This document shows, in pieces, positions 1 to 64,000 of a stretch of 64,000 bases of DNA. Numbering within the stretch: position 1 is the stretch's first letter; each line of letters begins with the position of its first letter. The notes under the pieces were generated by a model, which worked only from the letters and a program-made list of their open reading frames with translations, did not search any database and had not been told where the DNA came from. The stretch lies in the NCBI GenBank assembly GCA_016916535.1, contig CP070276.1, positions 2,294,001 through 2,358,000 on the forward strand, read 5' to 3'. The DNA is from Dysgonomonadaceae bacterium zrk40. GTDB lineage: Bacteria; Bacteroidota; Bacteroidia; Bacteroidales; Dysgonomonadaceae. Made by a program: the position numbers and the translations under genes.

Positions 1-2035
1 GCAGACCCATCAGCCCAGTCCCTGGATGAATGACTACGGTCAGTTTGCCATCATGCCGATGACCGACAGGATGGAGTTTGCGCAGGAGAAACGGGCAAGC
101 TGGTATTCCCATAAGGCTGAGGTGGCGAAGCCCTACTATTACAGTGCCTATCTGGCCGACTACGACATCACCACCGAGATCTCTCCCACTGAGCGGGCTG
201 CCATTTTCCGCTTTACCTTCCCCGAGACAGACAGCGCCATCGTGTTGGTGGATGCCTTCGACAAGGGATCCGCAGTGGAAATTATCCCCGGGAATAATGC
301 TATTGTCGGCTACACCACCCGCAATAGCGGCGGTGTTCCTGAAAACTTCAAAAACTACTTCGTGGTGCTCTTCGATAAATCCTTTACGTTGCACCGTGCG
401 GTGAAAGATGGTGAGATACTGGATGAGGAACTCGCTGCTGACGGAAGCCACACCGGTGCTTTCATCGGTTTTGCCACCCACCGTGGTGAGCAGGTGGTGG
501 CCCGCGTGGCCTCCTCATTCATCAGCTATGAACAGGCGTGGCAGAACCTGAAAGAGGTCACCGGCAAATCGTTTGAACAGGTGAAACAGGAGGGTCGCAA
601 TGACTGGAACAAGGTGCTTGGCAGGATTGAGGTGGAGGGTGGCAACCTCGACCAGAAGCGTACCTTCTACTCCACGCTCTATCGTTCCACCCTCTTCCCC
701 AGGAAGTTTCACGAGGTGGACGCCGATGGCAATATCATTCACTACAGTCCCTACAACGGAAAGGTCCTTCCCGGCTACATGTATACCGATACCGGCTTCT
801 GGGATACTTTCCGTGCGCTCTTCCCCCTGCTCAATCTGGTCTACCCCTCGGTGAACGCTGAGATTCAGGAGGGGCTGGTCAATACCTACAAGGAGAGTGG
901 TTTCCTGCCCGAGTGGGCCAGCCCCGGCCACCGCGGCATCATGATTGGTAACAACTCCGCTTCGGTGGTAGCGGATGCCTGGCTGAAAGGGGTTCGCGGT
1001 TATGACATTGAAACGCTTTACGAAGCGATGCTTCACGGCACCGAGCACGTACATCCGCAGGTCTCTTCTACCGGGCGTCTCGGCCATGAGTACTACAACA
1101 CCCTGGGTTATGTACCCTACGACGTGAAGATCAACGAGAACGCCGCACGCACGCTGGAGTATGCCTATGCCGACTGGACCATCTACAAGCTGGCCAGGGA
1201 GCTGAAGCGCCCACAGGCGGAGATCGATCTCTTTGCCAAAAGAAGCCGGAACTACCGCAATCTTTACTCTCCTGAGCACAAGCTGATGCGTGGCCGCAAC
1301 AAGGATGGCTCCTTCCAGTCGCCCTTCAGCCCCACCAAGTGGGGGGATGCCTTCACCGAAGGGAACAGCTGGCATTACACCTGGTCGGTGTTCCACGATC
1401 CGCAGGGGTTGATCGACTTGATGGGAGGCAACAGGGCTTTCGTGGAGATGCTCGACTCGGTATTCGTGATGCCCCCACTCTTCGACGACAGCTACTACGG
1501 CGGGGTGATTCATGAGATCCGTGAGATGCAGATCACGAACATGGGACAGTATGCACACGGCAACCAGCCCATCCAACATATGATTTATCTCTACAACTAC
1601 GCGGGTGAGCCATGGAAGGCTCAGTACCGGGTGCGAGAGGTGATGGACAAGCTCTACACACCCCATCCCGACGGTTATTGCGGGGATGAGGACAATGGTC
1701 AGACATCGGCATGGTATGTCTTCTCTTCCCTCGGTTTTTACCCTGTCTGCCCGGGTAGCGACCAGTATGTGATCGGTTCACCACTCTTCAACAAGATGAC
1801 ACTACACCTGGAGAATGGAAACAGGGTGGAAATAAATGCACCCAACAACGCACACGAAACTCGTTTTGTCTCCTCGGTAGAGCTCAACGGCAGAAGCTAC
1901 ACGAAGAACTACTTCACCCACGGTGAACTGATGGAGGGGGCAAAGATTGACTTCACCATGTCGGAGAAACCGAACAGGGAGAGAGGTATCCGCAAGTCGG
2001 ATGCTCCCTATTCCTTCTCAAACGAGAAGAGGTAG
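1..2035 (+). CDS. GH92 family alpha-mannosidase, 3' part (5' end outside window)
   Basis: An exo-acting alpha-mannosidase of family GH92, a Ca-dependent family that Bacteroidota use to trim mannose from host or yeast glycans, normally in the periplasm. The reading frame is already open at base 2, where it reads THQPSPWMNDYGQF, so the gene begins upstream and no start is visible. Conserved stretches include GNNSASVVADAW, EGNSWHYTWSVFHD, GNQPIQHMIYLYNYAGEPWK and DEDNGQTSAWYVFSSLG. Together these cover most of the catalytic (alpha/alpha)6 barrel and the C-terminus. The last 83 bases overlap the convergent RlpA-like gene. The family is clear; the precise linkage specificity cannot be read from sequence. 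Confidence 0.93.
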   Translation, partial: QTHQPSPWMNDYGQFAIMPMTDRMEFAQEKRASWYSHKAEVAKPYYYSAYLADYDITTEISPTERAAIFRFTFPETDSAIVLVDAFDKGSAVEIIPGNNAIVGYTTRNSGGVPENFKNYFVVLFDKSFTLHRAVKDGEILDEELAADGSHTGAFIGFATHRGEQVVARVASSFISYEQAWQNLKEVTGKSFEQVKQEGRNDWNKVLGRIEVEGGNLDQKRTFYSTLYRSTLFPRKFHEVDADGNIIHYSPYNGKVLPGYMYTDTGFWDTFRALFPLLNLVYPSVNAEIQEGLVNTYKESGFLPEWASPGHRGIMIGNNSASVVADAWLKGVRGYDIETLYEAMLHGTEHVHPQVSSTGRLGHEYYNTLGYVPYDVKINENAARTLEYAYADWTIYKLARELKRPQAEIDLFAKRSRNYRNLYSPEHKLMRGRNKDGSFQSPFSPTKWGDAFTEGNSWHYTWSVFHDPQGLIDLMGGNRAFVEMLDSVFVMPPLFDDSYYGGVIHEIREMQITNMGQYAHGNQPIQHMIYLYNYAGEPWKAQYRVREVMDKLYTPHPDGYCGDEDNGQTSAWYVFSSLGFYPVCPGSDQYVIGSPLFNKMTLHLENGNRVEINAPNNAHETRFVSSVELNGRSYTKNYFTHGELMEGAKIDFTMSEKPNRERGIRKSDAPYSFSNEKR

Positions 2036-2426
2036 GGTTCATTTGCCAAAGATCCGCATCAGGGATGTGTTCCCTGATTTCCACCGTGATGACCCCCTGT
2101 TTCAGCATTCCCAGCTGTTGGGCGGCTGCATGAGAAACGTCAATGATCCGGTTGCGCATATAGGGTCCCCGGTCAGTCACCTTTACGATGACACTCTTGT
2201 TGTTTTTGGGATTGGTCACCTCAAGCAAGGTGCCGAAAGGATAGGTGCGGTGTGCACAGGTGAGGCTGTCTCTGTGGTAGGAGGTTCCGTTTGACATTTT
2301 CCGGCCGTGAAAACGCCCGGCATAATAGGAGGCCCTTCCCAGTACCTGTTCAGCCTGTTGTGCCTGCCCTGATAAAGGAAGGAATGACAGCAGCAACAGT
2401 GCAGTGAAAATAGTGATTCGAAACAT
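1953..2426 (-). CDS. Septal ring lytic transglycosylase RlpA family protein
   Basis: A 157-residue secreted protein with a signal peptide (about residues 1-22, ending SGQAQ, no lipobox Cys) and one double-psi beta-barrel domain. The domain shows RASYYAGRFHGRKMSNG, a Cys at about 57, PFGTLLEV, TDRGPY (84-89) and IDVSHAAAQQLGM, all hallmarks of RlpA. RlpA proteins bind, and in some species cleave, denuded peptidoglycan at the septum. There is no SPOR domain. The last ~27 codons run antisense through the end of the GH92 gene and look non-conserved (Arg/Ser-rich), so the native stop may have been lost. tRNA-fMet lies about 80 bases upstream on the same strand. Confidence 0.88.
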   Translation of the reverse strand: MFRITIFTALLLLSFLPLSGQAQQAEQVLGRASYYAGRFHGRKMSNGTSYHRDSLTCAHRTYPFGTLLEVTNPKNNKSVIVKVTDRGPYMRNRIIDVSHAAAQQLGMLKQGVITVEIREHIPDADLWQMNPTSSRLRRNREHPTCGYLSPCSVSPTW

Positions 2427-2463
2427 CGACAGGGCTATTGATCGGTTCTACCCTGCAAATAAA

Positions 2464-2497
2464 CAGAAAAAAAAGGAAAGCAGAACTGCTTTCCTTT
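2464..2497 (-). terminator. Rho-independent terminator of tRNA-fMet
   Basis: Read on the minus strand, a 12-bp perfect stem (AAAGGAAAGCAG / CTGCTTTCCTTT, loop TT) is followed directly by a run of T. It lies 8 bases past the 3' end of the tRNA. Confidence 0.85.
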
Positions 2498-2504
2498 AAA
2501 AATG

Positions 2505-2577
<73 letters not shown>

Positions 2578-2695
2578 ATTTAGTTTCCCTTAATGGGACT
2601 GCAAAGATAGGAATTTGTTTTGATGATACAAAATATTTCACCAACTTTTTTATTTGTGCGCCAAATGGTGTACTTTTGAAATAAAATTGATTCCA

Positions 2696-3457
2696 ATGGC
2701 AGATAGTGTAGTGATTATACCCACCTACAACGAGAAAGAGAATATTGAGAACATCATAAAAGCTGTTTTTTCGCTGGACCAACAGTTTCATATCCTGGTG
2801 ATCGATGACGGCTCACCCGACGGCACCGCGGCCATCGTGCAACGCCTTATGAGCGGTCCGTTTGAAGGTCGCCTCTTTCTGGAAGAAAGGAAGGGGAAGC
2901 TGGGACTGGGGACTGCCTACATCCATGGTTTCAAGTGGGCATTGCAGCGATCGTACGACTATATCTTCGAGATGGATGCCGACTTTTCGCATAACCCGGA
3001 GGATCTGCCACGACTCTATGCCGCCTGTCATGACGATGGATTTGATGTGGCTGTGGGATCACGCTATGCCACCGGTGTGAACGTCGTGAACTGGCCCATG
3101 GGGCGTGTGCTGATGTCCTTCTTCGCATCGAAGTATGTACGCCTGGTGACAGCACTCAATGTGAAGGATACCACTGCCGGTTTCGTCTGCTACCGACGCA
3201 AGGTGCTGGAGACCATCAACCTGGATCAGATTCGGTTCAAGGGTTATGCCTTTCAGATTGAGATGAAGTATTCCGCCAAAGTGCTGGGTTTCAGCATTAA
3301 AGAGGTGTCGGTCATCTTCGTGAACCGGCAGCTGGGCACCTCCAAGATGAACAGCAGCATATTCGGTGAAGCATTCTTCGGCGTGATCAACCTGCGCTGG
3401 AGAAAAGAGTTGGGACAAATAAAACCACGCAAACAATCCAAACAACTATCCTCATGA
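2696..3457 (+). CDS. Polyprenol monophosphomannose synthase (GT2)
   Basis: A cytoplasmic, membrane-associated GT2 enzyme of about 253 residues, similar to dolichol/polyprenol-phosphate mannosyltransferase, which moves mannose from GDP-mannose to a lipid carrier. Seen: VVIIPTYNEKENI at the N-terminus, VIDDGSPDGT, the metal-binding EMDADFSHNPED, and GSRYATG followed by VNWP. A C-terminal amphipathic Arg/Lys-rich tail replaces the transmembrane helices of some relatives. I chose ATG 2696 (MADSVVIIPTYNE) over an in-frame ATG at 2654, because the latter lies in a promoter-like segment with TACTTTTG at 2671-2678. The stop overlaps the dihydroorotase start (ATGA), so the two are translationally coupled. 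Confidence 0.9.
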   Translation: MADSVVIIPTYNEKENIENIIKAVFSLDQQFHILVIDDGSPDGTAAIVQRLMSGPFEGRLFLEERKGKLGLGTAYIHGFKWALQRSYDYIFEMDADFSHNPEDLPRLYAACHDDGFDVAVGSRYATGVNVVNWPMGRVLMSFFASKYVRLVTALNVKDTTAGFVCYRRKVLETINLDQIRFKGYAFQIEMKYSAKVLGFSIKEVSVIFVNRQLGTSKMNSSIFGEAFFGVINLRWRKELGQIKPRKQSKQLSS

Positions 3458-4794
3458 TACTGATACAAAAAGCAACCATCATCAACGAGGGGGAGACCTT
3501 TACCGGCTCACTCCTGATAGAGGGTGAACGAATTGCACGCATCTTTCGCGATGAGGTGCCGGAACAACTGCTCTCCCGCTGTGACGATGTGATCGATGCC
3601 AGGGGGCTTTTCCTGATACCCGGTGTGATTGACGATCAGGTGCACTTCCGTGAACCGGGTCTGACTCACAAGGGGGATATTTTCAGCGAGAGCAGGGCTG
3701 CCGTGGCAGGAGGTGTCACCTCATACATGGAGATGCCCAACACGATGCCCCAGACCATTACCAACGATGAGCTTCGCCGCAAACAGGAGCTGGCTGCGGG
3801 ACGCTCTGCTGCCAACTACTCCTTCTACATGGGTGCCACCAACGATAACATCCGGGAGCTGATGAAGGTTGATCCGGTAACTACCTGTGGGGTGAAGGTA
3901 TTCATGGGTTCCTCTACGGGCAACATGCTGGTGGATGACCGCAGGACGCTGCAAAAGATCTTCGCCGAGGTAGAGATGTTGATCGCCACCCACTGCGAGA
4001 GTGAGGAGCTGATTCGTGAGAACAGGGATCGAATGATCCGATTGCACGGAGAGGAGATGCCTGTTGCCATGCATCCGCTGATCAGAACTGCGGAAGCCTG
4101 TTACCGTTCTTCGGCCGAGGCGGTGGAGCTGGCCGACCATTACGGCAGCCGCCTGCATGTGTTGCACCTCTCCACGGCGCAGGAGATGAGCCTTTTCTCC
4201 GAAGGCTCATTGGCAGAGAAAAAAATCACGGCAGAGGTATGTGTTCACCACCTCTGGTTCAGTGATGAGGATTATGGCCGCATGGGAAGCCGCATCAAGT
4301 GGAACCCGGCGGTAAAGGGGGCGGCCGATCGGGAAGCGCTCCGTGAGGCACTGCGTCGCGGACGCCTTGATGTGGTGGCTACCGACCATGCTCCTCACCT
4401 CCTGAGTGAGAAGGAGGGCGGTGCCATCAGAGCTGCCTCTGGTGGTCCGCTGGTACAGCATTCGCTGGCAGCAATGTGGGAGATGACCGATGCAAAGATC
4501 TTCACCCGTGAAATGGTGGTGGAGCGGATGTGTCACGCTCCTGCACGCCTCTTCGGTGTTCGGGAAAGGGGTTTCATCCGGGAGGGTTACCATGCTGACC
4601 TGGTTTTGGTTGATCCTTCGGCTCCCTTCACTGTTACCCCGGAAAACATTCTTTACAAGTGCGGCTGGTCTCCTTTCGAGGGGGTCACCTTTGGCAACAG
4701 CGTGAGCAAGACATTCGTGAATGGTATGCTGGCATACGATGAGGGGCGTGTGTCGGATTGTGCCGCGGGACAGTTGCTTACATTTGAACGCTGA
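3454..4794 (+). CDS. pyrC: Dihydroorotase
   Basis: Third step of pyrimidine synthesis: interconverts carbamoyl-aspartate and dihydroorotate. The 446-residue length and the layout (GLFLIPGVIDDQVHFREPG near residue 55-73, the catalytic loop VATDHAPH near 306-313, C-terminal GWSPFEG) fit the amidohydrolase-type enzymes of Bacteroidota. Lys in GVKVFMGSS at about 150 is a candidate bridging carboxylated Lys. The usual metal motif HxH reads QVH here, so the first His is Gln; in my recollection this is shared by Bacteroidota homologues, but it makes metal content worth checking. It overlaps the upstream mannosyltransferase by 4 bases, an odd functional pairing. Confidence 0.92.
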   Translation: MILIQKATIINEGETFTGSLLIEGERIARIFRDEVPEQLLSRCDDVIDARGLFLIPGVIDDQVHFREPGLTHKGDIFSESRAAVAGGVTSYMEMPNTMPQTITNDELRRKQELAAGRSAANYSFYMGATNDNIRELMKVDPVTTCGVKVFMGSSTGNMLVDDRRTLQKIFAEVEMLIATHCESEELIRENRDRMIRLHGEEMPVAMHPLIRTAEACYRSSAEAVELADHYGSRLHVLHLSTAQEMSLFSEGSLAEKKITAEVCVHHLWFSDEDYGRMGSRIKWNPAVKGAADREALREALRRGRLDVVATDHAPHLLSEKEGGAIRAASGGPLVQHSLAAMWEMTDAKIFTREMVVERMCHAPARLFGVRERGFIREGYHADLVLVDPSAPFTVTPENILYKCGWSPFEGVTFGNSVSKTFVNGMLAYDEGRVSDCAAGQLLTFER

Positions 4795-4820
4795 GTCACT
4801 TTTTTTGCGATGTTACTATA

Positions 4821-4840
4821 CCTTAACCGAAAAGTTAAGG
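4821..4840. promoter_or_regulatory. Inverted repeat upstream of glycosyltransferase
   Basis: A perfect 7-bp inverted repeat (CCTTAAC, six bases, GTTAAGG) sits between pyrC and the next gene. No T run follows, so it is a poor terminator. It lies about 20 bases before a TACTTTTG -7 box at 4860-4867, where the -33 box would be, so an operator is possible. Confidence 0.35.
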
Positions 4841-4895
4841 GTGACTGCCGTTTAATTTGTACTTTTGCAGCTGAAACATCAAAAATCTTTTTTTT

Positions 4896-5972
4896 GTGAG
4901 ATTCTTGTTCACTGTACAGGGAGAAGGCAGAGGCCACTACACGCAGGCGCTCTCGCTTGCTGCCATCCTGCGTAAACAGGGCCATGAAGTGGTGGCCGTG
5001 CTGGTGGGTAAAAGCGACAACAGGGAGATACCATCCTTCTTCTCCGAGAAAATTGCTGCACCGGTCACTGCTTTCAACAGCCCCAACTTCACCTCCTTCT
5101 ACAAACAAAAGCGACCCAACATCCTGTTGAGTGTGGCGACCAACTTCTCACGTCCCTTTATCTTCCGTAAAAGCCTTCAGCACATCCGTCATAAGATTGA
5201 AGAGTATCGTCCCGACAGGGTGATCAATTTTTATGAGATGATCACCGGTATGGCTTATGGCATTTACCGGTTCGACAAGAAGATGGGGGTGGAGATGATC
5301 TGTGTGGCACATCAGTACATCCTCCTGAATCCAAATTACAAGACCAGTGCCGAACAGGATGTGAAGTACTATTTCCTAAGAATGCTCTCGCGCATCACCT
5401 CCAACCGTGCTTCCCGTATCCTGGCCCTCTCCTTTCGCGATATGCCTGCTGCAACCGACAAACGGATTGTTACCGTGCCCCCGTTGTTGCGTGCGGAAGT
5501 GTTCCGCTCAGTACCCTCTGATGGCGATTACATTCACGGCTACATGCTCAATGCGGGCTATTATGATGAGATTGCCCGTTGGCATGCACGCCATCCGGAG
5601 GTGCCGTTGCGCTTCTTCTGGGACAAGAGTGATGCCGCGGAGGAGGTGCAGGTGGATGATCGGTTCACGATCACTCGTCTCCATGATGAGAAGTTCCTCA
5701 GCAGCATGGCCGGGAGCATGGCCTATGCCACCACTGCAGGCTTCGAATCGCTCTGTGAAGCACTCTACTTCCGCAAACCAATCCTGATGATCCCGGTGCA
5801 TGTGGAGCAGGAGTTCAATGCCCAAGATGCATCACTCTCCGGTGCGGGCATCGCCGGCAAACGATTCGATCTGGACCGGCTGGTCGATTTCATTCCGCAT
5901 TACAAGCCTGATGAAACGTTTCGCGACTGGGTTCACCAGGCTGAAGAGCGTTTCATACGTGAGATTTGTTGA
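4896..5972 (+). CDS. MurG-like glycosyltransferase family protein
   Basis: A 358-residue GT-B fold protein starting with GTG. The N-terminus MRFLFTVQGEGRGHYTQALS has the Gly-rich GxGHxxQA loop of MurG and glycolipid synthases. The C-terminal half contains TTAGFESLCEALYFRKPILM and PVHVEQEFNA, the nucleotide-sugar binding region of this group. It probably transfers a sugar to a lipid or cell-surface acceptor at the inner face of the membrane, but donor and acceptor cannot be deduced. A TACTTTTG box at 4860-4867 gives it its own promoter. It is convergent with aroB, separated by 36 bases that include the short GC palindrome CCCCGCGGGG. Confidence 0.8.
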   Translation: MRFLFTVQGEGRGHYTQALSLAAILRKQGHEVVAVLVGKSDNREIPSFFSEKIAAPVTAFNSPNFTSFYKQKRPNILLSVATNFSRPFIFRKSLQHIRHKIEEYRPDRVINFYEMITGMAYGIYRFDKKMGVEMICVAHQYILLNPNYKTSAEQDVKYYFLRMLSRITSNRASRILALSFRDMPAATDKRIVTVPPLLRAEVFRSVPSDGDYIHGYMLNAGYYDEIARWHARHPEVPLRFFWDKSDAAEEVQVDDRFTITRLHDEKFLSSMAGSMAYATTAGFESLCEALYFRKPILMIPVHVEQEFNAQDASLSGAGIAGKRFDLDRLVDFIPHYKPDETFRDWVHQAEERFIREIC

Positions 5973-6008
5973 ATCAATCCGCACAATTTCCACCCCGCGG
6001 GGTTCTGT

Positions 6009-7064
6009 TTACAATCCAACCGAATCGCGATAGAAGTCGAGCGCTTCAAAAAAGAGTTTCTTGTCTGCGGTCTGGTCTATCTGCACGTTTCCGATCTCTG
6101 AGAGCAAGGTGAAATTGATTACTCCTCCCCGGTTCTTCTTGTCATGGAGTGCGATCTCATAGAGTTGCTCATAATGATCGCAGCTGATTGCAAAGGAGCC
6201 GTACTGCTCCCGGATGAACCGTACCGTCTTCAGCAGTTTCTCCTTGGGGAAACGACAGATGCGGTGTGAGAGGTAAAGCTCAACAATCAATCCCCATGCT
6301 ACGGCAAAGCCGTGTGGCACAGGAGTGCCTGCTTTAAGGGCGTGGCTCTCGAAAGCGTGTGCAGTGGTGTGTCCCAGGTTCAGCGCCTTGCGTATATCCT
6401 GCTCGTAGGGATCCTTCTCCACAATCTGCCGCTTGATGCCAACCGAACGAAATACCATCTCGTTCAACTGTTCATAGTCGGGTTTGTCGAGTTGGAAGGC
6501 AATGAGTTTGTCAAGGTCGGCCGCCGAGTGGATCAATGCATGCTTGATCATCTCTGCATAGCCGGAAAGAAGGGCTTCCTGTGTCAGCGTGCGGAAGAAG
6601 TCGGAGAAGATGATGACAAACTCCGAAGGGTAGAAGGAGCCAATCTCATTCTTGTAGCCGCCAAAGTTGATGCCGGTCTTGCCGCCTACGGCTGCATCGA
6701 CCGCGCCCAGGAGTGTGGTGGGGATGTTGATGTAACGAATGCCCCGCTTGAAGGTGGCGGCAGCAAAGCCTCCCAGATCGGTGACCATTCCTCCGCCCAG
6801 GTTGATGAGCAGCGAGTGGCGGGTGGCTCCTCCCGCAGTGAGTTGTTCCCATACCATCGAAAGTGTGGAGATGGTCTTATTGATGTCATCGGCGGGGATC
6901 ACAATCTCTGTGGCGTCGCTGATCTGTGGCAGGTTGCTGAGCAACGGCAGGCAATGCCGGTGCGTGTTGTCATCGGTGAGGATGAAAAGTTTGTCGTAGC
7001 GGGTGTTACGGATAATTTTTTCTGTGTCGGCAACCAACTGGCTGCTCTTGATAACCTTTTGCAT
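6009..7064 (-). CDS. aroB: 3-dehydroquinate synthase
   Basis: Second step of the shikimate pathway: converts DAHP to 3-dehydroquinate using NAD and a divalent metal. The 351-residue protein has the NAD-binding and catalytic core LLINLGGGMVTDLGGFAAAT, GIRYINIPTTLLGAVDAAVGG, KTGIN, the metal ligands in GYAEMIKHALI (Glu) and LNLGHTTAHAFE (His), and PVPHGFAVAWG. Length and motif order are normal. It is the last gene of a minus-strand run; only 9 bases separate it from the upstream NagZ/beta-lactamase fusion. Confidence 0.96.
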   Translation of the reverse strand: MQKVIKSSQLVADTEKIIRNTRYDKLFILTDDNTHRHCLPLLSNLPQISDATEIVIPADDINKTISTLSMVWEQLTAGGATRHSLLINLGGGMVTDLGGFAAATFKRGIRYINIPTTLLGAVDAAVGGKTGINFGGYKNEIGSFYPSEFVIIFSDFFRTLTQEALLSGYAEMIKHALIHSAADLDKLIAFQLDKPDYEQLNEMVFRSVGIKRQIVEKDPYEQDIRKALNLGHTTAHAFESHALKAGTPVPHGFAVAWGLIVELYLSHRICRFPKEKLLKTVRFIREQYGSFAISCDHYEQLYEIALHDKKNRGGVINFTLLSEIGNVQIDQTADKKLFFEALDFYRDSVGL

Positions 7065-7073
7065 CGTCTCTTG

Positions 7074-10052
7074 TTACTGTTGGTTTGTGATGGGTGAATC
7101 GGTCCGCAGGGCCTGGTAGATCTCTTCCTGTACCCGTTCGCGAATGCTCAGCGTAGAGAAACGGTTGGGCGCGCGCGAAGGGTTGACACGGTTGGAGAGA
7201 AAGATGTAGATCATGTTGTTCACCGGGTCTATCCAGAAACTGGTGCCGGTGAAGCCGGTGTGTCCATATACCTCCACAGGCGTGGCGGGACTGGTAGGGC
7301 TTAGCTTACTGTTGCCCGGGTCGGGCTTGTCGAAGCCCAGGCCGCGCCGGCTGATGCTGCTCTTCATGGTGGTGAAGAGCCTGACAGTCTCAGGGCTGAG
7401 CAGCTGCTCACCTCCGTAACTTCCGCCATTCAACAACATCTGACTCAGTTTGACCAGGTCGTTGCTGTTGGAAAAGAGGCCGGCATTCCCGGAGATACCG
7501 CCGAAGAGGGCAGCTCCCTCATCATGTACATATCCGCGCAGGTGCTGTCGCCGGAAGAAGGGGTCATCTTCGGTGGGGGCGATCAGTTCCTCCGGGTGTT
7601 GCTCCAGGGGGCGAAAGGTGATGTTGTTGGCTCCCAGCTTACGGTAGAAGTTATCCTTCACATAGCTGTCGAGGTTGTTTCCGGTGGCGGCTTCCACCGC
7701 TTCCTTGAGCAGCATGAAGTTGAGACAGCTGTAGAGATAGCGTCCCTTTCGCCGCAGGGGCGACTGAATGATGTCGCGCAGCAGTGCATCGTGCATCTTG
7801 TTGCTGGCATACAGTTTTTTGGCTACGGGCATGTGAAATCGTTCCGACTGTTTGCGGGAGATCAAATCGGGCAGGAAGGAGTAGTCGGTGCGCGCCCAGA
7901 CACCGGCATAGCGGACATGGTAGCGTGACGACTTGCGGCCGAACAGGGTGCCTTCGTAGCTTTTCGCGTCGATCGCACTGGTGTAGTAAGGGATAAAAGA
8001 GGTGATGCCCGATTCGTGAAAGAGCAGCGAGCGGATGGTGGCAGATGCTTTGTCACTCCCCCGTGTCTCTTTTACAAACTTGCTGATGGGATCCTGCAGC
8101 CGCATTTTTTTCTCATCGAACAGTTTCATCACCGCCGGCAGTGTGGCGGCTGCCTTGGTGACTGATGCCAAGTCATAGATTGTCTGAGCGGTTACCTCTT
8201 CATCCGATCCATAGTCGAGTGTGCCAAACGATCTTTCATAGATTACCACTCCATCTTTTGCCACCAGGATCTGACATCCGGGGTAGGCCCGCTGGCGGAT
8301 GCCCTCCAGGGCGATCTGTTCAATCCCTTCCAGCTTTTCAGAGTTGATTCCCACCTCCTCCGGCAGCGAATAGCCGAGTCGTATCTTTTCCGTCTGAAGA
8401 CCTGCTCCTTCGGGGTAGTTGCCGGCGGCTACAGGTAGTCGCCCCGAGAGGGCGATGCCGCCGAAGAGTGCCTGTGCGGCACTGAACTGTGCAGCCTCCG
8501 AAGCGTCGTATGCCAGCAGTAGCACGGAAGCCTCTTGTGCCGTTTTACTGAAACGATGCAGTTGTGACGGAGGGGTGAAGAGTACCACCACGCTTTTCTT
8601 CGATTTTGCCAATTGTTGCAGATGAACGGAGTCGTCAATTTTGTCTTTGTGCAGTGAGATGATGACCAGATCGAATGCATCCAGTTTTTCAAGCAGGGCA
8701 CCGATCGATGAGGAGGATGGTGTGAAGGTGGTCACCTTCCCATACTTGTTGAGGTACTGTTGAAAGGGGTTGTCATCGGGGGCATCTACGGCAACCGATG
8801 CAATCTTCAGCCGCTCCAGCTTTTTGAATGGTATCAGCTCAGTTTCATTCTTCAACAGGGTGATTGCTTTGTCGTAGATCTTACGTTGCATCCATACTGC
8901 ACCAGGGTTGTTCACTCTGTTGTGAACTTTTGAATGGTCTATGGGAACGATTGTGTCGAGGCCGACGATGTATTTGTAGGCAAGGATTCTTCTTACCTTC
9001 TCTTCCAGTAGCGAGTCGGGGAGTACACCCTCTTCAACCGCTTTCCTGACAGAAAGGAAAGCTTTTGAGAGGTTTGCCTCTCCCAACAGGATGTCGTTGC
9101 CGGCCAATAGTGCCTTCACGCTGGCATCGGGCTGATCAGATACTCCCTTCATGGCCATTGCATCGGTGAAGGTGAGCCCTTTGAATCCCATCTTTTCACG
9201 CAGCAAAGCTGTGACGATCTCCGGCGAGAGCGACGCCGGCAACCCCTTCGTGTTGAGAGCAGGTACATTCAGGTGGCCCATCATGATGCCGGAAAGGCCG
9301 GCATTGATGTATTCCCGAAACGGATAAAGCTCCACTGAATCGAGCCGCAGGGTGTCATGGGTAATCAGCGGCAGCGTGTGATGTGAATCATCGGAGGTGT
9401 CGCCGTGGCCGGGGAAGTGTTTGGCCACCGCAATCACACCCTTCTCTTCCATTCCGCTGGCAAAGGCGATCGCCTGGCGGGCCACCTTTTGGGGATTCTC
9501 TCCGTATGAGCGGTTCCCGATAATGGGGTTGGCGGGGTTGGTATGCACATCGACAGAGGGTGCGAAGTTGACATGGATACCCATTTCGCGGCACTGCCGT
9601 GCCACCTCGTTGCCGTAGTGTCGTATTGTCTCCTCGTCCTGTATGGCACCAATCACCTGGTTGCGCGGATATCTGGGTGCATCGGTCAGTCGCATGGCAA
9701 GGCCCCACTCTCCGTCGAGCGCGATGAGCAACGGTATGGGTGAGAGGTTCTGTGCATAGTTGGTCACGTCGGCCTGGTTGCTCAGCTTGCTCTTTGAGAA
9801 GAGCAGGCCCCCTATTTTCTGCTCTGCAATGTATCCCGCGATGCGCTTTTTCCAACCGCTGCCGGTCTCAACGATTGGCATGAAGAGCTGTCCTATCTTC
9901 TGATCTGTGGTGAGTTGTGTGTAGATGGAATCTACCCAGCGGTTCATCTTCTCTTTGTCTGCTTGTTCATAGAGCGTGACGGGCACCTGTGCCTGTACCC
10001 CACCTGAAAAGAGGATTGCACCCAGGGTAAAAAGCATTACACATTTTCGCAT
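7074..10052 (-). CDS. GH3 beta-N-acetylhexosaminidase (NagZ-like) fused to serine hydrolase
   Basis: A 992-residue exported two-domain protein (signal peptide about 1-21, ending GVQA). The N-terminal half is GH3 of the NagZ type, with AVAKHFPGHGDTSDDSHHTL near residue 205-225, including the DSHH loop whose His/Asp act as acid-base in NagZ. It is expected to release GlcNAc from muropeptides. A GH3-type C-terminal domain follows. From about 590 there is a class C beta-lactamase/DD-peptidase-like domain with the SxxK motif SVTK near 629 and an HTG triad near 931. The second motif, usually YxN (YSN or YSD), reads YSC near 772. The fusion suggests periplasmic peptidoglycan turnover and is common in Bacteroidota. 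Confidence 0.9.
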   Translation of the reverse strand: MRKCVMLFTLGAILFSGGVQAQVPVTLYEQADKEKMNRWVDSIYTQLTTDQKIGQLFMPIVETGSGWKKRIAGYIAEQKIGGLLFSKSKLSNQADVTNYAQNLSPIPLLIALDGEWGLAMRLTDAPRYPRNQVIGAIQDEETIRHYGNEVARQCREMGIHVNFAPSVDVHTNPANPIIGNRSYGENPQKVARQAIAFASGMEEKGVIAVAKHFPGHGDTSDDSHHTLPLITHDTLRLDSVELYPFREYINAGLSGIMMGHLNVPALNTKGLPASLSPEIVTALLREKMGFKGLTFTDAMAMKGVSDQPDASVKALLAGNDILLGEANLSKAFLSVRKAVEEGVLPDSLLEEKVRRILAYKYIVGLDTIVPIDHSKVHNRVNNPGAVWMQRKIYDKAITLLKNETELIPFKKLERLKIASVAVDAPDDNPFQQYLNKYGKVTTFTPSSSSIGALLEKLDAFDLVIISLHKDKIDDSVHLQQLAKSKKSVVVLFTPPSQLHRFSKTAQEASVLLLAYDASEAAQFSAAQALFGGIALSGRLPVAAGNYPEGAGLQTEKIRLGYSLPEEVGINSEKLEGIEQIALEGIRQRAYPGCQILVAKDGVVIYERSFGTLDYGSDEEVTAQTIYDLASVTKAAATLPAVMKLFDEKKMRLQDPISKFVKETRGSDKASATIRSLLFHESGITSFIPYYTSAIDAKSYEGTLFGRKSSRYHVRYAGVWARTDYSFLPDLISRKQSERFHMPVAKKLYASNKMHDALLRDIIQSPLRRKGRYLYSCLNFMLLKEAVEAATGNNLDSYVKDNFYRKLGANNITFRPLEQHPEELIAPTEDDPFFRRQHLRGYVHDEGAALFGGISGNAGLFSNSNDLVKLSQMLLNGGSYGGEQLLSPETVRLFTTMKSSISRRGLGFDKPDPGNSKLSPTSPATPVEVYGHTGFTGTSFWIDPVNNMIYIFLSNRVNPSRAPNRFSTLSIRERVQEEIYQALRTDSPITNQQ

Positions 10053-10076
10053 TGTCTCGTGAAGGTCTGTTCGTTT

Positions 10077-10904
10077 TTATTTCTTTATTTTCTCCATCGT
10101 CACGTTGATTCGTCCCACATAGACTCCTCTGCCGGCAGTCTGGTAGATTAGCACCTCACGGTTGTCCATGTTCTTACGGACATCGGGTTCTTCCATGTAG
10201 GTGTGACTGTGCCCGCCGATGATGATGTCGATGTTTCGGGAAGCCTCTGCCAGCCTCGTGTCGTGTTGGTATCCAAGGTGAGAGAGAGCCACCACCAAGT
10301 CGCACCCGTATTGTGTGCGCAACCGGTAGGCGAGCATGTTGGAGGTGGTCACCGGGTCGAGATACTCCATGCCCTCGTAGTTGGCCGAGGAGACAAGCCC
10401 CTTAGGCTGGATGTTGATTCCCATCACTCCGATTTTCACGCCTCCTCTTTTCAGGATGAGGTAGGGCTTGATCTTTCCTGCGAGGGGTGTCTTGCTGAAA
10501 TCGTAATTGCTCGAAACGATGGGGAAGTGGGCAGCTTTCACCACCTCCTCCAACACCTCCAGTCCATAGTCGAACTCATGGTTGCCAAGGGTCACAGCAT
10601 CGTATCCCATCAGGTTCATCGCCTTCACTTCTGCCTCTCCCTTGAATAGGTTGAAGTATGGAGTGCCTTGCAGGAAATCACCTGCATCGAAGAGTAACAG
10701 GTTTTCATGCTCAGCGCGCATTTGTTCAATGTAGTTGATGCGCCGCTCCACACCTCCCTTGTCGGGAGCATGGCGGTCACCCGCGGGCAGCGGTTCGATG
10801 CGGCTGTGGGTGTCGTTGGTATGTATGATCACTAGCTGTTTCTGGGCAGAGGCCGTGACGAGGATCGTCAGCAACAGCAGCAGGGTGAGAGTCGTTTTTT
10901 TCAT
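10077..10904 (-). CDS. UshA-type metallophosphatase domain protein (5'-nucleotidase N-terminal half)
   Basis: A 275-residue exported calcineurin-like phosphoesterase: signal peptide MKKTTLTLLLLLTILVTASA, then HTNDTHSRIEPLP, FDAGDFLQGTPY, TLGNHEFDYG, VVALSHLG and IIGGHSHTY, which together supply the two-metal site of UshA 5'-nucleotidases. It lacks the substrate-binding C-terminal domain; that is encoded by the gene directly upstream on the same strand, so the usual single protein is split in two. I chose ATG 10904. A GTG at 10913 would overlap the upstream stop (GTGA) and is the alternative. Likely role: periplasmic nucleotide salvage. Confidence 0.88.
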   Translation of the reverse strand: MKKTTLTLLLLLTILVTASAQKQLVIIHTNDTHSRIEPLPAGDRHAPDKGGVERRINYIEQMRAEHENLLLFDAGDFLQGTPYFNLFKGEAEVKAMNLMGYDAVTLGNHEFDYGLEVLEEVVKAAHFPIVSSNYDFSKTPLAGKIKPYLILKRGGVKIGVMGINIQPKGLVSSANYEGMEYLDPVTTSNMLAYRLRTQYGCDLVVALSHLGYQHDTRLAEASRNIDIIIGGHSHTYMEEPDVRKNMDNREVLIYQTAGRGVYVGRINVTMEKIKK

Positions 10905-10909
10905 CTTGT

Positions 10910-11668
10910 TCACTCTTGATTGGTTATGGTTATTCGTCCGTCGAGGGTTGAGCGGATTGGGTTGCCCCGGCGGCTCTCCTCTTTTACATGGTCAATCATC
11001 ACGTCTCGCAGGGTGACACCGGTGTTGTGTTGCCTGATGGCATTGCGCATGGCGCTCATGTTGTCGTTCCCCTCTGCCAGATAGTCGAGCGTGACCACCC
11101 GATATATCTGTTCTGCATTGATTGCTTTCCCGTCGAGGGTTACCTCTTTGACACTGCGGTTATCGATGACCAATCGCACGTTGGAAGAGATGCCTGCACC
11201 GCCTATGCGCGCATAGGCGTTGAAGAGCTCTATCAGGTCGCTCCCTTTAATCTCAAGAAAGGTGATGGCGTTGTCGAAAGAGTAGATCTCGTAGAGGTTG
11301 CCTACCGTGATCTCACCTTTGGGCATCGACGCTCGGTGCCCGTGTACATTCATCATCGCCACATCGGCTCCTTCCTCCAGCTGCTCATCGCCATATGCTT
11401 TCATTACATCGGAGGTAAAGTTGGTCAGCAAGCTCTCCGGTCGCCCATACATCATCGCCTGCTCGGAGGTGGCAATCACCTCGTTCATCTTTTCGTCCAG
11501 CTCACTCTTGTAGGAGTATACCAGGGCATGCATGGCTGCATGTTGTGGGGAGTCAAAGCTGTTGTTCATCTCGGTGATGGAGCCGCTCATCTCTGCAATA
11601 TGGTATTGCGGTTTGCAGGATAGAAGGATCAATGCCGTAAGGAGGATCCCGAATGTTTTCATTTTCAT
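10910..11668 (-). CDS. 5'-nucleotidase C-terminal domain lipoprotein
   Basis: About 252 residues. A short signal peptide ends in the lipobox LLSC, so the mature protein is a lipoprotein. The body matches the UshA C-terminal domain: TNFTSDVMKAYG, MNVHGHRASMPKGEITVGNLYEIYSFDN, LTYLEI-like FLEIKG, and YRVVTLDYLAEGNDNMSAM. This domain binds the nucleoside and is partnered by the metallophosphatase just downstream. An upstream ATG at 11725 would lie in the promoter (TATTTTTG box at 11723-11730), so ATG 11668 (MKMKTFG) is preferred; 11662 is also possible. First gene of the minus-strand run ending with aroB. Confidence 0.85.
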   Translation of the reverse strand: MKMKTFGILLTALILLSCKPQYHIAEMSGSITEMNNSFDSPQHAAMHALVYSYKSELDEKMNEVIATSEQAMMYGRPESLLTNFTSDVMKAYGDEQLEEGADVAMMNVHGHRASMPKGEITVGNLYEIYSFDNAITFLEIKGSDLIELFNAYARIGGAGISSNVRLVIDNRSVKEVTLDGKAINAEQIYRVVTLDYLAEGNDNMSAMRNAIRQHNTGVTLRDVMIDHVKEESRRGNPIRSTLDGRITITNQE

Positions 11669-11722
11669 GTTGTTGAATCTCATTGTTGGGTTGGGGTGTG
11701 TCGAAACAATTGTTACGCAGCT

Positions 11723-11754
11723 CAAAAATAGGGTTTTTTCCTCAGTGCATCAAG
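11723..11754 (-). promoter_or_regulatory. Bacteroidota-type promoter for nucleotidase-NagZ-aroB run
   Basis: On the minus strand: CTTG, 20 bases, then TATTTTTG. This fits the TTTG-N19-21-TAnnTTTG consensus except for one base of the -33 box. The predicted transcript starts about 50 bases before ATG 11668. Confidence 0.6.
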
Positions 11755-11813
11755 AACTGCACAAAAAATGTGGATTAATTGGTTATTTGTATGGTGGTTT
11801 CATTTGGATTTAC

Positions 11814-11821
11814 TACCTTTG
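11814..11821 (+). promoter_or_regulatory. -7 box of rplS promoter
   Basis: TACCTTTG matches TAnnTTTG exactly, 86 bases before rplS. The only TTTG upstream at a workable distance (11786-11789) is 24 bases away, slightly long. The leader contains no obvious hairpin. Confidence 0.5.
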
Positions 11822-11907
11822 CATCCGCTTTGCGTAATCTCTGTCGGTCAACATGCCGTTACATTGCGTTCACACAGGTTAATTATTAACATAAAGCTTA
11901 TTATAGG

Positions 11908-12258
11908 ATGGACTTACTTAAAGTAGCGGAAGCCTCTTTTGCCAAAGAAAAGAAGGAATTCCCCAATTTCAGGAGCGGTGACACCATCACGGTGGCCTAT
12001 CGCATTGCCGAAGGTAACAAAGAGCGTATCCAGCTCTACCGCGGTGTGGTGATTAAAATCTCCGGTCATGGTGATGCAAAACGCTTCACTGTACGCAAAA
12101 TGTCGGATAACATTGGCGTGGAGCGTATCTTCCCGATGAACTCACCCTTCATCGAAGAGATCACTCTTAACAGCCAGGGTAAGGTACGCAGAACCAAACT
12201 TTATTATCTGCGCAAACTGCGTGGCAAGGCTGCCCGCATCAAGAAAAAATTGTATTGA
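11908..12258 (+). CDS. rplS: 50S ribosomal protein L19
   Basis: A 116-residue basic protein of the large subunit that lies at the 30S-50S interface. MDLLKVAEASFAKEKKEFPNF, FRSGDTITVAYRIAEGNKERIQ, YRGVVIKISGHG, TVRKMSDNIGVERIFPMNSP and RRTKLYYLRKLRGKAARIKK cover the full family pattern. Length is normal. It stands alone, with its own -7 box upstream and a strong terminator 27 bases after the stop, so it is probably monocistronic. Confidence 0.97.
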   Translation: MDLLKVAEASFAKEKKEFPNFRSGDTITVAYRIAEGNKERIQLYRGVVIKISGHGDAKRFTVRKMSDNIGVERIFPMNSPFIEEITLNSQGKVRRTKLYYLRKLRGKAARIKKKLY

Positions 12259-12284
12259 TCATCTTCAGTATGAGAGATATTGTG

Positions 12285-12313
12285 ACGCTCCGGATGATTC
12301 CGGAGCGTTTTTT
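12285..12313 (+). terminator. Rho-independent terminator after rplS
   Basis: Perfect 10-bp stem ACGCTCCGGA/TCCGGAGCGT with a TGAT loop, followed by six T. Confidence 0.93.
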
Positions 12314-12375
12314 CTATACAGACCACCGGAATTTGCTACATTTGTAGCTGTAAGTGACTAACGTTAAGCGAAGAG

Positions 12376-13098
12376 ATGTTGCACAAGACCCAGGGCATTG
12401 TACTGTCGACCATTCCCTACAGTGACACCTATTCCATCACGCAGCTCTTCACGCGTGATTTTGGGAGGGTCTCTTACTTGTTGCCACGATCGAAGGGTAG
12501 AAAATCGAAGATCAATATATCACTTTTTGCTCCACTGACATTGCTTTGGTTGGAGGTTGAGCACAAGCCATTACGCGACCTGCAGCGTATCAGGGACGCA
12601 ACGCGTCAGTTTCCCCTCTATGAGATCAACAGCCAGATGGCAAAGATCTCTCTGACTTTCTTCCTGTCGGAACTACTCACCCGGCTGCTGCATGAGTCGG
12701 ATCACAACGAATTGCTTTTCGACTATCTGAAGAATTCGTTGGAGACACTGGAGGCGACAGAAAAGGGGGTTGCCAATTTTCACCTCGCTTTTATGTTGGG
12801 ACTGACTCGCTTCATGGGTATCAGCCCCAACATGGAGGGTGCGGGGAACAACCGCTTTTTTGATCTGATGAATGGGGAGTTTACCAGTTACGCACCGCTG
12901 CACAGCCATTACCTGAACAGAGAACAGAGTGCTTATCTTCAACTGCTGAAACGGATGCACTACGGCAACATGCATCTCTTCCACCTGTCTCGCAGCCAGC
13001 GCAACAAGATTGTGGACTCTCTGCTGGAGTATTACCGGCTGCACACATACGACTTTCCCCCACTCAAATCACTCGACGTCTTGCGGGAGCTGGGTTAA
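12376..13098 (+). CDS. recO: DNA repair protein RecO
   Basis: A 240-residue recombination mediator that loads RecA onto SSB-coated single strands in the RecFOR pathway. The N-terminal OB-fold starts MLHKTQGIVLSTIPYSDTYS and continues TRDFGRVSYLLPRSKGRKSK. The C-terminal helical part includes NFHLAFMLGLTRFMGISPN; the zinc-finger cysteines of some RecO proteins are absent, as is usual in this phylum. A TACATTTG box at 12337-12344 lies 31 bases upstream. The last 4 bases overlap the convergent thiamine pyrophosphokinase gene. Confidence 0.93.
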   Translation: MLHKTQGIVLSTIPYSDTYSITQLFTRDFGRVSYLLPRSKGRKSKINISLFAPLTLLWLEVEHKPLRDLQRIRDATRQFPLYEINSQMAKISLTFFLSELLTRLLHESDHNELLFDYLKNSLETLEATEKGVANFHLAFMLGLTRFMGISPNMEGAGNNRFFDLMNGEFTSYAPLHSHYLNREQSAYLQLLKRMHYGNMHLFHLSRSQRNKIVDSLLEYYRLHTYDFPPLKSLDVLRELG

Positions 13099-13718
13099 TA
13101 AGCCTGAAAAACGATCATTCTTCCTTCAGTTTCAATCCTGAAATTGTCGCCGGTTGACTCGTTGAGTGAGCCCTGCCACCAGTTGGTAAGCACCCTCTGT
13201 TGAAGTGGATACTTCAATCCGCTGGTAGTCAGAGGCACAGTATCGATGGCGAATATCGATACCTGTTCTCCCCTGAAACTTTGAAAGGTGGTGCTGCCCG
13301 CTATGGGAGTGAAGAGACCCCAGTTGGTGACCATCACAACCTGTGCCAATTGGCAGTACTCCGCAAGCAGGGAGATGTTGCCCAAGGTGTGGTCTTCCCG
13401 TCTACCGGTGCCTCCCACAATGACAATCTCCTTGCGACCCTCTGCAACGCAGTATTGCACCGACTTGGTAAGGTCGTTGGTCTCCTGATCGGCACTGGGA
13501 TGGATGATTGCGGCGAAGCGCTCCCTGTTCTCCTGTGAGATGGAGTCGCAGTCGCCCACAATCGCATCGGGAACGCCCCCTCGTGCGATAAAGTCGTTGG
13601 CTGCACCATCAGTGCAAACGATAAAGGAAGCCTCCCGGATCAGGGAGAGCGGCATGGCATGTTCCGGGTAGCGACCGTTGGCGATGATCAGGGCGGAAGT
13701 CGATCGTGAAACGTTCAT
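13095..13718 (-). CDS. thiN: Thiamine pyrophosphokinase
   Basis: A 207-residue cytosolic enzyme that makes thiamine diphosphate from thiamine and ATP. Seen: ALIIANGRYPEHAMPL, the substrate loop FIVCTDGAANDFIARG, PDAIVGDCDSIS, and DQETNDLTKSVQYC followed by VGGTGRREDHTLGN, all diagnostic. It would complete the salvage begun by the thiamine uptake unit (TonB receptor and PnuC-type transporter at 38-41 kb) and supply the cofactor for the E1 enzyme at 21-23 kb, though it is not linked to either. Confidence 0.93.
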   Translation of the reverse strand: MNVSRSTSALIIANGRYPEHAMPLSLIREASFIVCTDGAANDFIARGGVPDAIVGDCDSISQENRERFAAIIHPSADQETNDLTKSVQYCVAEGRKEIVIVGGTGRREDHTLGNISLLAEYCQLAQVVMVTNWGLFTPIAGSTTFQSFRGEQVSIFAIDTVPLTTSGLKYPLQQRVLTNWWQGSLNESTGDNFRIETEGRMIVFQAY

Positions 13719-13799
13719 CGAGATTTGTTTTAGTACAAAGATACTAAAGATGCGGCAACCGCCCTGCGATCACATCTCCAAATTTTGTGCTTCAGTTGT

Positions 13800-14525
13800 T
13801 CAATGTGGCAGCTGCTCTTCGAGTATCACTGCCTTGGGGAAGAGGATGTTGTTCTCCAGGTGGATGTGCCGGTGCAGGTCCTCCTCGAATTCCTCCAGCA
13901 TGCTGAAGGTGACGCGGTAGGTGCTGCAGGCATCCTCTGGGGGGGTGTAGTGATCGGTCAGCGCACTGATGGTGCGAAACCGTTCACCCTCCGCATCATG
14001 CTCCTTTTCCATCTCAGCGATGTATGCGGCAGCTGAGCCGATCACGCTCTTCGGCTTGTTGCCGCCGCTGAGTTGAGCCTTGACCACTCCCCGGATGTAT
14101 GGAAAGAGCATCAGCTCCTCTTTTTTCAGGTGCGCCGACAGGTCCCCCGCCGACTGCAGAAAGAGCCGTTCCACCTCCATCAGATCGGGATGGTTCATTC
14201 CATGTACCTCCACAATCTTGCGCAGGAAGGGGGTAATCTCGCTGATCTTTTGCGTCACGTAGCGATGGTGCGTCTTCTCGATGTAATCGGCCAGCAGGTC
14301 ATGCGGGAAGGTGTTGAAGTCGATGCCGCCGTTATTTTTCTCTGCCATGGCCTCCTTCAGTTCCCGGATCAGTTGATCCGGACCACTCTCCTTCTTGCCG
14401 GCAGCCCTTTCGATGGTGCGGTTGCCGTTGCAGCAGAAGTCGATGCCATGCTTCTTGAACACCGCGGCAGCCTTGTAGTTCTCCGCCACAATTTGTCCGA
14501 TATTGCTGTTTTTGTTGATTTCCAT
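13800..14525 (-). CDS. ric: Iron-sulfur cluster repair di-iron protein (Ric/YtfE/ScdA)
   Basis: A 241-residue protein that repairs FeS clusters damaged by nitric oxide or oxidants. The N-terminal ScdA-type domain has IGQIVAENYKAAAVFKKHGIDFCCNG, with the paired Cys and Gly. The hemerythrin-like C-terminal domain carries the His/Glu set that binds two irons: TFPHDLLADYIEKTHHRYV, EVHGMNHPDL, SAHLKKEELMLFPYI, EKEHDAEGERF and HRHIHLENNILFPKA. It is the last gene of the NO-defence cassette, 74 bases after norB, separated from it by a GC-rich hairpin. Confidence 0.93.
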   Translation of the reverse strand: MEINKNSNIGQIVAENYKAAAVFKKHGIDFCCNGNRTIERAAGKKESGPDQLIRELKEAMAEKNNGGIDFNTFPHDLLADYIEKTHHRYVTQKISEITPFLRKIVEVHGMNHPDLMEVERLFLQSAGDLSAHLKKEELMLFPYIRGVVKAQLSGGNKPKSVIGSAAAYIAEMEKEHDAEGERFRTISALTDHYTPPEDACSTYRVTFSMLEEFEEDLHRHIHLENNILFPKAVILEEQLPH

Positions 14526-14540
14526 AAGCTTGCTATTTGT

Positions 14541-14591
14541 GGGAGGTGTTACCCGGGAACCGTTGCTGGCTCCCGGGAACGTTCTCCTCCC
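14541..14591 (-). other. Intercistronic hairpin between norB and ric
   Basis: GGGAGG at 14541 pairs with CCTCCC at 14586; within it lie two copies of CCCGGGAAC (14552 and 14572). No T run follows, so it looks like an RNA-processing or stability element, not a terminator. Confidence 0.45.
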
Positions 14592-14599
14592 GGTGAATG

Positions 14600-16818
14600 T
14601 TATTTTTTCAGGAGGGTGAGCCGGTAGACAAACCAGAAGAGGGTCAGTGTACCCACCGCGAAGATGGTGTCACCGATGGTGCGTAGCCACTTGAAGGTGT
14701 TGACCAACGGCTCCTGCATGAACTCGGCTGAGCGGGCGTACCACATCCCCTCCTTCACGCTGGCCACAGTCTGCATCAGTCCCACCGGCAGCAGGCTCAG
14801 CAACACCATCAGCAACAGTCCGATGTTGAGCGACCAGAAGGTGAAGCTGATCAGCTTGTTGTTCCACTGCTGCTTGCGATACATGCTGTGCAGCACGAAG
14901 AGGATCAGACCGATACCCAGCATGCCGTAGACTCCGAAGAGGGCGGCGTGTCCATGCACCGGTGTGGTGTTCAGCCCTTGCATGTAGAAGAGGGCGATGG
15001 GTGGGTTGATGATGAATCCGAAGATACCGGCACCCAGGAAGTTCCAGAAGGAGACCGAGAGCAGGAAGTAGATAGGCCACTTATAGTCCTTGAGCCATTC
15101 GGTGGCCTTGCTCAGCCGGTAGTTGTGGTAGGCCTCAAAGCCAATCAGCACCAACGGTACCACCTCCAGCGCACTGAAGGTAGCTCCCAGCGCCATCACA
15201 CCGGTGGGTGTGCCGGTGAAGTAGAGGTGGTGGAAGGTGCCCAGGATGCCACCGGTGAGGAAGATGATGGTGGCGAACAATACGTTGTGTGTCGCGGAGC
15301 GGATGCCCAGCAGTCCCATACGGGTGAAGAGGAAGGCGGCCACTACCGTGGCGAACACCTCGAAGAACCCTTCCACCCAGAGATGTACCACCCACCAGCG
15401 CCAGTACTCGGCAACCGCCAGGTTGGTGGTGCGTCCCCACATCAGTCCCGCACCGTAGAAGAGAGCGATGGCGGCGCAGGAAATCAGGAAGAGGATGAGC
15501 AACCCCTTTTCGGAGGTACCCTTGCGGATGATTGGCAGGATGGGGCGCACCATTAGTGCCAGCCATAGGAAGAGGCCTACCACCAGCAGGATCTGCCAGA
15601 AACGTCCCAGGTCCACATACTCATACCCTTGGTGTCCGAACCAGAAGTTATCCACCAAGTTGAGCCGCTGCATCACACCGAACCATTGCCCAATGAGGGA
15701 GCCGGCCACCACGATTAGCAGTGCCCCGAAGAGGACGTTGACTCCCAGTCTCTGGTATTTCGGATCCCTGCCGCTCAGCGAGGGAGCGATGTAGAGACCA
15801 GTGGCCAGCCAGGCGGTGGCAATCCAGAAGATAGCGATCTGGATGTGCCAGGTGCGTGTGATGGAGTAGGGGATGAAGGAGGCGATGTCGATGCCGTAGA
15901 AGCCGTCACCCTCCACGCCGTAGTGTGCGGTGATCACCCCCAGCAGGACCTGTGCCAGGATCAACAGGTTCACGACCCAAAAATATTTTTTCACCGCCCA
16001 CATGGAGGGGGTGATGTTTTGGTTCATCAAGGGGTCGGAGACCGGTTTCAGGGGTTCTTCCTCGCGGGTGCGTGCCTGCAGAAAGATCATGATGCCGATG
16101 CCCAGTAGCAGCATGATGATACTGAAGCCTGTCCACAACACCAGGTCGCTGGTGGCCACGTTACCTATCTGCTCGTCGGGCGGCCAGTTGTGGGTGTAGG
16201 TGACATCGGATCCTGGCCGCTCAGTGACGCATGCCCATGAGGCCCAGAAGAAAAACTGCGCCATCTTCTCCATCCGCTCCTCCGAGCGGATGCTGTTGCG
16301 CGCGATGGCATAGTCGGCGCGCAGTTCATCGAGCGCCGGGTCATCCATGAAGAGGCCGGCATAGTGTCCGAAGAGTTCCCGGAAGGCATCATAGCGCTGG
16401 CTGTGGATTACCAGGGTGGAGGTTTTCTCGTTGTAGCTATTCTTACGCAGAAACTCCTGCAGGCGGCGTTCCATGGCTGCCTGCTCCACCTCGGTGAGCT
16501 GTTCGAATGTTTTACCCTGCTCCTCCTGCGACCAGGTACTGTGCCTCGCGGTGCATGCAGGTAGTCGGCTGTCCAGTCAGGTGCCACATAGGCGCCATGC
16601 CCCCAGACGCTGCCCACCTCCTGACCGCCAATGCTCTGCCAGATGTTCTGACCATCCTTGATGTCCTGGCCGGTGAAGAGCAGTTGCCCCTCTTCATTGG
16701 TGACCCGCTCCGGTACGGGCGGTGCCTGCTGATAGATTTGGTTGCCGTAATAGAGCAACACGGCAAAGGAGATGCCGACCACCAGGGCGAATGCAATCCA
16801 AAGTTTTTTCTGTGTCAT
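14600..16818 (-). pseudogene. norB: Quinol-dependent nitric oxide reductase, frameshifted
   Basis: Fused quinol NO reductase (qNOR), which reduces NO to N2O at a haem b/non-haem iron site in the inner membrane. The N-terminal part (from 16818) reads normally through GQNIWQSIGGQEVGSVWGHG and YVAPDWTADYLH. The frame then breaks at about 16545-16563. The expected REAQYL continues in a second frame and EEQGKTFEQLTEVEQAAMER in a third, which runs open to 14600. The C-terminal part keeps the core: VVHLWVEGFFEVFATV, LYFTGTPTGVMALG, PVHGHAALFGVYGM and about 12 hydrophobic helices. TGCATGCA at 16552-16559 looks like a 4-base duplication; a second loss of about 11 bases follows. The net shift is not a multiple of three, so no full-length protein is made unless this is a sequencing error. 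Confidence 0.85.
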
Positions 16819-16847
16819 AGGTTTTTTTTAATGGATGATTGATAGGT

Positions 16848-17321
16848 TTATCTCGCTTCTTTCAGAAATCCGATTCCAACGATAATTAGAAGGGTCACCT
16901 TGAATACCTCTGCCACCACGTAATAGATGTGTAAAGGAGAGGAGGGTACCTCCAGCCCCTGCTGGTAGAGGGGGATGCGTGCATCGAGTGCCGGCAGCAG
17001 CCAGAGAGTCTGGATTAGAAGCAGTATCATGATGATCCCATATTGGGTAACGCTGCTTCTCCTCTCTCTTCTTCGGTTCAGAATAAATCTTGCTGCGATG
17101 AGTAGTGCGAAGAGCCACTCCATCAGGTTCAGTGCTTTGAAGACAAGGCTACCAATTCCCAGTCCCAGGGGCAGGGTGATTCCGGGAGCCCTGAACTTGA
17201 GCCAGGCTTCCATGAAGCTGATTGCCGAGACAAATCCGATCCAGAGAAAGGTGGCCGGTAGGGCGGCTTGTTTGAAGGTTTGCTGTAATGGGTACATATA
17301 TGGCGGGTGTATTTGGCTCAC
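16848..17321 (-). CDS. NO-cassette membrane protein of unknown function
   Basis: A 157-residue integral membrane protein with four predicted helices (about residues 20-37, 48-72, 87-107 and 132-152) and few charged residues. I do not recognise the family by name. It starts with GTG (MSQIHPPYMYPLQQ), with AGGAG directly before; ATG 17297 is the alternative start. It lies between the Rrf2 regulator and norB and begins just downstream of a palindrome shared with the regulator's promoter, so it probably belongs to the NO response. Conserved-looking features are the motifs FMEAWLKFRAPG and LQTLWLLPALDAR-like LIQTLWLLPALDAR. Confidence 0.7.
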   Translation of the reverse strand: MSQIHPPYMYPLQQTFKQAALPATFLWIGFVSAISFMEAWLKFRAPGITLPLGLGIGSLVFKALNLMEWLFALLIAARFILNRRRERRSSVTQYGIIMILLLIQTLWLLPALDARIPLYQQGLEVPSSPLHIYYVVAEVFKVTLLIIVGIGFLKEAR

Positions 17322-17347
17322 TCCTGATTAATCATCACCTTTCTTTG

Positions 17348-17369
17348 TTTACGATAAAAAAGTCGTAAA
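17348..17369. promoter_or_regulatory. Palindromic operator upstream of NO-reductase genes
   Basis: Perfect inverted repeat TTTACGA-N8-TCGTAAA, 27 bases before the membrane protein/norB genes. A second copy with one mismatch lies over the promoter of the Rrf2 regulator gene (17860-17879). This is the expected arrangement for the binding site of that regulator. Confidence 0.65.
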
Positions 17370-17382
17370 TAAAGACAAAAAT

Positions 17383-17817
17383 TTAACGCTTCAATATCAG
17401 CTCTATATTTTTCTGTTTGGTTACCAGGTCATGGAGGCTGGTATGCTGCAACACGTAGAACATGTTCTCCCGGATCTTCACCACAGAGTGATGCATCGGA
17501 CAGGGGTTTTTCTCGTCGCAATGGGAGAGCCCCAGGGCACATCCTTCAAAAAACTCATTGCCGTCGATGGCACGCACGATCTGTTCAATAGTGATCTGCC
17601 TTATTTTTTCCTTTTTGATCTCGAAGCCGCCAGCAGGTCCCGTGTAAGAATCGACCAGCCCGTGTCGGGAGAGGAGCCCCAGGATCTTGCCGGTGAAAGC
17701 TTCGGGTGATCCTGTTTGCCGGATGATGTCACCAATCTTTACCCGCCTCTCATTCAGAGATTGAGAAGCGATGTAGAGCATTGCCCGGATACCATGTTCA
17801 CATGTTTTTGAAAACAT
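17383..17817 (-). CDS. Rrf2 family transcriptional regulator (NsrR/IscR-like)
   Basis: A 144-residue winged-helix repressor. The N-terminus MFSKTCEHGIRAMLYIA and the recognition region GSPEAFTGKILGLLSRHGLVDSYTGPAGGF match Rrf2 proteins. Three Cys at about 92-106 (GCALGLSHCDEKNPCPMH) have the spacing of the FeS-ligand loop of NsrR and IscR, so a cluster that senses NO or redox state is likely. The neighbours (NO reductase, Ric) point to NO sensing. Its own promoter carries a palindrome over the -33 box, which implies autorepression. Confidence 0.9.
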   Translation of the reverse strand: MFSKTCEHGIRAMLYIASQSLNERRVKIGDIIRQTGSPEAFTGKILGLLSRHGLVDSYTGPAGGFEIKKEKIRQITIEQIVRAIDGNEFFEGCALGLSHCDEKNPCPMHHSVVKIRENMFYVLQHTSLHDLVTKQKNIELILKR

Positions 17818-17836
17818 CTTTTAGCATTTAACGCTT

Positions 17837-17880
17837 CAAAGATAGGAAATCTTTTTAAATTGCGACAAAAATATCGTAAA
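17837..17880 (-). promoter_or_regulatory. Promoter and operator of the Rrf2 regulator gene
   Basis: On the minus strand TTTG, 21 bases, TATCTTTG (-7 box at 17837-17844, -33 box at 17866-17869). The operator TTGCGA-N8-TCGTAA (17860-17879) covers the -33 box. Confidence 0.7.
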
Positions 17881-17976
17881 TCTTTTTTTACCTTTGTGCC
17901 ATTGTTTTTAGTCTGACCTGACATTTTTCTATTTGAAGAGTGTCGGGATGTGATTTTTTTTGTATGTTTAAGATTT

Positions 17977-19344
17977 CAATAGTTCGTTAAAAATATAGTT
18001 TAGAGTCATGCAGCAATGGCTGCAAACTCAATGAGTTCTTTGACAAGTTTATCTTTTAATCTTCTGTTCGGTTTAATGCCAGACACGCAAATAAATCGTT
18101 CAAGCAAGTAAGCGTTGTGTATCATTGTTTTACATGATGCCATCGAAAAAGAGATGCCTCTCTCCTTTGCCAGTACCTTTGCCAGGTTGACTGAGGTAAG
18201 AGATGCATTAAAGTTGAACGATAGCTTTGCTACATCCCTTGCCTGCGATTGCATCAGTCCTGTGAAGCCTTTTGCATCCCTGAAGCAAAACTCGATCTGA
18301 AAACGGGTGCGGTAAAATTCTATAACATCTTTTCCACTCATCTTAGGATTGGTAGAGAAGAACAGTTTTGGTTTTTTCCCATCTTTGAAATACCAGATGA
18401 CAAGCCTGACCATCTGTCTAAGTGATTTGGAATAGGCTATCAAGGTGTAGAGATCACCGTTATCAATATTGATCTTTTGCACTCTGGTTGTATCCAGGTT
18501 GGCCATGTCAATCTTACCGTCGTAGAGTTTAGGCCTTCCTTTCTTGCCCGTTGGTTTCTGCAGTGTTGGATAATAAAGTGCGGCGTCATCCCTGAAACGG
18601 CTGACCAGATCAAACTTCATCTCTTGCAGACCCGTAACGAAGTTGTTCTTTGCGAAGTAGGCATCAGCAACCACGTAACGGCTTGTCCGATGGAGTTTCT
18701 CCTGCATCGATTCAAGGACCAGCAGGTACCAGTCGATCAGGTTGGCCTCGCGACTCTCCAGGGTTTGACGGTCCGGAGTCTGAACGGCCTGTAGACTGAT
18801 GCAATCCTTGTTGTCGACGTCTATAAGGCCCACTCCCAGGATTTCCAATCCCCTTTTCGCCTGACCGGCTGCACCCGACCAGAAGTAACCAATCCAAGGG
18901 GTATTCTTTCCTGATTTGGTTATATAACTGGGATCAATGGCAATAGCCTTGCGATCTCCGGTTAATACCCTATCAGACAAAGACAAGTTAAACTCCAGCC
19001 AATCAAAATCCTTCGAGAAGTTCTGGCGAAATCGCTGTTCACACGACTTGCCATATCTCCCTAATTGTAGGAAATTAATCCTCCCGGGAATGACCAGATA
19101 CAAAATAAGCGTCTCCATAAGGAATGATTTGAAACTTTTGTTTAACTTCGTAGTTAGTTCACCAAGAACATCACTACAGATACCTCTATATTGGTTAAGT
19201 ATGCTGGTTCTATCCATCTTTATTAGGCTTTCATCAGCTATAAAGCTACTGATAATCAGCTACTTAGCCATCTTTTTTATGTTAAACTATGTTATGTAAA
19301 TCATTGAATTCTAATCAGTTAATTGAATATTTACCGAAGTATTG
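17977..19344 (-). mobile_element. IS4-superfamily insertion sequence, copy 1
   Basis: 1368 bp bounded by imperfect terminal inverted repeats: left CAATAGTTCGTTAAAAAT, right (reverse complement) CAATACTTCGGTAAATAT. It holds one transposase gene. Copy 2 has exactly the same length. Confidence 0.88.
18006..19217 (-). CDS. IS4-superfamily DDE transposase, copy 1
   Basis: A 403-residue DDE transposase. First Asp in AIDPSYITKSGK, second in YVVADAYFAKNNF, Glu in the YREK signature YRTRFQIEFCFRDAK (Y-x2-R-x3-E-x6-K exact), which places it in the IS4 superfamily. The reading frame is intact from MDRTSILNQYRG to the stop 29 bases inside the left IS end. It differs from copy 2 at about 14 residues (for example R3K, T23A and several conservative changes), so the two copies are not a very recent duplication of each other. 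Confidence 0.92.
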   Translation of the reverse strand: MDRTSILNQYRGICSDVLGELTTKLNKSFKSFLMETLILYLVIPGRINFLQLGRYGKSCEQRFRQNFSKDFDWLEFNLSLSDRVLTGDRKAIAIDPSYITKSGKNTPWIGYFWSGAAGQAKRGLEILGVGLIDVDNKDCISLQAVQTPDRQTLESREANLIDWYLLVLESMQEKLHRTSRYVVADAYFAKNNFVTGLQEMKFDLVSRFRDDAALYYPTLQKPTGKKGRPKLYDGKIDMANLDTTRVQKINIDNGDLYTLIAYSKSLRQMVRLVIWYFKDGKKPKLFFSTNPKMSGKDVIEFYRTRFQIEFCFRDAKGFTGLMQSQARDVAKLSFNFNASLTSVNLAKVLAKERGISFSMASCKTMIHNAYLLERFICVSGIKPNRRLKDKLVKELIEFAAIAA

Positions 19345-19390
19345 TTAAACGCAACAGTACAAAAATGAATATTTGAAGCAAATGCTTTAT
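19345..19390. other. 46-bp spacer between the two IS copies
   Basis: AT-rich, no reading frame and no match to either flank of the composite. It is probably DNA carried along when the unit moved. Confidence 0.5.
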
Positions 19391-20758
19391 CAATAGTTCG
19401 TTAAAAATATAGTTTCGAGTCACGCAGCAATTGCTGCAAACTCAATGAGTTCTTTGACAAGTTTATCATTTAATCTTCTGTTCGGTTTAATGCCAGACAC
19501 GCAAATAAATCGTTCAAGCAGATAAGCGTTGTGTATCATCGTTTTACATGATGCCATCGAAAAGGGGATGCCTCTCTCCTTTGCCAACACCTTTGCCAGG
19601 TTAACCGAGGTAAGAGATGCATTAAAGTTGAACGATAGCTTTGCTACATCCCTTGCCTGCGATTGCATCAGTCCTGTGAAGCCTTTTGCATCCCTGAAGC
19701 AAAACTCGATCTGAAAACGGGTGCGGTAAAATTCTATAACATCTTTTCCACTCATCTTAGGATTGGTAGAGAAGAACAGTTTTGGCTTTTTCCCATCTTT
19801 GGAATACCAGACGACAAGCCTGACCATCTGTTTAAGTGATTTGGAATAGGCTACCAAGGTGTAGAGATCACCGTTATCAACATTGATCTTTTGCACTCTG
19901 GTTGTATCCAGGTTGGCCATATCAATCTTTCCGTCGTAGAGTTTAGGCCTGCCTTTCTTGCCCGTTGGTTTCTGCAGTGTTGGATAATAAAGTGCGGCAT
20001 CATCCCTGAAACGGCTGACCAGATCAAATTTCATCTCTTGCAGACCCGTAACAAAGTTGTTCTTTGCGAAGTAGGCATCGGCAACCACGTAACGGCTTGT
20101 CCGATGGAGTTTATCCCGCATCGATTTAATGACCAGCAGGTACCAGTCAATCAGGTTGGCATCACGACTCTCCAGGGTTTGACGGTCCGGAGTCTGAACG
20201 GCCTGTAGACTGATACAATCCTTGTTGTCGACGTCTATAAGGCCCACTCCCAGGATTTCCAAACCTCTTTTCGCCTGACCGGCTGCACCCGACCAGAAGT
20301 AACCAATCCAAGGGGTATTCTTTCCTGATTTGGTTATATAACTGGGATCAATGGCAATTGCCTTGCGATCTCCGGTTAATACCCTATCAGACAAAGACAA
20401 GTTAAACTCCAGCCAATCAAAATCCTTCGAGAAGTTCTGGCGAAATCGCTGTTCACACGACTTGCCATATCTCCCCAATTGTAGGAAATTAATCCTGCCG
20501 GGAATGACCAGATACAAAATTAGCGTCTCCATAAGGAATGATTTGAAACTTTTGTTTAACTTCGCAGTTAGTTCACCAAGAACATCACTACAGATACCTC
20601 TATATTGGTTAAGTATGCTGGTTTTATCCATCTTTATTAGGCTTTCATCAGCTATAAAGATACTGATAATCAGCTGCTTAACCATCTTTTTTATGTTAAA
20701 CTATGTTGCGTAAATCATTGAATTTTAATTAGTTAATTGAATATTTACCGAAGTATTG
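19391..20758 (-). mobile_element. IS4-superfamily insertion sequence, copy 2
   Basis: 1368 bp, same orientation and terminal repeats as copy 1 (CAATAGTTCG at the left end, CGAAGTATTG at the right). The flanks differ from those of copy 1 on both inner sides. Confidence 0.88.
19420..20631 (-). CDS. IS4-superfamily DDE transposase, copy 2
   Basis: A 403-residue transposase with the same catalytic residues as copy 1 and an intact frame. The frame is open further upstream to an ATG at 20685, but MDKTSILNQYRG at 20631 corresponds exactly to the copy 1 start and is preferred. Relative to copy 1 it has, among others, S-to-P in KERGIPFSM and K-to-N in NRRLNDK. Both copies appear capable of making transposase. 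Confidence 0.92.
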   Translation of the reverse strand: MDKTSILNQYRGICSDVLGELTAKLNKSFKSFLMETLILYLVIPGRINFLQLGRYGKSCEQRFRQNFSKDFDWLEFNLSLSDRVLTGDRKAIAIDPSYITKSGKNTPWIGYFWSGAAGQAKRGLEILGVGLIDVDNKDCISLQAVQTPDRQTLESRDANLIDWYLLVIKSMRDKLHRTSRYVVADAYFAKNNFVTGLQEMKFDLVSRFRDDAALYYPTLQKPTGKKGRPKLYDGKIDMANLDTTRVQKINVDNGDLYTLVAYSKSLKQMVRLVVWYSKDGKKPKLFFSTNPKMSGKDVIEFYRTRFQIEFCFRDAKGFTGLMQSQARDVAKLSFNFNASLTSVNLAKVLAKERGIPFSMASCKTMIHNAYLLERFICVSGIKPNRRLNDKLVKELIEFAAIAA

Positions 20759-20797
20759 AGATTTAATAAAATATAAAAAACAGGCCCCTACAAACAA

Positions 20798-20805
20798 TAA
20801 GTTTG
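20798..20805 (+). promoter_or_regulatory. -7 box of the 2-oxoacid dehydrogenase operon
   Basis: TAAGTTTG matches TAnnTTTG exactly, 72 bases before the E1-alpha gene and outside the IS unit. No clear -33 box. A small hairpin (TGTAG, AAAA, CTACA) lies in the leader. Confidence 0.4.
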
Positions 20806-20877
20806 AAATAGTGTTGTTAAGTAGACTCATTCTAATTATGTAGAAAACTACAAACAAAATACAATAAGGAAGCTGCT

Positions 20878-21870
20878 ATGGCGAAAACAAAATCAACTAA
20901 AAGCAATTTATCGAAAGAGAAGATGTTGCACATGCATCGGATGATGTTGGACATCCGCAATTTCGACAGTAAGGTTAACAAGCTGGTAAGAAAAGGGATG
21001 ATTCCCGGAATGACCCACTTCTCTATTGGTGAAGAGGCGGCCAATGTGGGGGCGGTAGCTGCCATCGAGAAAGGTTTCGATATGATTACCTCCAATCACC
21101 GCGGTCACGGACAAAGCATTGCCCTGGAGATCGACCTGAACGGAATGATGGCGGAGATCATGGGGAAGGCCACCGGAACCTGCAAGGGTAAGGGTGGTTC
21201 CATGCACATTGCCGACTTGGACAACGGTAACCTGGGAGCCAACGGTATCGTAGGCGGCGGTATGGGGATGGCTATCGGTGCGGCGCTTACACAAAAGATG
21301 AAGAAGACCGGCAAGATCGTGGTCTGCTTCTTCGGTGATGGTGCCGTGAATGAGGGTACCTTTCATGAGACAATGAACATGGCTTCAATCTGGGACCTGC
21401 CGGTGATCTTCTATTCGATCAACAACCTCTATGGCATCAGTACCCCCATCAAGGATGTGATCAACATCGACTACAACTACCAGCGGGCAGCATCCTACGG
21501 CATCCCGGGTCACTTCATCGAAGATGGAAACGACCTGATGGCGGTTTACAACAAGTTCGAGGAGATCGTAAAATACGTGCGTGACGGCAACGGCCCTGTA
21601 CTGGTGGAAGCTATCACTTACCGCTGGCTTGGACACTCAACCTCCGACCCCGGCAAGTATCGCACCAAGGAGGAGGTAGACGAGTGGAAGCAGAAGGATC
21701 CCATTACCCGTTTTCGCAATTACCTTATTGAGAATAAGATTGCTTCTGAAAAAGAGCTGGATGAACTGAACGATGCTTCGCTGGCAGCAGTGGAAGAGTC
21801 GGTCAAGTTCGCGCTGAGCAGTCCCGAACCCACCCTGGAGTCCGCCTTCGAAGATATTTACGCAGATTAA
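20878..21870 (+). CDS. pdhA: 2-oxoacid (pyruvate/acetoin) dehydrogenase E1 alpha subunit
   Basis: A 330-residue thiamine diphosphate-binding subunit that decarboxylates the 2-oxoacid and passes the acyl group to lipoate. Seen: THFSIGEEAANVGAVAA, SNHRGHGQSIA, GKGGSMHIAD, and the ThDP motif GDGAVNEGTFHE running to FYSINN. RWLGHSTSDPGKYR is the phosphorylation-loop region. Sequence features are closest to the AcoA/PdhA type that works with a separate beta subunit. First gene of a four-gene operon (E1 alpha, E1 beta, E2, E3). Pyruvate and acetoin cannot be told apart from sequence alone. Confidence 0.93.
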   Translation: MAKTKSTKSNLSKEKMLHMHRMMLDIRNFDSKVNKLVRKGMIPGMTHFSIGEEAANVGAVAAIEKGFDMITSNHRGHGQSIALEIDLNGMMAEIMGKATGTCKGKGGSMHIADLDNGNLGANGIVGGGMGMAIGAALTQKMKKTGKIVVCFFGDGAVNEGTFHETMNMASIWDLPVIFYSINNLYGISTPIKDVINIDYNYQRAASYGIPGHFIEDGNDLMAVYNKFEEIVKYVRDGNGPVLVEAITYRWLGHSTSDPGKYRTKEEVDEWKQKDPITRFRNYLIENKIASEKELDELNDASLAAVEESVKFALSSPEPTLESAFEDIYAD

Positions 21871-21893
21871 AAAACAACAGCACACGATAATCA

Positions 21894-22895
21894 ATGGAAA
21901 AAGAAACGAAAATAATGTCTGTCCGCGATGCCATCATTATGGCCATGTCGGAAGAGATGCGGCGCGACGAAAGCGTATTCCTCATGGGTGAGGATGTAGG
22001 GATCTTCGGAGGCGACTTCGGAACTTCGGTTGGGATGCTCGATGAGTTCGGTAAGGAGCGGGTGCGCGACACCCCCATCTCGGAGAACGCCATCTCCGGT
22101 GCTGCCATCGGTGCCGCCATGACAGGCATGCGTCCCATCGTGGATGTCACTTTCATGGATTTTGTAGTCTACATGATGGACAACATCGTGAACCAGGCAG
22201 CCAAAACAAGGTATATGTTCGGTGGTAAGGGGCAGATCCCCGTGGTCTTCCGCTGTGCCGCCGGCGGTGGTGTAGGCTCCGCTGCTCAACACTCACAGTC
22301 GCTCGAAGCATGGTTCACCCATATCCCGGGACTGAAAGTGGTGGCCCCCGGTACCCCGGCTGACGTGAAAGGAATCCTCAAGGCGGCTATACGTGACAAC
22401 AACCCGGTGATCTTCCTCGAGTACAAGGCGCAGTTTAACATGAAAGGCGAGGTACCCCTTGATCCCGACTTTGTGCTACCCATCGGCAAGGCCGATATCA
22501 AAAAGGAGGGTAAAGATGTTTCGGTGATCACTTACGGACGGATGCTCGAAAGGGTGATGCAGGCTGCCAAAGAGGTGGAGGAGGCCGAAGGAGTGAGCGT
22601 TGAGGTGGTCGATTTGCGAACCCTCAAGCCGCTCGACAAAGATACCGTGCTGGAGTCGGTGAAGAAGACCGGCAAGGTCCTGCTGGTGAACGATGCCCAC
22701 AAGACTGGAGGTTTCATTGGCGAGGTGGCTGCCACCATTGCCGAGAGCGACGCCTTCGATTACCTTGATGGACGCATCTTACGCCTTGCGGGTGAGGATG
22801 TGCCCATCCCCTACAACCAGACCCTCGAGGCTGCGATGATTCCCAGCGTGGAGAGGATCAAGAAATACATTCTCAAGTTAGTCAACAACCGCTAA
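21894..22895 (+). CDS. pdhB: 2-oxoacid dehydrogenase E1 beta subunit
   Basis: A 333-residue transketolase-like subunit that completes the ThDP site at the alpha/beta interface. MSVRDAIIMAMSEEMRRDES, FLMGEDVGIFGGDFGTS, RVRDTPISENAISGAAIG (with the Glu that contacts the ThDP pyrimidine), RCAAGGGVGSAAQHSQS and the C-terminal HKTGGFIGEVAATIAES are typical. It lies 23 bases after E1 alpha. Length is normal. A dedicated E1 beta argues against the single-chain E1 type of enterobacteria. Confidence 0.94.
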   Translation: MEKETKIMSVRDAIIMAMSEEMRRDESVFLMGEDVGIFGGDFGTSVGMLDEFGKERVRDTPISENAISGAAIGAAMTGMRPIVDVTFMDFVVYMMDNIVNQAAKTRYMFGGKGQIPVVFRCAAGGGVGSAAQHSQSLEAWFTHIPGLKVVAPGTPADVKGILKAAIRDNNPVIFLEYKAQFNMKGEVPLDPDFVLPIGKADIKKEGKDVSVITYGRMLERVMQAAKEVEEAEGVSVEVVDLRTLKPLDKDTVLESVKKTGKVLLVNDAHKTGGFIGEVAATIAESDAFDYLDGRILRLAGEDVPIPYNQTLEAAMIPSVERIKKYILKLVNNR

Positions 22896-22906
22896 AAAGG
22901 GATTGA

Positions 22907-24031
22907 ATGGAAACAGTTAAACTAAGGGCAACACCGGCTGCAAGAGCACTGGCGAGACGCCTCGGGGTGAAGCTGACCAACGTGACCGGCACCGGTTACA
23001 AGGGACGCATACACCGCGACGACATCGCCGGCTTCAATTACGAGGAGAAGGTACATGTCTCCCCGTTGGCCCGCCGCATTGCCGAGGAGCACAATATTGA
23101 ACTGAAAGGAATCAAGGGCAGCGGCCACAACCACAAAATCATGAAGGAAGATGTGCTACAGCTAATTGCCGACCCGCAGGTGAAAGCGATGCTGACCCGC
23201 GACAAGCTGGCTGAACCCGCGGCACCCCCCAGGACGCCGGCAGCTGTACAGCAGCCCTCACAACAAGCTGCCGCACCTTCACCAGCCAAAACTACTACAC
23301 CGGCAGTATCAACTGCTTCTGCCGCCCCCGCGGGCAGCACCGAGACGGTGCCAATGACACAGATGCGCAAGATCATCTCAAAGCGGATGATGGAAAGCTA
23401 CTTTGGTATTCCCTCTTTCATCCAAACCTGGGAGGTAGACATGACCAACCTGCTGGCCCTGCGTAAGCAGCTTATCGAACCCATCAAGGAGAAAACAGGG
23501 AAGAAGCTGACAGTAACCGACCTGATCTCGGTGGCGGTGGTGAAGACGCTGATGAAACACAAGTCGATCAACGCCAGCCTTAACAAGGAGGGTACCGAGA
23601 TCACCTACCACAACTATGTGAATCTCGGTATGGCGGTAGGCATGGATGAGGGGCTGCTGGTGCCGGTGGTGAAGAATGCCGATAGAATGAGCCTGAGTGA
23701 GTTCGTGGTAGCTATCAAGGACCTCACCGAGCGTACCTTTTCCAAGAAGCTGTTGCCCGATGAACAGGCGGGAAGTACCTTCTCGATCAGCAATCTGGGG
23801 ATGTACGGTGTGGATGAGTTCACAGCCATCATCAACCAGCCCAACGCGGCTATCCTGAGCGTGGCCTCCACGCACGAACGGATTGTCCCGATAAATGGTG
23901 AGGCGGTGGTTCGCCCCATCATGAAGATCAGCCTCACCAGCGACCATCGGATCATTGACGGCCTCACAGCCGCAAAGTTTATGACCGACCTGAAGGCGCT
24001 GCTGGAGAACCCGATGACCCTTTTGATATAA
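22907..24031 (+). CDS. pdhC: Dihydrolipoamide acyltransferase (E2) without lipoyl domain, two subunit-binding domains
   Basis: A 374-residue E2 core protein. It begins directly with a peripheral subunit-binding domain (residues 6-40, ATPAARALARRLGVKLTNV), followed by a second one (about 48-85, SPLARRIAEEHNIELKGI). An Ala/Pro-rich linker (about 98-140) leads to the catalytic domain with MRKIISKRMMES, FSISNLGMYGVDEFTAIIN and the active-site SDHRIIDG. No N-terminal lipoyl domain is present, although most E2 proteins have one to three. The only lipoyl domain in the operon is on the next gene's product, so acyl transfer must use a lipoyl arm carried by E3. Confidence 0.92.
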   Translation: METVKLRATPAARALARRLGVKLTNVTGTGYKGRIHRDDIAGFNYEEKVHVSPLARRIAEEHNIELKGIKGSGHNHKIMKEDVLQLIADPQVKAMLTRDKLAEPAAPPRTPAAVQQPSQQAAAPSPAKTTTPAVSTASAAPAGSTETVPMTQMRKIISKRMMESYFGIPSFIQTWEVDMTNLLALRKQLIEPIKEKTGKKLTVTDLISVAVVKTLMKHKSINASLNKEGTEITYHNYVNLGMAVGMDEGLLVPVVKNADRMSLSEFVVAIKDLTERTFSKKLLPDEQAGSTFSISNLGMYGVDEFTAIINQPNAAILSVASTHERIVPINGEAVVRPIMKISLTSDHRIIDGLTAAKFMTDLKALLENPMTLLI

Positions 24032-24049
24032 ACAAGAAAAAATAGAAAT

Positions 24050-25759
24050 ATGGCTTTTGAAATCATCATGCCCAAGGCCGGTATCGACATGACCGAGGGA
24101 CAAATTGTGAAGTGGTTGAAGAGTGAGGGCGATCCCGTCAAAGAGGGGGAGATCATCCTTGAGATCATGACCGACAAGACCAGCATGGAGCTAGAGGCGG
24201 AAGCCACGGGTATCCTGCTGAAGATCGTACGCCAGGACGGAGAGACCGTACCGGTGACGGAGGTGATCGGCTACATCGGCTCCGAGAACGAGTCGGCCGA
24301 CACACTGATGCCCGAGGTGATCGAAGATACCGGGGCGAAAGAGAGCGATGAGGAGAAGCGAATGATACGACTGGAGGACAACTACCAGGTGGTGGTTATC
24401 GGAGGCGGTCCCGCCGGCTATGTGGCTGCAATTCGTGCGGCACAGCTGGGCGCCAAGGTGGCCATCGTGGAGAAGGGCACCTTTGGGGGCACCTGCCTCA
24501 ACGTGGGTTGTATCCCCACCAAAACCTACCTGAAAAATGCTGAGATCATCGAGCATATTCAGGCTGCGGCCTCGCGCGGAATCATCATCGACAGTTCCAT
24601 GATCAAAATTGACATGGCTAAGGTGCAGGAGTACAAGAACGGCGTGGTGAAGAAACTCACCAGCGGTGTGGTAGCCCTGCTCAAGAGCAATGGTGTGGAT
24701 ATCTACCAGGGTGTGGGGCGCATCAACAAGAACAATGATGTGGTGGTCAACGACTCGCAGATCATCAAGGCGGACAAGATCATCCTGGCAGGAGGTTCAA
24801 AGGCTTCAAGGATCAACATCCCAGGCATCGAGAGCGACAAGGTGCTCACCAGCGATGAACTGCTGGCTGTCAAGGAGGTGCCCGGCACGCTCGCCGTCAT
24901 CGGCGGCGGCGTGATAGGAACCGAGATGGGACAGTCTTTCGCAGGTCTGGGATCAAAGGTGATTATTATCGAGATGATGGATCGTATCGTGCCCACCCTC
25001 GACCAGGAAGTGTCGGCAGAACTTCTTCGCCACATGAAGAAAAAAGGAATTGAGGTGTTAACCTCTACCCGCATCACCGAGATCGTGGACAAGGGTGACA
25101 AGCTGGAGGTACGCATTGAAGGCAAGGATCCGGTAGTTGCCGACAAGGCACTCATTTCCATCGGCCGTACACCCGACTTGGAGGGTCTGGGTGAGGTGAA
25201 GCTGGAGACTGAAAGGGGCAAGGTCAAGGTGAACGAATACATGGAAACCAGCGTGAAGGGGATCTACGCCCCCGGCGATGTGAACGGCATCAAGATGCTG
25301 GCACACGTGGCCTTCCGCATGGGTGAGGTGGCCGCTGAGAACGCAGTGAAGGGCAACCACCGCAAGGTGAACCTCCTCTCGGCACCCTCTGTGGTATACA
25401 CCTCTCCCGAGGTAGCCCAGGTGGGGATGACCGAGGAGCAGGCACGTGAGAAGTATGATGATATCCGCATCGGGCGGTTCAACTTCTCCGCCAACGGACG
25501 TGCCCTCGCTTCGGGCGATGCGGTTGGCTTCGTGAAGGTGATTGCCGACAATCGCTACGGCGAAGTGCTGGGTGTCCACATCATCGGACCCTCTGCCGCT
25601 GAGATCATCACCCAGGCATCGGTGATCATGGAAATGGAAATCACGGTGGAAGAGGCGGTGCAGACCATCTACGGTCACCCCACCTACTCTGAGGCGCTGA
25701 TCGAGGCATTTGCCGACGTACTTGGCGAAGCGATTCATATCCCGAAGAAAAAGAAATGA
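24050..25759 (+). CDS. lpdA: Dihydrolipoamide dehydrogenase (E3) with N-terminal lipoyl domain
   Basis: A 569-residue flavoprotein that reoxidises dihydrolipoamide with NAD. Residues 1-80 form a biotinyl/lipoyl domain, with the acceptor Lys at position 43 in EIMTDKTSMELEAE. A linker rich in Glu/Asp follows, then the FAD site VVVIGGGPAGYVAAIRAAQ, the redox-active GGTCLNVGCIPTK, the NAD site AVIGGGVIGTEMG, a second FAD contact GIYAPGDVNG, and the catalytic HPTYSEALIEA at the C-terminus. E3 proteins with a fused lipoyl domain are known from some anaerobic acetoin and pyruvate systems. A terminator follows the gene. Confidence 0.95.
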   Translation: MAFEIIMPKAGIDMTEGQIVKWLKSEGDPVKEGEIILEIMTDKTSMELEAEATGILLKIVRQDGETVPVTEVIGYIGSENESADTLMPEVIEDTGAKESDEEKRMIRLEDNYQVVVIGGGPAGYVAAIRAAQLGAKVAIVEKGTFGGTCLNVGCIPTKTYLKNAEIIEHIQAAASRGIIIDSSMIKIDMAKVQEYKNGVVKKLTSGVVALLKSNGVDIYQGVGRINKNNDVVVNDSQIIKADKIILAGGSKASRINIPGIESDKVLTSDELLAVKEVPGTLAVIGGGVIGTEMGQSFAGLGSKVIIIEMMDRIVPTLDQEVSAELLRHMKKKGIEVLTSTRITEIVDKGDKLEVRIEGKDPVVADKALISIGRTPDLEGLGEVKLETERGKVKVNEYMETSVKGIYAPGDVNGIKMLAHVAFRMGEVAAENAVKGNHRKVNLLSAPSVVYTSPEVAQVGMTEEQAREKYDDIRIGRFNFSANGRALASGDAVGFVKVIADNRYGEVLGVHIIGPSAAEIITQASVIMEMEITVEEAVQTIYGHPTYSEALIEAFADVLGEAIHIPKKKK

Positions 25760-25800
25760 TCACTTTAACCCTAGAGACTTAATAGGTCAAATATATTTAG

Positions 25801-25851
25801 AAGAAGACCGGTTGACACTTTCGAAGGGTGGATAATCGGTCTTCTTTTTTA
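25801..25851 (+). terminator. Terminator of the 2-oxoacid dehydrogenase operon
   Basis: A 12-bp stem (AGAAGACCGGTT against AATCGGTCTTCT, one G-T pair) closes a 20-base loop that itself contains a small hairpin; six T follow. Confidence 0.85.
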
Positions 25852-25960
25852 TTTCTACAGATTGAATCGTTTGTCGGTTCACTGTTTCTTGGTTTTCGAT
25901 ATTTCGGAATAAACCTCACAACCTCACAACGTAATGACTTAACAACGTCACAACATAACA

Positions 25961-26959
25961 ATGATCTATATTGTCAATAAAAACAACAAGCCCGACCACA
26001 ACATCGCGTTGGAGGAGTACTGCTTCAAGCATCTGAGGCATTTCGGCAAGATATTCATCCTCTGGATCAACGAGCCGTCAATCATCGTTGGCAAGAATCA
26101 GAATACCCTGGCCGAGATCAACAGCCGTTACGTGGAAGAGCATGGGATCCATGTGGTTCGTCGCATTACCGGCGGCGGGGCGGTCTACCACGACCTGAAC
26201 AACCTTAACTACACCATCATCTCTAATGAGGAGAAGGGTGAGGGAGCGTTTGACTTTAAAACATTCTCGCAGCCAGTGATTGAGACCTTGACAGAGCTGG
26301 GGGTGACAGCAGAGTTCTCCGGCCGCAACGACATCACCATTGAAGGGAAAAAGATATGCGGTAACGCCCAGGCCTACCACGACGGACGGGTAATGCACCA
26401 CGGCTGCCTGCTCTTTAACACCGACCTGACGGTGCTCTCGCAGGCACTGGAGACCTCAAGGGAGGGGGTGGAGGCAAAGGGTGTAAAGTCGGTTCGTAGC
26501 CGTGTGGACAACATCCTTCCAAACCTGCCGGAAAAGATCAACGTGAAGCTGTTCGCTGAGAAGATACTTGCTCACATGAAACAACACTATCCAGAGATGG
26601 TGGAGTATCACTTTAGCGAAGATGAGTTGCAGGCCATCGAACAGACACGTCGTGAAAAGTTCGGCAGTTGGGAGTGGAACTTCGGCACTAACCCGGTGGC
26701 CGAGGTGGTGCGCGAGCGCCGTTTCGCGGCAGGTAAAGTACAGGTATTCCTGAACCTGCGGAAAGGACGCATCGCCGATATCCGTTTCTTCGGCACGTTC
26801 TTCGGCCGAGAGGCCGACCTGAGCCCACTTGAGGAACAGCTTCAGGGTGTGAGGTATACAGCCGGTGAGGTGAGGGATGCGCTAGCGGAGATGGATATCT
26901 CCCGATTCTTCGCAGGCTTCACCAGGGAGGAACTGACGGAGGCGATTGTCGGCAGTTAA
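25961..26959 (+). CDS. lplA: Lipoate-protein ligase
   Basis: A 332-residue enzyme that activates lipoate with ATP and attaches it to a lipoyl-domain Lys. Seen: HNIALEEYCFKHL, the substrate loop VVRRITGGGAVYHDLNNLNY, the catalytic Lys in GKKICGNAQAYHDGR, and a C-terminal accessory domain (EKFGSWEWNFG onward). It follows the dehydrogenase operon after a terminator and about 200 bases, so its target is most probably the lipoyl domain on E3. The upstream gap has short repeats of CTCACAAC/GTCACAAC just before the start. Confidence 0.93.
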   Translation: MIYIVNKNNKPDHNIALEEYCFKHLRHFGKIFILWINEPSIIVGKNQNTLAEINSRYVEEHGIHVVRRITGGGAVYHDLNNLNYTIISNEEKGEGAFDFKTFSQPVIETLTELGVTAEFSGRNDITIEGKKICGNAQAYHDGRVMHHGCLLFNTDLTVLSQALETSREGVEAKGVKSVRSRVDNILPNLPEKINVKLFAEKILAHMKQHYPEMVEYHFSEDELQAIEQTRREKFGSWEWNFGTNPVAEVVRERRFAAGKVQVFLNLRKGRIADIRFFGTFFGREADLSPLEEQLQGVRYTAGEVRDALAEMDISRFFAGFTREELTEAIVGS

Positions 26960-27145
26960 GCAAAATCATTTTCTTGTTCCGGCGGTACAGGGAGCGAACC
27001 TGTTTACTTGCCTACCCTGATGTGACTGATTAAATCGAATCCCAAGATGCAGAGGGTCAGTGGCAGGAAAATTTAGGCTATTCGACGAACATCGTTTTGG
27101 CATCTGCTTTTTTTTCTTTGCGTGGTAATAATTGTAGAGATTTTG
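26960..27145. other. Intergenic region, nothing recognised
   Basis: Between lplA and the promoter of the next operon. It holds a short minus-strand open frame without coding character and a stretch (about 26980-27010) that faintly resembles a tRNA 3' half but cannot be folded as one. Confidence 0.5.
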
Positions 27146-27177
27146 TTTGCAAATAGAACATATGTTCATTACATTTG
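27146..27177 (+). promoter_or_regulatory. Promoter with palindromic operator, start of the NifX/MinD operon
   Basis: TTTG (27146-27149), 20 bases, TACATTTG (27170-27177) is an exact Bacteroidota promoter. The palindrome GAACATATGTTC (27156-27167) fills the spacer. The same core, GAACA-N2-TGTTC, recurs in a longer palindrome at 38161-38186 in front of the opposite operon. The architecture resembles ArsR/SmtB operators. Confidence 0.75.
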
Positions 27178-27243
27178 CTGCGTGAAACAGATAGATTGCC
27201 AATGTTGACGATCTCATGAATCAATCAGGAATAAAAACATCCT

Positions 27244-27567
27244 ATGAAAGTAGCCATTACATCATCCGGCAAAGAGCTGACAGCCCTCCCGGATAAGCGC
27301 TTCGGACGCTGCAACTGTTTTGTCATTTATGACACCGATAACGAATCGGTGGAAGTTGTAGATAACCCCAATAGGGATCACAACGAGGGAGCGGGGCCTG
27401 CCGCAATGCAGCTGATTGCCTCGAAACGAGCCGGGAAGATAATCACCGGCCATCTGGGGGACAAGGCTGCATCGGTTGCGAAACAGCTCGGAATAGAGAT
27501 GGATCCGATCGATGACAACCTAAGGAGTGTGGAAGAGGTGATTCAGATGATCAGACGTAACAACTAA
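27244..27567 (+). CDS. NifX/NafY-fold (dinitrogenase iron-molybdenum cofactor biosynthesis superfamily) protein
   Basis: A 107-residue single-domain protein of the NifX/NifB-C-terminal/ORP fold: MKVAITSSGKELTALPDKRFGRCNCFVIYD, VVDNPNRDHNEGAGPAAMQLIASK and GKIITGHLGDKAASVAKQLG. In this superfamily the members bind metal-sulfur clusters or carry cofactor precursors; those of non-diazotrophs are mostly uncharacterised, apart from the Mo-Cu orange protein of Desulfovibrio. RCNC at about 22-25 supplies a potential Cys pair. No nitrogenase genes are visible here. First gene of the tightly packed plus-strand operon. Confidence 0.88.
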   Translation: MKVAITSSGKELTALPDKRFGRCNCFVIYDTDNESVEVVDNPNRDHNEGAGPAAMQLIASKRAGKIITGHLGDKAASVAKQLGIEMDPIDDNLRSVEEVIQMIRRNN

Positions 27568-27590
27568 ACAAAAAACAAAAGGAGATTATT

Positions 27591-27842
27591 ATGCCAGGAA
27601 TGAACAGGAGAGGCCCCGAAGGAGAGGGCCCGATGAGTGGAAGAGGACGGGGACGTTGTAACCCGGTGAACAGAGAGTCCAACAACAGTGATGCTCCAGC
27701 AGGTAGCGGGATGAATGCTCCTTTCCGGCAGGGTGCCGGCAGGGGTATGGGTCAAGGTGCCGGCAAAGGTATGGGCCAGGGACAAGGACAAGGCGAGAGA
27801 ATGAGGAGAAGAGAGGGAACCGGTAGAAGACCAATGGGATGA
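27591..27842 (+). CDS. Small Gly/Arg-rich protein, DUF5320-like N-terminus
   Basis: An 83-residue low-complexity protein. The N-terminal pattern (GPEGEGPMSGRGRGRCN) matches the GPxGxGPxTGRxxGxC start of DUF5320-type proteins, small proteins commonly found beside NifX-family and MinD genes in anaerobes. The remainder is Gly/Met/Gln/Arg repeats (GMGQGAGKGMGQGQGQG). A good ribosome site (AGGAGA) precedes the ATG. The stop overlaps the next start (ATGA). A related N-terminus occurs in the opposite operon at 37025-37264. Function unknown. Confidence 0.75.
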   Translation: MPGMNRRGPEGEGPMSGRGRGRCNPVNRESNNSDAPAGSGMNAPFRQGAGRGMGQGAGKGMGQGQGQGERMRRREGTGRRPMG

Positions 27843-28177
27843 AGCAGGTGATTGCAATACCCCTCGAAGAGGGAAGACTTTGTCAGCACTTTGGCCATTG
27901 TCAGCAGTTTGCCATCATCGAAACGGAGGATGGAGCCATACAGAACGAAGCATTAGTGACTCCTCCTCCGCATGAACCGGGATTGTTGCCTGCTTGGCTC
28001 TCGGAGAGAGGTGTCACGGAGGTGATTGCGGCCGGGATCGGACAAAAAGCCATACGTCTGTTCGAAAAACAACAAATCAGGGTACACATAGGTGCTGAGT
28101 ATAAGAGCCCGCGGGAGTTGGTTAGTGATTACTTTCAGCAGTCACTGCTCACCGGACTCAATGCCTGTGATCACTAG
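27839..28177 (+). CDS. NifX/ORP-fold protein, second copy
   Basis: A 112-residue second member of the NifX superfamily: MKQVIAIPLEEGRLCQHFGHCQQFAIIE (with LCQHFGHC, a Cys/His-rich loop typical of the group), PPHEPGLLPAWLSERGVTEVIAAGIGQKA and FEKQQIRVHIGA. The C-QHFGHC loop is the usual predicted metal or cluster site. It overlaps its neighbours at both ends (4 bases upstream, 17 bases with the DUF89 gene), so all three are co-translated. It is the better match of the two to the orange-protein type. Confidence 0.87.
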   Translation: MKQVIAIPLEEGRLCQHFGHCQQFAIIETEDGAIQNEALVTPPPHEPGLLPAWLSERGVTEVIAAGIGQKAIRLFEKQQIRVHIGAEYKSPRELVSDYFQQSLLTGLNACDH

Positions 28178-29060
28178 AAGGGTAAGTTTGGTGGAAGCCG
28201 ATTACAGATGTTATTTTTGTTTTGCTCGCACCTTCGAGCGTTTGTTGGAGAAGCACAAGCTTACGGTAGAGGAAAAGAAAGCACTTGCCATTGAGATGTT
28301 CTCCCACTTTTATAACGGCAATACCGGGTTTTCTGTTCCTGTTCTCTCTAGAGAGCTTTACCGTCTTTTCAGGGAGAAAAGCGGAGTGGTTGATCCTTAC
28401 CGGCGAATCAAGTATGAGAGCAACGAGCGCCTCATCGGTGAGTATGCCTCCTTCAGGGAGAAGATTGACCAATCGGATGATCCCTTCGAAACAGCATTGC
28501 GATTGGCAGTTGCAGGGAATATCATTGATTACGGGGTAAGTGACCATCATGATCTGAAAGAGACGATGTCGAAAGTCCTTGAGAGTCCTTTCGCAATTAA
28601 TGATGTGGAACGCCTCAGACGGCGGTTGGCTGAAGCCAAGACGGTCCTCTATCTAGGCGATAATGCCGGCGAGATTGTTTTTGACAAATTGTTTATCGAA
28701 ACCTTTCGTCACCCTAATATATGGTATGCCGTGCGAGGAGCACCTGTGATCAACGATGCCACCCGGAGAGATGCCGCCCAGGTAAAGATGGAAGAGGTGG
28801 CACAGGTGATTGACAACGGTTACGATGCTCCCTCCACCTTGCCGGAGTACTGTTCGCCAGCCTTTCAGCAACTATACAATGATGCGGATCTGGTGATCTC
28901 AAAAGGTCAGGGCAATCTGGAGGGGTTGATCGATGCCCCCAGGGGTGATATTTACTTCCTGTTGATGGTGAAGTGCGAGGTGATTGCTGACAGGCTCGGA
29001 GTAACAAAAGGTAGTTTTGTCTGTGCGGAGAATAACCCGAGAAAGGTTTATACAGGATGA
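28161..29060 (+). CDS. DUF89 (ARMT1-like) family protein
   Basis: A 299-residue protein of the DUF89/damage-control phosphatase family, members of which are metal-dependent phosphatases acting on phosphometabolites. Seen: DYRCYFCFARTFERLLEKH at the N-terminus, LYLGDNAGEIVFDKLFIE (the metal-binding GDNAGE), RGAPVINDATRRDA, and NDADLVISKGQGNLEGL with the conserved Lys-Gly. I chose ATG 28161 (MPVITRR), not the earlier ATG at 28092, because the earlier part is antiphase to the NifX gene. Substrate unknown; DUF89 genes next to NifX/MinD genes recur in anaerobes as far as I know. Confidence 0.85.
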   Translation: MPVITRRVSLVEADYRCYFCFARTFERLLEKHKLTVEEKKALAIEMFSHFYNGNTGFSVPVLSRELYRLFREKSGVVDPYRRIKYESNERLIGEYASFREKIDQSDDPFETALRLAVAGNIIDYGVSDHHDLKETMSKVLESPFAINDVERLRRRLAEAKTVLYLGDNAGEIVFDKLFIETFRHPNIWYAVRGAPVINDATRRDAAQVKMEEVAQVIDNGYDAPSTLPEYCSPAFQQLYNDADLVISKGQGNLEGLIDAPRGDIYFLLMVKCEVIADRLGVTKGSFVCAENNPRKVYTG

Positions 29061-29914
29061 AGATTGCGATAGCCAGTGGTAAGGGAGGTACCGGTAAGAC
29101 ATTTGTTTCAACCAACCTCTTATGGGTAGCAGCGCAGAAGGGTATCGATTGTTTGCTGGCCGATTGTGATGCAGAAGAACCTAACGTGGCAGAGTTCCTT
29201 GCCGGTGAGGAGGACCGGGTTGTGGAGGTCTACCAACTTGTGCCGGTGATTGACCCGGGGAAGTGCACCTTCTTCGGGAAATGTTACGAATACTGCAGTT
29301 ACAATGCCATCCTCTATCTACCCGAGAGGAAAATGATTCAGGTGCTTCCCGATCTCTGTCACGACTGTGGTGCATGCAGCTATGCCTGTCAGGCGGGAGC
29401 GATCACCGAACATCCCAAGCTCTTGGGCAGGGTGAAGCATGCTACATATGGTGCCGGTCAGCAGTTGGTCGAAGGTCGTGCCGAGGTGGGGGTCTACTCC
29501 CCCGTGCCGGTCATCACCCGTGCCATCCATGAGGCCGGAGAAAGGGAATTAGTACTTTTGGACTCACCTCCCGGCATCTCATGTCCCTTTATTGCAACCG
29601 TCGACAGGGCCGACTATGTGGTGCTGGTCACTGAGCCCACGCCATTCGGACTGCATGACCTGCAGCTCTCGGCAGCCACCGTCCGGCAGCTCGGTAAACC
29701 TTTTGGTGTGGTGGTCAACAGAGCCGGACTGGGCAACAATGAAATATACCGGTGGATGGAGCAGGAGTCGATTCCCCTGTTGCTGAAGATCCCTTTCGAC
29801 CGTGAAGTGGCACGCATCTATGCCGAGGGAGGGCTGCCTGCAGCTGTTGATGGCTCCTATCGGGAGATGTTCAGCCTTCTGCTTACACAAATCGTAGAAC
29901 AGCATATCTCATGA
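29057..29914 (+). CDS. MinD/ParA-type P-loop ATPase with ferredoxin domain, one cluster degenerate
   Basis: A 285-residue ATPase: deviant Walker A ASGKGGTGKTFVST, LLADCDAEEPN, and Walker B-like LVLLDSPPGISCP. Inserted at about 62-115 is a two-cluster ferredoxin module. The second cluster motif CHDCGACSYACQ is complete. The first reads CTFFGKCYEYC, with Phe73 where CxxCGxC would have Cys, so it has only three of four ligands. This type (COG1149) resembles the paired MinD ATPases of the Desulfovibrio orange-protein complex. It is followed by a paralogue, with a 4-base overlap. Probably involved in assembling or loading a metal-sulfur cofactor. Confidence 0.88.
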   Translation: MKIAIASGKGGTGKTFVSTNLLWVAAQKGIDCLLADCDAEEPNVAEFLAGEEDRVVEVYQLVPVIDPGKCTFFGKCYEYCSYNAILYLPERKMIQVLPDLCHDCGACSYACQAGAITEHPKLLGRVKHATYGAGQQLVEGRAEVGVYSPVPVITRAIHEAGERELVLLDSPPGISCPFIATVDRADYVVLVTEPTPFGLHDLQLSAATVRQLGKPFGVVVNRAGLGNNEIYRWMEQESIPLLLKIPFDREVARIYAEGGLPAAVDGSYREMFSLLLTQIVEQHIS

Positions 29915-30780
29915 GACAGATTGTAATCATCAGCGGAAAGGGAGGGACAGGCAAAACAAGCCTGAGCGCAGCACTTGCAACCATGGGTGAACAGTTGATG
30001 GTGGCCGATTGTGATGTGGATGCGGCTAACCTTCATCTGTTACTGGAGCCGACAGATCACTCCACTCACCCCTTTTCCACTGGTTCCAAAGCGGTAATCG
30101 ACCAGCAGCTATGTACACAATGTGGGGCCTGCATGGATGCCTGTCGCTTTGATGCGATCCGGTATCACGAAGATCGCTACACCATCTCTGAAACATCCTG
30201 TGACGGATGTCGTTTATGCATGCGCATCTGTCCGGCCGACGCAATCAGTATGATTGAAAGCAATGGCAGCTACTGGACGACCGGCACCTTCCGCAACGGT
30301 TGGATGGTGAATGCCAGGCTGGCGCCAGGAGAGGAGAACTCCGGCAAGCTTGTAAATGTGGTGCGTGAGCAGTCTCGTCAACTGTCGGAGCGGATGGGGT
30401 TGGAGACCATTCTGATTGATGGCCCTCCAGGAACCGGCTGTCCCGCCATCTCAGCTATGAGCGGTACTGATTTGGCACTGTTGGTTACTGAGCCGAGTCG
30501 CTCCGGTTTTCATGACCTGAGGAGGGTGAAACAGTTGGCCGATGGGTTCGGTATTCCCTCTGTTGTAGTGATCAATAAATATGATCTGAATGAGCAAGTG
30601 GCGTCCGAAATCGCTACCTGGTGCCGTAACAAGAACCTCCCGCTTATCGGGAGGATTCCTTTCGAACCGGCAGTGGTGGAATCTATGCTGCAATGCCGTA
30701 CGGTGGTTGAGTGGGCTCCCCGGTCGGCGGCAGCCGGTGAGATCGCAGCCATCCATCGGCATATTTTTCAATCGAAGTGA
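29911..30780 (+). CDS. MinD/ParA-type P-loop ATPase with ferredoxin domain, paralogue
   Basis: A 289-residue paralogue of the preceding ATPase. Walker A IISGKGGTGKTSLSA, VADCDVDAANLH, and ILIDGPPGTGCPAIS. Both ferredoxin motifs are intact here: CTQCGACMDACRFDAI and CDGCRLCMRICPADAI (about 66-110). The two ATPases probably form a heterodimer that binds two or more 4Fe-4S clusters at the interface. Transcribed with the NifX and DUF89 genes. Confidence 0.9.
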   Translation: MRQIVIISGKGGTGKTSLSAALATMGEQLMVADCDVDAANLHLLLEPTDHSTHPFSTGSKAVIDQQLCTQCGACMDACRFDAIRYHEDRYTISETSCDGCRLCMRICPADAISMIESNGSYWTTGTFRNGWMVNARLAPGEENSGKLVNVVREQSRQLSERMGLETILIDGPPGTGCPAISAMSGTDLALLVTEPSRSGFHDLRRVKQLADGFGIPSVVVINKYDLNEQVASEIATWCRNKNLPLIGRIPFEPAVVESMLQCRTVVEWAPRSAAAGEIAAIHRHIFQSK

Positions 30781-30805
30781 AAGAACCATTAAAAAATATG
30801 AAGCG

Positions 30806-31741
30806 ATGATTAGTTTTGGCCCCGTACCCTCCAGAAGACTGGGACAAAGCCTTGGGATCAACAACATCCCGGGGGATAAGATCTGTACCTATGCATGCAT
30901 CTACTGTCAGGTGGGTGCCACACGTCATTACACCCTCGAAAGGGCATCATATTACAACCCGGAGCAGATCCTCGAAGCGGTGGAAGAGCACTTGGGTAAG
31001 TTAAAGGCAATGCCTGATTATCTTACATTTGTACCGAACGGTGAACCCACACTTGATATCCACCTGAAAGAGTCGATTCGCCTGTTAATGCAGAGCGGTA
31101 TTCCGATTGCTGTGATCACCAATGTATCACTACTGGGTGATGCAGCGGTGCGTGATGCCCTCTCGCTGGCCGACTGGGTTTCAGTGAAGGTGGATGCCAA
31201 CGATGAGGCTGTATGGAAGAAGATCAACAGACCCCATCCCAAGCTCACCTTTGAGGGTTACAAGGAGGGTCTCCTGACTTTTGCCTCATCTTACAAGGGA
31301 ATCCTGGCAACTGAAACCCTGATGGTGGATGGGGTCAACGATGGAGCTGAGCTGTTACAGCACAACGCCTCACTGATTGCAACGATCAATCCCTCCAGGG
31401 CTTATCTCTCCATTCCCACGCGGCCCCCTGCAATGCGGAGCGTGAAGAAACCGGATGAGGAAGCCATCAACAGGGCTTACCAGGTCTACACTGATGCCGG
31501 ACTGCACTGCGAGATGCTGCTCGGCTTCGAAGGCAGTGATACCGGTTTCACCGGCGATGCCAGGGAGGATATCCTTAATATGAGTGCTGTACATCCCATC
31601 CGGGAGGAAACCATGGGAGAGATTCTGCGCAAGAACCGAGCGGAGAGCAGTCTGCCCGATCAGTTGGTCCGTGAGAAAGAGATCAGAGAGGTGCTCTATC
31701 AGGATAATAAATTTTGGATCCGTAACTTTACAAAAAGATGA
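30806..31741 (+). CDS. Radical SAM protein (COG0731-like)
   Basis: A 311-residue radical SAM enzyme with the cluster motif CTYACIYC (CX3CX2C) near residue 31 and a preceding FGPVPSRRLGQSLGINNIPG that is characteristic of the COG0731 group. FVPNGEPTLD is the GGE-like SAM-binding region. I chose ATG 30806; the longer open frame from 30590 only shadows the ATPase gene. Reaction unknown; proteins of this group are often annotated as FeS oxidoreductases. It overlaps the deformylase start by 4 bases. Confidence 0.87.
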   Translation: MISFGPVPSRRLGQSLGINNIPGDKICTYACIYCQVGATRHYTLERASYYNPEQILEAVEEHLGKLKAMPDYLTFVPNGEPTLDIHLKESIRLLMQSGIPIAVITNVSLLGDAAVRDALSLADWVSVKVDANDEAVWKKINRPHPKLTFEGYKEGLLTFASSYKGILATETLMVDGVNDGAELLQHNASLIATINPSRAYLSIPTRPPAMRSVKKPDEEAINRAYQVYTDAGLHCEMLLGFEGSDTGFTGDAREDILNMSAVHPIREETMGEILRKNRAESSLPDQLVREKEIREVLYQDNKFWIRNFTKR

Positions 31742-32259
31742 TTGTGCCGATAGTGATATACGGTGCTCCCGTATTGCGTCAAAGCGCCTTTGACATCCAT
31801 CAGGAGGATCTACCGGACCAGATCAGTGGGAACCTGTTCGATACCCTCAAGAGAGCTGAGGGTATTGGGCTTGCAGCTCCGCAGATTGGTCTCACAAAAA
31901 GGATATTTGTGATTGATACCACCCCGCTTGTCGATGATGAAGGGGAATTCAAGCCGCTGGAGAAGGTCTATCTGAATCCCCGCATATTACATTCTGATGA
32001 TACGCTCTCTTCCTATAACGAGGGTTGTCTCAGCATCCCGGGCATTTTCCGCGAGCTGAACCGCCCTGAGAAGATTCACGTGACCTACCAGAACCTCGCC
32101 TTTGCGACTATAGAGGAGGAGTTAAGCGGATTGGAGTCCCGTATCTTCCAGCATGAGTATGATCATCTCGATGGCATCCTTTTTATTGACCGGTTGTCCG
32201 GCCTTCAAAAACGATTGATACAGGGTAAACTGAACAAAATTAGAAAGAAAAGAAGATGA
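31738..32259 (+). CDS. def: Peptide deformylase
   Basis: A 173-residue metalloenzyme that removes formyl groups from new N-terminal Met. All three motifs are present: GIGLAAPQIG, EGCLSIP (Cys metal ligand) and the helix QHEYDHLDGILFID (two His ligands and catalytic Glu). Length is as usual. The 4-base overlaps with the radical SAM gene before and the Mrp gene after place it inside the cofactor-type operon. It could be either the housekeeping copy or an additional one; the rest of the genome would decide. Confidence 0.94.
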   Translation: MIVPIVIYGAPVLRQSAFDIHQEDLPDQISGNLFDTLKRAEGIGLAAPQIGLTKRIFVIDTTPLVDDEGEFKPLEKVYLNPRILHSDDTLSSYNEGCLSIPGIFRELNRPEKIHVTYQNLAFATIEEELSGLESRIFQHEYDHLDGILFIDRLSGLQKRLIQGKLNKIRKKRR

Positions 32260-33080
32260 ATGAACAATGTAACACTGCCAAAAAGCCGTTCGAAAAAACG
32301 AGGCTGCCAAATATAAAAAATATTCTTATCGTTGCTTCGGGTAAAGGGGGAGTAGGGAAGTCGACCGTGGCTGCCGGCCTGGCACTCTCTCTGGCCAGAG
32401 AGGGGTATGCAACTGGCCTGCTGGATGCCGATATTCATGGTCCCTCGGTACCCACTCTCTTCCACCTGAACAACCAACGGCCACTATCGATGGAGAAAGA
32501 GGGGAAGACATGGATTGAACCCTTTGATCGGTATGGCATCAAGGTGATCTCGATTGGTTTTTTTATCGATTCCTCCCAGTCACTTCTTTGGCGAGGCCCT
32601 ATGGTGTCGAATACACTCAAGCAATTGCTCAACGATACCGACTGGGGAGAACTGGATTATCTGGTGATTGACACCCCGCCCGGAACAGGTGATGTCCACC
32701 TGACCCTGCTACAGTCTTATGAGATCTCCGGTGCCGTGGTGGTTACCACTCCACAGACCATTGCACTGGATGATGTGATCAAGGCAATCGGTATGTTCAA
32801 TAACAAAAACGTCTCTGTGCCGGTGCTGGGCATCGTGGAGAACATGTCCTGGTTCACCCCTGTGCAACATCCCGACGAGAAATACTTCCTCTTTGGACAG
32901 GGGGGTGGTGAGAAGCTGTCACAACAATTTCATCTGCCCCTGATCGCACAGATCCCCATGAATGAGCAGATCAGACAAAACTGTGATGAGGGCTCGCTTG
33001 ACAATCTCTTTCAGGATGAGCAGATCGCACATTCACTCTCAGGTATCGTGAACGCGGTGCTGGCGTACCGTGATGCGTAA
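32256..33080 (+). CDS. mrp: Mrp/NBP35 family FeS cluster carrier ATPase
   Basis: A 274-residue P-loop ATPase: NILIVASGKGGVGKSTVAAG, GLLDADIHGPSVPTLF, LVIDTPPGTGDVHLTL and TTPQTIALDDVIKAIGMF. The N-terminal MIP18-like domain found in many bacterial Mrp proteins is absent, so it is the short type also seen in Orp-like gene sets. The Cys pair near the C-terminus that binds a bridging cluster in ApbC/Nbp35 is not evident (a single Cys at about 245). It overlaps both neighbours. Confidence 0.88.
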   Translation: MNEQCNTAKKPFEKTRLPNIKNILIVASGKGGVGKSTVAAGLALSLAREGYATGLLDADIHGPSVPTLFHLNNQRPLSMEKEGKTWIEPFDRYGIKVISIGFFIDSSQSLLWRGPMVSNTLKQLLNDTDWGELDYLVIDTPPGTGDVHLTLLQSYEISGAVVVTTPQTIALDDVIKAIGMFNNKNVSVPVLGIVENMSWFTPVQHPDEKYFLFGQGGGEKLSQQFHLPLIAQIPMNEQIRQNCDEGSLDNLFQDEQIAHSLSGIVNAVLAYRDA

Positions 33081-33639
33081 ACAGAGAGCACTCGGTCACC
33101 TTTGTCGCACCATCAAAGCGTGTTGTCGCTGCCCCCTGCATGAATCGACAGAGCAGGCTCTCTGTGGGGAAGGCAACGCCGATGCCTCTCTCTTCTTTAT
33201 TGCCCAGGCACCGGGTGAGACTGAGGAAAGAGTGGGGCGTATGTTTATGGGGCCAACCGGTGTTGTTGTTGATCAACTGTTTCAATCTGTTCATCTCTCG
33301 CGGGATGAGGTCTACATGACCAACCTGATCAAGTGCAGACTCCCCGGCAACCGAAAGCCGAAAAGGGAGGAGATTGAGCGCTGCAGCTTCTATCTCGACC
33401 GGGAGATTGAGATTGTGAGACCCCGTTTGCTTATTCCGATGGGTTATTACGCCACTTGTTACCTGCTGGAGCGCTACGGGTTAACCCATACCCCTGCGAA
33501 GGAGCAGATAGGCAGTTTGTATGTTTCCGGCTCTTTTCTGATTTACCCGGTGAGACATCCCTCCGCACTGCTCCATAACCCATCGTTGAGAGATGGGATG
33601 TTTAAGGATTTTGAGAGAATACCCCATCTGAGTGAGTGA
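33073..33639 (+). CDS. Uracil-DNA glycosylase family protein (family 4-like), copy 1
   Basis: A 188-residue FeS-type uracil-DNA glycosylase-like protein. N-terminal CRCPLHESTEQALCGEG, the active-site loop FIAQAPGETEERVGRMFMG, Cys in TNLIKCRLPGNRKPKREEIERC, and the C-terminal HPSALLHNP. Family 4 enzymes excise uracil and carry a 4Fe-4S cluster. Here the first Cys pair is CRC with spacing unlike the usual CxxC, and GEAPG is QAPGE. ATG 33073 is preferred; GTG 33070 is the alternative. Last gene of the plus-strand operon. A second, broken relative lies in the opposite operon. Confidence 0.82.
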   Translation: MRKQRALGHLCRTIKACCRCPLHESTEQALCGEGNADASLFFIAQAPGETEERVGRMFMGPTGVVVDQLFQSVHLSRDEVYMTNLIKCRLPGNRKPKREEIERCSFYLDREIEIVRPRLLIPMGYYATCYLLERYGLTHTPAKEQIGSLYVSGSFLIYPVRHPSALLHNPSLRDGMFKDFERIPHLSE

Positions 33640-33708
33640 CCACTGAACTAGCCGGATCGCATCTCCCATTAGAGCGGAGGTGTGGAACAACAACCCTCTG
33701 CCGTTGCT

Positions 33709-34440
33709 CTAACCGAACAGCTTTGAGAATACGATAAAGAGTGCCAGGGCTACACCTCCCAGGAAGGCCACACCGGAGTGCTTTTTCTCCTCACCTCTTG
33801 CCTCGGGGAGAAGGTGCGAAGCAGCGATATAGATTAATACCCCCGCAACAAAGCCCAGCATTAACCCCAGGTGACTATCGTTGAGACTTTTTACAAGCGG
33901 GTATGCTACGAAGGCACCCAATGGTGTGGTGAGTCCTGCCACTAGGAATGCATAGAACATGGAACGTTTCTCTTTCACACCCCCCTTGAGAAAGAGGGTG
34001 TAGGTGATGATCCCCTCGGCAAACTCATGAATCACCAGTCCTGTTGCTGCCAGAAAACCGGCCAGGATGCTGATGCTGAAGGTGACGGTGTAGATGATGC
34101 CATCGATGAAGGAGTGGATGGCTATCCCTTCGGCGGCAACGATGCCGAAGGCGAGCACCTCTGTCTTGGTGATCTTCTTGATCAGTCCGTTCGAGAAAAA
34201 CATAAACAGGAAACCGAGCAGTGCCGTGAATCCTGCAAAGAAATTCTTCTCTATGGCCTGGGGGAGCGCCAGCATCAAGGGGGTGGCAATCAGCACGCCG
34301 GCAGCAAAGCAGATGAAGTAGGGTTTGGATTGTATGGCCCAATTCCGGTACCTGTAGAGGATGAAAATTCCCAACCCGTTGATGATGGCTGCAAGGATAG
34401 CAAAGAGGGCGATCCAGAGAAATGTATTGTTGTCTGACAT
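33709..34440 (-). CDS. ZIP family metal transporter
   Basis: A 243-residue inner-membrane transporter with about eight helices. The metal-binding motifs of the ZIP family are clear: HSFIDGIIYT in helix IV, HEFAEGIITY in helix V and ASHLLPEARG near the C-terminus. It imports zinc or other divalent metals. Last gene of the minus-strand operon that faces the NifX/MinD operon. A hairpin (TTAGAGC against GCTCTAA) overlaps its stop codon between the two convergent operons. Metal specificity cannot be read. Confidence 0.9.
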   Translation of the reverse strand: MSDNNTFLWIALFAILAAIINGLGIFILYRYRNWAIQSKPYFICFAAGVLIATPLMLALPQAIEKNFFAGFTALLGFLFMFFSNGLIKKITKTEVLAFGIVAAEGIAIHSFIDGIIYTVTFSISILAGFLAATGLVIHEFAEGIITYTLFLKGGVKEKRSMFYAFLVAGLTTPLGAFVAYPLVKSLNDSHLGLMLGFVAGVLIYIAASHLLPEARGEEKKHSGVAFLGGVALALFIVFSKLFG

Positions 34441-34469
34441 GTTCCCAGTAAATCTCGTTCCAATGTCTG

Positions 34470-35147
34470 TTATTCTACTTTTTCTCTCTCACCAAACAGG
34501 GCGGTTCCGATACGGATGATGTTGGCACCCTCGTCAATGGCGATCTGATAACTGTTGCTCATTCCCATGGAGAGATAGCGCATCTCAACACACGGGATCT
34601 CAGCCTGTCTGATCTCGTCGAAGATTCTTTTTGTGATCCGGTAGTAGGGCCTGGCATCCTCCGGGTCTCCAAAGCGCGGTCCCATGGTCATCAACCCCAC
34701 AATCGACAGGTGTGACAGATGATTGATCCGACGGATCAGTCCAATCGCGTTTTCCGGTAGCACACCGCTTTTATTCGACTCCTTGCCGCTGTTGATCTCA
34801 ATCAATACCGGCATCACCTTGCCCACGGCAGCCGACTGTTTGTCTACCTCCAGTGCCAGTCGCTCCGAATCGATGGTCTCAATCATGTTGAACAGCTCGA
34901 CCGCTTTTTTTACTTTGTTACGCTGCAGGTGACCAATCATATGCCAGGGCAGTGTTCCTTCTACAAGTGGACGCATGCGCTCTGCCTCCTGGATGTAGTT
35001 GTATCCGATGGCATGAATACCGGCAGTCACCGCAGCATTTACCTCGTCGGCATTTCTTGTTTTTGCGGCTGCCACCAGCTCTACTCCCGGGGGGAGCGAC
35101 TTCAATATCTCCGTTATGTTCCTCTTTATCCTTTCTGAATCTGTCAT
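34470..35147 (-). CDS. YggS family pyridoxal phosphate enzyme
   Basis: A 225-residue PLP-homeostasis protein with the alanine-racemase N-terminal barrel fold. LVAAAKTR carries the Schiff-base Lys (about 29). WHMIGHLQRNKVKKAVELF, LIEINSGKESNKSG, GLMTMGP, and LSMGMSNSYQIAIDEGANIIRIGTALFG follow. The usual GENYVQE reads GYNYIQEA, an unusual Glu-to-Tyr change. The start overlaps the stop of the VOC gene (ATGA). Role in this operon unclear. Confidence 0.92.
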   Translation of the reverse strand: MTDSERIKRNITEILKSLPPGVELVAAAKTRNADEVNAAVTAGIHAIGYNYIQEAERMRPLVEGTLPWHMIGHLQRNKVKKAVELFNMIETIDSERLALEVDKQSAAVGKVMPVLIEINSGKESNKSGVLPENAIGLIRRINHLSHLSIVGLMTMGPRFGDPEDARPYYRITKRIFDEIRQAEIPCVEMRYLSMGMSNSYQIAIDEGANIIRIGTALFGEREKVE

Positions 35148-35530
35148 GATTCAATCTCCTTTCTCTTTATCTCAAACATGTTTCCGCTTTTGTCCCAGAT
35201 GAAATGGGTGACACGGTTGGGACCTCTTTTGATCCATCGCCTGTATCCCTGTTGATGGGCATGGTCCGACACCTCTTCCGGGTTGTCATACTCCAGACAG
35301 AGGTGGGTAAAACGACCTTTTTCTCCCTCGGGGTCAATGAAGATCTCCAGTTTCAAATCCTGATACTCCAGCATATAGACTTCTGTTTTCCTGTCGGTGG
35401 CGAAGATGGAGTGGAGCACCTCTTCTGAATCGAGGGTGAACTGCTTCAGCCGCCTGAAATGCAAAACGGCTTCGTAAAATCTTCCAATCTCTGCAGGTTC
35501 AATAATGGTTAATCCCACGTGATGTAACAT
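35144..35530 (-). CDS. VOC (glyoxalase/bleomycin-resistance fold) family protein
   Basis: A 128-residue protein of the vicinal oxygen chelate superfamily: MLHHVGLTIIEPAEIGRFYE, LEIFIDPEGEKGRFTHLCLEY and FIWDKSGNMFEIKRKE give the two beta-alpha-beta-beta-beta modules with candidate metal ligands His4, Glu, His and Glu. Substrate unknown. It lies between the broken glycosylase gene and YggS, with tight spacing on both sides. Confidence 0.8.
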   Translation of the reverse strand: MLHHVGLTIIEPAEIGRFYEAVLHFRRLKQFTLDSEEVLHSIFATDRKTEVYMLEYQDLKLEIFIDPEGEKGRFTHLCLEYDNPEEVSDHAHQQGYRRWIKRGPNRVTHFIWDKSGNMFEIKRKEIES

Positions 35531-35538
35531 TGTTTTTT

Positions 35539-36158
35539 TTATGATTCGTACTTTGTTAGATTGGTATTCAATGGAATATGGGGAGTGTAATGATTAGGAT
35601 CAACCAGCTCCCGGTACTTATAAATCACCTTCTTGAAATCATCCCAGGTATCCCTTTTTAGTGCCGGGTTTCTTAACAGTGCAGAGGGGTGATAGACTGG
35701 CATCATTAACCGATTGTCCTGTTTGATCCAGTTGCCCCTGACCCGTGTGATGCGGTAATCGGTACCTGCCATATATCTCAGTGCTGTTGCACCCAGCAGG
35801 ATTACGATTCTGGGATCTACCAGCTCCAGCTGTTGGTGCAGCCACGGTAGGCAGGCGGCACTCTCTTGTGTGGTGGGGGGACGATTCCCCGGGGCCTGCA
35901 GCGGACAATGTTGCTGATGAAGAGATGCTCCATCCTGTTGAATCCACAGGCTGTGAAGATCTTGTCCAACAGGATCCCCGAAGGGCCTATGAAAGGTCTC
36001 CCTACACGGTCTTCATCTCTTCCCGGTGCTTCACCGATGATGAAGATGGGAGCATGATGATTTCCCTCACCGAAAATGAGGTGGTTCCGTGAATGCCACA
36101 AGTCGCATCTTCTACACTGTTCCATCTCCTCTCGCAACTGCTCCATCGTATGGCTCAT
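35539..36158 (-). pseudogene. Uracil-DNA glycosylase family protein, copy 2, frameshifted
   Basis: A second FeS-type uracil-DNA glycosylase-like gene. From ATG 36158: CRRCDLWHSRNHLIFGEG, GEAPGRDEDRVGRPFIGPSG, ISNIVRCRP. The frame then breaks at the CCCCGGGG tract (35887-35894). Adding one base there gives RCRPPGNRPPTTQESAACLP and continues LVDPRIVILLGATALRYMAG to HPSALLRNP. Restored, the protein would have about 205 residues. The motifs fit family 4 better than copy 1 does. A one-base loss at a homopolymer could be a real mutation or a sequencing error. Confidence 0.8.
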
Positions 36159-36177
36159 TTTGATTTTTTCCTGTTTG

Positions 36178-36693
36178 TTAATATTCAATTCCCTCCCGAG
36201 CCTCAATGCCCTGACGGTAATAATGTTTCACCTCTCTCATCTCAGTCACAAGGTCGGCCACCTCAATCAGCTCCTCCGGTGCATAACGACCAGTAACCAC
36301 CACTTCACAACCGGCTGCTCTCTTCTTCAATATTTCGATTAACTCACTCACAGTGAATAGATCATAATATATGGCGATGGTTGCCTCATCCAGAATCACC
36401 AAATCATACTGCCCAGAGGTGAGTACTTCAGACACCACTGCCAGTCCCTCGCGTGCAGCATCTACATCCTTCTCCGTGGGTTTTTCCACGATGAAACAAC
36501 CCCTGCCGAACTGCCGGATTGTGATTTGGGGCAGATGCTCCCTAACAGCTGTAATCTCGGAGTAGTTTCTTCCTTTCACGAACTGTGCAATGTAGATACG
36601 CATCCCGGCACCGGCTGCACGAAGAGCCAGGCCGAAGGCTGCCGTGCTCTTTCCCTTGCCGTTCCCTGTGTAGATATGCAGATATCCTCTCAT
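36178..36693 (-). CDS. cobO: Corrinoid (cob(I)yrinic acid a,c-diamide) adenosyltransferase
   Basis: A 171-residue BtuR/CobO-type enzyme that transfers the adenosyl group of ATP to reduced corrinoid to form adenosylcobalamin. P-loop YTGNGKGKSTAAFGLALRA, AQFVKGRNYSE, YDLVILDEATIAIYYDLF and VVVTGRYAPEELIEVADLVTEMREVKHYY match the family. ATG 36693 overlaps the preceding stop (ATGA), which decides the start over ATG 36705. It suggests that the operon has a corrinoid link, but no other B12 gene is near. Confidence 0.93.
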   Translation of the reverse strand: MRGYLHIYTGNGKGKSTAAFGLALRAAGAGMRIYIAQFVKGRNYSEITAVREHLPQITIRQFGRGCFIVEKPTEKDVDAAREGLAVVSEVLTSGQYDLVILDEATIAIYYDLFTVSELIEILKKRAAGCEVVVTGRYAPEELIEVADLVTEMREVKHYYRQGIEAREGIEY

Positions 36694-36935
36694 CTCACTT
36701 TGCATGCATTGGATATTTTCAGTACGAAGACTGATGGATAGCGCACCATCAGTGGAGCAAACGTATCGGTGAGGGTCTGCATCACCAGATGATACTCACC
36801 GGCTATAAAGGTGCTCATACTGCCTGTTTCCACCTGTATCATCTGACAGCGTGACACTCTCTCCAAAAAATCCTTCACCGGGGTGGCATAATCGCCGGTA
36901 AGGGCACAATAACTGATTTCAATGGTGATCTGCAT
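36690..36935 (-). CDS. YkoF/thiamine-binding-fold small protein
   Basis: An 81-residue protein beginning MQITIEISYCALTGDYATPV, with MSTFIAGEYHLVM and VFVLKISNAC. The layout (MSTxIxGEY and the C-terminal KISNAC) resembles the ferredoxin-like YkoF/MTH1187 thiamine-binding family. A longer open frame from 37145 exists, but ATG 36935 has a good ribosome site (GAAGGA) and starts the conserved part. It is coupled to the adenosyltransferase by ATGA. Binding of thiamine or of another ligand is unproven. Confidence 0.72.
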   Translation of the reverse strand: MQITIEISYCALTGDYATPVKDFLERVSRCQMIQVETGSMSTFIAGEYHLVMQTLTDTFAPLMVRYPSVFVLKISNACKVR

Positions 36936-37131
36936 GGTTCCTTCTCTTTTGTACGATGGTAGCAATAAATGCCGGATGAGTATTACCTTTGTCACGTTGC
37001 TCATCAAGCAGCTCAAAATTGCTGTCATAATAGACAGCGTAGCGAAACTGTGGGGTCCCCAAGAATGTGAGGTGGTTCCTGATCTCTGCCGGTGTGTAAA
37101 GATGTGCCTTGCTGAAGGTGGGAGAGTTTTA
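36925..37131 (-). pseudogene. Orphan reading frame without start, probably the displaced 3' part of a broken gene
   Basis: About 68 codons open from just after a TAA at 37132-37134 to a TGA at 36925, with no ATG or clear GTG start. The translation is protein-like: HLYTPAEIRNHLTFLGTPQF, YAVYYDSNFELLDEQRDKGN and FIATIVQKRRNH. It shares no frame with the Gly-rich gene that begins at 37264, whose own frame turns into non-protein-like sequence over the same DNA. I do not recognise the family. A frameshifted or fused remnant is the simplest reading. Confidence 0.4.
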
Positions 37132-37264
37132 CTTTTGTCGCCCAATCTCTGTTGCGATACAATCCATCTTCATATCCGGGTGCATCATATCCCGAACAAA
37201 ATCCTCTTGCTCTTCCGGTTCTGGGACCTTGTCCCAGCGGTCCGGTACGATCTCCTGATGGCAT
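37025..37264 (-). CDS. DUF5320-like small protein, C-terminus doubtful
   Basis: The frame from ATG 37264 begins MPSGDRTGPLGQGPRTGRAR then GFCSGYDAPGYEDG, a clear DUF5320-type Gly/Arg-rich start with one Cys. After about residue 42 it continues as RDWATKVKLSHLQQ and unpatterned sequence, 79 residues in total, while another frame over that part looks coding. The annotated C-terminus may therefore be an artefact of a frameshift near 37130. A shorter relative lies at 27591 in the facing operon. Function unknown. Confidence 0.55.
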   Translation of the reverse strand: MPSGDRTGPLGQGPRTGRARGFCSGYDAPGYEDGLYRNRDWATKVKLSHLQQGTSLHTGRDQEPPHILGDPTVSLRCLL

Positions 37265-37348
37265 AATGCTAAATTTTTAAGTGAAACAATTGATAAGTTG
37301 ATAACGGCAAAAAGCCTGAATTGAAGTAAACCTTCTTTCATTAATAAA

Positions 37349-38128
37349 TTAAAAGGTGTAGACGTCTCCTGTTTTAACCGATCGAGTCTTGAAACTTTCC
37401 GTAAAAGCCACAAGGGCAGGCAATGCAGTACAATGAGAGGGGATGACATGTTCCACCTTGTTTTTTTTGAGGTACTGAATGGTCTCGATGGTTTGCCGGT
37501 CACGCTTCTTCAGATGAAAACCACCCATAATCCCGAAGATTCTTTGCTCACCGGTGCTTTTTTTTGCATGTTCCAGGGTGTTTACCACCCCGGCATGCCC
37601 GCAGCCTGTAATGACAAACAGCCCTTTATCTGTCTGCAGGGCGACAGCACTGTCGTCTGCAACAAAATCGGGTGTTCCGTCTTCGAAGGAGAAAGAGGTC
37701 TGTTGCGATTCAAAATTGGTGATGCGGGGAATCTCCCCCAGAAACAGAATGGAATCACTGACACGGTAGGGAGCTTTACTGGTTATGAGATCAAATTTTT
37801 CAACGATCTCATCATGGCTGTTCTTCAGACCGATGTAGGTGTGATCGACTGTTCTGTATCGCTTCACAAAACAGCCCGGATGGCAGACCAGCCTCCCACC
37901 TGAGAGATGTCTCAGTCCGTTTCCGTGATCAAAGTGACCATGACTCAGAATGATCAGATCTCTATCCTCCGGATCAATCCCCATCAGTGAAGCATTTCTC
38001 AGAAAAAGATCACTCTGTCCCGTATCAAATAGGATCTTTGTGCCTTCATGCTCTATAAAATAGGAGAGTCCATGTTCTGCAGCGGTGTTTCCTCCCGGGT
38101 AATTGTCGGTAAGTATCGATACTTTCAT
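37349..38128 (-). CDS. MBL-fold metallo-hydrolase (COG1237-like)
   Basis: A 259-residue metallo-beta-lactamase-fold hydrolase. The two-metal motif is LSHGHFDHGNGL (HxHxDH), with KILFDTGQSDLFLRNA before it, GCGHAGVVNTLEHAK after it and GGFHL and HCTALPALVAF near the C-terminus. The pattern fits the COG1237 group (dihydropterin-ribofuranosyl-aminobenzene phosphate synthase-like), which is often found near NifX-family genes. It is the first gene of the minus-strand operon and is preceded directly by the perfect palindrome at 38161-38186. Confidence 0.88.
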   Translation of the reverse strand: MKVSILTDNYPGGNTAAEHGLSYFIEHEGTKILFDTGQSDLFLRNASLMGIDPEDRDLIILSHGHFDHGNGLRHLSGGRLVCHPGCFVKRYRTVDHTYIGLKNSHDEIVEKFDLITSKAPYRVSDSILFLGEIPRITNFESQQTSFSFEDGTPDFVADDSAVALQTDKGLFVITGCGHAGVVNTLEHAKKSTGEQRIFGIMGGFHLKKRDRQTIETIQYLKKNKVEHVIPSHCTALPALVAFTESFKTRSVKTGDVYTF

Positions 38129-38140
38129 CTCTTTTTTCTA

Positions 38141-38186
38141 CAAATATAGACATTATAGTTTTAAAATGAACAAATGTTCATTTTAA
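38141..38186 (-). promoter_or_regulatory. Promoter with 12-2-12 palindromic operator
   Basis: Minus-strand -7 box TATATTTG (38141-38148) and -33 TTTG (38171-38174), spacer 22. A perfect palindrome, TTAAAATGAACA then AA then its complement (38161-38186), covers the -33 box. The 12-2-12 form and TGAACA core are those of ArsR/SmtB-family operators. The core matches the operator at 27156-27167. Confidence 0.75.
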
Positions 38187-38214
38187 TTTGCCATAAAAAA
38201 AGGATAATGATCGA

Positions 38215-38775
38215 TCAGCTTTCTCTCGTCATTCTTGCCCACTTGAAATATCCGAACACAGAGATCACGGTGTAGATGCCAAAAAGCAGCGTGGTGGGAT
38301 AGAGCCCTTTCCAGAGGTAGAGTCCGCAGGAAATAAGGTTGACCAGGAACCACACCCACCACTGCTCCGCATGTTTCTGTGCCAGCATCCACATACCAAC
38401 GATGCTCAGGGCGGTGGTGAGGCTGTCACCCCCGGCCACAGGGCTGTCTGTGTAGCGGGTGAGGAGCAGGTAGATGAATCCGAAGAGTAGCATGGTGACC
38501 AGCGTGAGGGGTAGGATCAGACGACGCGGGGTATGGATGATGGCAGGCGTATCTCCTTCCGTATGACTTCTTTTCCAACGGATCCAGCCATAGATGCTGG
38601 CGAAGAAGTAATAGATGTTGATCCCCATATCTGCATAGAACCTGCTCTGGAAGAAGATCCAGATATAAACCACCGGCATCAGTACCCCCACCGGCCAGAG
38701 CCATCTGTTGGCTTTGTATTCGAGATAGAGATAGAGCAGGCCGATCAGGGCACCGATGATTTCGATGGTTTGCAT
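38215..38775 (-). CDS. pnuC: PnuC family transporter, probably for thiamine (PnuT)
   Basis: A 186-residue inner-membrane protein with about seven helices and the PnuC pattern: IGALIGLLYLYLEYKANRWLWPVG, YIWIFFQSRFYADMGINIYYFFASIYGWIRW and EQWWVWFLVNLISCGLYLWKGLYPTTLLFGIY. PnuC proteins move vitamins by facilitated diffusion. The gene follows the TonB receptor by 23 bases behind a TPP riboswitch, so the substrate is most probably thiamine (the PnuT type known in Bacteroidota), not nicotinamide riboside. Confidence 0.92.
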   Translation of the reverse strand: MQTIEIIGALIGLLYLYLEYKANRWLWPVGVLMPVVYIWIFFQSRFYADMGINIYYFFASIYGWIRWKRSHTEGDTPAIIHTPRRLILPLTLVTMLLFGFIYLLLTRYTDSPVAGGDSLTTALSIVGMWMLAQKHAEQWWVWFLVNLISCGLYLWKGLYPTTLLFGIYTVISVFGYFKWARMTRES

Positions 38776-38798
38776 GTTATTGCTGGATCATTATTGAT

Positions 38799-41042
38799 TT
38801 AAAACGAAATAGTAAGCCGAGCCATGATGTTGCGCGTGGCTTGGGGATAATAACCAATCCAGTTGATGCTGCTGCCGTCAGCAAAGGTGTCGGTGGCTGC
38901 CCAGCCGTTGGCCACATATTCCTTGTTGAACAGGTTGTTCACGAACAATTGCAGGTTGATCACCCCCAGTTGGCTCTTCTGGAAGGTGTAGCCCGCCGAG
39001 AGGTTGCTCACGAAGTAGCCGTCAATCGACTTGGCATCGTCGGAGGTGTTGTCCATATATTGTTTGCTTACATACTTACCCAGCAGGTTCAGATAAAAAG
39101 CAGATGCCGGTTGCCAGGTAAGCCCCACGGTGCTCACAAGATCGGGTGAGAAGGAGATTTGTGTGGAACCATAATCCCTGCTGACCTGTCCCACCCACTC
39201 ATAATTGTCGGGGGTGTCATACTGGTCGAAGTACGCCGTGTAATCGCTGATTCTGTTGCGGCTGAAGGTGGCGTTGGCATCCAGCTGCAATTTTTCTGTC
39301 CAGAGAGGGAGGGATGCCTCCAGCTCAATGCCGGCACGATAGCTATCCTTCACGTTCTCCATCAGTTTGTAACCAATATCGGTCAGCTTACCGGTTTGCA
39401 CCATCTGGTTGTAGTAATCCATGTAGTAAAGGTTCACACCCAGTCTGGTGCCCTTGCTACTGTAACGGTACCCCAGCTCATAGTCTATCATGCGCTCCGG
39501 TCGGATCGGATTGACCGCTCCCCCCTTGATGCCATCCTTCAGGTCGGCACGCAGCGGCTCCCGTTGTCCCACCGCAGTTGAGGCATATAGATTGCTCGAC
39601 TGATTGAGCTGGTAGAACAGACCGGCTTTTGGGTTGAAGAAATTGTAATTAAAATCGCCGTTAAGCTCCATCATATCGTCGTCCATCCCGCTGAAGCGGT
39701 ATCCCACATGGCGATACTGCAAGTCACCGAACAGTGAGAGCCTTTCGTTAACCTGATACTCAACCTTGGAAAAAAGACTTACTTCCGATTTACGTCCTAC
39801 ATTGCGGTACCATTCATACTGCTCCGGGATGTTTTGGTTGTGCTTTACCCAGGGAAGGCGACCAAAGTGATCGCCGTCGTAGTAGCTGTAGAGCCCACCA
39901 ACATTGAACTTAAGGGCATCAATAACTTTCTCGATGCCCAGGCTCGCCACGTAGAAGTCGTTCTCCATCAGCTTGCGACGGATAAAGTCGGTACGATTGT
40001 GGGTTTCCTCACCGACGGTCTGGGGGTCCAGTCCGAAATCGGAGTATTTCCGATTGTAGCGATAGTTCTCGTAGTAACCATAACCATGGTTGTAACTGAG
40101 TCCCGCGTTGAGCGAGAGGGAGCGGCTCAGCTCCCTTGTGAAGGTAAGCTGAAGGATGTGTGAGTAGTAGTTGTCGGTCTCATTGTCGTAATAAAGACGG
40201 TTACCCGCATCATCATAGTATTCTCCGGCAGGGTTGTAGCGCCGTCCATATTCCGGATCCTGCATCTGCTCTTCCGAAACCCCTTCCCACGTGATGCCGG
40301 TATGCTGGATTCCCCTCAGGTAGCTGAGACGGAGCAGCTGATGCTCGCCATAGTGAGAAAGCACACCGTAGAAATTGGTGTGGTCTACCGTACCATTACG
40401 CACGTAACCCTCGCCCAGCACCCGTGAGAAACGGGCATCGAACGAGAGGCCTCCCTCGCTGATCCCGGTGCCGGCAGCGATTGAGGAGGAGTAAGTACCA
40501 TAGCTGCCCACGGCGGTGGATGCTTCACCGTAAGCATTGGAACGTGCACCGGCCGTCCTGAGTGAGATGCTGGCCCCGAAAGCGCCGGCACCGTTGGTGG
40601 AGGTGCCTACGCCGCGTTGTACCTGGATGCTCTGCAACGAGTTGGAGAGGTCGGGCAGGTTCACCCAGTAAACCTCCTGACTCTCCGGGTTATTGAGCGG
40701 CATTCCATTGAGCGTTACGTTGATGCGGGTGGCATCGGTGCCGCGGATCCGGAAAAAGGTGTTGCCTACACCCAGTCCGTCTTCGGTGAAGGCGACGAGT
40801 GAGGGAGTGGATTGCAGAATCGAGGGAATGTTGCGTGCCGCGTTCTCCCTGCGGATATCCGCAGCGGTGAGGTTGCTGTAAGTGACCGGTGTCTGTGAAC
40901 CGGCACGCGTGCCGGAGACAATCACCTCCTCCAGCCGGATGTTGTTGATCGTGTCGCCCGGCGTGGCATCTGCCTGCGCCGTTAGTTGAAAGAGAGTTGC
41001 TGAAAAGAGTGTCAGCAGAATTGAAAAGAAAACCTTTTTCAT
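38799..41042 (-). CDS. TonB-dependent outer-membrane receptor, probably for thiamine
   Basis: About 747 residues: signal peptide MKKVFFSILLTLFSATLF to LTAQA, a short TonB-box-like IRLEEVIVSGTRAG, a plug domain (NIPSILQSTPSLVAFTEDGL, FFRIRGTDATRINVTLNGMP, SLQSIQVQRGVGTSTNGAGA) and a 22-strand barrel ending in the aromatic NIMARLTISF. No N-terminal carboxypeptidase-like repeat, so it is not SusC-type. ATG 41042 is preferred over 41075 because it begins the signal peptide. The TPP riboswitch 120 bases upstream makes thiamine or its phosphates the likely substrate. Confidence 0.92.
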   Translation of the reverse strand: MKKVFFSILLTLFSATLFQLTAQADATPGDTINNIRLEEVIVSGTRAGSQTPVTYSNLTAADIRRENAARNIPSILQSTPSLVAFTEDGLGVGNTFFRIRGTDATRINVTLNGMPLNNPESQEVYWVNLPDLSNSLQSIQVQRGVGTSTNGAGAFGASISLRTAGARSNAYGEASTAVGSYGTYSSSIAAGTGISEGGLSFDARFSRVLGEGYVRNGTVDHTNFYGVLSHYGEHQLLRLSYLRGIQHTGITWEGVSEEQMQDPEYGRRYNPAGEYYDDAGNRLYYDNETDNYYSHILQLTFTRELSRSLSLNAGLSYNHGYGYYENYRYNRKYSDFGLDPQTVGEETHNRTDFIRRKLMENDFYVASLGIEKVIDALKFNVGGLYSYYDGDHFGRLPWVKHNQNIPEQYEWYRNVGRKSEVSLFSKVEYQVNERLSLFGDLQYRHVGYRFSGMDDDMMELNGDFNYNFFNPKAGLFYQLNQSSNLYASTAVGQREPLRADLKDGIKGGAVNPIRPERMIDYELGYRYSSKGTRLGVNLYYMDYYNQMVQTGKLTDIGYKLMENVKDSYRAGIELEASLPLWTEKLQLDANATFSRNRISDYTAYFDQYDTPDNYEWVGQVSRDYGSTQISFSPDLVSTVGLTWQPASAFYLNLLGKYVSKQYMDNTSDDAKSIDGYFVSNLSAGYTFQKSQLGVINLQLFVNNLFNKEYVANGWAATDTFADGSSINWIGYYPQATRNIMARLTISF

Positions 41043-41162
41043 TTTACCTGTGTTTTTTTGTGTTGAACAAATCATGTGACTTTGTTCAACGGTGTGAGTG
41101 AAATAAAAAAGGGGATTTATGAAAGATGGATACCTATGAAAGAGCCACCGGGATGTGTGCTG

Positions 41163-41242
41163 CTTTCTTTCCCTCCGCCGGCATTATCCGGATCAGGTGA
41201 TATGGGTATGATCTCAGCCCGTTCTCCGGGCACCCCTGTTGT
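41163..41242 (-). promoter_or_regulatory. TPP riboswitch (THI element)
   Basis: On the minus strand the conserved core is complete: AGGGGTGCCC, GGGCTGAGATCATACCC, ACCTGATCCGGATAATGCCG and GGAGGGAAAG. It lies in the leader of the TonB receptor and PnuC genes and should lower their expression when TPP is abundant. Confidence 0.96.
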
Positions 41243-41251
41243 TTGGTGAAA

Positions 41252-41259
41252 CAAAAGTA
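41252..41259 (-). promoter_or_regulatory. -7 box upstream of the TPP riboswitch
   Basis: Minus-strand TACTTTTG, an exact TAnnTTTG, about 10 bases before the riboswitch begins. A TTTTTG lies only 13 bases upstream, shorter than the usual spacer. Confidence 0.5.
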
Positions 41260-41381
41260 CACACTTTTTGTTCAAAAACCTCAGTCCAGACGAAAAAAAG
41301 GATTCAAATGCGATTATCTCTCGATTTATTTGTAATTTCGTTTGTGGTTAAACGGTTCAAACAAAGTGGATCTTACGGTAT

Positions 41382-43676
41382 ATGAGTGACGAAGACAAAA
41401 TGATAGCTGAAGAGCAGATGATTGAGCAGGAGTTTCAGGGACTCCTGGAGGATTATCTCAACTCGAATCACCGACGCAAGGTGGACATCATTACCCGCGC
41501 CTATAACATGGCGAAGGAGGCACATAAAGGGGCGCGCCGTCGTTCCGGTGAGCCCTATATTATGCATCCCTTAGCCGTGGCCCGTATCGTTTCCAGGGAG
41601 ATGGGGCTCGGCTCCACTTCCATTTCAGCCTCATTGCTCCACGATGTGGTGGAAGATACAGAATACAGCACAGAGGATATTCGTGCCCTCTTCGGCGACA
41701 AGATAGCCCAAATTGTGGATGGTCTCACAAAGATATCGCAAGGTATGTTTGGTGAGAATGTATCGGCACAGGCTGAGAACTTCCGCAAGCTGTTGCTCAC
41801 AATGTCGGACGACATCCGTGTGATCCTGATCAAGATTGCAGACAGACTGCACAACATGCGCACACTCTCTTCGATGAGTCCCACAAAGCAGTTTAAGATT
41901 ACCGGTGAAACACTTTACATCTATGCGCCTCTGGCACATCGGTTGGGTCTTTTTGCCATCAAAACCGAACTGGAAGAACTCTGTTTCCGGTATGAGCATC
42001 CTGAGGTCTATGCCGATCTGAAAGCAAAAATTGCAGAGAGTGCCCCCGAACGAAACAAGATTTATGAGAACTTCGCCGTTCCTGTAATCCCGGCGCTTGA
42101 TAAGATGGGGATTCAATATGAGATGCGTGCCCGTGTGAAATCGGTCTACTCCATCTGGAACAAGATGCAGAACAAGGGGATCAGCTTCAACGAGGTGTAC
42201 GACCTATTTGCCGTGCGCATCATCTTTGAGGTACACCCCGGTATGGATGAGAAGAAGCAATGCTGGGACATTTACTCAGCTATCACAGATATTTACAAGC
42301 TGCGTCCGGACCGTATCCGCGACTGGGTGAGTCACCCGAAGGCCAATGGTTACCAGGCGCTGCACCTCACCGTGATGGGTCCCGACGGCAAGTGGATTGA
42401 GATTCAGATTCGAAGCCGCCGCATGGATGACATTGCTGAGAAAGGATTCGCTGCACATTGGAAGTACAAGGAGAATCGCATTGAGGAGGACAATGAACTT
42501 GAAAAATGGCTCAAGACCATCCAGGAGATTCTCTCCAACCCCAACCCCAACGCGATCGACTTCCTGGATACGGTGAAGATGAACCTCTTCTCTTCAGAAA
42601 TATTCGTATTCACCCCAAAGGGTGAGATCAAGACACTTCCTCAGGGAGCTACGGCGCTCGATTTTGCCTACATCATCCACACCCGCATCGGCGACCACTG
42701 CCTGGGGGCCAAGGTGAATCACACGCTGGTACCCCTCAGTCAGAAGTTGCGCAGCGGTGATCAGGTGGAGATCCTCACCTCTCAATCGGTCAACCCCCAA
42801 CCGGAGTGGCTCAACTTCGTCACCACCGCCAAGGCACGTACCAAGATAGAGGCTTCGCTGCGACGTCAGCGACGCCGCATCGTAGAGAAGGGACAGAACA
42901 TGCTGGATGAGCTCTTCAACAATGAACCGATCGACAACACCCTTTTCAATAAGATTCTCCACTCCTACAAGGCGGAGAACAAAGAGGATCTCTACTACAT
43001 GATCGGTAACAATGAATTGACCCTTCCGCTGCAGAAAGAGGCATTCTTCAAATTGAAGCCGGTTCCTCAGAAACAGGACAATCTCTTTGTCCGTTACGTG
43101 AAGCAGGCGATGAATGCCATCAAGAAATCACCTCAGGAAGCTGAGAAGGTGACACTGATCGGGGGAGATGATGAGGAGTCGCTGCCGCTGCCGCAAGTGG
43201 CAAAGCCGACGAAGATAGACCGCAAGCTGGTTTATCGTCTCACAGAATTGAACTTCCGCAAGAATTTCATCGTTTACTCCTGCTGCAATCCGCTGCCGGG
43301 TGATGATGTGTTTGGTTTTGTAACGGAGAGAGAGGAAGTGGAGGTGCATAAACGCTCCTGCCAGACAGGCCTGAAGCTTAAGGCCAGTTACGGCGATCGC
43401 ATCATCGCGGTAGAGTGGGGTGATTACCGACAGTACTCCTTTCTGGCATCAATCATATTCACCGGTATCGACCGTGTCGGGATCCTGGGAAGCATCCTGG
43501 CCAAGTTGGCTGAAGATGTCGTTGTCAATATTCAGAGTGTGAATGTGGCATCAAAGGATGGTATCTTCGAAGGGGTATTCAATGTACATGTACACAGTGC
43601 CGAGGAGGTGAATCAACTCTGTGCCAAGATCGCAAAAGTGGACGGCGTTAGCACCGTCCACCGTTCCACTATCTGA
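41382..43676 (+). CDS. rel: Bifunctional (p)ppGpp synthetase/hydrolase Rel
   Basis: A 764-residue long RelA/SpoT homologue. HD hydrolase domain (about 45-200) with the metal residues in SLLHDVVEDTEYS and ADRLHNMRTL intact, so hydrolysis is likely. Synthetase domain (about 230-360) with VYDLFAVRIIF, DRIRDWVSHPKANGYQALH. TGS domain (about 400-465, IFVFTPKGEIKTLPQGATALDFAY), a zinc-finger-like region (YSCCNPLPGDDVFGF near 640) and a C-terminal ACT domain (about 690-764). As the only long RSH in the window it should both make and degrade the alarmone. Its divergent neighbour is the thiamine uptake unit. Confidence 0.95.
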   Translation: MSDEDKMIAEEQMIEQEFQGLLEDYLNSNHRRKVDIITRAYNMAKEAHKGARRRSGEPYIMHPLAVARIVSREMGLGSTSISASLLHDVVEDTEYSTEDIRALFGDKIAQIVDGLTKISQGMFGENVSAQAENFRKLLLTMSDDIRVILIKIADRLHNMRTLSSMSPTKQFKITGETLYIYAPLAHRLGLFAIKTELEELCFRYEHPEVYADLKAKIAESAPERNKIYENFAVPVIPALDKMGIQYEMRARVKSVYSIWNKMQNKGISFNEVYDLFAVRIIFEVHPGMDEKKQCWDIYSAITDIYKLRPDRIRDWVSHPKANGYQALHLTVMGPDGKWIEIQIRSRRMDDIAEKGFAAHWKYKENRIEEDNELEKWLKTIQEILSNPNPNAIDFLDTVKMNLFSSEIFVFTPKGEIKTLPQGATALDFAYIIHTRIGDHCLGAKVNHTLVPLSQKLRSGDQVEILTSQSVNPQPEWLNFVTTAKARTKIEASLRRQRRRIVEKGQNMLDELFNNEPIDNTLFNKILHSYKAENKEDLYYMIGNNELTLPLQKEAFFKLKPVPQKQDNLFVRYVKQAMNAIKKSPQEAEKVTLIGGDDEESLPLPQVAKPTKIDRKLVYRLTELNFRKNFIVYSCCNPLPGDDVFGFVTEREEVEVHKRSCQTGLKLKASYGDRIIAVEWGDYRQYSFLASIIFTGIDRVGILGSILAKLAEDVVVNIQSVNVASKDGIFEGVFNVHVHSAEEVNQLCAKIAKVDGVSTVHRSTI

Positions 43677-44052
43677 TTTTTTTCTTTTTCCTGCCGAACA
43701 GCAATGAGGTGCCCTGTTTCAGGGCAAAAGCGATGATGGCCGGTTTGGTCAGTTTCCAGGTGACTGATCCCAGCAGGGGCAGATTGGACATCGCCAATTG
43801 TATCCAGGGGTTTCTCTTGTGAGTAACAAAAGGTGTCACCGAGTAAGAGTTGCCGCTGGAGATTGTATCCATCGTTTCAGCAAACTTTGTTTTCACCGAT
43901 GAGGTGAGCCCCTTGGTAAGCATTGATCCCCAGTTGTCATTCAAATACTGCAACTGGTAGGAGAGGCGTTGGCTGGCGATGCTGCGTTCCTCTTGCTGTC
44001 TCTTTTTCTCAAGTCGCAGCTCCTCCAATGGCGTGAGTTTATAGGTGCTCAT
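43669..44052 (-). CDS. Uncharacterised small protein in stress/envelope cluster
   Basis: A 127-residue basic protein with an N-terminal coiled-coil-like segment (TPLEELRLEKKRQQEERSIA) and a C-terminal hydrophobic stretch (about 95-115) before GRKKKKIR. I do not recognise the family. The start overlaps the preceding holin-like gene (ATGA), and the stop overlaps the end of rel by 8 bases in convergence. It is the last of three small genes often found together in Bacteroidota. Confidence 0.72.
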   Translation of the reverse strand: MSTYKLTPLEELRLEKKRQQEERSIASQRLSYQLQYLNDNWGSMLTKGLTSSVKTKFAETMDTISSGNSYSVTPFVTHKRNPWIQLAMSNLPLLGSVTWKLTKPAIIAFALKQGTSLLFGRKKKKIR

Positions 44053-44426
44053 GGCTTGCTCTTTTTGTTGTCAGACTCATCATTTTCCATCAGGAAGTGT
44101 ATTACCTTGTTTGTCATCTTTTTCTTGAAAGGCTTACCCACCAGCAACATTATCAGCAGTACCAACAGGGCGAATGCGGTTACAATACCGAAACCGGCCC
44201 AGAGGTTTTGCAACAAGTCACCCAGGTAGAGTGCCACAGTGACAAAAAGGAACAACAGAACAAAGAGAGAGACACCCCCCAGAATCAATCCATAGGTGAT
44301 GGCCGAAGATCCCAGGCTTAGTTTCTCATACACCTCCAGTTTTCCGAGTTCAAGAGTGCTGGATATATATCTGGATATATCATCGCGCATCTCCTCAAAC
44401 AACGTACTTACTTTTTTTTCTTCCAT
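44049..44426 (-). CDS. Holin-superfamily/YqjE-like membrane protein
   Basis: A 125-residue protein with two closely spaced membrane helices (about 45-67 and 73-97) after an amphipathic N-terminus (EEMRDDISRYISSTLELGKLE). The arrangement matches the putative holin superfamily III/YqjE group, which despite its name is a chromosomal envelope-stress protein. It is coupled to the next gene by ATGA and follows the YtxH-like gene by 25 bases. Confidence 0.8.
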   Translation of the reverse strand: MEEKKVSTLFEEMRDDISRYISSTLELGKLEVYEKLSLGSSAITYGLILGGVSLFVLLFLFVTVALYLGDLLQNLWAGFGIVTAFALLVLLIMLLVGKPFKKKMTNKVIHFLMENDESDNKKSKP

Positions 44427-44451
44427 CAGTTCGGCAAGTTATGAGAGTCAA

Positions 44452-44694
44452 TTATTGTTTGGCCAGTTCTTTCTTGGCAATATCAGCGATGTCATCGATA
44501 TCTTCCTTGAGATCCTGCACCTCGCTCTTGCCTTTGTAGACTGCTGACTTCACGTTAGCTCTCACCTTATCGGCAAATTCATTGGCTTGCTCCAGCCACT
44601 CTTCCTTGCGGTCTGTTCCCATGATGTAACCGATGGCAGCTCCCAATGCTACACCAATGCCTAATCCCAGTAATAATTTTGATTCTGAATTCAT
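44452..44694 (-). CDS. YtxH domain-containing protein
   Basis: An 80-residue protein. The N-terminal Gly-rich membrane segment (LLLGLGIGVALGAAIGYIMG) is followed by a charged helix (KVRANVKSAVYKGKSEVQDL and on), the YtxH layout of general-stress proteins. It is first in a three-gene run with the holin-like and unknown proteins. Two copies of the palindrome GAACCGTTC lie 53-77 bases upstream. Confidence 0.82.
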   Translation of the reverse strand: MNSESKLLLGLGIGVALGAAIGYIMGTDRKEEWLEQANEFADKVRANVKSAVYKGKSEVQDLKEDIDDIADIAKKELAKQ

Positions 44695-44746
44695 AATTGG
44701 TAGTGTTTAATAGTTAGTAGTTTCTGTTTCGTCAATCACGCCTTAC

Positions 44747-44771
44747 GAACCGTTCATCGTATGAACCGTTC
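44747..44771. repeat. Tandem palindromes GAACCGTTC upstream of YtxH gene
   Basis: GAACCGTTC at 44747-44755 and again at 44763-44771. Each is itself a palindrome around one base (GAAC-C-GTTC), and their centres are 16 bases apart. Placement before the YtxH-like gene suggests a regulator site. Confidence 0.5.
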
Positions 44772-44865
44772 TTGCTTTTTAACAGCTTCTCAGCGATCAT
44801 ATGCTATCAAGTAAACAGACAGGTCGCAAAATTGTTTGCTCCGGGTGGCGATTATCTGAAGTACA

Positions 44866-46233
44866 CTACTTCTCCTCAACTGCTTCCCCGAGTAAGGTGG
44901 CGGAAGTGAAACCGGTCACTCGTACCTTCACGAAATCACCTATGCGGTGATGCTTCTTGTTGAATATCACTACCTTGTTTTGATCGTTCCTGCCAAAGAG
45001 TTGCTCACGTGAACGTTTGGAGAATCCCTCTACCAGTACCTCGAACACCTTCCCCATGTCACGTTCGTTGCTTTGATGTGACAGCTCCAGCTGGAGGTTG
45101 ATGATCTCCTGTAACCTGCGGTTTTTAACCTCTTCCGGCACATTGTCTTCCAACTTCTTGGCAGCATAGGTGCCGGGGCGCTCGGAGTACTTGAACATGA
45201 AGGCGGAGTCGAAACCCACCTCACGCATCAGCGAGAGGGTCTCCTGATGATCCTCCTCCGTCTCGGAGTGAAAGCCACACATGATGTCGGTTGAGAGGCC
45301 GCAGCCGGGAATGATTCGTTTAATGGCGGCGATCCGTTCCAGATACCATTCCCTGTTGTAGCGACGGTTCATCAGCTTCATCATTCGTGAGCTTCCCGAC
45401 TGAACCGGCAGGTGGATGTAATTGCTGAGATTGGGGTAGCGTGCGATGGTCTCAAGGGTGGCATCGTTCATGTCCCACGGGTGGGAGGTGGTGAAGCGAA
45501 TTCGCATTCCCGGTGCTGCCTCTGCCACCAGGGCCAACAGCTCATCGAAGCCAAGGGTGCGCTCATCATCCTTGTAACGGTAGGAGTTGACATTCTGCCC
45601 CAGCAGGATCACCTCCTTGAAACCCTTCTCCCGCATCACCCGCAACTCGTTGAGGATGCTCTCCGGCTCGCGGCTGCGCTCCCTGCCGCGTGTGAAGGGA
45701 ACGATGCAATAGGTACAGAACTTGTCGCAGCCGCGCATGATGGAAATGTATCCCGATATGTTGCTCCCCTCCATCTTGAGGGGGATCACATCCTTGTAGG
45801 TTTCTGTCTTCGACAGCTCTATGTTCATCGCCTTTTCGCCCTGCTCTGCTGCTCCCACCAGGTTGGGCAGGTCGAGGTAGGCATCGGGACCCACCACGAG
45901 GTCGGCATGATGCTTGTCTATTAGTTCCGATTTGGCCCTCTCAGCCATGCAACCGAGAACTCCGATAATCAGTTTCTCTTTTCGCTTGCGTTTCAGTGAC
46001 TGGAAGTAATCCAACCGCTGAATCACCTTCTGTTCGGCATTCTCTCGGATGGAACAGGTGTTGACGAAGATGGCATCAGCTTCCCGGTCGTCACTTGTCA
46101 GTGAGTAGCCATCCATCTCCATGATGGAGGCAACAACTTCTGTGTCGGCAACGTTCATCTGGCATCCGTATGTCTCGATGTACAATTTCTTGTCGCTATG
46201 CTTGTCTGTACTCATTATTTCACTCATTTTCAC
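44866..46233 (-). CDS. miaB: tRNA-2-methylthio-N6-dimethylallyladenosine synthase
   Basis: A 455-residue methylthiotransferase that adds the 2-methylthio group to i6A37 in tRNA. N-terminal UPF0004 domain (YIETYGCQMNVADTEVVASI with ligand Cys, FVNTCSIRENAEQKV, VLGCMAERAK), radical SAM domain with MRGCDKFCTYCIVPFTRGRE, and C-terminal TRAM domain (EVLVEGFSKRSREQLFGRN onward). Six cluster-ligand Cys are present. The start may be ATG 46233 or the later MSTDKHSDKK; both precede the conserved part. Confidence 0.95.
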   Translation of the reverse strand: MKMSEIMSTDKHSDKKLYIETYGCQMNVADTEVVASIMEMDGYSLTSDDREADAIFVNTCSIRENAEQKVIQRLDYFQSLKRKRKEKLIIGVLGCMAERAKSELIDKHHADLVVGPDAYLDLPNLVGAAEQGEKAMNIELSKTETYKDVIPLKMEGSNISGYISIMRGCDKFCTYCIVPFTRGRERSREPESILNELRVMREKGFKEVILLGQNVNSYRYKDDERTLGFDELLALVAEAAPGMRIRFTTSHPWDMNDATLETIARYPNLSNYIHLPVQSGSSRMMKLMNRRYNREWYLERIAAIKRIIPGCGLSTDIMCGFHSETEEDHQETLSLMREVGFDSAFMFKYSERPGTYAAKKLEDNVPEEVKNRRLQEIINLQLELSHQSNERDMGKVFEVLVEGFSKRSREQLFGRNDQNKVVIFNKKHHRIGDFVKVRVTGFTSATLLGEAVEEK

Positions 46234-46468
46234 TGTGATTCATCCCGTGGGGGAAAAGTTAAATATTGCATTTATCCGGCCAAAAACTTGGATTTTAAGA
46301 TCCAATAGTTTATATTTGTCTGGGAAAAATTTATTTTTTTTCATAGTTAAGGTTTTGGTTAAATTATCGGGAGTGACTGGGAAGTTACTTCCGATAATTT
46401 GTATACCAAATGCCCTTAATATTGACAAAAAATGCCTATTTTTGTCCAGTTGCAAAATTAATCAAATT

Positions 46469-46951
46469 ATGGAGTTCGGCGACATCATTTATTTTATCCT
46501 TCTTCTATTTTTCGCGATATTGGGTTTTTTTAATGAATCCAGGAAGAAGAAAAATTTACAGCAGCAGCAGGGAGAGAGAGACTCAAAACCTCTTTTCACT
46601 GAGGAAGAGGATGAGCCTTACCTGCATCATCTTCCACTGCCGCAGACAAGAGATTTGCCGCCCACCACACCTCCCGTACAAAAGAACAAACGTCGCGAAT
46701 TCCAATCCTCTCTCGACCTGGTGACCGATTTTGAAGGAGTCTCATCACTGAAAAATTCTCTCTTTGTTTATGATGCCGATGACTCCTTTGCACAGGATGA
46801 GACATCAGTCTTTACAACTTCTGAACAGGAGCAACGCAGCGACATGATTAGCACGCTTCATCCACTGGTGGCTGAACTGGCCGGTGATAGTGGCGAGGAA
46901 GCATTGAAGAGAGGGTTGATTTACGGGGAGATCATGCAGCGTAAATATTAA
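46469..46951 (+). CDS. Uncharacterised membrane-anchored protein
   Basis: A 160-residue protein with one N-terminal membrane helix (about 4-22, DIIYFILLLFFAILGFF) and a polar, partly disordered body (Gln run, Pro/Thr-rich stretch) ending in a short helical segment (TLHPLVAELAGDSGEEALKR). I chose ATG 46469; the open frame extends to 46121 but only antisense to miaB. A TATTTTTG -7 box at 46437-46444 lies 24 bases before the start and supports it. Family not recognised. Confidence 0.7.
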   Translation: MEFGDIIYFILLLFFAILGFFNESRKKKNLQQQQGERDSKPLFTEEEDEPYLHHLPLPQTRDLPPTTPPVQKNKRREFQSSLDLVTDFEGVSSLKNSLFVYDADDSFAQDETSVFTTSEQEQRSDMISTLHPLVAELAGDSGEEALKRGLIYGEIMQRKY

Positions 46952-47004
46952 ATTATCCACTCCCGGAAACCACTCACCAAAACATATAAAAACCAACAAT
47001 TGAT

Positions 47005-48498
47005 ATGGCATTGAAATTTATTAGCGCTGAAGAGGCTGCGTCGCTCATCAAAAATGACGACAACGTTGGCTTCAGCGGGTTTACCCATGCCGGCTGCCCC
47101 AAGGTGGTGCCGGTAGAGATCGCCAGGAGGGCGGAAGCTGAGCATGCAAAAGGGAATCCTTTCAAGATAGGTGTTTTTACCGGTGCTTCTACCGGTGACT
47201 CCATCGACGGATCGCTCGCACGGGCCAAGGCAATCAAGTTCCGCACTCCCTACCAGACCAATAAGGATATGCGAGAGGCGCTTAACAGGGGGGAGTTCGA
47301 CTTCTTCGACCTGCACCTGTCACAGCTGGCGCAAGAGATTCGTTACGGTTTTCTCGGGAAGATCAACGTGGCAGTGGTGGAAGCTGCCGACGTGACAGAC
47401 AATGGTGAGATAGTACCCACCACCGGTGTGGGCATCACTCCCACCATCTGTCGTCTGGCCGACATCGTGATCGTCGAACTCAACAAGAAGGTGCCCTCGA
47501 AATTGAGGGGTATTCACGACCTCTACGAACTGCAGGATCCCCCCAAACGGCGCGAAATTCCCATCTATGAGGTGCAGGGTCGTGTGGGACTGGAATATGT
47601 GAAGGTGAACCCTGAAAAGATCTTCGTGGTGGAAACCGAGCGGGACGGCGAAGGGGGCGGCTTTGCCCCGCTCGACGATGTCACTGCCCGTATAGGCAAT
47701 AACGTGGCAGAGTTCTTCGTGGCCGAGATGAAAGCCGGACGCATCCCGCCACACTTCCTCCCCATCCAGTCGGGCGTGGGCAATATTGCCAATGCGGTGC
47801 TGGGCTCCATGGGAACCAATCCCGACATCCCCCGCTTCGAGGTCTATACCGAGGTGATTCAGGATGCGGTGATTGACATGATGCAGAAGGGCAATATCTC
47901 GTTTGCCAGCGGCTGCTCTCTCACCGTGAGCAACGAGGTGCTCGACAAGTTCTACAGCGACCTCCCCTTCTTCAAGAACAAACTGGTGCTCCGTCCCTCG
48001 GAGATCTCCAACAACCCGGGTCTGGCACGTCGCCTGGGCATCATCGCCCTCAATACCGCCATTGAGGTGGATATCTTCGGCAGTGTCAACTCCACCCACG
48101 TGAACGGTACCAAGATGATGAACGGTATCGGCGGCTCGGGCGACTTCACCCGCAACTCCTACCTCTCCATCTTCCTCACCCCCTCCACGGCCAAGAACGG
48201 TGCCATCAGCTGCATCGTGCCCAAGGTGACACACGAAGACCACAACGAGCACTCGGTGAAGATCATGGTATCCGAATATGGGGTGGCCGACTTGCGTGGC
48301 AAGGGTCCCCGCAACCGTGCCGAGGAGATCATCAACAAGTGCGCGCACCCGGACTACCGTCCGCTGCTGCACGAGTACCTCAACCTGGGTGTGAAAGGTC
48401 ATATCCCGCAGGATCTCTACTCCTGTTTCGCTTTTCACAAAGCTTTGCAGGAGACAGGTAGCATGATCAATACTGACTTTTCGAAGTACAGGAAGTAA
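47005..48498 (+). CDS. Acetyl-CoA hydrolase/transferase family (succinate CoA-transferase)
   Basis: A 497-residue class I CoA-transferase of the acetate/succinate type, which moves CoA between acyl-CoA and carboxylates. Seen: VGFSGFTHAGCPKVVP, FTGASTGDSIDG, PIQSGVGNIANAVLG, FEVYTEVIQDAVID (the catalytic Glu), STHVNGTKMMNGIGGSGDFTR and VSEYGVADLRGKGPRNRAEEI. In fermenting Bacteroidota it can yield acetate or feed succinate/propionate formation. Alone, with a strong terminator after it. Donor and acceptor cannot be settled from sequence. Confidence 0.92.
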   Translation: MALKFISAEEAASLIKNDDNVGFSGFTHAGCPKVVPVEIARRAEAEHAKGNPFKIGVFTGASTGDSIDGSLARAKAIKFRTPYQTNKDMREALNRGEFDFFDLHLSQLAQEIRYGFLGKINVAVVEAADVTDNGEIVPTTGVGITPTICRLADIVIVELNKKVPSKLRGIHDLYELQDPPKRREIPIYEVQGRVGLEYVKVNPEKIFVVETERDGEGGGFAPLDDVTARIGNNVAEFFVAEMKAGRIPPHFLPIQSGVGNIANAVLGSMGTNPDIPRFEVYTEVIQDAVIDMMQKGNISFASGCSLTVSNEVLDKFYSDLPFFKNKLVLRPSEISNNPGLARRLGIIALNTAIEVDIFGSVNSTHVNGTKMMNGIGGSGDFTRNSYLSIFLTPSTAKNGAISCIVPKVTHEDHNEHSVKIMVSEYGVADLRGKGPRNRAEEIINKCAHPDYRPLLHEYLNLGVKGHIPQDLYSCFAFHKALQETGSMINTDFSKYRK

Positions 48499-48523
48499 TT
48501 GATTGTCAAAGACAATGATTGGG

Positions 48524-48555
48524 AGGACCAGCTCTACTTTTGAGCTGGTCCTTTT
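48524..48555 (+). terminator. Rho-independent terminator after CoA-transferase
   Basis: Perfect 11-bp stem AGGACCAGCTC/GAGCTGGTCCT with a 7-base loop, followed by a T run. Confidence 0.92.
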
Positions 48556-48687
48556 ATATTGAAGATATTCGCATGTCGGATTAATTTGATTCACTGTTTT
48601 TCATTTTGAATCCATCTTACATGGCTTGATATGCGATTGAATTTCATCTTAATTTGGTCGTAACTTGCTCTTTACTGGTTCGAATCT

Positions 48688-48742
48688 ATTAGAACCATAT
48701 TAGAACCATATTAGAACGAGATTAGAACGAGATTAGAACGAG
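48688..48742. repeat. 11-bp tandem repeat, five units
   Basis: Two units of ATTAGAACCAT followed by three of ATTAGAACGAG, in perfect register. It lies in the non-coding stretch 48557-48801, where I see no gene. Confidence 0.9.
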
Positions 48743-48801
48743 ATCCATACGAAAGAGCTGAAATCCCGGATTGTTAGAATAGCAGAATTGAAATGAAAAG
48801 G

Positions 48802-48832
48802 AAAAAAAAAGAGCTATGCGCATGCATAACTC
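48802..48832 (-). terminator. Rho-independent terminator of tRNA-Pro
   Basis: Minus strand: GAGTTATGC, ATGC loop, GCATAGCTC (one G-T pair), then nine T. It lies 18 bases past the tRNA. Confidence 0.85.
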
Positions 48833-48849
48833 TTTTAATAATGGGTTGG

Positions 48850-48925
48850 TCGGGATGACTGGATTCGAACCAGCGACCACTCGCCCCCCAGACGAGTACT
48901 CTAAACCGGACTGAGCTACATCCCG
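48850..48925 (-). tRNA. tRNA-Pro (GGG)
   Basis: Minus-strand cloverleaf: acceptor CGGGATG/CATCCCG, D arm GTAGCTCAG, anticodon loop CTGGGGG on stem CTCGT/GCGAG (anticodon GGG, reads CCC/CCU), T loop GTTCGAATC, discriminator A. CCA is not encoded. A terminator follows. Confidence 0.95.
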
Positions 48926-49056
48926 TAAAAGTGCCTGCAAAAGTAACACTATTTTTTTAAATGCACAAACCTTCTCACCCTTTCGTTTAAACTATATTAT
49001 GAAATAATTTCGTCACAGTTAAAAAAAAAAGTTGTTAATTTGCATCCAAAATGATA

Positions 49057-49164
49057 ATGCAGAGGCATTTTGAGATAGTTTTGTCCCTCACCACGCCAAT
49101 CGCAGCAATTGAGTTGATCCTGATTGAGCCGCTGTATGAGCGCATGTGTAGCCTCGGTAAATAA
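49057..49164 (+). CDS. Possible 35-residue leader or small protein upstream of lpxD
   Basis: A short open frame, MQRHFEIVLSLTTPIAAIEL then ILIEPLYERMCSLGK, ends 12 bases before lpxD. The composition is protein-like, with a hydrophobic middle and charged ends. No homologue is recognised and no ribosome site is evident. It could be a small membrane peptide, a remnant of a larger gene once upstream of lpxD, or chance. Confidence 0.3.
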   Translation: MQRHFEIVLSLTTPIAAIELILIEPLYERMCSLGK

Positions 49165-49176
49165 TAGAATCTATAG

Positions 49177-50223
49177 ATGACTTTTACTGCAAAGCAAATA
49201 GCCGACTTCCTTCACGGAGAAGTAATCGGTAATCCGAATGCGACCGTATCCTCCTTTTCCAAGATTGAAGAAGGCAAGCCGGGAACACTCACCTTCCTGG
49301 GAAACCCCAAGTATACATCCTTTATATACGAGACTGCTGCCGACATCGTGTTGGTAAACAATGATTTTTTGCCCGATAAACCCATCAATGCCACATTGAT
49401 AAAGGTTCCCAATGCCTATGCTGCTCTAGCATCGCTGATGGCAATGGTAGAAAAGCAGAAACCGGTGAAAGAGGGGGTCGCGTCATTAGGATTTGTCTCG
49501 CCAACTGCAAGCCTGGGAGAGCAGATCTACGTGGGTGAGTTTGCATACATAGGGGAACAGGCACGCATTGGCAACAACTGCAAGATCTACCCACAGGTGT
49601 ATGTGGGTGACAACGTTCAACTGGGTGACAATTGCATCCTCTATCCCGGGGTGAAGATTTACCACGATTGTGTGATTGGCAACAACTGTATTGTGCATGC
49701 CGGTGCCGTGATCGGTGCGGACGGCTTCGGTTTCAGCAAGCAGGAGGAGATTTACCGGAAGATACCGCAGATGGGCAATGTGATCATTGAAGATGATGTG
49801 GAGGTTGGAGCCAACACCACCATCGATCGGGCTGTGATGGGATCGACCATTATCCGGCGTGGGGTGAAGCTCGACAACCTGATTCAGATCGCACACAACT
49901 GCGAGGTGGGTGAGAATACGGTGATGGCTGCCCAGGTGGGCGTTGCCGGATCGACCAGGATCGAAGAGAGCTGTGTGCTGGGCGGACAGGTAGGCATTGG
50001 GGGACACATCACCATTGGTAAGAATAGCCAGATTGGAGCGCAATCGGGCATCATCAGCAATACCAAGGAGGGATCAGAGTTGATGGGATCACCCGCGTTC
50101 CCGGTGAAAGGTTTCTTCAAATCGAGTGTCATTGTTCCCAAGCTGCCGGATATGTATCGCAAGCTGAACGCCATGGAGAAAGAACTGGCTGAATTGAAGA
50201 AAAGACTCACTGAGAACGAATAG
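49177..50223 (+). CDS. lpxD: UDP-3-O-(3-hydroxyacyl)glucosamine N-acyltransferase
   Basis: A 348-residue lipid A enzyme that adds the second hydroxyacyl chain to UDP-acyl-glucosamine. N-terminal uridine-binding domain ([40 protein letters not shown]), then a left-handed beta-helix of hexapeptide repeats with [11 protein letters not shown] and the catalytic His region [18 protein letters not shown], and a C-terminal helix. First of the run lpxD, lpxC-fabZ, lpxA that begins lipid A synthesis. Confidence 0.96.
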
Positions 50224-50339
50224 GCATGCTTCATTGAAAGCATCGCCCGCAAACATTTGAGGCCAAGAAGCAGGATTTCCTGCTTTTGGTTGTATATTTG
50301 CACACAATTTCCGATAATGTGTAATAAAAATAAGATACA

Positions 50340-51722
50340 GTGAAACAGAGAACATTGCAAAACAGCTTCACCCTGCAGGGGATCGGACTTCATACCGGAC
50401 AGGATATTGTCGTTACCTTCAATCCTGCACCGGTGGATCATGGATACAAGATTCGACGGGTCGATCTGGATGATCAACCGGTGATTGACGCTCTGGCAGA
50501 GCATGTGGTCAACACGCAGCGCGGAACGGTGCTGGGAAAAGGGAATGTCACGGTGAGCACCATCGAACATGGTTTTTCAGCACTCTATGCGCTTGGCATT
50601 GACAACTGTCTGATCGACGTGAACGCCTCCGAATTTCCCATACTCGACGGCAGTGCCATCGAGTATGTACGTGAGATACGCAAAGCTGGTGTTGTAGAGC
50701 AGGAGAAGGACAAGGATTACTACATCGTGCGCAACAAGATGGAGGTGACCGATCCTGAAACAGGCTCCAAGCTGACGCTGCTCCCCGATGACGCTTTCTG
50801 TATCAACTCTTTCATCGAGTTCGATTCGCAATATATACCCAACCAGTCGGCATCGATGGATACGGTGACCGATTTTGAGAAGGAGATTGCCTCCTGTCGC
50901 ACGTTTGTTTTCGTGCGTGAGATTGAACAACTGAGGAAAGCCGGATTGATCAAGGGGGGCAACCTCGACAACGCCATCGTGATCTATGAGAAGAAACTCT
51001 CTCAGAAAGAACTCGATGAGATTGCCGACGAGTTGGGGGTGCCTCACCACAATGCCGATGAACTGGGTTACCTCAACCATCGAAAGCTGGCATACCCCAA
51101 TGAGCCGGCACGCCATAAGTTGCTCGACATCATCGGAGACATGTCGCTCATCGGTAAGCCGATCAAGGGGCGTCTCATCGCCCACAAGCCGGGACACAAG
51201 ATCAACAACCAACTGGCCAGGCTGATCCGCAAGGATATCAAGCTCAACGAGGTGCAGCCGCCGGTATATGATCTGAAGTCTGAGCCTGTGATGGATAACA
51301 AACGGATCCGGGAGTTGCTGCCCCACCGTTATCCCTTCCTGATGGTGGACAAGGTGATCCAGATGACCGACACCTTCATCGTGGGGGTGAAGAACATCAC
51401 CACCAATGAGCCATACTTCACCGGCCACTTCCCCCAGGAACCGGTGATGCCAGGAGTGCTGCAGGTAGAAGCGATGGCCCAGACCGGGGGATTGCTGGTA
51501 CTGGCCATGCTGGATGAGCCGGAGCGGTATTCAACCTACTTTCTGAAGATCGATAACGTGAAGTTCCGCCACAAGGTGGTGCCGGGCGATACGATTCTCT
51601 TCAGGGTAGAGCTCACCTCGGAGATGCGCAGGGGCATCGCCACCATGCGTGGACTCGCTTTTATCGGAGACAAGGTGGTTTCCGAAGCCGACTTCACCGC
51701 GCAGATCATCAAGAACAAATAG
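50340..51722 (+). CDS. lpxC-fabZ: Bifunctional LpxC deacetylase / FabZ dehydratase
   Basis: A 460-residue fusion typical of Bacteroidota. Residues 1 to about 300 are LpxC, the Zn deacetylase that commits UDP-acyl-GlcNAc to lipid A: FTLQGIGLHTGQDIVV, TIEHGFSALYALGIDN, NEPARHKLLDIIGDM. From about 315 follows FabZ, which dehydrates 3-hydroxyacyl-ACP: LLPHRYPFLMVDKV, TGHFPQEPVMPGVLQVEAMA and YFLKIDNVKFRHKVVPGD. Starts with GTG. A TATATTTG box at 50290-50297 in the 116-base gap gives it a possible own promoter. Confidence 0.96.
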   Translation: MKQRTLQNSFTLQGIGLHTGQDIVVTFNPAPVDHGYKIRRVDLDDQPVIDALAEHVVNTQRGTVLGKGNVTVSTIEHGFSALYALGIDNCLIDVNASEFPILDGSAIEYVREIRKAGVVEQEKDKDYYIVRNKMEVTDPETGSKLTLLPDDAFCINSFIEFDSQYIPNQSASMDTVTDFEKEIASCRTFVFVREIEQLRKAGLIKGGNLDNAIVIYEKKLSQKELDEIADELGVPHHNADELGYLNHRKLAYPNEPARHKLLDIIGDMSLIGKPIKGRLIAHKPGHKINNQLARLIRKDIKLNEVQPPVYDLKSEPVMDNKRIRELLPHRYPFLMVDKVIQMTDTFIVGVKNITTNEPYFTGHFPQEPVMPGVLQVEAMAQTGGLLVLAMLDEPERYSTYFLKIDNVKFRHKVVPGDTILFRVELTSEMRRGIATMRGLAFIGDKVVSEADFTAQIIKNK

Positions 51723-51743
51723 AATTAACTGAACGATACTTTT

Positions 51744-52532
51744 ATGAGCAGTATATCATCGATGGCTTTCGTGCATCCTGAAGCCAAATTGGGGGAGAAC
51801 GTGATCGTGGAACCCTTTGCCTACATCGACGCCAACACAGAGGTTGGTGACGGCACACGCGTGATGACGCAGGCCACCATCCTCTCCGGTGCCCGCATCG
51901 GCAAAAACTGTGTCATCTTCCCGCATGCCACCATCGCCGGAATCCCGCAGGACCTGAAGTTCCAGGGTGAAGAGACCTTCGCCATCATTGGCGACAACAC
52001 CACCATTCGTGAGTGTGCCACCGTGAACAGGGGTACCGCTTCTCGCGGATATACCAAAGTGGGCAGTAACTGTCTGATCATGGCTTACAGTCATGTAGCA
52101 CACGATTGTGTGCTGAACGACCATGTGATCCTCGGTAACACCACCCAGCTGGCGGGCGAGATCGAGATCGATGACTATGCCATCGTGAGCGGAGGCTCCC
52201 TGGCACATCAGTTCACCAAGATCGGTCCCCACGTCATGGTACAGGGTGGCTCTAAGATTGCTAAGGATATCCCTCCATTCGTGATGGTCGGTCGTGAGCC
52301 GATCTCCTATGTGGGCCTCAACATCGTGGGGTTGCGCCGCAGGGGTTTCACCAGCGAGCGGATCAATGTTATCCAGGAGATCTACCGTACCCTTTACCTT
52401 TCAGGATATAACATCTCACAAGCGGTGGAGCGTATTGAACAGGATCTGCCTGCCTCAGAGGATCGCGACCTGATTCTCAACTTTGTTCGCTCATCCAGTC
52501 GTGGCATTGTACGCAGCAACATGGAGGGATGA
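51744..52532 (+). CDS. lpxA: UDP-N-acetylglucosamine O-acyltransferase
   Basis: A 262-residue cytosolic enzyme for the first acylation in lipid A synthesis. Hexapeptide-repeat helix with VHPEAKLGENVIVEPFAYI, NTTIRECATVNRGTA, and the catalytic His in LIMAYSHVAHDCVLNDHV, then SGGSLAHQFTKIGPHVMVQG, and a C-terminal helical domain (GLRRRGFTSERINVIQEIY). It lies 21 bases after lpxC-fabZ and overlaps aguA by 4 bases, so the polyamine genes may be transcribed with the lipid A genes. Confidence 0.97.
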   Translation: MSSISSMAFVHPEAKLGENVIVEPFAYIDANTEVGDGTRVMTQATILSGARIGKNCVIFPHATIAGIPQDLKFQGEETFAIIGDNTTIRECATVNRGTASRGYTKVGSNCLIMAYSHVAHDCVLNDHVILGNTTQLAGEIEIDDYAIVSGGSLAHQFTKIGPHVMVQGGSKIAKDIPPFVMVGREPISYVGLNIVGLRRRGFTSERINVIQEIYRTLYLSGYNISQAVERIEQDLPASEDRDLILNFVRSSSRGIVRSNMEG

Positions 52533-53575
52533 CCATGGCACAGGTGGTTTTTCCGGCTGAATGGCATCCACAGGAGGCAGTAATGATCACCTGGCCCCAT
52601 CGCGACAGTGACTGGGCTCCCATGCTGGAGGATGTTACGCAAACCTTCCTGGCCATCTCGAAAGAGATTCTGCGACGGGAAAAGCTTTTGGCATTGGTGC
52701 CACCGGGGTTGGACATCACTTCCCACTTAACCGAAGAGGAACAGAAAAACCTGATCAGGGTTGAGGTTCCTTCTAACGACACCTGGGCACGCGACCATGG
52801 ACCCATTACGCTGTTTCGTGATGGCTCTCCAGTGGTGGCCGATTTCGGCTTCAATGGCTGGGGACTCAAGTTCGCTGCCGACAGGGACAACCTGATCAAC
52901 GGTCAACTCTTTAGAAAAGGGATTTTTCATTCGTCGGCCACCTATCAGAACCGGCTCAACTTCATCCTTGAAGGCGGTTCATTGGAGTCGGACGGTGAAG
53001 GTACACTTCTCACCACCTCTGCCTGTCTGCTGGCACCCAACCGCAACCAGCCAATGACACGGCAGGAGATTGAAGATGCGCTGAAAGAGATGTTAGGCCT
53101 CGAAAGAGTGCTCTGGCTCAACCACGGCTACCTGGCGGGTGATGATACAGATAGCCACATAGATACACTGGCTCGTTTTTGCGATCCTTACACCATCGCT
53201 TATGTGAAGTGTGATGAGGTTGCCGACGAACATTATGAGTCACTCAGTGCGATGGAGCAGGAATTGCGGGCTTTTACCACCGTTGCCGGAGAACCCTACC
53301 GGCTTGTTCCGCTTCCCATGGCAGACGCCGTTTATAGCGAGGGAGAACGGCTGCCGGCTACCTATGCCAACTTCCTGATCCTGAATGATGCGGTACTGAT
53401 TCCCTTTTATGGTACCGATAAAGATGAGATGGCGCTCCGGCAATTGCAACTGGCTTTCCCCGACAGGGAGGTGATTGGTGTGGATTGCTCTCCGCTGATC
53501 TGGCAACACGGTTCGCTGCACTGCGTCACAATGCAGCTGCCGAAGGGAATTCTGGCGATTAGTGGTCATTCTTAA
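52529..53575 (+). CDS. aguA: Agmatine deiminase
   Basis: A 348-residue enzyme of the peptidyl-arginine deiminase fold that converts agmatine to N-carbamoylputrescine. Seen: FPAEWHPQEAVMITWPHRDS, VPSNDTWARDHGPITLF, GGSLESDGEGTLLTT, the catalytic His in LAGDDTDSHIDTLARF and the catalytic Cys in QHGSLHCVTMQ. The start overlaps the lpxA stop. With the next gene it forms a two-step route to putrescine. No signal peptide, so it is cytosolic and not the secreted citrullinating type. Confidence 0.93.
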   Translation: MTMAQVVFPAEWHPQEAVMITWPHRDSDWAPMLEDVTQTFLAISKEILRREKLLALVPPGLDITSHLTEEEQKNLIRVEVPSNDTWARDHGPITLFRDGSPVVADFGFNGWGLKFAADRDNLINGQLFRKGIFHSSATYQNRLNFILEGGSLESDGEGTLLTTSACLLAPNRNQPMTRQEIEDALKEMLGLERVLWLNHGYLAGDDTDSHIDTLARFCDPYTIAYVKCDEVADEHYESLSAMEQELRAFTTVAGEPYRLVPLPMADAVYSEGERLPATYANFLILNDAVLIPFYGTDKDEMALRQLQLAFPDREVIGVDCSPLIWQHGSLHCVTMQLPKGILAISGHS

Positions 53576-53623
53576 TTCTATAACTAGCTAACATCCCAAA
53601 GTACCAACCTCAAATATAAAGTC

Positions 53624-54502
53624 ATGAAGGTAGGAATCATACAACAGGCAAACAGCGGGAATCGTGAGGAAAACATCTCCCGGCTCGAATCAAAAATAAG
53701 GAAACTTGCTGGAAAAGGTGCCGAGTTGATTGTTCTGCAGGAGTTGCACAACGGTCTCTATTTTTGCCAGACGGAGGAGACATGCCTGTTTGATCAGGCT
53801 GAGACCATTCCCGGACCATCTACCGAACGATATGGCCGACTGGCAGCAGAGTTGCAGGTGGTGATCGTGCTCTCCCTCTTCGAGAAAAGGGCAGCCGGCC
53901 TCTATCACAACACCGCGGTGGTGATGGAAGCAGATGGAACCATCGCAGGCATCTATCGCAAAATGCATATCCCTGATGACCCTGCCTATTACGAGAAATT
54001 TTATTTCACCCCCGGCGACCTGGGGTTTCATCCCATAAATACATCGGTGGGACGTCTTGGGGTGCTGGTCTGCTGGGATCAGTGGTATCCGGAGGCAGCA
54101 AGGCTGATGGCTCTTGCCGGAGCAGAGCTGCTGATATATCCAACTGCCATTGGCTGGGAGTCGTCTGACAACCCTGAGGAGCAACAACGACAGCGGGATG
54201 CATGGGTCACAGTACAGCGTGGTCATGCTGTTGCCAACGGACTTCCGGTGATTGCTGTGAACCGTACCGGCTACGAAGCAGATCCATCGGAACAGACCGG
54301 TGGCATTCGTTTCTGGGGGAGCAGTTTTGTATGCGGTCCCCAGGGTGAGATACTATGGCAGGCTGCCACTGATGAGGAGGTCGAACAAATTATTGAGATC
54401 GACAAGCAGCGAACAGAGAATGTGCGTCGCTGGTGGCCTTTCTTCCGTGACCGGCGAATCGAAGCCTACGGTGATCTGACACGCCGATGGATTGACCTGT
54501 AA
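53624..54502 (+). CDS. aguB: N-carbamoylputrescine amidohydrolase
   Basis: A 292-residue nitrilase-superfamily enzyme that hydrolyses N-carbamoylputrescine to putrescine, CO2 and ammonia. The triad is Glu in IVLQELHNGLYFCQ, Lys in YRKMHIPDDPAYYEKFYF and Cys in LVCWDQWYPEAARLMAL. FWGSSFVCGPQGEIL and RRWWPFFRDRRIEAYG complete the pattern. It lies 48 bases after aguA. Confidence 0.94.
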   Translation: MKVGIIQQANSGNREENISRLESKIRKLAGKGAELIVLQELHNGLYFCQTEETCLFDQAETIPGPSTERYGRLAAELQVVIVLSLFEKRAAGLYHNTAVVMEADGTIAGIYRKMHIPDDPAYYEKFYFTPGDLGFHPINTSVGRLGVLVCWDQWYPEAARLMALAGAELLIYPTAIGWESSDNPEEQQRQRDAWVTVQRGHAVANGLPVIAVNRTGYEADPSEQTGGIRFWGSSFVCGPQGEILWQAATDEEVEQIIEIDKQRTENVRRWWPFFRDRRIEAYGDLTRRWIDL

Positions 54503-54537
54503 AAAAAAGAGAGGCCTTCCCCATCGGGAAGGCCTCT
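54501..54537 (-). terminator. Rho-independent terminator of the DUF6600-like gene
   Basis: Perfect 12-bp stem AGAGGCCTTCCC/GGGAAGGCCTCT with a 4-base loop; eight T follow on the minus strand. It overlaps the aguB stop and may also slow plus-strand transcription. Confidence 0.88.
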
Positions 54538-54562
54538 GACATTTCATACACCCTTTAACCCT

Positions 54563-55780
54563 TTATCTTCTTCCGGAACTTCTTCCGGAGCTGCTGCTCT
54601 CACGGGTGCTGCTTGTTGATGAAGAGCGGGTGGCGGAGCTATTGCGGTTGCTGCTGGTAGAGCTTTGTGAGCGGACTGCACTGCTTCCGCGGGTTGAGCT
54701 CTGGCTGCGTACCGTACTGTTTCTATTGTTGGTGCTGGTGCTGCGTTGCGGTGTGCTCACTCTGCTGTTGCGCGTGGAGGTCTGCGTGCGTACCGTTGTA
54801 TTACGGTTTGATGTTGTGCTGCGCTGCGGGGTTGCTACGTTACTGTTACTGCGGGGTGCGCTCTCGGACTGTACCGTGCTGTTCCGGTTTGTCGAAGTTC
54901 TGTTTGTAGCAGCGTTTGGAGTAGCCTGACGTGTTGTGCTGCTGCTGCGCCGGTTTACAGCTTCCCTGTTAGTGGTTGTCCTGCCGTTGGTTGCATCGGG
55001 GCGGTAGACTCGTACCGCGTTGTTGCTAACCCGTGTGGAGGCTCTGCCGGAACGGCTGGTACTGCTTTCCAGTCGCCGTACGGTGGCTGTTCTGCCCGTC
55101 TCGCGGCGGTAGTCGCTGGCGCTGGGACCACTGTAATACCGATTGTCATTGTAGACATAGGTGTTGTTGATGATGGTGGTCCGGTTGTAAATGGCCGGGC
55201 TGTAACGGTTGTAGTGACGGTGCATGTTGCGGTAGTACATATACCTGTTGGGAAGGAAGGTCCAGTAGCGGGCCGGCAGGTTGATGTTGATGTTGATGTT
55301 GATGCCGGGGCCCATTGGTGCCCATCCGTAGTATCCGCCGCCGCTTCTCCAGCTGACCCAGGCAGGTGCCCATTCGTAGCCGGGAACCCAGGCCCACCCG
55401 TAGTAGTCGTCATAATACCAACGGCCGTAGTGGAACGGAGCCCATCCCCATGAATAGTCGGAGACCCAGGTGTTGCCGTAGTCGGTCATCACCCAATAGC
55501 CGTTGGTGGCGTAGGGATGGAAGTTGCCCCCCACGTTTGGGATCCATACACGTCCATGTGCTCGGTGGTTGATCCAACTGCCGTAAGGACTCAGCTCATT
55601 GTAAAAGAGATTGAAGCTGACCCCTCCGTTGTTGTAGTTGTCATACTCATTGTAGTTGGCGTAGCCATCATTATAGTCGTCGTAGTATCCTCCCTGTGCG
55701 TATGTGCTGCGGCTGGCGTAGCAGGAAGTAAGCATCAGTGCGATGGCTGTGAGGATGAGGTTGGTTTTTAAAGCTTTCAT
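54563..55780 (-). CDS. DUF6600-like lipoprotein with Ser/Thr/Arg/Asn-rich tail
   Basis: About 405 residues. The signal peptide ends in lipobox LTSC (ATG 55780, not 55810). The next part is Tyr/Asn/Asp-rich. Residues about 60-160 hold repeated Trp/Gly/Tyr motifs: ELSPYGSWINH, GRVWIPNVGG, SDYSWGWAPFHYGRWYYDD, GWAWVPGYEWAPAWVSW. These match the DUF6600-type pattern of exported Bacteroidota proteins. The last ~180 residues are low-complexity Ser/Thr/Arg/Asn (TSTNRNSTVQS, SSSTSSTRESSSSG) and probably disordered at the cell surface. Function unknown. Confidence 0.8.
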   Translation of the reverse strand: MKALKTNLILTAIALMLTSCYASRSTYAQGGYYDDYNDGYANYNEYDNYNNGGVSFNLFYNELSPYGSWINHRAHGRVWIPNVGGNFHPYATNGYWVMTDYGNTWVSDYSWGWAPFHYGRWYYDDYYGWAWVPGYEWAPAWVSWRSGGGYYGWAPMGPGININININLPARYWTFLPNRYMYYRNMHRHYNRYSPAIYNRTTIINNTYVYNDNRYYSGPSASDYRRETGRTATVRRLESSTSRSGRASTRVSNNAVRVYRPDATNGRTTTNREAVNRRSSSTTRQATPNAATNRTSTNRNSTVQSESAPRSNSNVATPQRSTTSNRNTTVRTQTSTRNSRVSTPQRSTSTNNRNSTVRSQSSTRGSSAVRSQSSTSSNRNSSATRSSSTSSTRESSSSGRSSGRR

Positions 55781-55868
55781 ATCTGTTATTGTTAAAGGGT
55801 GTAACATCATTTGTTTAACACTATGACACCATTTTCACCCGATGGTTTAACAAATGGGCAGATATTTC

Positions 55869-55906
55869 AGTTATCAGTTATCAGTTATCAGTTGTTAGTT
55901 GTCAGA
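55869..55906. repeat. 7-bp tandem repeat
   Basis: CAGTTAT three times, then CAGTTGT, TAGTTGT and CAG. It lies in the 206-base gap between rnfA and the DUF6600-like gene, which holds no other feature I can name. Confidence 0.85.
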
Positions 55907-55986
55907 TTCGAAAAATAATAACCAAGTACCAAGGACTACGAACTTCCTAACCGATTAATTTATGAACCTATTCACCTACCAACGTT

Positions 55987-56571
55987 TTACTTAAAAACCT
56001 GGTCGATGCCTGAGAAGCCCATGAATGCCATGGCGATGATGCCCGCAGTGATGAGTGCAATGGGCATTCCCTCCATCGCCTTGGGTACCCGTGTCAGGGA
56101 TAGCTGTTCCCGTACACCGGAGAAGATGATCAGCGCCAGCCCGAAGCCGATGGAGGTGGCAATGGCATAGACCACCGACTCCAGCAGGTTGAAATCTTTC
56201 TGGATCACCAACAGGGCCACACCCAGAATGGCGCAGTTGGTGGTAATCAGTGGGAGGAAGACCCCCAGTGCCTGGTAGAGTGAGGGTGAGATCTTTTTCA
56301 GGATGATCTCCACCATCTGTACCAGGGCGGCGATCACCAGGATATAGGTGATGGTCTGTAGGTACTGCAGGTTAAATGCTTCCAGTACACCCTTGTAAAG
56401 GAGGAAGGTGACCAGCGTGGCAATGGTGAGCACGAAGGTAACCGCTGCACTCATGCCAATGGCAGTGTCTACCTTCTTGGAGACACCCAGGAAGGGACAG
56501 ATGCCGAGGAACTGTGAGTAAACGATGTTGTTTACAAAGATGGCAACGATGATGATTCCAATATATTCCAT
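55987..56571 (-). CDS. rnfA: Rnf complex subunit A
   Basis: A 194-residue integral membrane subunit with six helices and inverted topology relative to its paralogue RnfE. Seen: VNNIVYSQFLGICPFLGVSKK, with the Cys that helps hold the membrane-embedded 2Fe-2S cluster, TNCAILGVALL and the C-terminal FMGFSGIDQVF. The Rnf complex moves electrons between ferredoxin and NAD and couples this to Na or H transport. Last gene of the rnf operon. Confidence 0.96.
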   Translation of the reverse strand: MEYIGIIIVAIFVNNIVYSQFLGICPFLGVSKKVDTAIGMSAAVTFVLTIATLVTFLLYKGVLEAFNLQYLQTITYILVIAALVQMVEIILKKISPSLYQALGVFLPLITTNCAILGVALLVIQKDFNLLESVVYAIATSIGFGLALIIFSGVREQLSLTRVPKAMEGMPIALITAGIIAMAFMGFSGIDQVFK

Positions 56572-56592
56572 GATTAATTGTATCTTATCTGT

Positions 56593-57186
56593 TTATGCCT
56601 TTTTATGCTGTAGTTTGTTGAAGATGGCTATCAGGAAGCCCAGTACGATGAAGGCACCCGGTGCCAGTACAAAGAGCAATGATCCGTACTGCTCAGGGTA
56701 GATCGTCTGTGAGAAGATCTTACCGGTACCCAGCAACTCACGCGAAGCACCCAGCAGCGTAAGCGCCAGGGTAAAGCCCAGACCGATGCCCACGCCATCG
56801 AAGATGGAGGAGACTACGCCGTTCTTGGAGGCGAACGACTCTGCACGGCCCAGCACGATGCAGTTGACCACGATCAGCGGGATGAAGATGCCCAGGCTCT
56901 CGGCCAGCGCCGGCACGTAGGCATTCATCATCATCTCGATGATGGTCACGAAGGTGGCGATCACCACGATAAATGCGGGGATGCGCACCATGTCGGGGAT
57001 CACGTTCTTCAACAGCGAGATTACTGCGTTGGAGCTGATCAGCACGAACATGGTGGCCAGGCCCATGCTCATCCCGTTGATGGCTGAGCTGGTGGTAGCC
57101 AGCGTGGGACACATCCCCAGTAGCAATACGAAGATGGGGTTCTCCTTGATGATGCCGTTAAGCAGTATCTTTACTTTTTTATTCAT
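56593..57186 (-). CDS. rnfE: Rnf complex subunit E
   Basis: About 197 residues, six helices, paralogous to RnfA: NGIIKENPIFVLLLGMCPTL, VVNCIVLGRAESFASKNG, SIFDGVGIGLGFTLALTLLG and RELLGTGKIF. I chose ATG 57186 (MNKKVKILLNG), which overlaps the end of rnfG by 8 bases; the longer frame from 57273 only adds antiphase sequence. Its Cys in GMCP and VNC pair with those in RnfA around the shared cluster. Confidence 0.95.
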   Translation of the reverse strand: MNKKVKILLNGIIKENPIFVLLLGMCPTLATTSSAINGMSMGLATMFVLISSNAVISLLKNVIPDMVRIPAFIVVIATFVTIIEMMMNAYVPALAESLGIFIPLIVVNCIVLGRAESFASKNGVVSSIFDGVGIGLGFTLALTLLGASRELLGTGKIFSQTIYPEQYGSLLFVLAPGAFIVLGFLIAIFNKLQHKKA

Positions 57187-57844
57187 TGCTGACTCCTCCT
57201 TCCTTTGTTGTTTCGTCTGTTTCATTTTCGGTAGCAGTGGTAGTACCGCTCCAGGCATCTTCCATGCCGCCATTGTAGACAGCGTAAGCTCTGTTCACCG
57301 CTTCCATGAAAGCACGTGAGGTGATGGTCGATGCGGTGATGGCATCCACGTTACCTCCATCCTTGGTTACGGCGAGCGTTCCCTGTGAGAGATCCCTGCC
57401 GATAACTGACTGTCCCGGCTTGGTAGCATCGCGGAACCACTCGGTCATCTTGGAGCCCAGTCCCGGTGTCTCGGCATGCTGCAGCACGGCGTAGTTGACG
57501 ATGCGGTGCTCCATGTCGAAGCCCACCATAATCTGTATGTTGCCACTGAAGCCGTTGTTGGAATAGCTGTTGAGCGCGAAGCCCACCAGTTCGTCACCCT
57601 GTTTTGCCGGGTAGACCAGCAGCGAGTCGCCGTTGTCGTCGGCCATCCGGTAAGCTTCCGCCACCGGATCGTTGTCGAAGGCAGGCACCACCTCACTGAT
57701 GGCATTTTGTAATTTCATTGCCTTCGCTTCGGCAATGGGTGTCGCGGTCATCTTGTTCACCTGAGCCAGCAGCAGTGCCACCGTAAGACAGATGAGCGAG
57801 AGCGAAAGGAACATGTTCCTGAATGATGATTGTAGTTTAGCCAT
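57179..57844 (-). CDS. rnfG: Rnf complex subunit G (covalent FMN)
   Basis: A 221-residue subunit with one N-terminal membrane helix (about 9-29) and a periplasmic FMN-binding domain: ETPGLGSKMTEWFRDA and VDAITASTITSRAFMEAV, where the Thr of the SGATxTS-like motif carries the flavin. It overlaps rnfD by 8 bases. Length is normal. A Glu/Thr-rich C-terminal tail (TTATENETDETTKEGG) is longer than in many relatives. Confidence 0.94.
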   Translation of the reverse strand: MAKLQSSFRNMFLSLSLICLTVALLLAQVNKMTATPIAEAKAMKLQNAISEVVPAFDNDPVAEAYRMADDNGDSLLVYPAKQGDELVGFALNSYSNNGFSGNIQIMVGFDMEHRIVNYAVLQHAETPGLGSKMTEWFRDATKPGQSVIGRDLSQGTLAVTKDGGNVDAITASTITSRAFMEAVNRAYAVYNGGMEDAWSGTTTATENETDETTKEGGVSNE

Positions 57845-58805
57845 GTTTCACTGCCTCCCCGAATCGTTTAGGTGTGGTATAGGTATTGATAAGCGGTGTG
57901 AAGGCGTTCATCAGCAGGATGGCGAACGAGATTCCCTCGGGGTAGGCACCCCAGAGACGAATCGCGACCGTGACGAAGCCGATGCCGACGCCGTAAATGA
58001 TCATTCCCTTTTTGGTGAGTGGTGAGGTGACATAATCGGTCGCCATGAAGATAGCCCCGAGCATCAGTCCTCCCGAAAAGAGATGGATCAGCGGGTTGTA
58101 TTGGGGCAGTGGCTCAATCAGGTAGAGAATACCGGTGAAAAGTGCCACGGTGGCCAGGATGGTGAGTGGAATGTGCCAGGTAATCACCTTCTTCCAAAGC
58201 ATGTAGATCAGCCCCAGCAGTAGCGCTGCGGCGCTCATCTCGCCCAGCGAACCGGGTTCCAGCCCCAGGAACATTTGCTGCAGGGCAGGCAGCGTTTCGG
58301 GTGCCTGCTTCAGCAGCGCCAGCACGGTGGCGGAGCTCACCGCGTCGGTGGTCTCAACAGCCATCACCGTTGCGGGCCAACTGGTCATTTGTGCCGGGAA
58401 GGATATCAATAGGAAAATGCGTCCCGCGATGGCGGGGTTGAAGATGTTGTTGCCCAGTCCCCCGAACGAGAGCTTCACCACCCCAATGGCGAAGAGAGCA
58501 CCCAGTGCCAGGATCCATACCGGCAGGCCGGAGGGGACGTTGAAGGCAAGCAGCACGCCGGTGATGATGGCTGAGCCGTCGAGGATGGTAGGCTCCTTCT
58601 TCATGACAAACCGCACGATCAGGTATTCAAAACACACGCAGAAGAGCACCGACAGGGCGGTGATCAGCAGCGCATCGAGACGGAAGGTATAGAGGGCCAC
58701 CAGGAACGCCGGAATCAGGGCGATCAGGACGGCATACATATTTTTGGGGATGGTGTCACCGCTGTGCACATGCGGCGAGGGTGAGACGATCAGTTTTTGT
58801 TCCAT
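57837..58805 (-). CDS. rnfD: Rnf complex subunit D (covalent FMN)
   Basis: A 322-residue membrane subunit related to NqrB: SPSPHVHSGDTIPKNMYAVL at the N-terminus, about nine helices, FGGLGNNIFNPAIAGRIFLL, TTDAVSSATVLALL (flavinylation motif, with Thr as FMN acceptor), GGLMLGAIFMATDYVTSPLT and YPEGISFAILLMNAFTPLI. All parts of the family are present. Confidence 0.95.
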   Translation of the reverse strand: MEQKLIVSPSPHVHSGDTIPKNMYAVLIALIPAFLVALYTFRLDALLITALSVLFCVCFEYLIVRFVMKKEPTILDGSAIITGVLLAFNVPSGLPVWILALGALFAIGVVKLSFGGLGNNIFNPAIAGRIFLLISFPAQMTSWPATVMAVETTDAVSSATVLALLKQAPETLPALQQMFLGLEPGSLGEMSAAALLLGLIYMLWKKVITWHIPLTILATVALFTGILYLIEPLPQYNPLIHLFSGGLMLGAIFMATDYVTSPLTKKGMIIYGVGIGFVTVAIRLWGAYPEGISFAILLMNAFTPLINTYTTPKRFGEAVKHG

Positions 58806-58826
58806 AATCAGTTTTATCCCTTGGTG

Positions 58827-60158
58827 TTAATTTTTTCTGGCTCTGATGATGCCGTTCACCTTGCTCTTACCCAGGCGGATATAGTCGAGCAGTGGCCGGT
58901 CGGCAGGACAGGTGTAACTGCAGGAGCCGCATTCTATGCAGTCGGTGATAGCATTCTTCTCAGCGCGGTCCCACACCTCATACTCGGTGAGGTTCATCAA
59001 TAGGGTGGGGTTGAGGCCCATGGGGCATACCTGCACGCATTTACCACAGCGGATGCAGTCTTTCATTGCCTTGCGTTTTGCTTCCAGGGTGGGTACGACC
59101 AGGATGCCTGAAGTTCCTTTGGTGACCGGGATATCGACCGATGCCAGTGCCTTGCCCATCATGGGGCCACCGCTGATCACCTTGCCGGTGCTTTCCGGTA
59201 ATCCCCCGGCAGCATCAATCAAAGTCGTCAGTGGCGTCCCGATACGTGCTCGCAGGTTGCAAGGCCGTTCTACCTCTTTCCCGGTGACTGTTACCACACG
59301 CTCTACCAGCGGCTTGTTTTTCTGAACCGCCTCATAGATGGCAAAAAGCGTCCCTACGTTCTGCACCACTGCACCCACCGAAATGGGGAGCGCCCCGGAG
59401 GGTACCTGGCGACCTGTTAGAGCGTCGATCAGCTGTTTCTCACCTCCCTGTGGGTATTGCACTTTCAATGCCTGTACTTCGATGCCGGGGAACGCTTTTA
59501 CTTTCTTTGTGAAGAGTGCCACCGCATCTTTCTTGTTGTTCTCAATGCCGATGATGGCGCGCTGCACGTTGAGTGCTTTCATCACCAGCGTGATGCCCAC
59601 CAGAATCTCTTCGCTTTTCTCCATCATCAGCTGATGGTCGGAGGTGAGGTAGGGTTCGCACTCCACCCCATTGATGATCAACACCTCCGCCTTCATGCCG
59701 GGAGGGGGTGTCAGCTTCACGTGGGTGGGGAAGGTGGCGCCACCCATGCCCACGATGCCGGCAGCGGCAATCTTCTCCAGGATATCTTTTGGTGTGAGAC
59801 TGCAATCGCTGATCAATTGCTCTGAACGGTCGATTTGTTTTTCCCATTCATCCTCTTCCACCTTGATGAAGACGGCGTCACGTTTGTAACCGCTGGCATC
59901 CATCGCCTTGTCGATCTTCAGCACCGTGCCGGAGACCGACGAGTGGATCTGTGCAGAGACAAAACCGACACCCTTGCCGATGAGTGTGCCCACCTTCACC
60001 TTGTCGCCCTTCTTGACGACCGGCTGGCAGGGTGCCCCGATGTGTTGCGAGAGCGGTATCACCACCTGTGCGGGAACGGCAATGGTTTGTATGGCCATTC
60101 CTGCAGAGAGCTTGTTCTCTTTCGGGTGGATGCCGCCTAAACGAAAACTCTTTAACAT
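58827..60158 (-). CDS. rnfC: Rnf complex subunit C
   Basis: A 443-residue peripheral subunit that is the NADH-binding entry or exit point. GGIHPKENKLSAG, the Gly-rich NADH/FMN loop GIVGMGGATFPTHVKLTPP, NGVECEPYLTSDHQLM, and two 4Fe-4S motifs, CIRCGKCVQVCPMGLNP and CIECGSCSYTCPADRPL. The C-terminal Ala-rich repeats of the enterobacterial RsxC are absent, as in other Bacteroidota. Confidence 0.96.
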   Translation of the reverse strand: MLKSFRLGGIHPKENKLSAGMAIQTIAVPAQVVIPLSQHIGAPCQPVVKKGDKVKVGTLIGKGVGFVSAQIHSSVSGTVLKIDKAMDASGYKRDAVFIKVEEDEWEKQIDRSEQLISDCSLTPKDILEKIAAAGIVGMGGATFPTHVKLTPPPGMKAEVLIINGVECEPYLTSDHQLMMEKSEEILVGITLVMKALNVQRAIIGIENNKKDAVALFTKKVKAFPGIEVQALKVQYPQGGEKQLIDALTGRQVPSGALPISVGAVVQNVGTLFAIYEAVQKNKPLVERVVTVTGKEVERPCNLRARIGTPLTTLIDAAGGLPESTGKVISGGPMMGKALASVDIPVTKGTSGILVVPTLEAKRKAMKDCIRCGKCVQVCPMGLNPTLLMNLTEYEVWDRAEKNAITDCIECGSCSYTCPADRPLLDYIRLGKSKVNGIIRARKN

Positions 60159-60170
60159 ATGTTTTTCTTC

Positions 60171-61040
60171 TTATGCGGTTGTGGTTGCTGCTTCCTCTTT
60201 GGCTTCCGGAGGTGTCTCCTTGCGGGGCGGGAAGTGGAGCTCCAGGATTGAGTGGGTAGGACAGACCACCACACACTTGCGACAGAGACGGCATTTGTCG
60301 TCGTCGATGTAAGCCAGGTTGTTTTCAATGGTGATAGCGTCGAACGGGCATACCTGCTGGCACTTGCTGCAGCCGATACAGGCCACGTTACAGGCTTTCT
60401 TTGCCACGGCACCCTTGTCCTTGTTGACACAGCTCACGTAGATGCGGCGCGACTTGGGGCCTTGTTTGCGTAGTTCGATGATATCCTTGGGGCAGGCTCT
60501 TACGCAAGCACCACAGGCGGTGCACTTGTCCTCCACCACCTCGGGCAGCAATGTCAGCGGGTTGATGTGTATGGCGTCAAACGTGCAGGATTCCTCACAG
60601 TCGCCCAGGCCCAGGCAGCCGAAGGAGCAACCGGTGTCGCCACCATAGAGGGCGGCAGCGATGGAGCAGTTGGAGACGCCGTCGTAAAGGTTGAGGCGGG
60701 GACGCTCCTCGCAGGTACCGCTGCAGCGCACCACTGCGATCTTCTTCGCTGTCTTGGATGCAGTCTGACCCAAAATTTCGGCTACCCGCTCCATGGTAAC
60801 CTGTCCCCCCACGGGACAGTTGAGCCCCTCCAGTGAATCGGCCTTCACACAGGCGGCAGCGAAGGCTGCACAGCCGGGAAAGCCGCAGCCACCACAGTTA
60901 GCGGCGGGAAGGGCGTCCTGCACCTCCTGGATGCGGGGGTCCTCCTCCACTTTGAACTTCTGACTTACCAGGTATAGGATGCCGGCGCTTCCGGCGCCAA
61001 TGGCGCCCAAAGTGGCTACGGCAGTAAGGATTACACTCAT
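60171..61040 (-). CDS. rnfB: Rnf complex subunit B
   Basis: A 289-residue subunit that accepts electrons from ferredoxin. One N-terminal helix (about 4-25), a 4-Cys cluster domain (NCGGCGFPGCAAFAAAC and LNCPVGG), and then a chain of ferredoxin motifs: CSFGCLGLGDCEESC, CTACGACVRACPKDII, CNVACIGCSKCQQVCPFDAI and CRLCRKCVVVCPTHSI. The count of clusters (one plus about four to five) is at the high end, typical of the anaerobic type. Confidence 0.96.
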   Translation of the reverse strand: MSVILTAVATLGAIGAGSAGILYLVSQKFKVEEDPRIQEVQDALPAANCGGCGFPGCAAFAAACVKADSLEGLNCPVGGQVTMERVAEILGQTASKTAKKIAVVRCSGTCEERPRLNLYDGVSNCSIAAALYGGDTGCSFGCLGLGDCEESCTFDAIHINPLTLLPEVVEDKCTACGACVRACPKDIIELRKQGPKSRRIYVSCVNKDKGAVAKKACNVACIGCSKCQQVCPFDAITIENNLAYIDDDKCRLCRKCVVVCPTHSILELHFPPRKETPPEAKEEAATTTA

Positions 61041-61049
61041 AATTACTGA

Positions 61050-61460
61050 TTAATGGTTTTTTTTAATACTGAATTGAAAGGTGTGAGCCATGCTGTTGCG
61101 AAATAGATAGAGAAGTAGGTAGTAGGGTGCCAGCGCCAGCAGTGCGCTGAGTGCCGCCTCTGTCTCACTGAAGTGCCAGACGCTTGTGGTGAGTACAAGC
61201 ATGGCGATGAGGATCAACAGCGGGAGTAGAAATGCCCAGAAGACCGCTTTGTAGCCAATCGACTCTTTTCCCTCAATGATCACCAGCTCATGAAGGGTGA
61301 ACTGCCCGGAGTGGTCGGCGATGTCGACAAGCTTCTCCTTCGAGTCGGCTGCCATACAGGCTCCCTTGGCGTGGCAACTGCTGCAGGCTGATTGTTGCAG
61401 GATGCGAACGGTTATCTTCTCTCCGCTGATTTGTTCAATGATTCCCTTGTGTGTGATCAT
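61050..61460 (-). CDS. rseC: RseC/MucC-like SoxR-reducing system protein
   Basis: About 136 residues with Cys motif SACSSCHAKGAC near the N-terminus and two membrane helices (about 72-94 and 100-118), the RseC layout. Often first in rnf operons of Bacteroidota and likely to act with the complex. ATG 61460 (MITHKGIIEQ) is preferred over 61502, since a minus-strand TAACTTTG box at 61511-61518 places the transcript start near 61504. Confidence 0.87.
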   Translation of the reverse strand: MITHKGIIEQISGEKITVRILQQSACSSCHAKGACMAADSKEKLVDIADHSGQFTLHELVIIEGKESIGYKAVFWAFLLPLLILIAMLVLTTSVWHFSETEAALSALLALAPYYLLLYLFRNSMAHTFQFSIKKNH

Positions 61461-61821
61461 GAAACGATGGTTTTTTTCAGACGATCCCTCTTCTCTTTCC
61501 AATGGATTCGCAAAGTTAAGGATTATTTTCGGGAATAGTGCCTCTTTTTTTGAACATAAAAGGGCCTTTGATTGTTAATGTGCGCTTATCCCCCCCCCCA
61601 ATCCCCGAACCTTAAGACTGAATGCGATGAAGAATCTCCTCCGGATCCCCACTCACCGACTCCTGCGGCAGACCAATCCAATAATTCTCCCCTGTAGAGT
61701 TACTTAATCCTCATTTTAGCTCCTCACGGGCGAACATTTAGGCTTCCAAATTTGTTAAAAAGTGAAATTGCCGCTTTAAGCAACCATATTAAACAAAACA
61801 TATTTAAACCACTTAACCCGT
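61461..61821. other. Divergent intergenic region between rseC and aconitase
   Basis: It holds the minus-strand -7 box TAACTTTG (61511-61518) for the rnf operon and a run of ten C (61590-61599). An AT-rich stretch before the aconitase start has no exact TAnnTTTG box. No gene or RNA is recognised. Confidence 0.6.
61590..61599. repeat. Homopolymer run of ten C
   Basis: Ten C in a row, followed by AATCCCC. The length is unusual in this window. Confidence 0.9.
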
Positions 61822-64000
61822 ATGATTTTCGACATTGAAATGATTCGCAGGGTCTATGCGAATTTGCCCGAAAGAATTAAAAAAGCCAAAGAGAACCTGC
61901 AACGTCCGTTGACGCTCACTGAGAAGATATTGTTCTCTCATCTCTCCCCAGGAGTACCCCTGATCAACTACAAGCGTGCATCCGACTATGTGGATTTTGC
62001 CCCTGACAGGGTGGCGATGCAGGATGCCACCGCACAGATGGCCCTGTTGCAGTTGATGAATTCCGGTCGCACCAGTGTGGCGGTACCCTCCACGGTGCAT
62101 TGTGATCACTTGATACAGGCCTACCGCAATGCCGAGAGCGACCTGGAGACCGCCAACGTCACCAACCGTGAGGTATACGAGTTCCTGCGGGATGTCTCCA
62201 ACAGATACGGCATTGGTTTCTGGAAACCCGGTGCCGGCATCATCCACCAGGTGGTGCTGGAGAACTACGCATTCCCGGGTGGAATGATGGTGGGCACCGA
62301 TTCCCACACACCCAATGCCGGCGGACTGGGAATGATCGCTATCGGTGTGGGTGGAGCTGACGCCGTGGATGTGATGGCCGGACTGCCCTGGGAGCTGAAG
62401 ATGCCCAAATTAATTGGTGTGAAGCTCACCGGAAAGCTTTCCGGATGGAGCGCCCCCAAGGATGTGATCCTCAAGGTGGCCGGTATCCTCACCGTTAAGG
62501 GGGGCACCAACGCCATCATCGAGTACTTCGGTGAGGGGGCTGCATCTCTCTCGGCAACAGGAAAAGGCACCATCTGCAACATGGGTGCCGAGGTGGGAGC
62601 AACCACCTCCATCTTCCCCTTCGACGAGAAGTCTGCCCAATATCTTGAAAGTACCGGGCGCAAGGATGTGGCCGACGAGGCACGTCGCATCATGGAGCAT
62701 CTGCAGCCTGATCCGGAGGTGATGGCCGATCCTGCACAATATTATGACCAGCTGATCGAGATTGATCTCTCCGAATTGGAACCTCATATCAACGGTCCAT
62801 TTACCCCCGACGCAGCTTACACCATTTCCGAGTTTGGCGAGGTGGTGCGCAAGAACAACTACCCTCGCAAGATGGAGGTAGGTCTCATCGGTTCCTGCAC
62901 CAACTCTTCTTATGAAGACCTCACCCGTGCAGTCTCCATCGTACAGTATGCACGTGAACAGGGAGTGCCGGTGAAGGCACAGTTCCTGATCAACCCCGGC
63001 TCGGAACAGATACGCTACACCGCTGAACGCGATGGTATCCTGGAGGAGTTTGACAAGGCGGGTGCCACCATCATCGCCAACGCCTGTGGCCCCTGTATCG
63101 GACAGTGGAAACGTGATGATGTGGCAGACAACCGTCCCAACTCCATCGTCACCTCTTTCAATCGTAACTTTGCCAAGCGCAACGACGGCAATCCTAACAC
63201 CCATGCTTTTGTCACCTCTCCCGAACTGGTAGCTGCACTCACCATTGCCGGTGATCTCTGTTTCAATCCGCTTACCGACACACTGCTCAACGACAAGGGG
63301 GAAGCCGTGAAATTACCCGAGCCGAAAGGCTTTGAGATGCCCCCCCTAGGATATGAGGTGAAGGATGCCGGTTACCTGGCTCCCTCCCCGGAGGCTGCTG
63401 TGGAGGTGACCATCGACCCGCAGTCGAATCGTCTGCAGAAGCTGGAGCCCTTCTCCGCCTGGGACGGGAAGGACTATGCTGACCTGCCGCTGCTCATCAG
63501 GGTGCAGGGTAAGTGTACCACTGACCATATCTCGATGGCCGGTCCATGGCTCCGCTATCGCGGTCACCTCGACAATATCTCCGACAACATGCTCATAGGG
63601 GCTGTCAACAGTTTCAATGAACAGACCAATGCGGTACTCGACCCTGAGACGCTCGAATATATGCCGGTACCGGCACTGGCCCGTAAGTTCAAGAGCAAAG
63701 GGGTAGGATCCATTGTGGTCGCTGAAGAGAATTACGGCGAAGGATCCAGCCGTGAACATGCAGCCATGGAGCCACGTCACCTCAATGTGAAGGTGATTTT
63801 GGTTAAGTCGTTCGCCCGTATTCACGAAACCAACTTGAAGAAACAGGGTATGCTGGCACTCACCTTTGTCAACAAGGAGGATTATAACAAGGTACAGGAA
63901 CGCGACAAGATCAGCGTGGTTGGCCTTAGCGAATTTGCTCCCGGCCGGAACCTTACCATTGAGTTGTTGCATGCCGATGGCACGAAGGATCGCTTCGAGG
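61822..64000 (+). CDS. acn: Aconitate hydratase (3' end outside window)
   Basis: At least 726 residues of a 4Fe-4S aconitase that interconverts citrate and isocitrate; the frame is open to the window end, with only about 20-30 residues expected beyond. Seen: [35 protein letters not shown], cluster ligands in [14 protein letters not shown] (about 359) and [11 protein letters not shown] (two Cys, about 421-424), [14 protein letters not shown] and [18 protein letters not shown] of the swivel domain. Layout is that of the mitochondrial/AcnM type. It suggests an oxidative branch toward 2-oxoglutarate. Confidence 0.96.

Follow-up and report, generated by a model that had tools for sequence, protein, structure and literature searches.

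Two convergent gene clusters in the window, the 64,000-nucleotide stretch of the Dysgonomonadaceae bacterium zrk40 genome analyzed here, carry matching palindromes on their promoters, which are very probably the operators through which the DUF134 protein of the same genome represses both metal-cluster operons and its own gene. The palindromes are positioned on promoters, rare in the genome, conserved in close relatives and linked to DUF134 genes, and changes in their bases are matched by changes in the DUF134 recognition helix. We infer that DUF134 binds these sites as a dimer, represses transcription and responds to a signal.

Two operons and their promoter palindromes

Many predicted products of both convergent clusters are iron-sulfur or metal-cofactor proteins. 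The preliminary description counted about 18 genes in two runs, and this was borne out, with 10 plus-strand and 8-9 minus-strand genes found, the latter figure including a weakly supported short ORF and a gene with a frameshift. Assigned by domain matches, the plus operon encodes a NifX-like protein (PF02579, E 1.1e-14; 27244-27567), a DUF5320 protein (PF17253; 27591-27842), a second ORP/NifX-domain protein (PF02579, corresponding to the C-terminal part of the MrpORP model, E 1.5e-34; 27839-28177), a DUF89/ARMT1-like phosphatase (PF01937; 28164-29060, with a start codon of our choice), two Orp3/Orp4-like ferredoxin-MinD ATPases (29057-29914 and 29911-30780), a radical SAM protein (30800-31741), a peptide deformylase (31738-32259), an Mrp/NBP35 iron-sulfur carrier ATPase (PF10609, E 4.2e-88; 32256-33080) and a uracil-DNA glycosylase superfamily protein (33070-33639). 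The minus operon begins with a metallo-beta-lactamase-fold hydrolase (37349-38128), for which relatives were found, followed by a second DUF5320 protein (37025-37276), a short ORF with weak likeness to thiamine-binding proteins (E 0.026, under the cut-off; 36690-36935), a BtuR/CobO corrinoid adenosyltransferase (36178-36705), a second uracil-DNA glycosylase in two reading frames (35539-36206, the two pieces searched separately), a glyoxalase-like protein (35144-35530), a YggS-like PLP protein (PF01168; 34470-35147) and a ZIP metal transporter (PF02535; 33709-34440).

In the plus-operon promoter, a probable -33 element, TTTG (27146-27149), precedes a probable -7 element, TACATTTG (27170-27177), by a 20-nt spacer, and the same spacing is found in the related loci L013 and L016. 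The sequence GAACATATGTTC (27156-27167) lies inside this spacer. The predicted operator, AGAACATATGTTCA (27155-27168), differs from TGAACANNTGTTCA by its outer left base. In the minus-operon promoter, the 26 bases at 38161-38186 read TTAAAATGAACA-AA-TGTTCATTTTAA, a perfect 12-2-12 palindrome with the core TGAACAAATGTTCA (38167-38180). This second predicted operator, which is kept in L013 and L025, overlies the -33 region and covers the TTTG located 22 nt ahead of the probable -7 element, TATATTTG (38141-38148, minus strand). A distance of 18 nt separates this -7 box from the operator core, whereas distances of 0-1 or 9-11 nt are common in DUF134 promoters. The sequence and a genome scan thus uphold the earlier proposals that each operon promoter carries a palindrome and that the one before the minus operon is a perfect 12-2-12 repeat.

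The gene content is reminiscent of the orp operons of Desulfovibrio vulgaris, which likewise encode ferredoxin-MinD ATPases, Mrp and ORP/NifX-type domains and are co-switched as two operons via shared palindromes, according to PMC6345978 and PMC3897727. The Orp3/Orp4-like pair is represented here by two adjacent genes with CbiA and Fer4 domains. The MrpORP fusion is absent from the clusters, Mrp and the ORP domain being encoded by separate genes, and the score of the ORP-domain protein, 119.9, falls short of the cut-off of 450. The Desulfovibrio operons are divergent and are activated by the sigma-54-dependent DVU2106 together with IHF (PMC3897727), whereas the operons described here are convergent, have probable boxes of the TAnnTTTG type and are predicted to be controlled by a DUF134 repressor. 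This would supply a regulator for Bacteroidales ORP-like operons, to which control by sigma-54, DVU2106 and IHF is not obviously applicable.

Rarity and conservation of the sites

The exact core, GAACA-N2-TGTTC, occurs four times in the 3,468,890 bases of the genome. Two occurrences are the promoter sites described above; the others fall within genes of unrelated type, namely xseA and one resembling cupin/carboxymuconolactone genes, both identified by reading their translations. A backwards-read control pattern gave two genome matches, and exact TGAACANNTGTTCA was found once in the 3.47 Mb. Within the window, the core with at most one mismatch was observed four times against 2.5 expected, which is not unusual; the weight of the palindrome evidence lies in genome-wide rarity and not in the raw window count. 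Sites with at most two mismatches number 204 genome-wide, too many for defining a regulon in this genome. A search with wider half-site spacing, ATGAACA-N0..20-TGTTCAT, yielded one extra match, ATGAACATGTTCAT, which lies inside a glycosyltransferase-like gene and was rejected.

Comparison with the closest loci revealed that both operators are kept in a Porphyromonadaceae MAG contig (L013, at 604 and 13748), and that the plus-operon operator is kept in Proteiniphilum (L016, at 6330), where the contig ends short of the other promoter. The remaining three close loci (L014, L015 and L017) are fragments without either promoter. The rarity of the core elsewhere in the genome and the retention of the palindromes in related genomes that keep the operons, both anticipated in the preliminary description, were thus confirmed. 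Farther afield, only 4 of 30 metallo-hydrolase loci, our own included, had a clear site in the 200 bp preceding that gene (L043 is doubtful). Among 20 stretches from relatives, each about 20 kb long, nine have a site with at most one mismatch beside operon genes, one (L068) is doubtful and ten have none; these 20 were drawn from the best 29 non-own hydrolase loci, the others being left out, many for short contigs.

These data bear on the reading in which the palindromes arose by chance or decorate promoters in general, with no common control of the two operons. The ordinary window count and the 204 degenerate sites speak for this reading, but the exact sites are both rare and conserved. Moreover, the exact 16-mer, found in 27 of 393 Bacteroidales genomes, adjoins DUF134, NifX/ORP, DUF5320, zinc-ribbon or heavy-metal-exporter genes at 27 of 27 loci examined, although the DUF5320 and zinc-ribbon labels are loose, having been obtained with short Gly- or Cys-rich queries and the low-complexity filter off. 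Genes of the regulon type read away from the 16-mer within 1.5 kb at 27 of 27 loci, compared with 0 of 29 control loci, all of them from our own genome. Coincidence is contradicted by the conservation and is scarcely credible.

Linkage of the palindrome to DUF134

DUF134 (PF02001, UPF0251) is a helix-turn-helix family. The genome has a single DUF134 gene above the family cut-off (E 4.9e-22; its product matches the family at E 3.1e-22); a second PF02001 match (E 6.5e-4, under the cut-off) falls in a sigma-factor-like ORF. The gene lies on the minus strand at G000:C1:1523222-1523635, excluding the stop codon, 770 kb from the window, which fits the earlier proposal that the repressor is encoded outside it. 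Its 138-residue product has two CxxC pairs and a helix-turn-helix whose likeness to sigma-70 region 4 is weak (Pfam E 0.0004, under the cut-off). The promoter of this gene holds TGAACGTATGATCA at -71 to -58, a site with two mismatches. The pattern WGAACRNATGWTCA, built from the three sites, matched only those three and one position on contig C3 in 3.47 Mb, and its reversed control matched nowhere in the same 3.47 Mb.

In the relatives L056, L062, L071 and L073, the palindrome is located directly ahead of a DUF134 gene amid the same kinds of genes, and in L055 it lies behind the DUF134 gene, between it and the metallo-hydrolase. A motif-free palindrome search of the 150 bp upstream of 110 Bacteroidales DUF134 genes returned TGAAC-N4-GTTCA as the top palindrome (55 of 110), whereas no palindrome exceeded 7 of 110 in 10 shuffled sets. 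The TGAACANNTGTTCA palindrome with at most two mismatches was found just upstream of 81 of the 110 genes, compared with 1.5 expected from shuffles; the same scoring gave 1 of 110 inside the DUF134 gene and none among 28 regions between -600 and -450. In 74 of the 81 promoters the site is followed by TAnnTTTG, in 44 of them at exactly 1 nt, the offset seen in the plus operon. Nine of the 29 genes lacking a site at this threshold have a TGAGC, TGGGC or CGAGC variant. The 110 genes are a non-random sample, comprising our own, the top 30 matches and 79 of the 80 chosen after them by rank, with a few already sampled skipped, from a list of 206 genomes with a DUF134 match (203 over the cut-off). L148 was left out of 111 DUF134 loci and L278 out of 12 plasmid loci, and L283 was unused.

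DUF134 and the palindrome also co-occur across genomes. DUF134 was present in 26 of the 27 genomes with the exact 16-mer (in G199 it was not found) versus 180 of the 366 others. Among 47 genomes encoding a close metallo-hydrolase (E up to 1e-59), DUF134 was present in 40 and not seen in the other seven; the tallies of 26/27 and 40/47 were counted by eye from match lists. A search of genome contigs with the radical SAM protein gave nine loci, four of them distant archaeal ones, and DUF134 was present in three of the four archaeal genomes. Beyond Bacteroidales, 29 of 30 loci of the phylum, these 29 all from one family (f136), gave no clear site; the set had no palindrome in common, L262 being the exception. 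No site was recognized at three archaeal loci either.

The site also covaries with the protein. Where residue 6 of the SRxTxxR recognition helix is Thr or Ser, the TGAGC half-site is absent in 75 of 77 cases, 70 of which have TGAAC in both halves; where it is Ala or Gly, at least one TGAGC half-site is present in 16 of 16. Exceptions to the rule are L156 and L171, and L276 combines Ser with TGAGC. Representatives of less than 60% identity, 24 of 29 of which had a usable site, agree throughout (18 of 18 for Thr/Ser and 6 of 6 for Ala/Gly). The helix of our own DUF134, SRPTLTR, agrees with the TGAAC sites in the window. The match rests on few independent events: the tree contains four changes, two of them on well-supported branches, which are concordant in nearly all pairings and too few for significance. 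The predicted pairing is simple enough to be probed at the bench by exchanging a single residue and a single base.

Candidate regulators and proposed mechanism

The preliminary description attributed the switching of both operons to a single ArsR/SmtB repressor. SmtB/ArsR proteins use 12-2-12 inverted repeats, such as AATACCTGAACA-GA-TGTTCAAGTATT among those listed in PMC8790569, and the geometry of the palindromes, perfect at 38161-38186 and one outer left core base off at 27155-27168, matches such repeats. Their overlap with promoter boxes and the metal-related genes are further points shared with ArsR/SmtB operators such as that of AzuR (PMC8790569), and the minus operon includes a ZIP transporter. 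Of the seven PF01022 (ArsR-type) matches in the genome, six have no upstream site (best 4 to 7 mismatches), while L007 is preceded by TGTATATATGTTCA, with two mismatches and a chance of about 0.9% per gene; the starts of five of these genes were taken as the first in-frame ATG. Homologues of the short ArsR proteins L006 and L007 were found at E 1e-5 in 0 of 25 related operon loci. DUF134 genes, in contrast, repeatedly adjoin the palindrome, and the operator base shifts with the DUF134 helix, which argues against an ArsR/SmtB protein. No linked ArsR gene was found at these loci, the linked regulator instead having a sigma-70-region-4-like helix-turn-helix, and a metal-sensing ArsR/SmtB repressor, improbable in our view, is not supported by the sequence comparisons as the regulator of both operons. 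The idea of one regulator common to both operons is well supported by the conserved sites and rare core; the ArsR/SmtB identity is not supported.

GAAC-N4-GTTC resembles the Gram-positive LexA box. Control by a LexA-type SOS repressor would accommodate the uracil-DNA glycosylase gene in each operon, but the remaining genes mostly concern cofactors and metals, and the site tracks DUF134 genes, making LexA an extremely improbable candidate.

DUF134 might also bind the sites as an activator, or as a sigma-like or roadblock factor, as its faint resemblance to sigma-70 region 4 would allow. However, most sites fall in the interval separating the promoter boxes, at 0-1 or 9-11 nt from the -7 box, and the site is also present in DUF134's own promoter, which is the usual layout of an autorepressor; such alternative roles are unlikely. 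As a repressor, a DUF134 dimer would lie between the -33 and -7 boxes or cover them, thereby excluding RNA polymerase. It would in this way silence its own gene, the plus operon (the two NifX/ORP-domain proteins, DUF5320, both ferredoxin-MinD ATPases, radical SAM, Mrp and others) and the minus operon (the metallo-hydrolase, DUF5320, BtuR, ZIP and others). Release may follow a change at the Cys-rich tail of DUF134, perhaps when a metal or an iron-sulfur cluster is acquired or lost.

The literature excerpts consulted on DUF134, UPF0251 and COG1342 gave no function or operator, and a PDB search with DUF134 returned two weak matches (E 0.036 and 0.083) and no solved structure. The analysis offers a testable predicted function, operator and target list for a widespread uncharacterized helix-turn-helix family. 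DUF134 was found in Bacteroidota, Clostridia, Negativicutes, a spirochaete, gammaproteobacterial plasmids and archaea. Tentatively, and with slightly less than even confidence, DUF134 proteins could be autoregulated repressors that gate NifX/ORP-type metal-cluster assembly and heavy-metal export. Their operator would be a palindrome around CATATG with outer bases set by the helix (TGAACATATGTTCA, TGAGCATATGCTTA, TTGACATATGTCAA and TGGCATATGCCA; those of Firmicutes, the spirochaete and gammaproteobacteria were in part identified by eye), and a metal or an iron-sulfur/Mo cofactor would be sensed via the Cys pairs or via NifX, a cofactor-binding domain that some relatives carry as a fusion to DUF134.

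Two convergent operons and their palindromes

The window comes from a genome of the Bacteroidales, and the nearest named loci, judged by the radical SAM protein, lie in metagenome-assembled genomes. Identity is 91-95% for two fragments of a Bacteroidales bacterium, 87% for a Porphyromonadaceae bacterium and 84-86% for Proteiniphilum. Ten plus-strand genes (27244-33639) converge on eight or nine minus-strand genes (38128-33709). The plus-strand operon encodes two NifX-domain proteins, DUF5320, a DUF89 phosphatase, two ferredoxin-MinD ATPases, a radical SAM protein, peptide deformylase, Mrp and uracil-DNA glycosylase; its second NifX-domain protein matched the orange protein (ORP) half of the MrpORP model (E 1.5e-34). 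The minus-strand operon encodes a metallo-hydrolase, DUF5320, a short weak ORF, BtuR, a frameshifted uracil-DNA glycosylase, a glyoxalase, YggS and a ZIP transporter. This second glycosylase gene (35539-36206, minus strand) spans two reading frames, through a frameshift or a sequencing error, and more than one frame likewise matches it in the relatives L014 and L016. Past the minus-strand operator, a PnuC-type NMN transporter gene and a TonB-dependent-receptor-like gene (38215-41075, minus strand) read in the same direction as the operon, and probably form a separate unit.

Both palindromes located by the preliminary description, at 27156-27167 and 38161-38186, were confirmed in the sequence. 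The plus site occupies the spacer between TTTG and TACATTTG, and the Porphyromonadaceae (L013) and Proteiniphilum (L016) loci share this site together with its -7 box and the spacing of 20 nt. The minus-strand palindrome overlies the -33 region, and its -7 box follows 18 nt further on. In the window alone, copies of the core GAACA-N2-TGTTC with up to one mismatch are ordinary in number (four found, 2.5 expected), and the case for the palindromes therefore rests on the genome and its relatives. The exact core has four copies in the genome, namely the two operon sites and two inside genes, and TGAACANNTGTTCA has a single copy.

A metallo-hydrolase match (E 0.001) was found in 142 of 393 Bacteroidales genomes. 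In 17-20 kb stretches around 20 of the 29 best of these loci, a site with at most one mismatch adjoined operon genes, in rearranged order, in nine; a tenth, L068, has a doubtful one, and the other ten had no such site beside operon genes. DUF134, a helix-turn-helix family (PF02001/UPF0251), is the gene directly behind the site in L056, L062, L071 and L073, and in L055 the site is flanked by DUF134 and the metallo-hydrolase. An operator-like site separates the metallo-hydrolase from its neighbour in the gene run in L013 (12907), L054 (9176) and L055 (6559), unlike in the window's own operon, where none lies at this place.

Candidate regulators in the genome

The preliminary description had proposed one ArsR/SmtB repressor for both operons. 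The regulatory site is real and the single regulator was rightly inferred; the family is most likely wrong. Six of the seven PF01022 (ArsR) matches in the genome have no site within 150 bp upstream (best four to seven mismatches), and the seventh, in locus L007, has one at two mismatches, an event with a per-gene chance of about 1%; ArsR is thus kept as a weak rival only. The L007 gene (1384-1758, minus strand) stands before genes for a small membrane protein and a thioredoxin-like protein, and its promoter carries half-sites TGAACAT and ATGTTCA, 14 bp apart, perhaps the operator of that ArsR gene itself.

The best-supported reading is that DUF134 is the predicted repressor of these ORP-like cofactor operons. 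A single DUF134 gene in the genome exceeds the cut-off; it lies 770 kb away, with TGAACGTATGATCA upstream at -71 to -58. A second, weak match sits in a sigma-factor-like ORF. A genome scan with WGAACRNATGWTCA returned the three sites from which this pattern was built, plus a single further one on contig C3, and the reversed pattern returned none; as the pattern is fitted to the three sites, the information added is the absence of others. Four 3-kb stretches of contigs C2 and C3 (L008, L009, L011 and L012) have 58.7-64.8% G+C, compared with 51.7% in the window, and L218 on C3 has 48.6%; both contigs may derive from another organism than the rest of the assembly.

DUF134 promoters and helix residues in the Bacteroidales

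DUF134 was matched in 206 of the 393 genomes, including 40 of the 47 in which the metallo-hydrolase has a close match (E up to 1e-59), versus 166 of 346 others. The 30 best loci, 80 further in rank order and the own gene, less one unparsed, gave a set of 110 genes. A motif-free search of 150 bp upstream found TGAAC-N4-GTTCA as the commonest palindrome (55/110; the top palindrome in ten shuffled sets reached 7). With at most two mismatches, TGAACANNTGTTCA precedes 81 of the 110 genes, compared with 1.5 expected from shuffles, 1/110 inside the gene and 0/28 far upstream, and 18 of 29 representatives (<60% identity) carry it. Behind the site, 74 of the 81 have TAnnTTTG (at exactly 1 nt in 44, 0 nt in six and 9-11 nt in 17), a layout that would be expected of a promoter-blocking repressor.

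The exact 16-mer ATGAACATATGTTCAT has 29 copies, spread over 27 of the 393 genomes, and its reversed control has none; 26 of the 27 have DUF134, versus 180 of 366 others (p 3e-7). One locus per genome was examined, and at each of the 27 a gene for DUF134, NifX, DUF5320, a small zinc-ribbon protein or an ArsP_2 exporter (Pfam "putative 10TM heavy-metal exporter") reads away from the site within 1.5 kb, compared with 0/29 own-genome loci with one- or two-mismatch sites. ArsP_2 genes lie within this distance in L203, L206, L209 and L213, reading away in L203 and L213.

In 94 proteins the sixth residue of the helix motif SRxTxxR is T or S, and in 16 it is A or G. Among those with a site, TGAGC half-sites were absent for T/S proteins in 75 of 77 cases (TGAAC in both halves in 70), and one or more were present for A/G proteins in 16 of 16; L276 departs from this pattern, combining S with TGAGCATTTGCTCA. 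With one protein per group (<60% identity), residue and base matched in 18/18 and 6/6 (Fisher p 7e-6). Of four changes of residue class on the tree, only two fall on branches with good support; the resulting two independent pairs agree in nearly all pairings, but are too few for significance. Eight DUF134 proteins of 98-117 aa have SR[AQ]TFGR helices (L075, L083, L098, L117, L130, L145, L146, L185), all with TGAGCATATGCTTA or TGGGCATATGCTTA upstream of their genes; NifX genes lie near those of L075, L083 and L098.

Possible signal and wider distribution

Two or three CxxC pairs occur in residues 91-160 of 25 of 31 DUF134 proteins, and in L190 DUF134 is fused to a NifX domain (PF02001 + PF02579, Pfam), a possible built-in sensor. 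These features, together with the target genes, suggest a metal or iron-sulfur cofactor as the signal. The L190 fusion gene (1573-2424) is the same gene as in L102; L099, L276 and L277 appear, by length or eye only, to hold similar fusions in one open frame. A whole-word literature search for DUF134, UPF0251 and COG1342, with subscription papers mostly outside its scope, returned two, one and one papers, respectively, among 5.39 million; the UPF0251 paper gives it as a secondary mutation, and a word-start match in an iron study was rejected as DUF1349. A structure-database search found no solved structure of a close relative.

Among 30 loci from other parts of the phylum, 29 of them in a single family, no shared site was found except in L262 (TGAACATAAGTTCA), and none was seen at three archaeal loci. 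Relatives of the own DUF134 occur on 189 plasmid records, of which 12 were fetched (two Bacteroidales). In this set, with palindromes partly read by eye, Roseburia and Selenomonas have TTGACATATGTCAA, Treponema two copies of TGACAAATGTCA, Subdoligranulum and Peptoclostridium TTGACATATGCCA and Citrobacter TGGCATATGCCA; none was seen at the Salinivibrio locus. DUF134 adjoins NifX genes in Salinivibrio, Citrobacter, Dongshaea and Peptoclostridium, and Mrp in Selenomonas. Many Enterobacterales plasmids carry DUF134, several fetched cases with a NifX gene alongside, and conjugative transfer is predicted for 114 of the 189 records.
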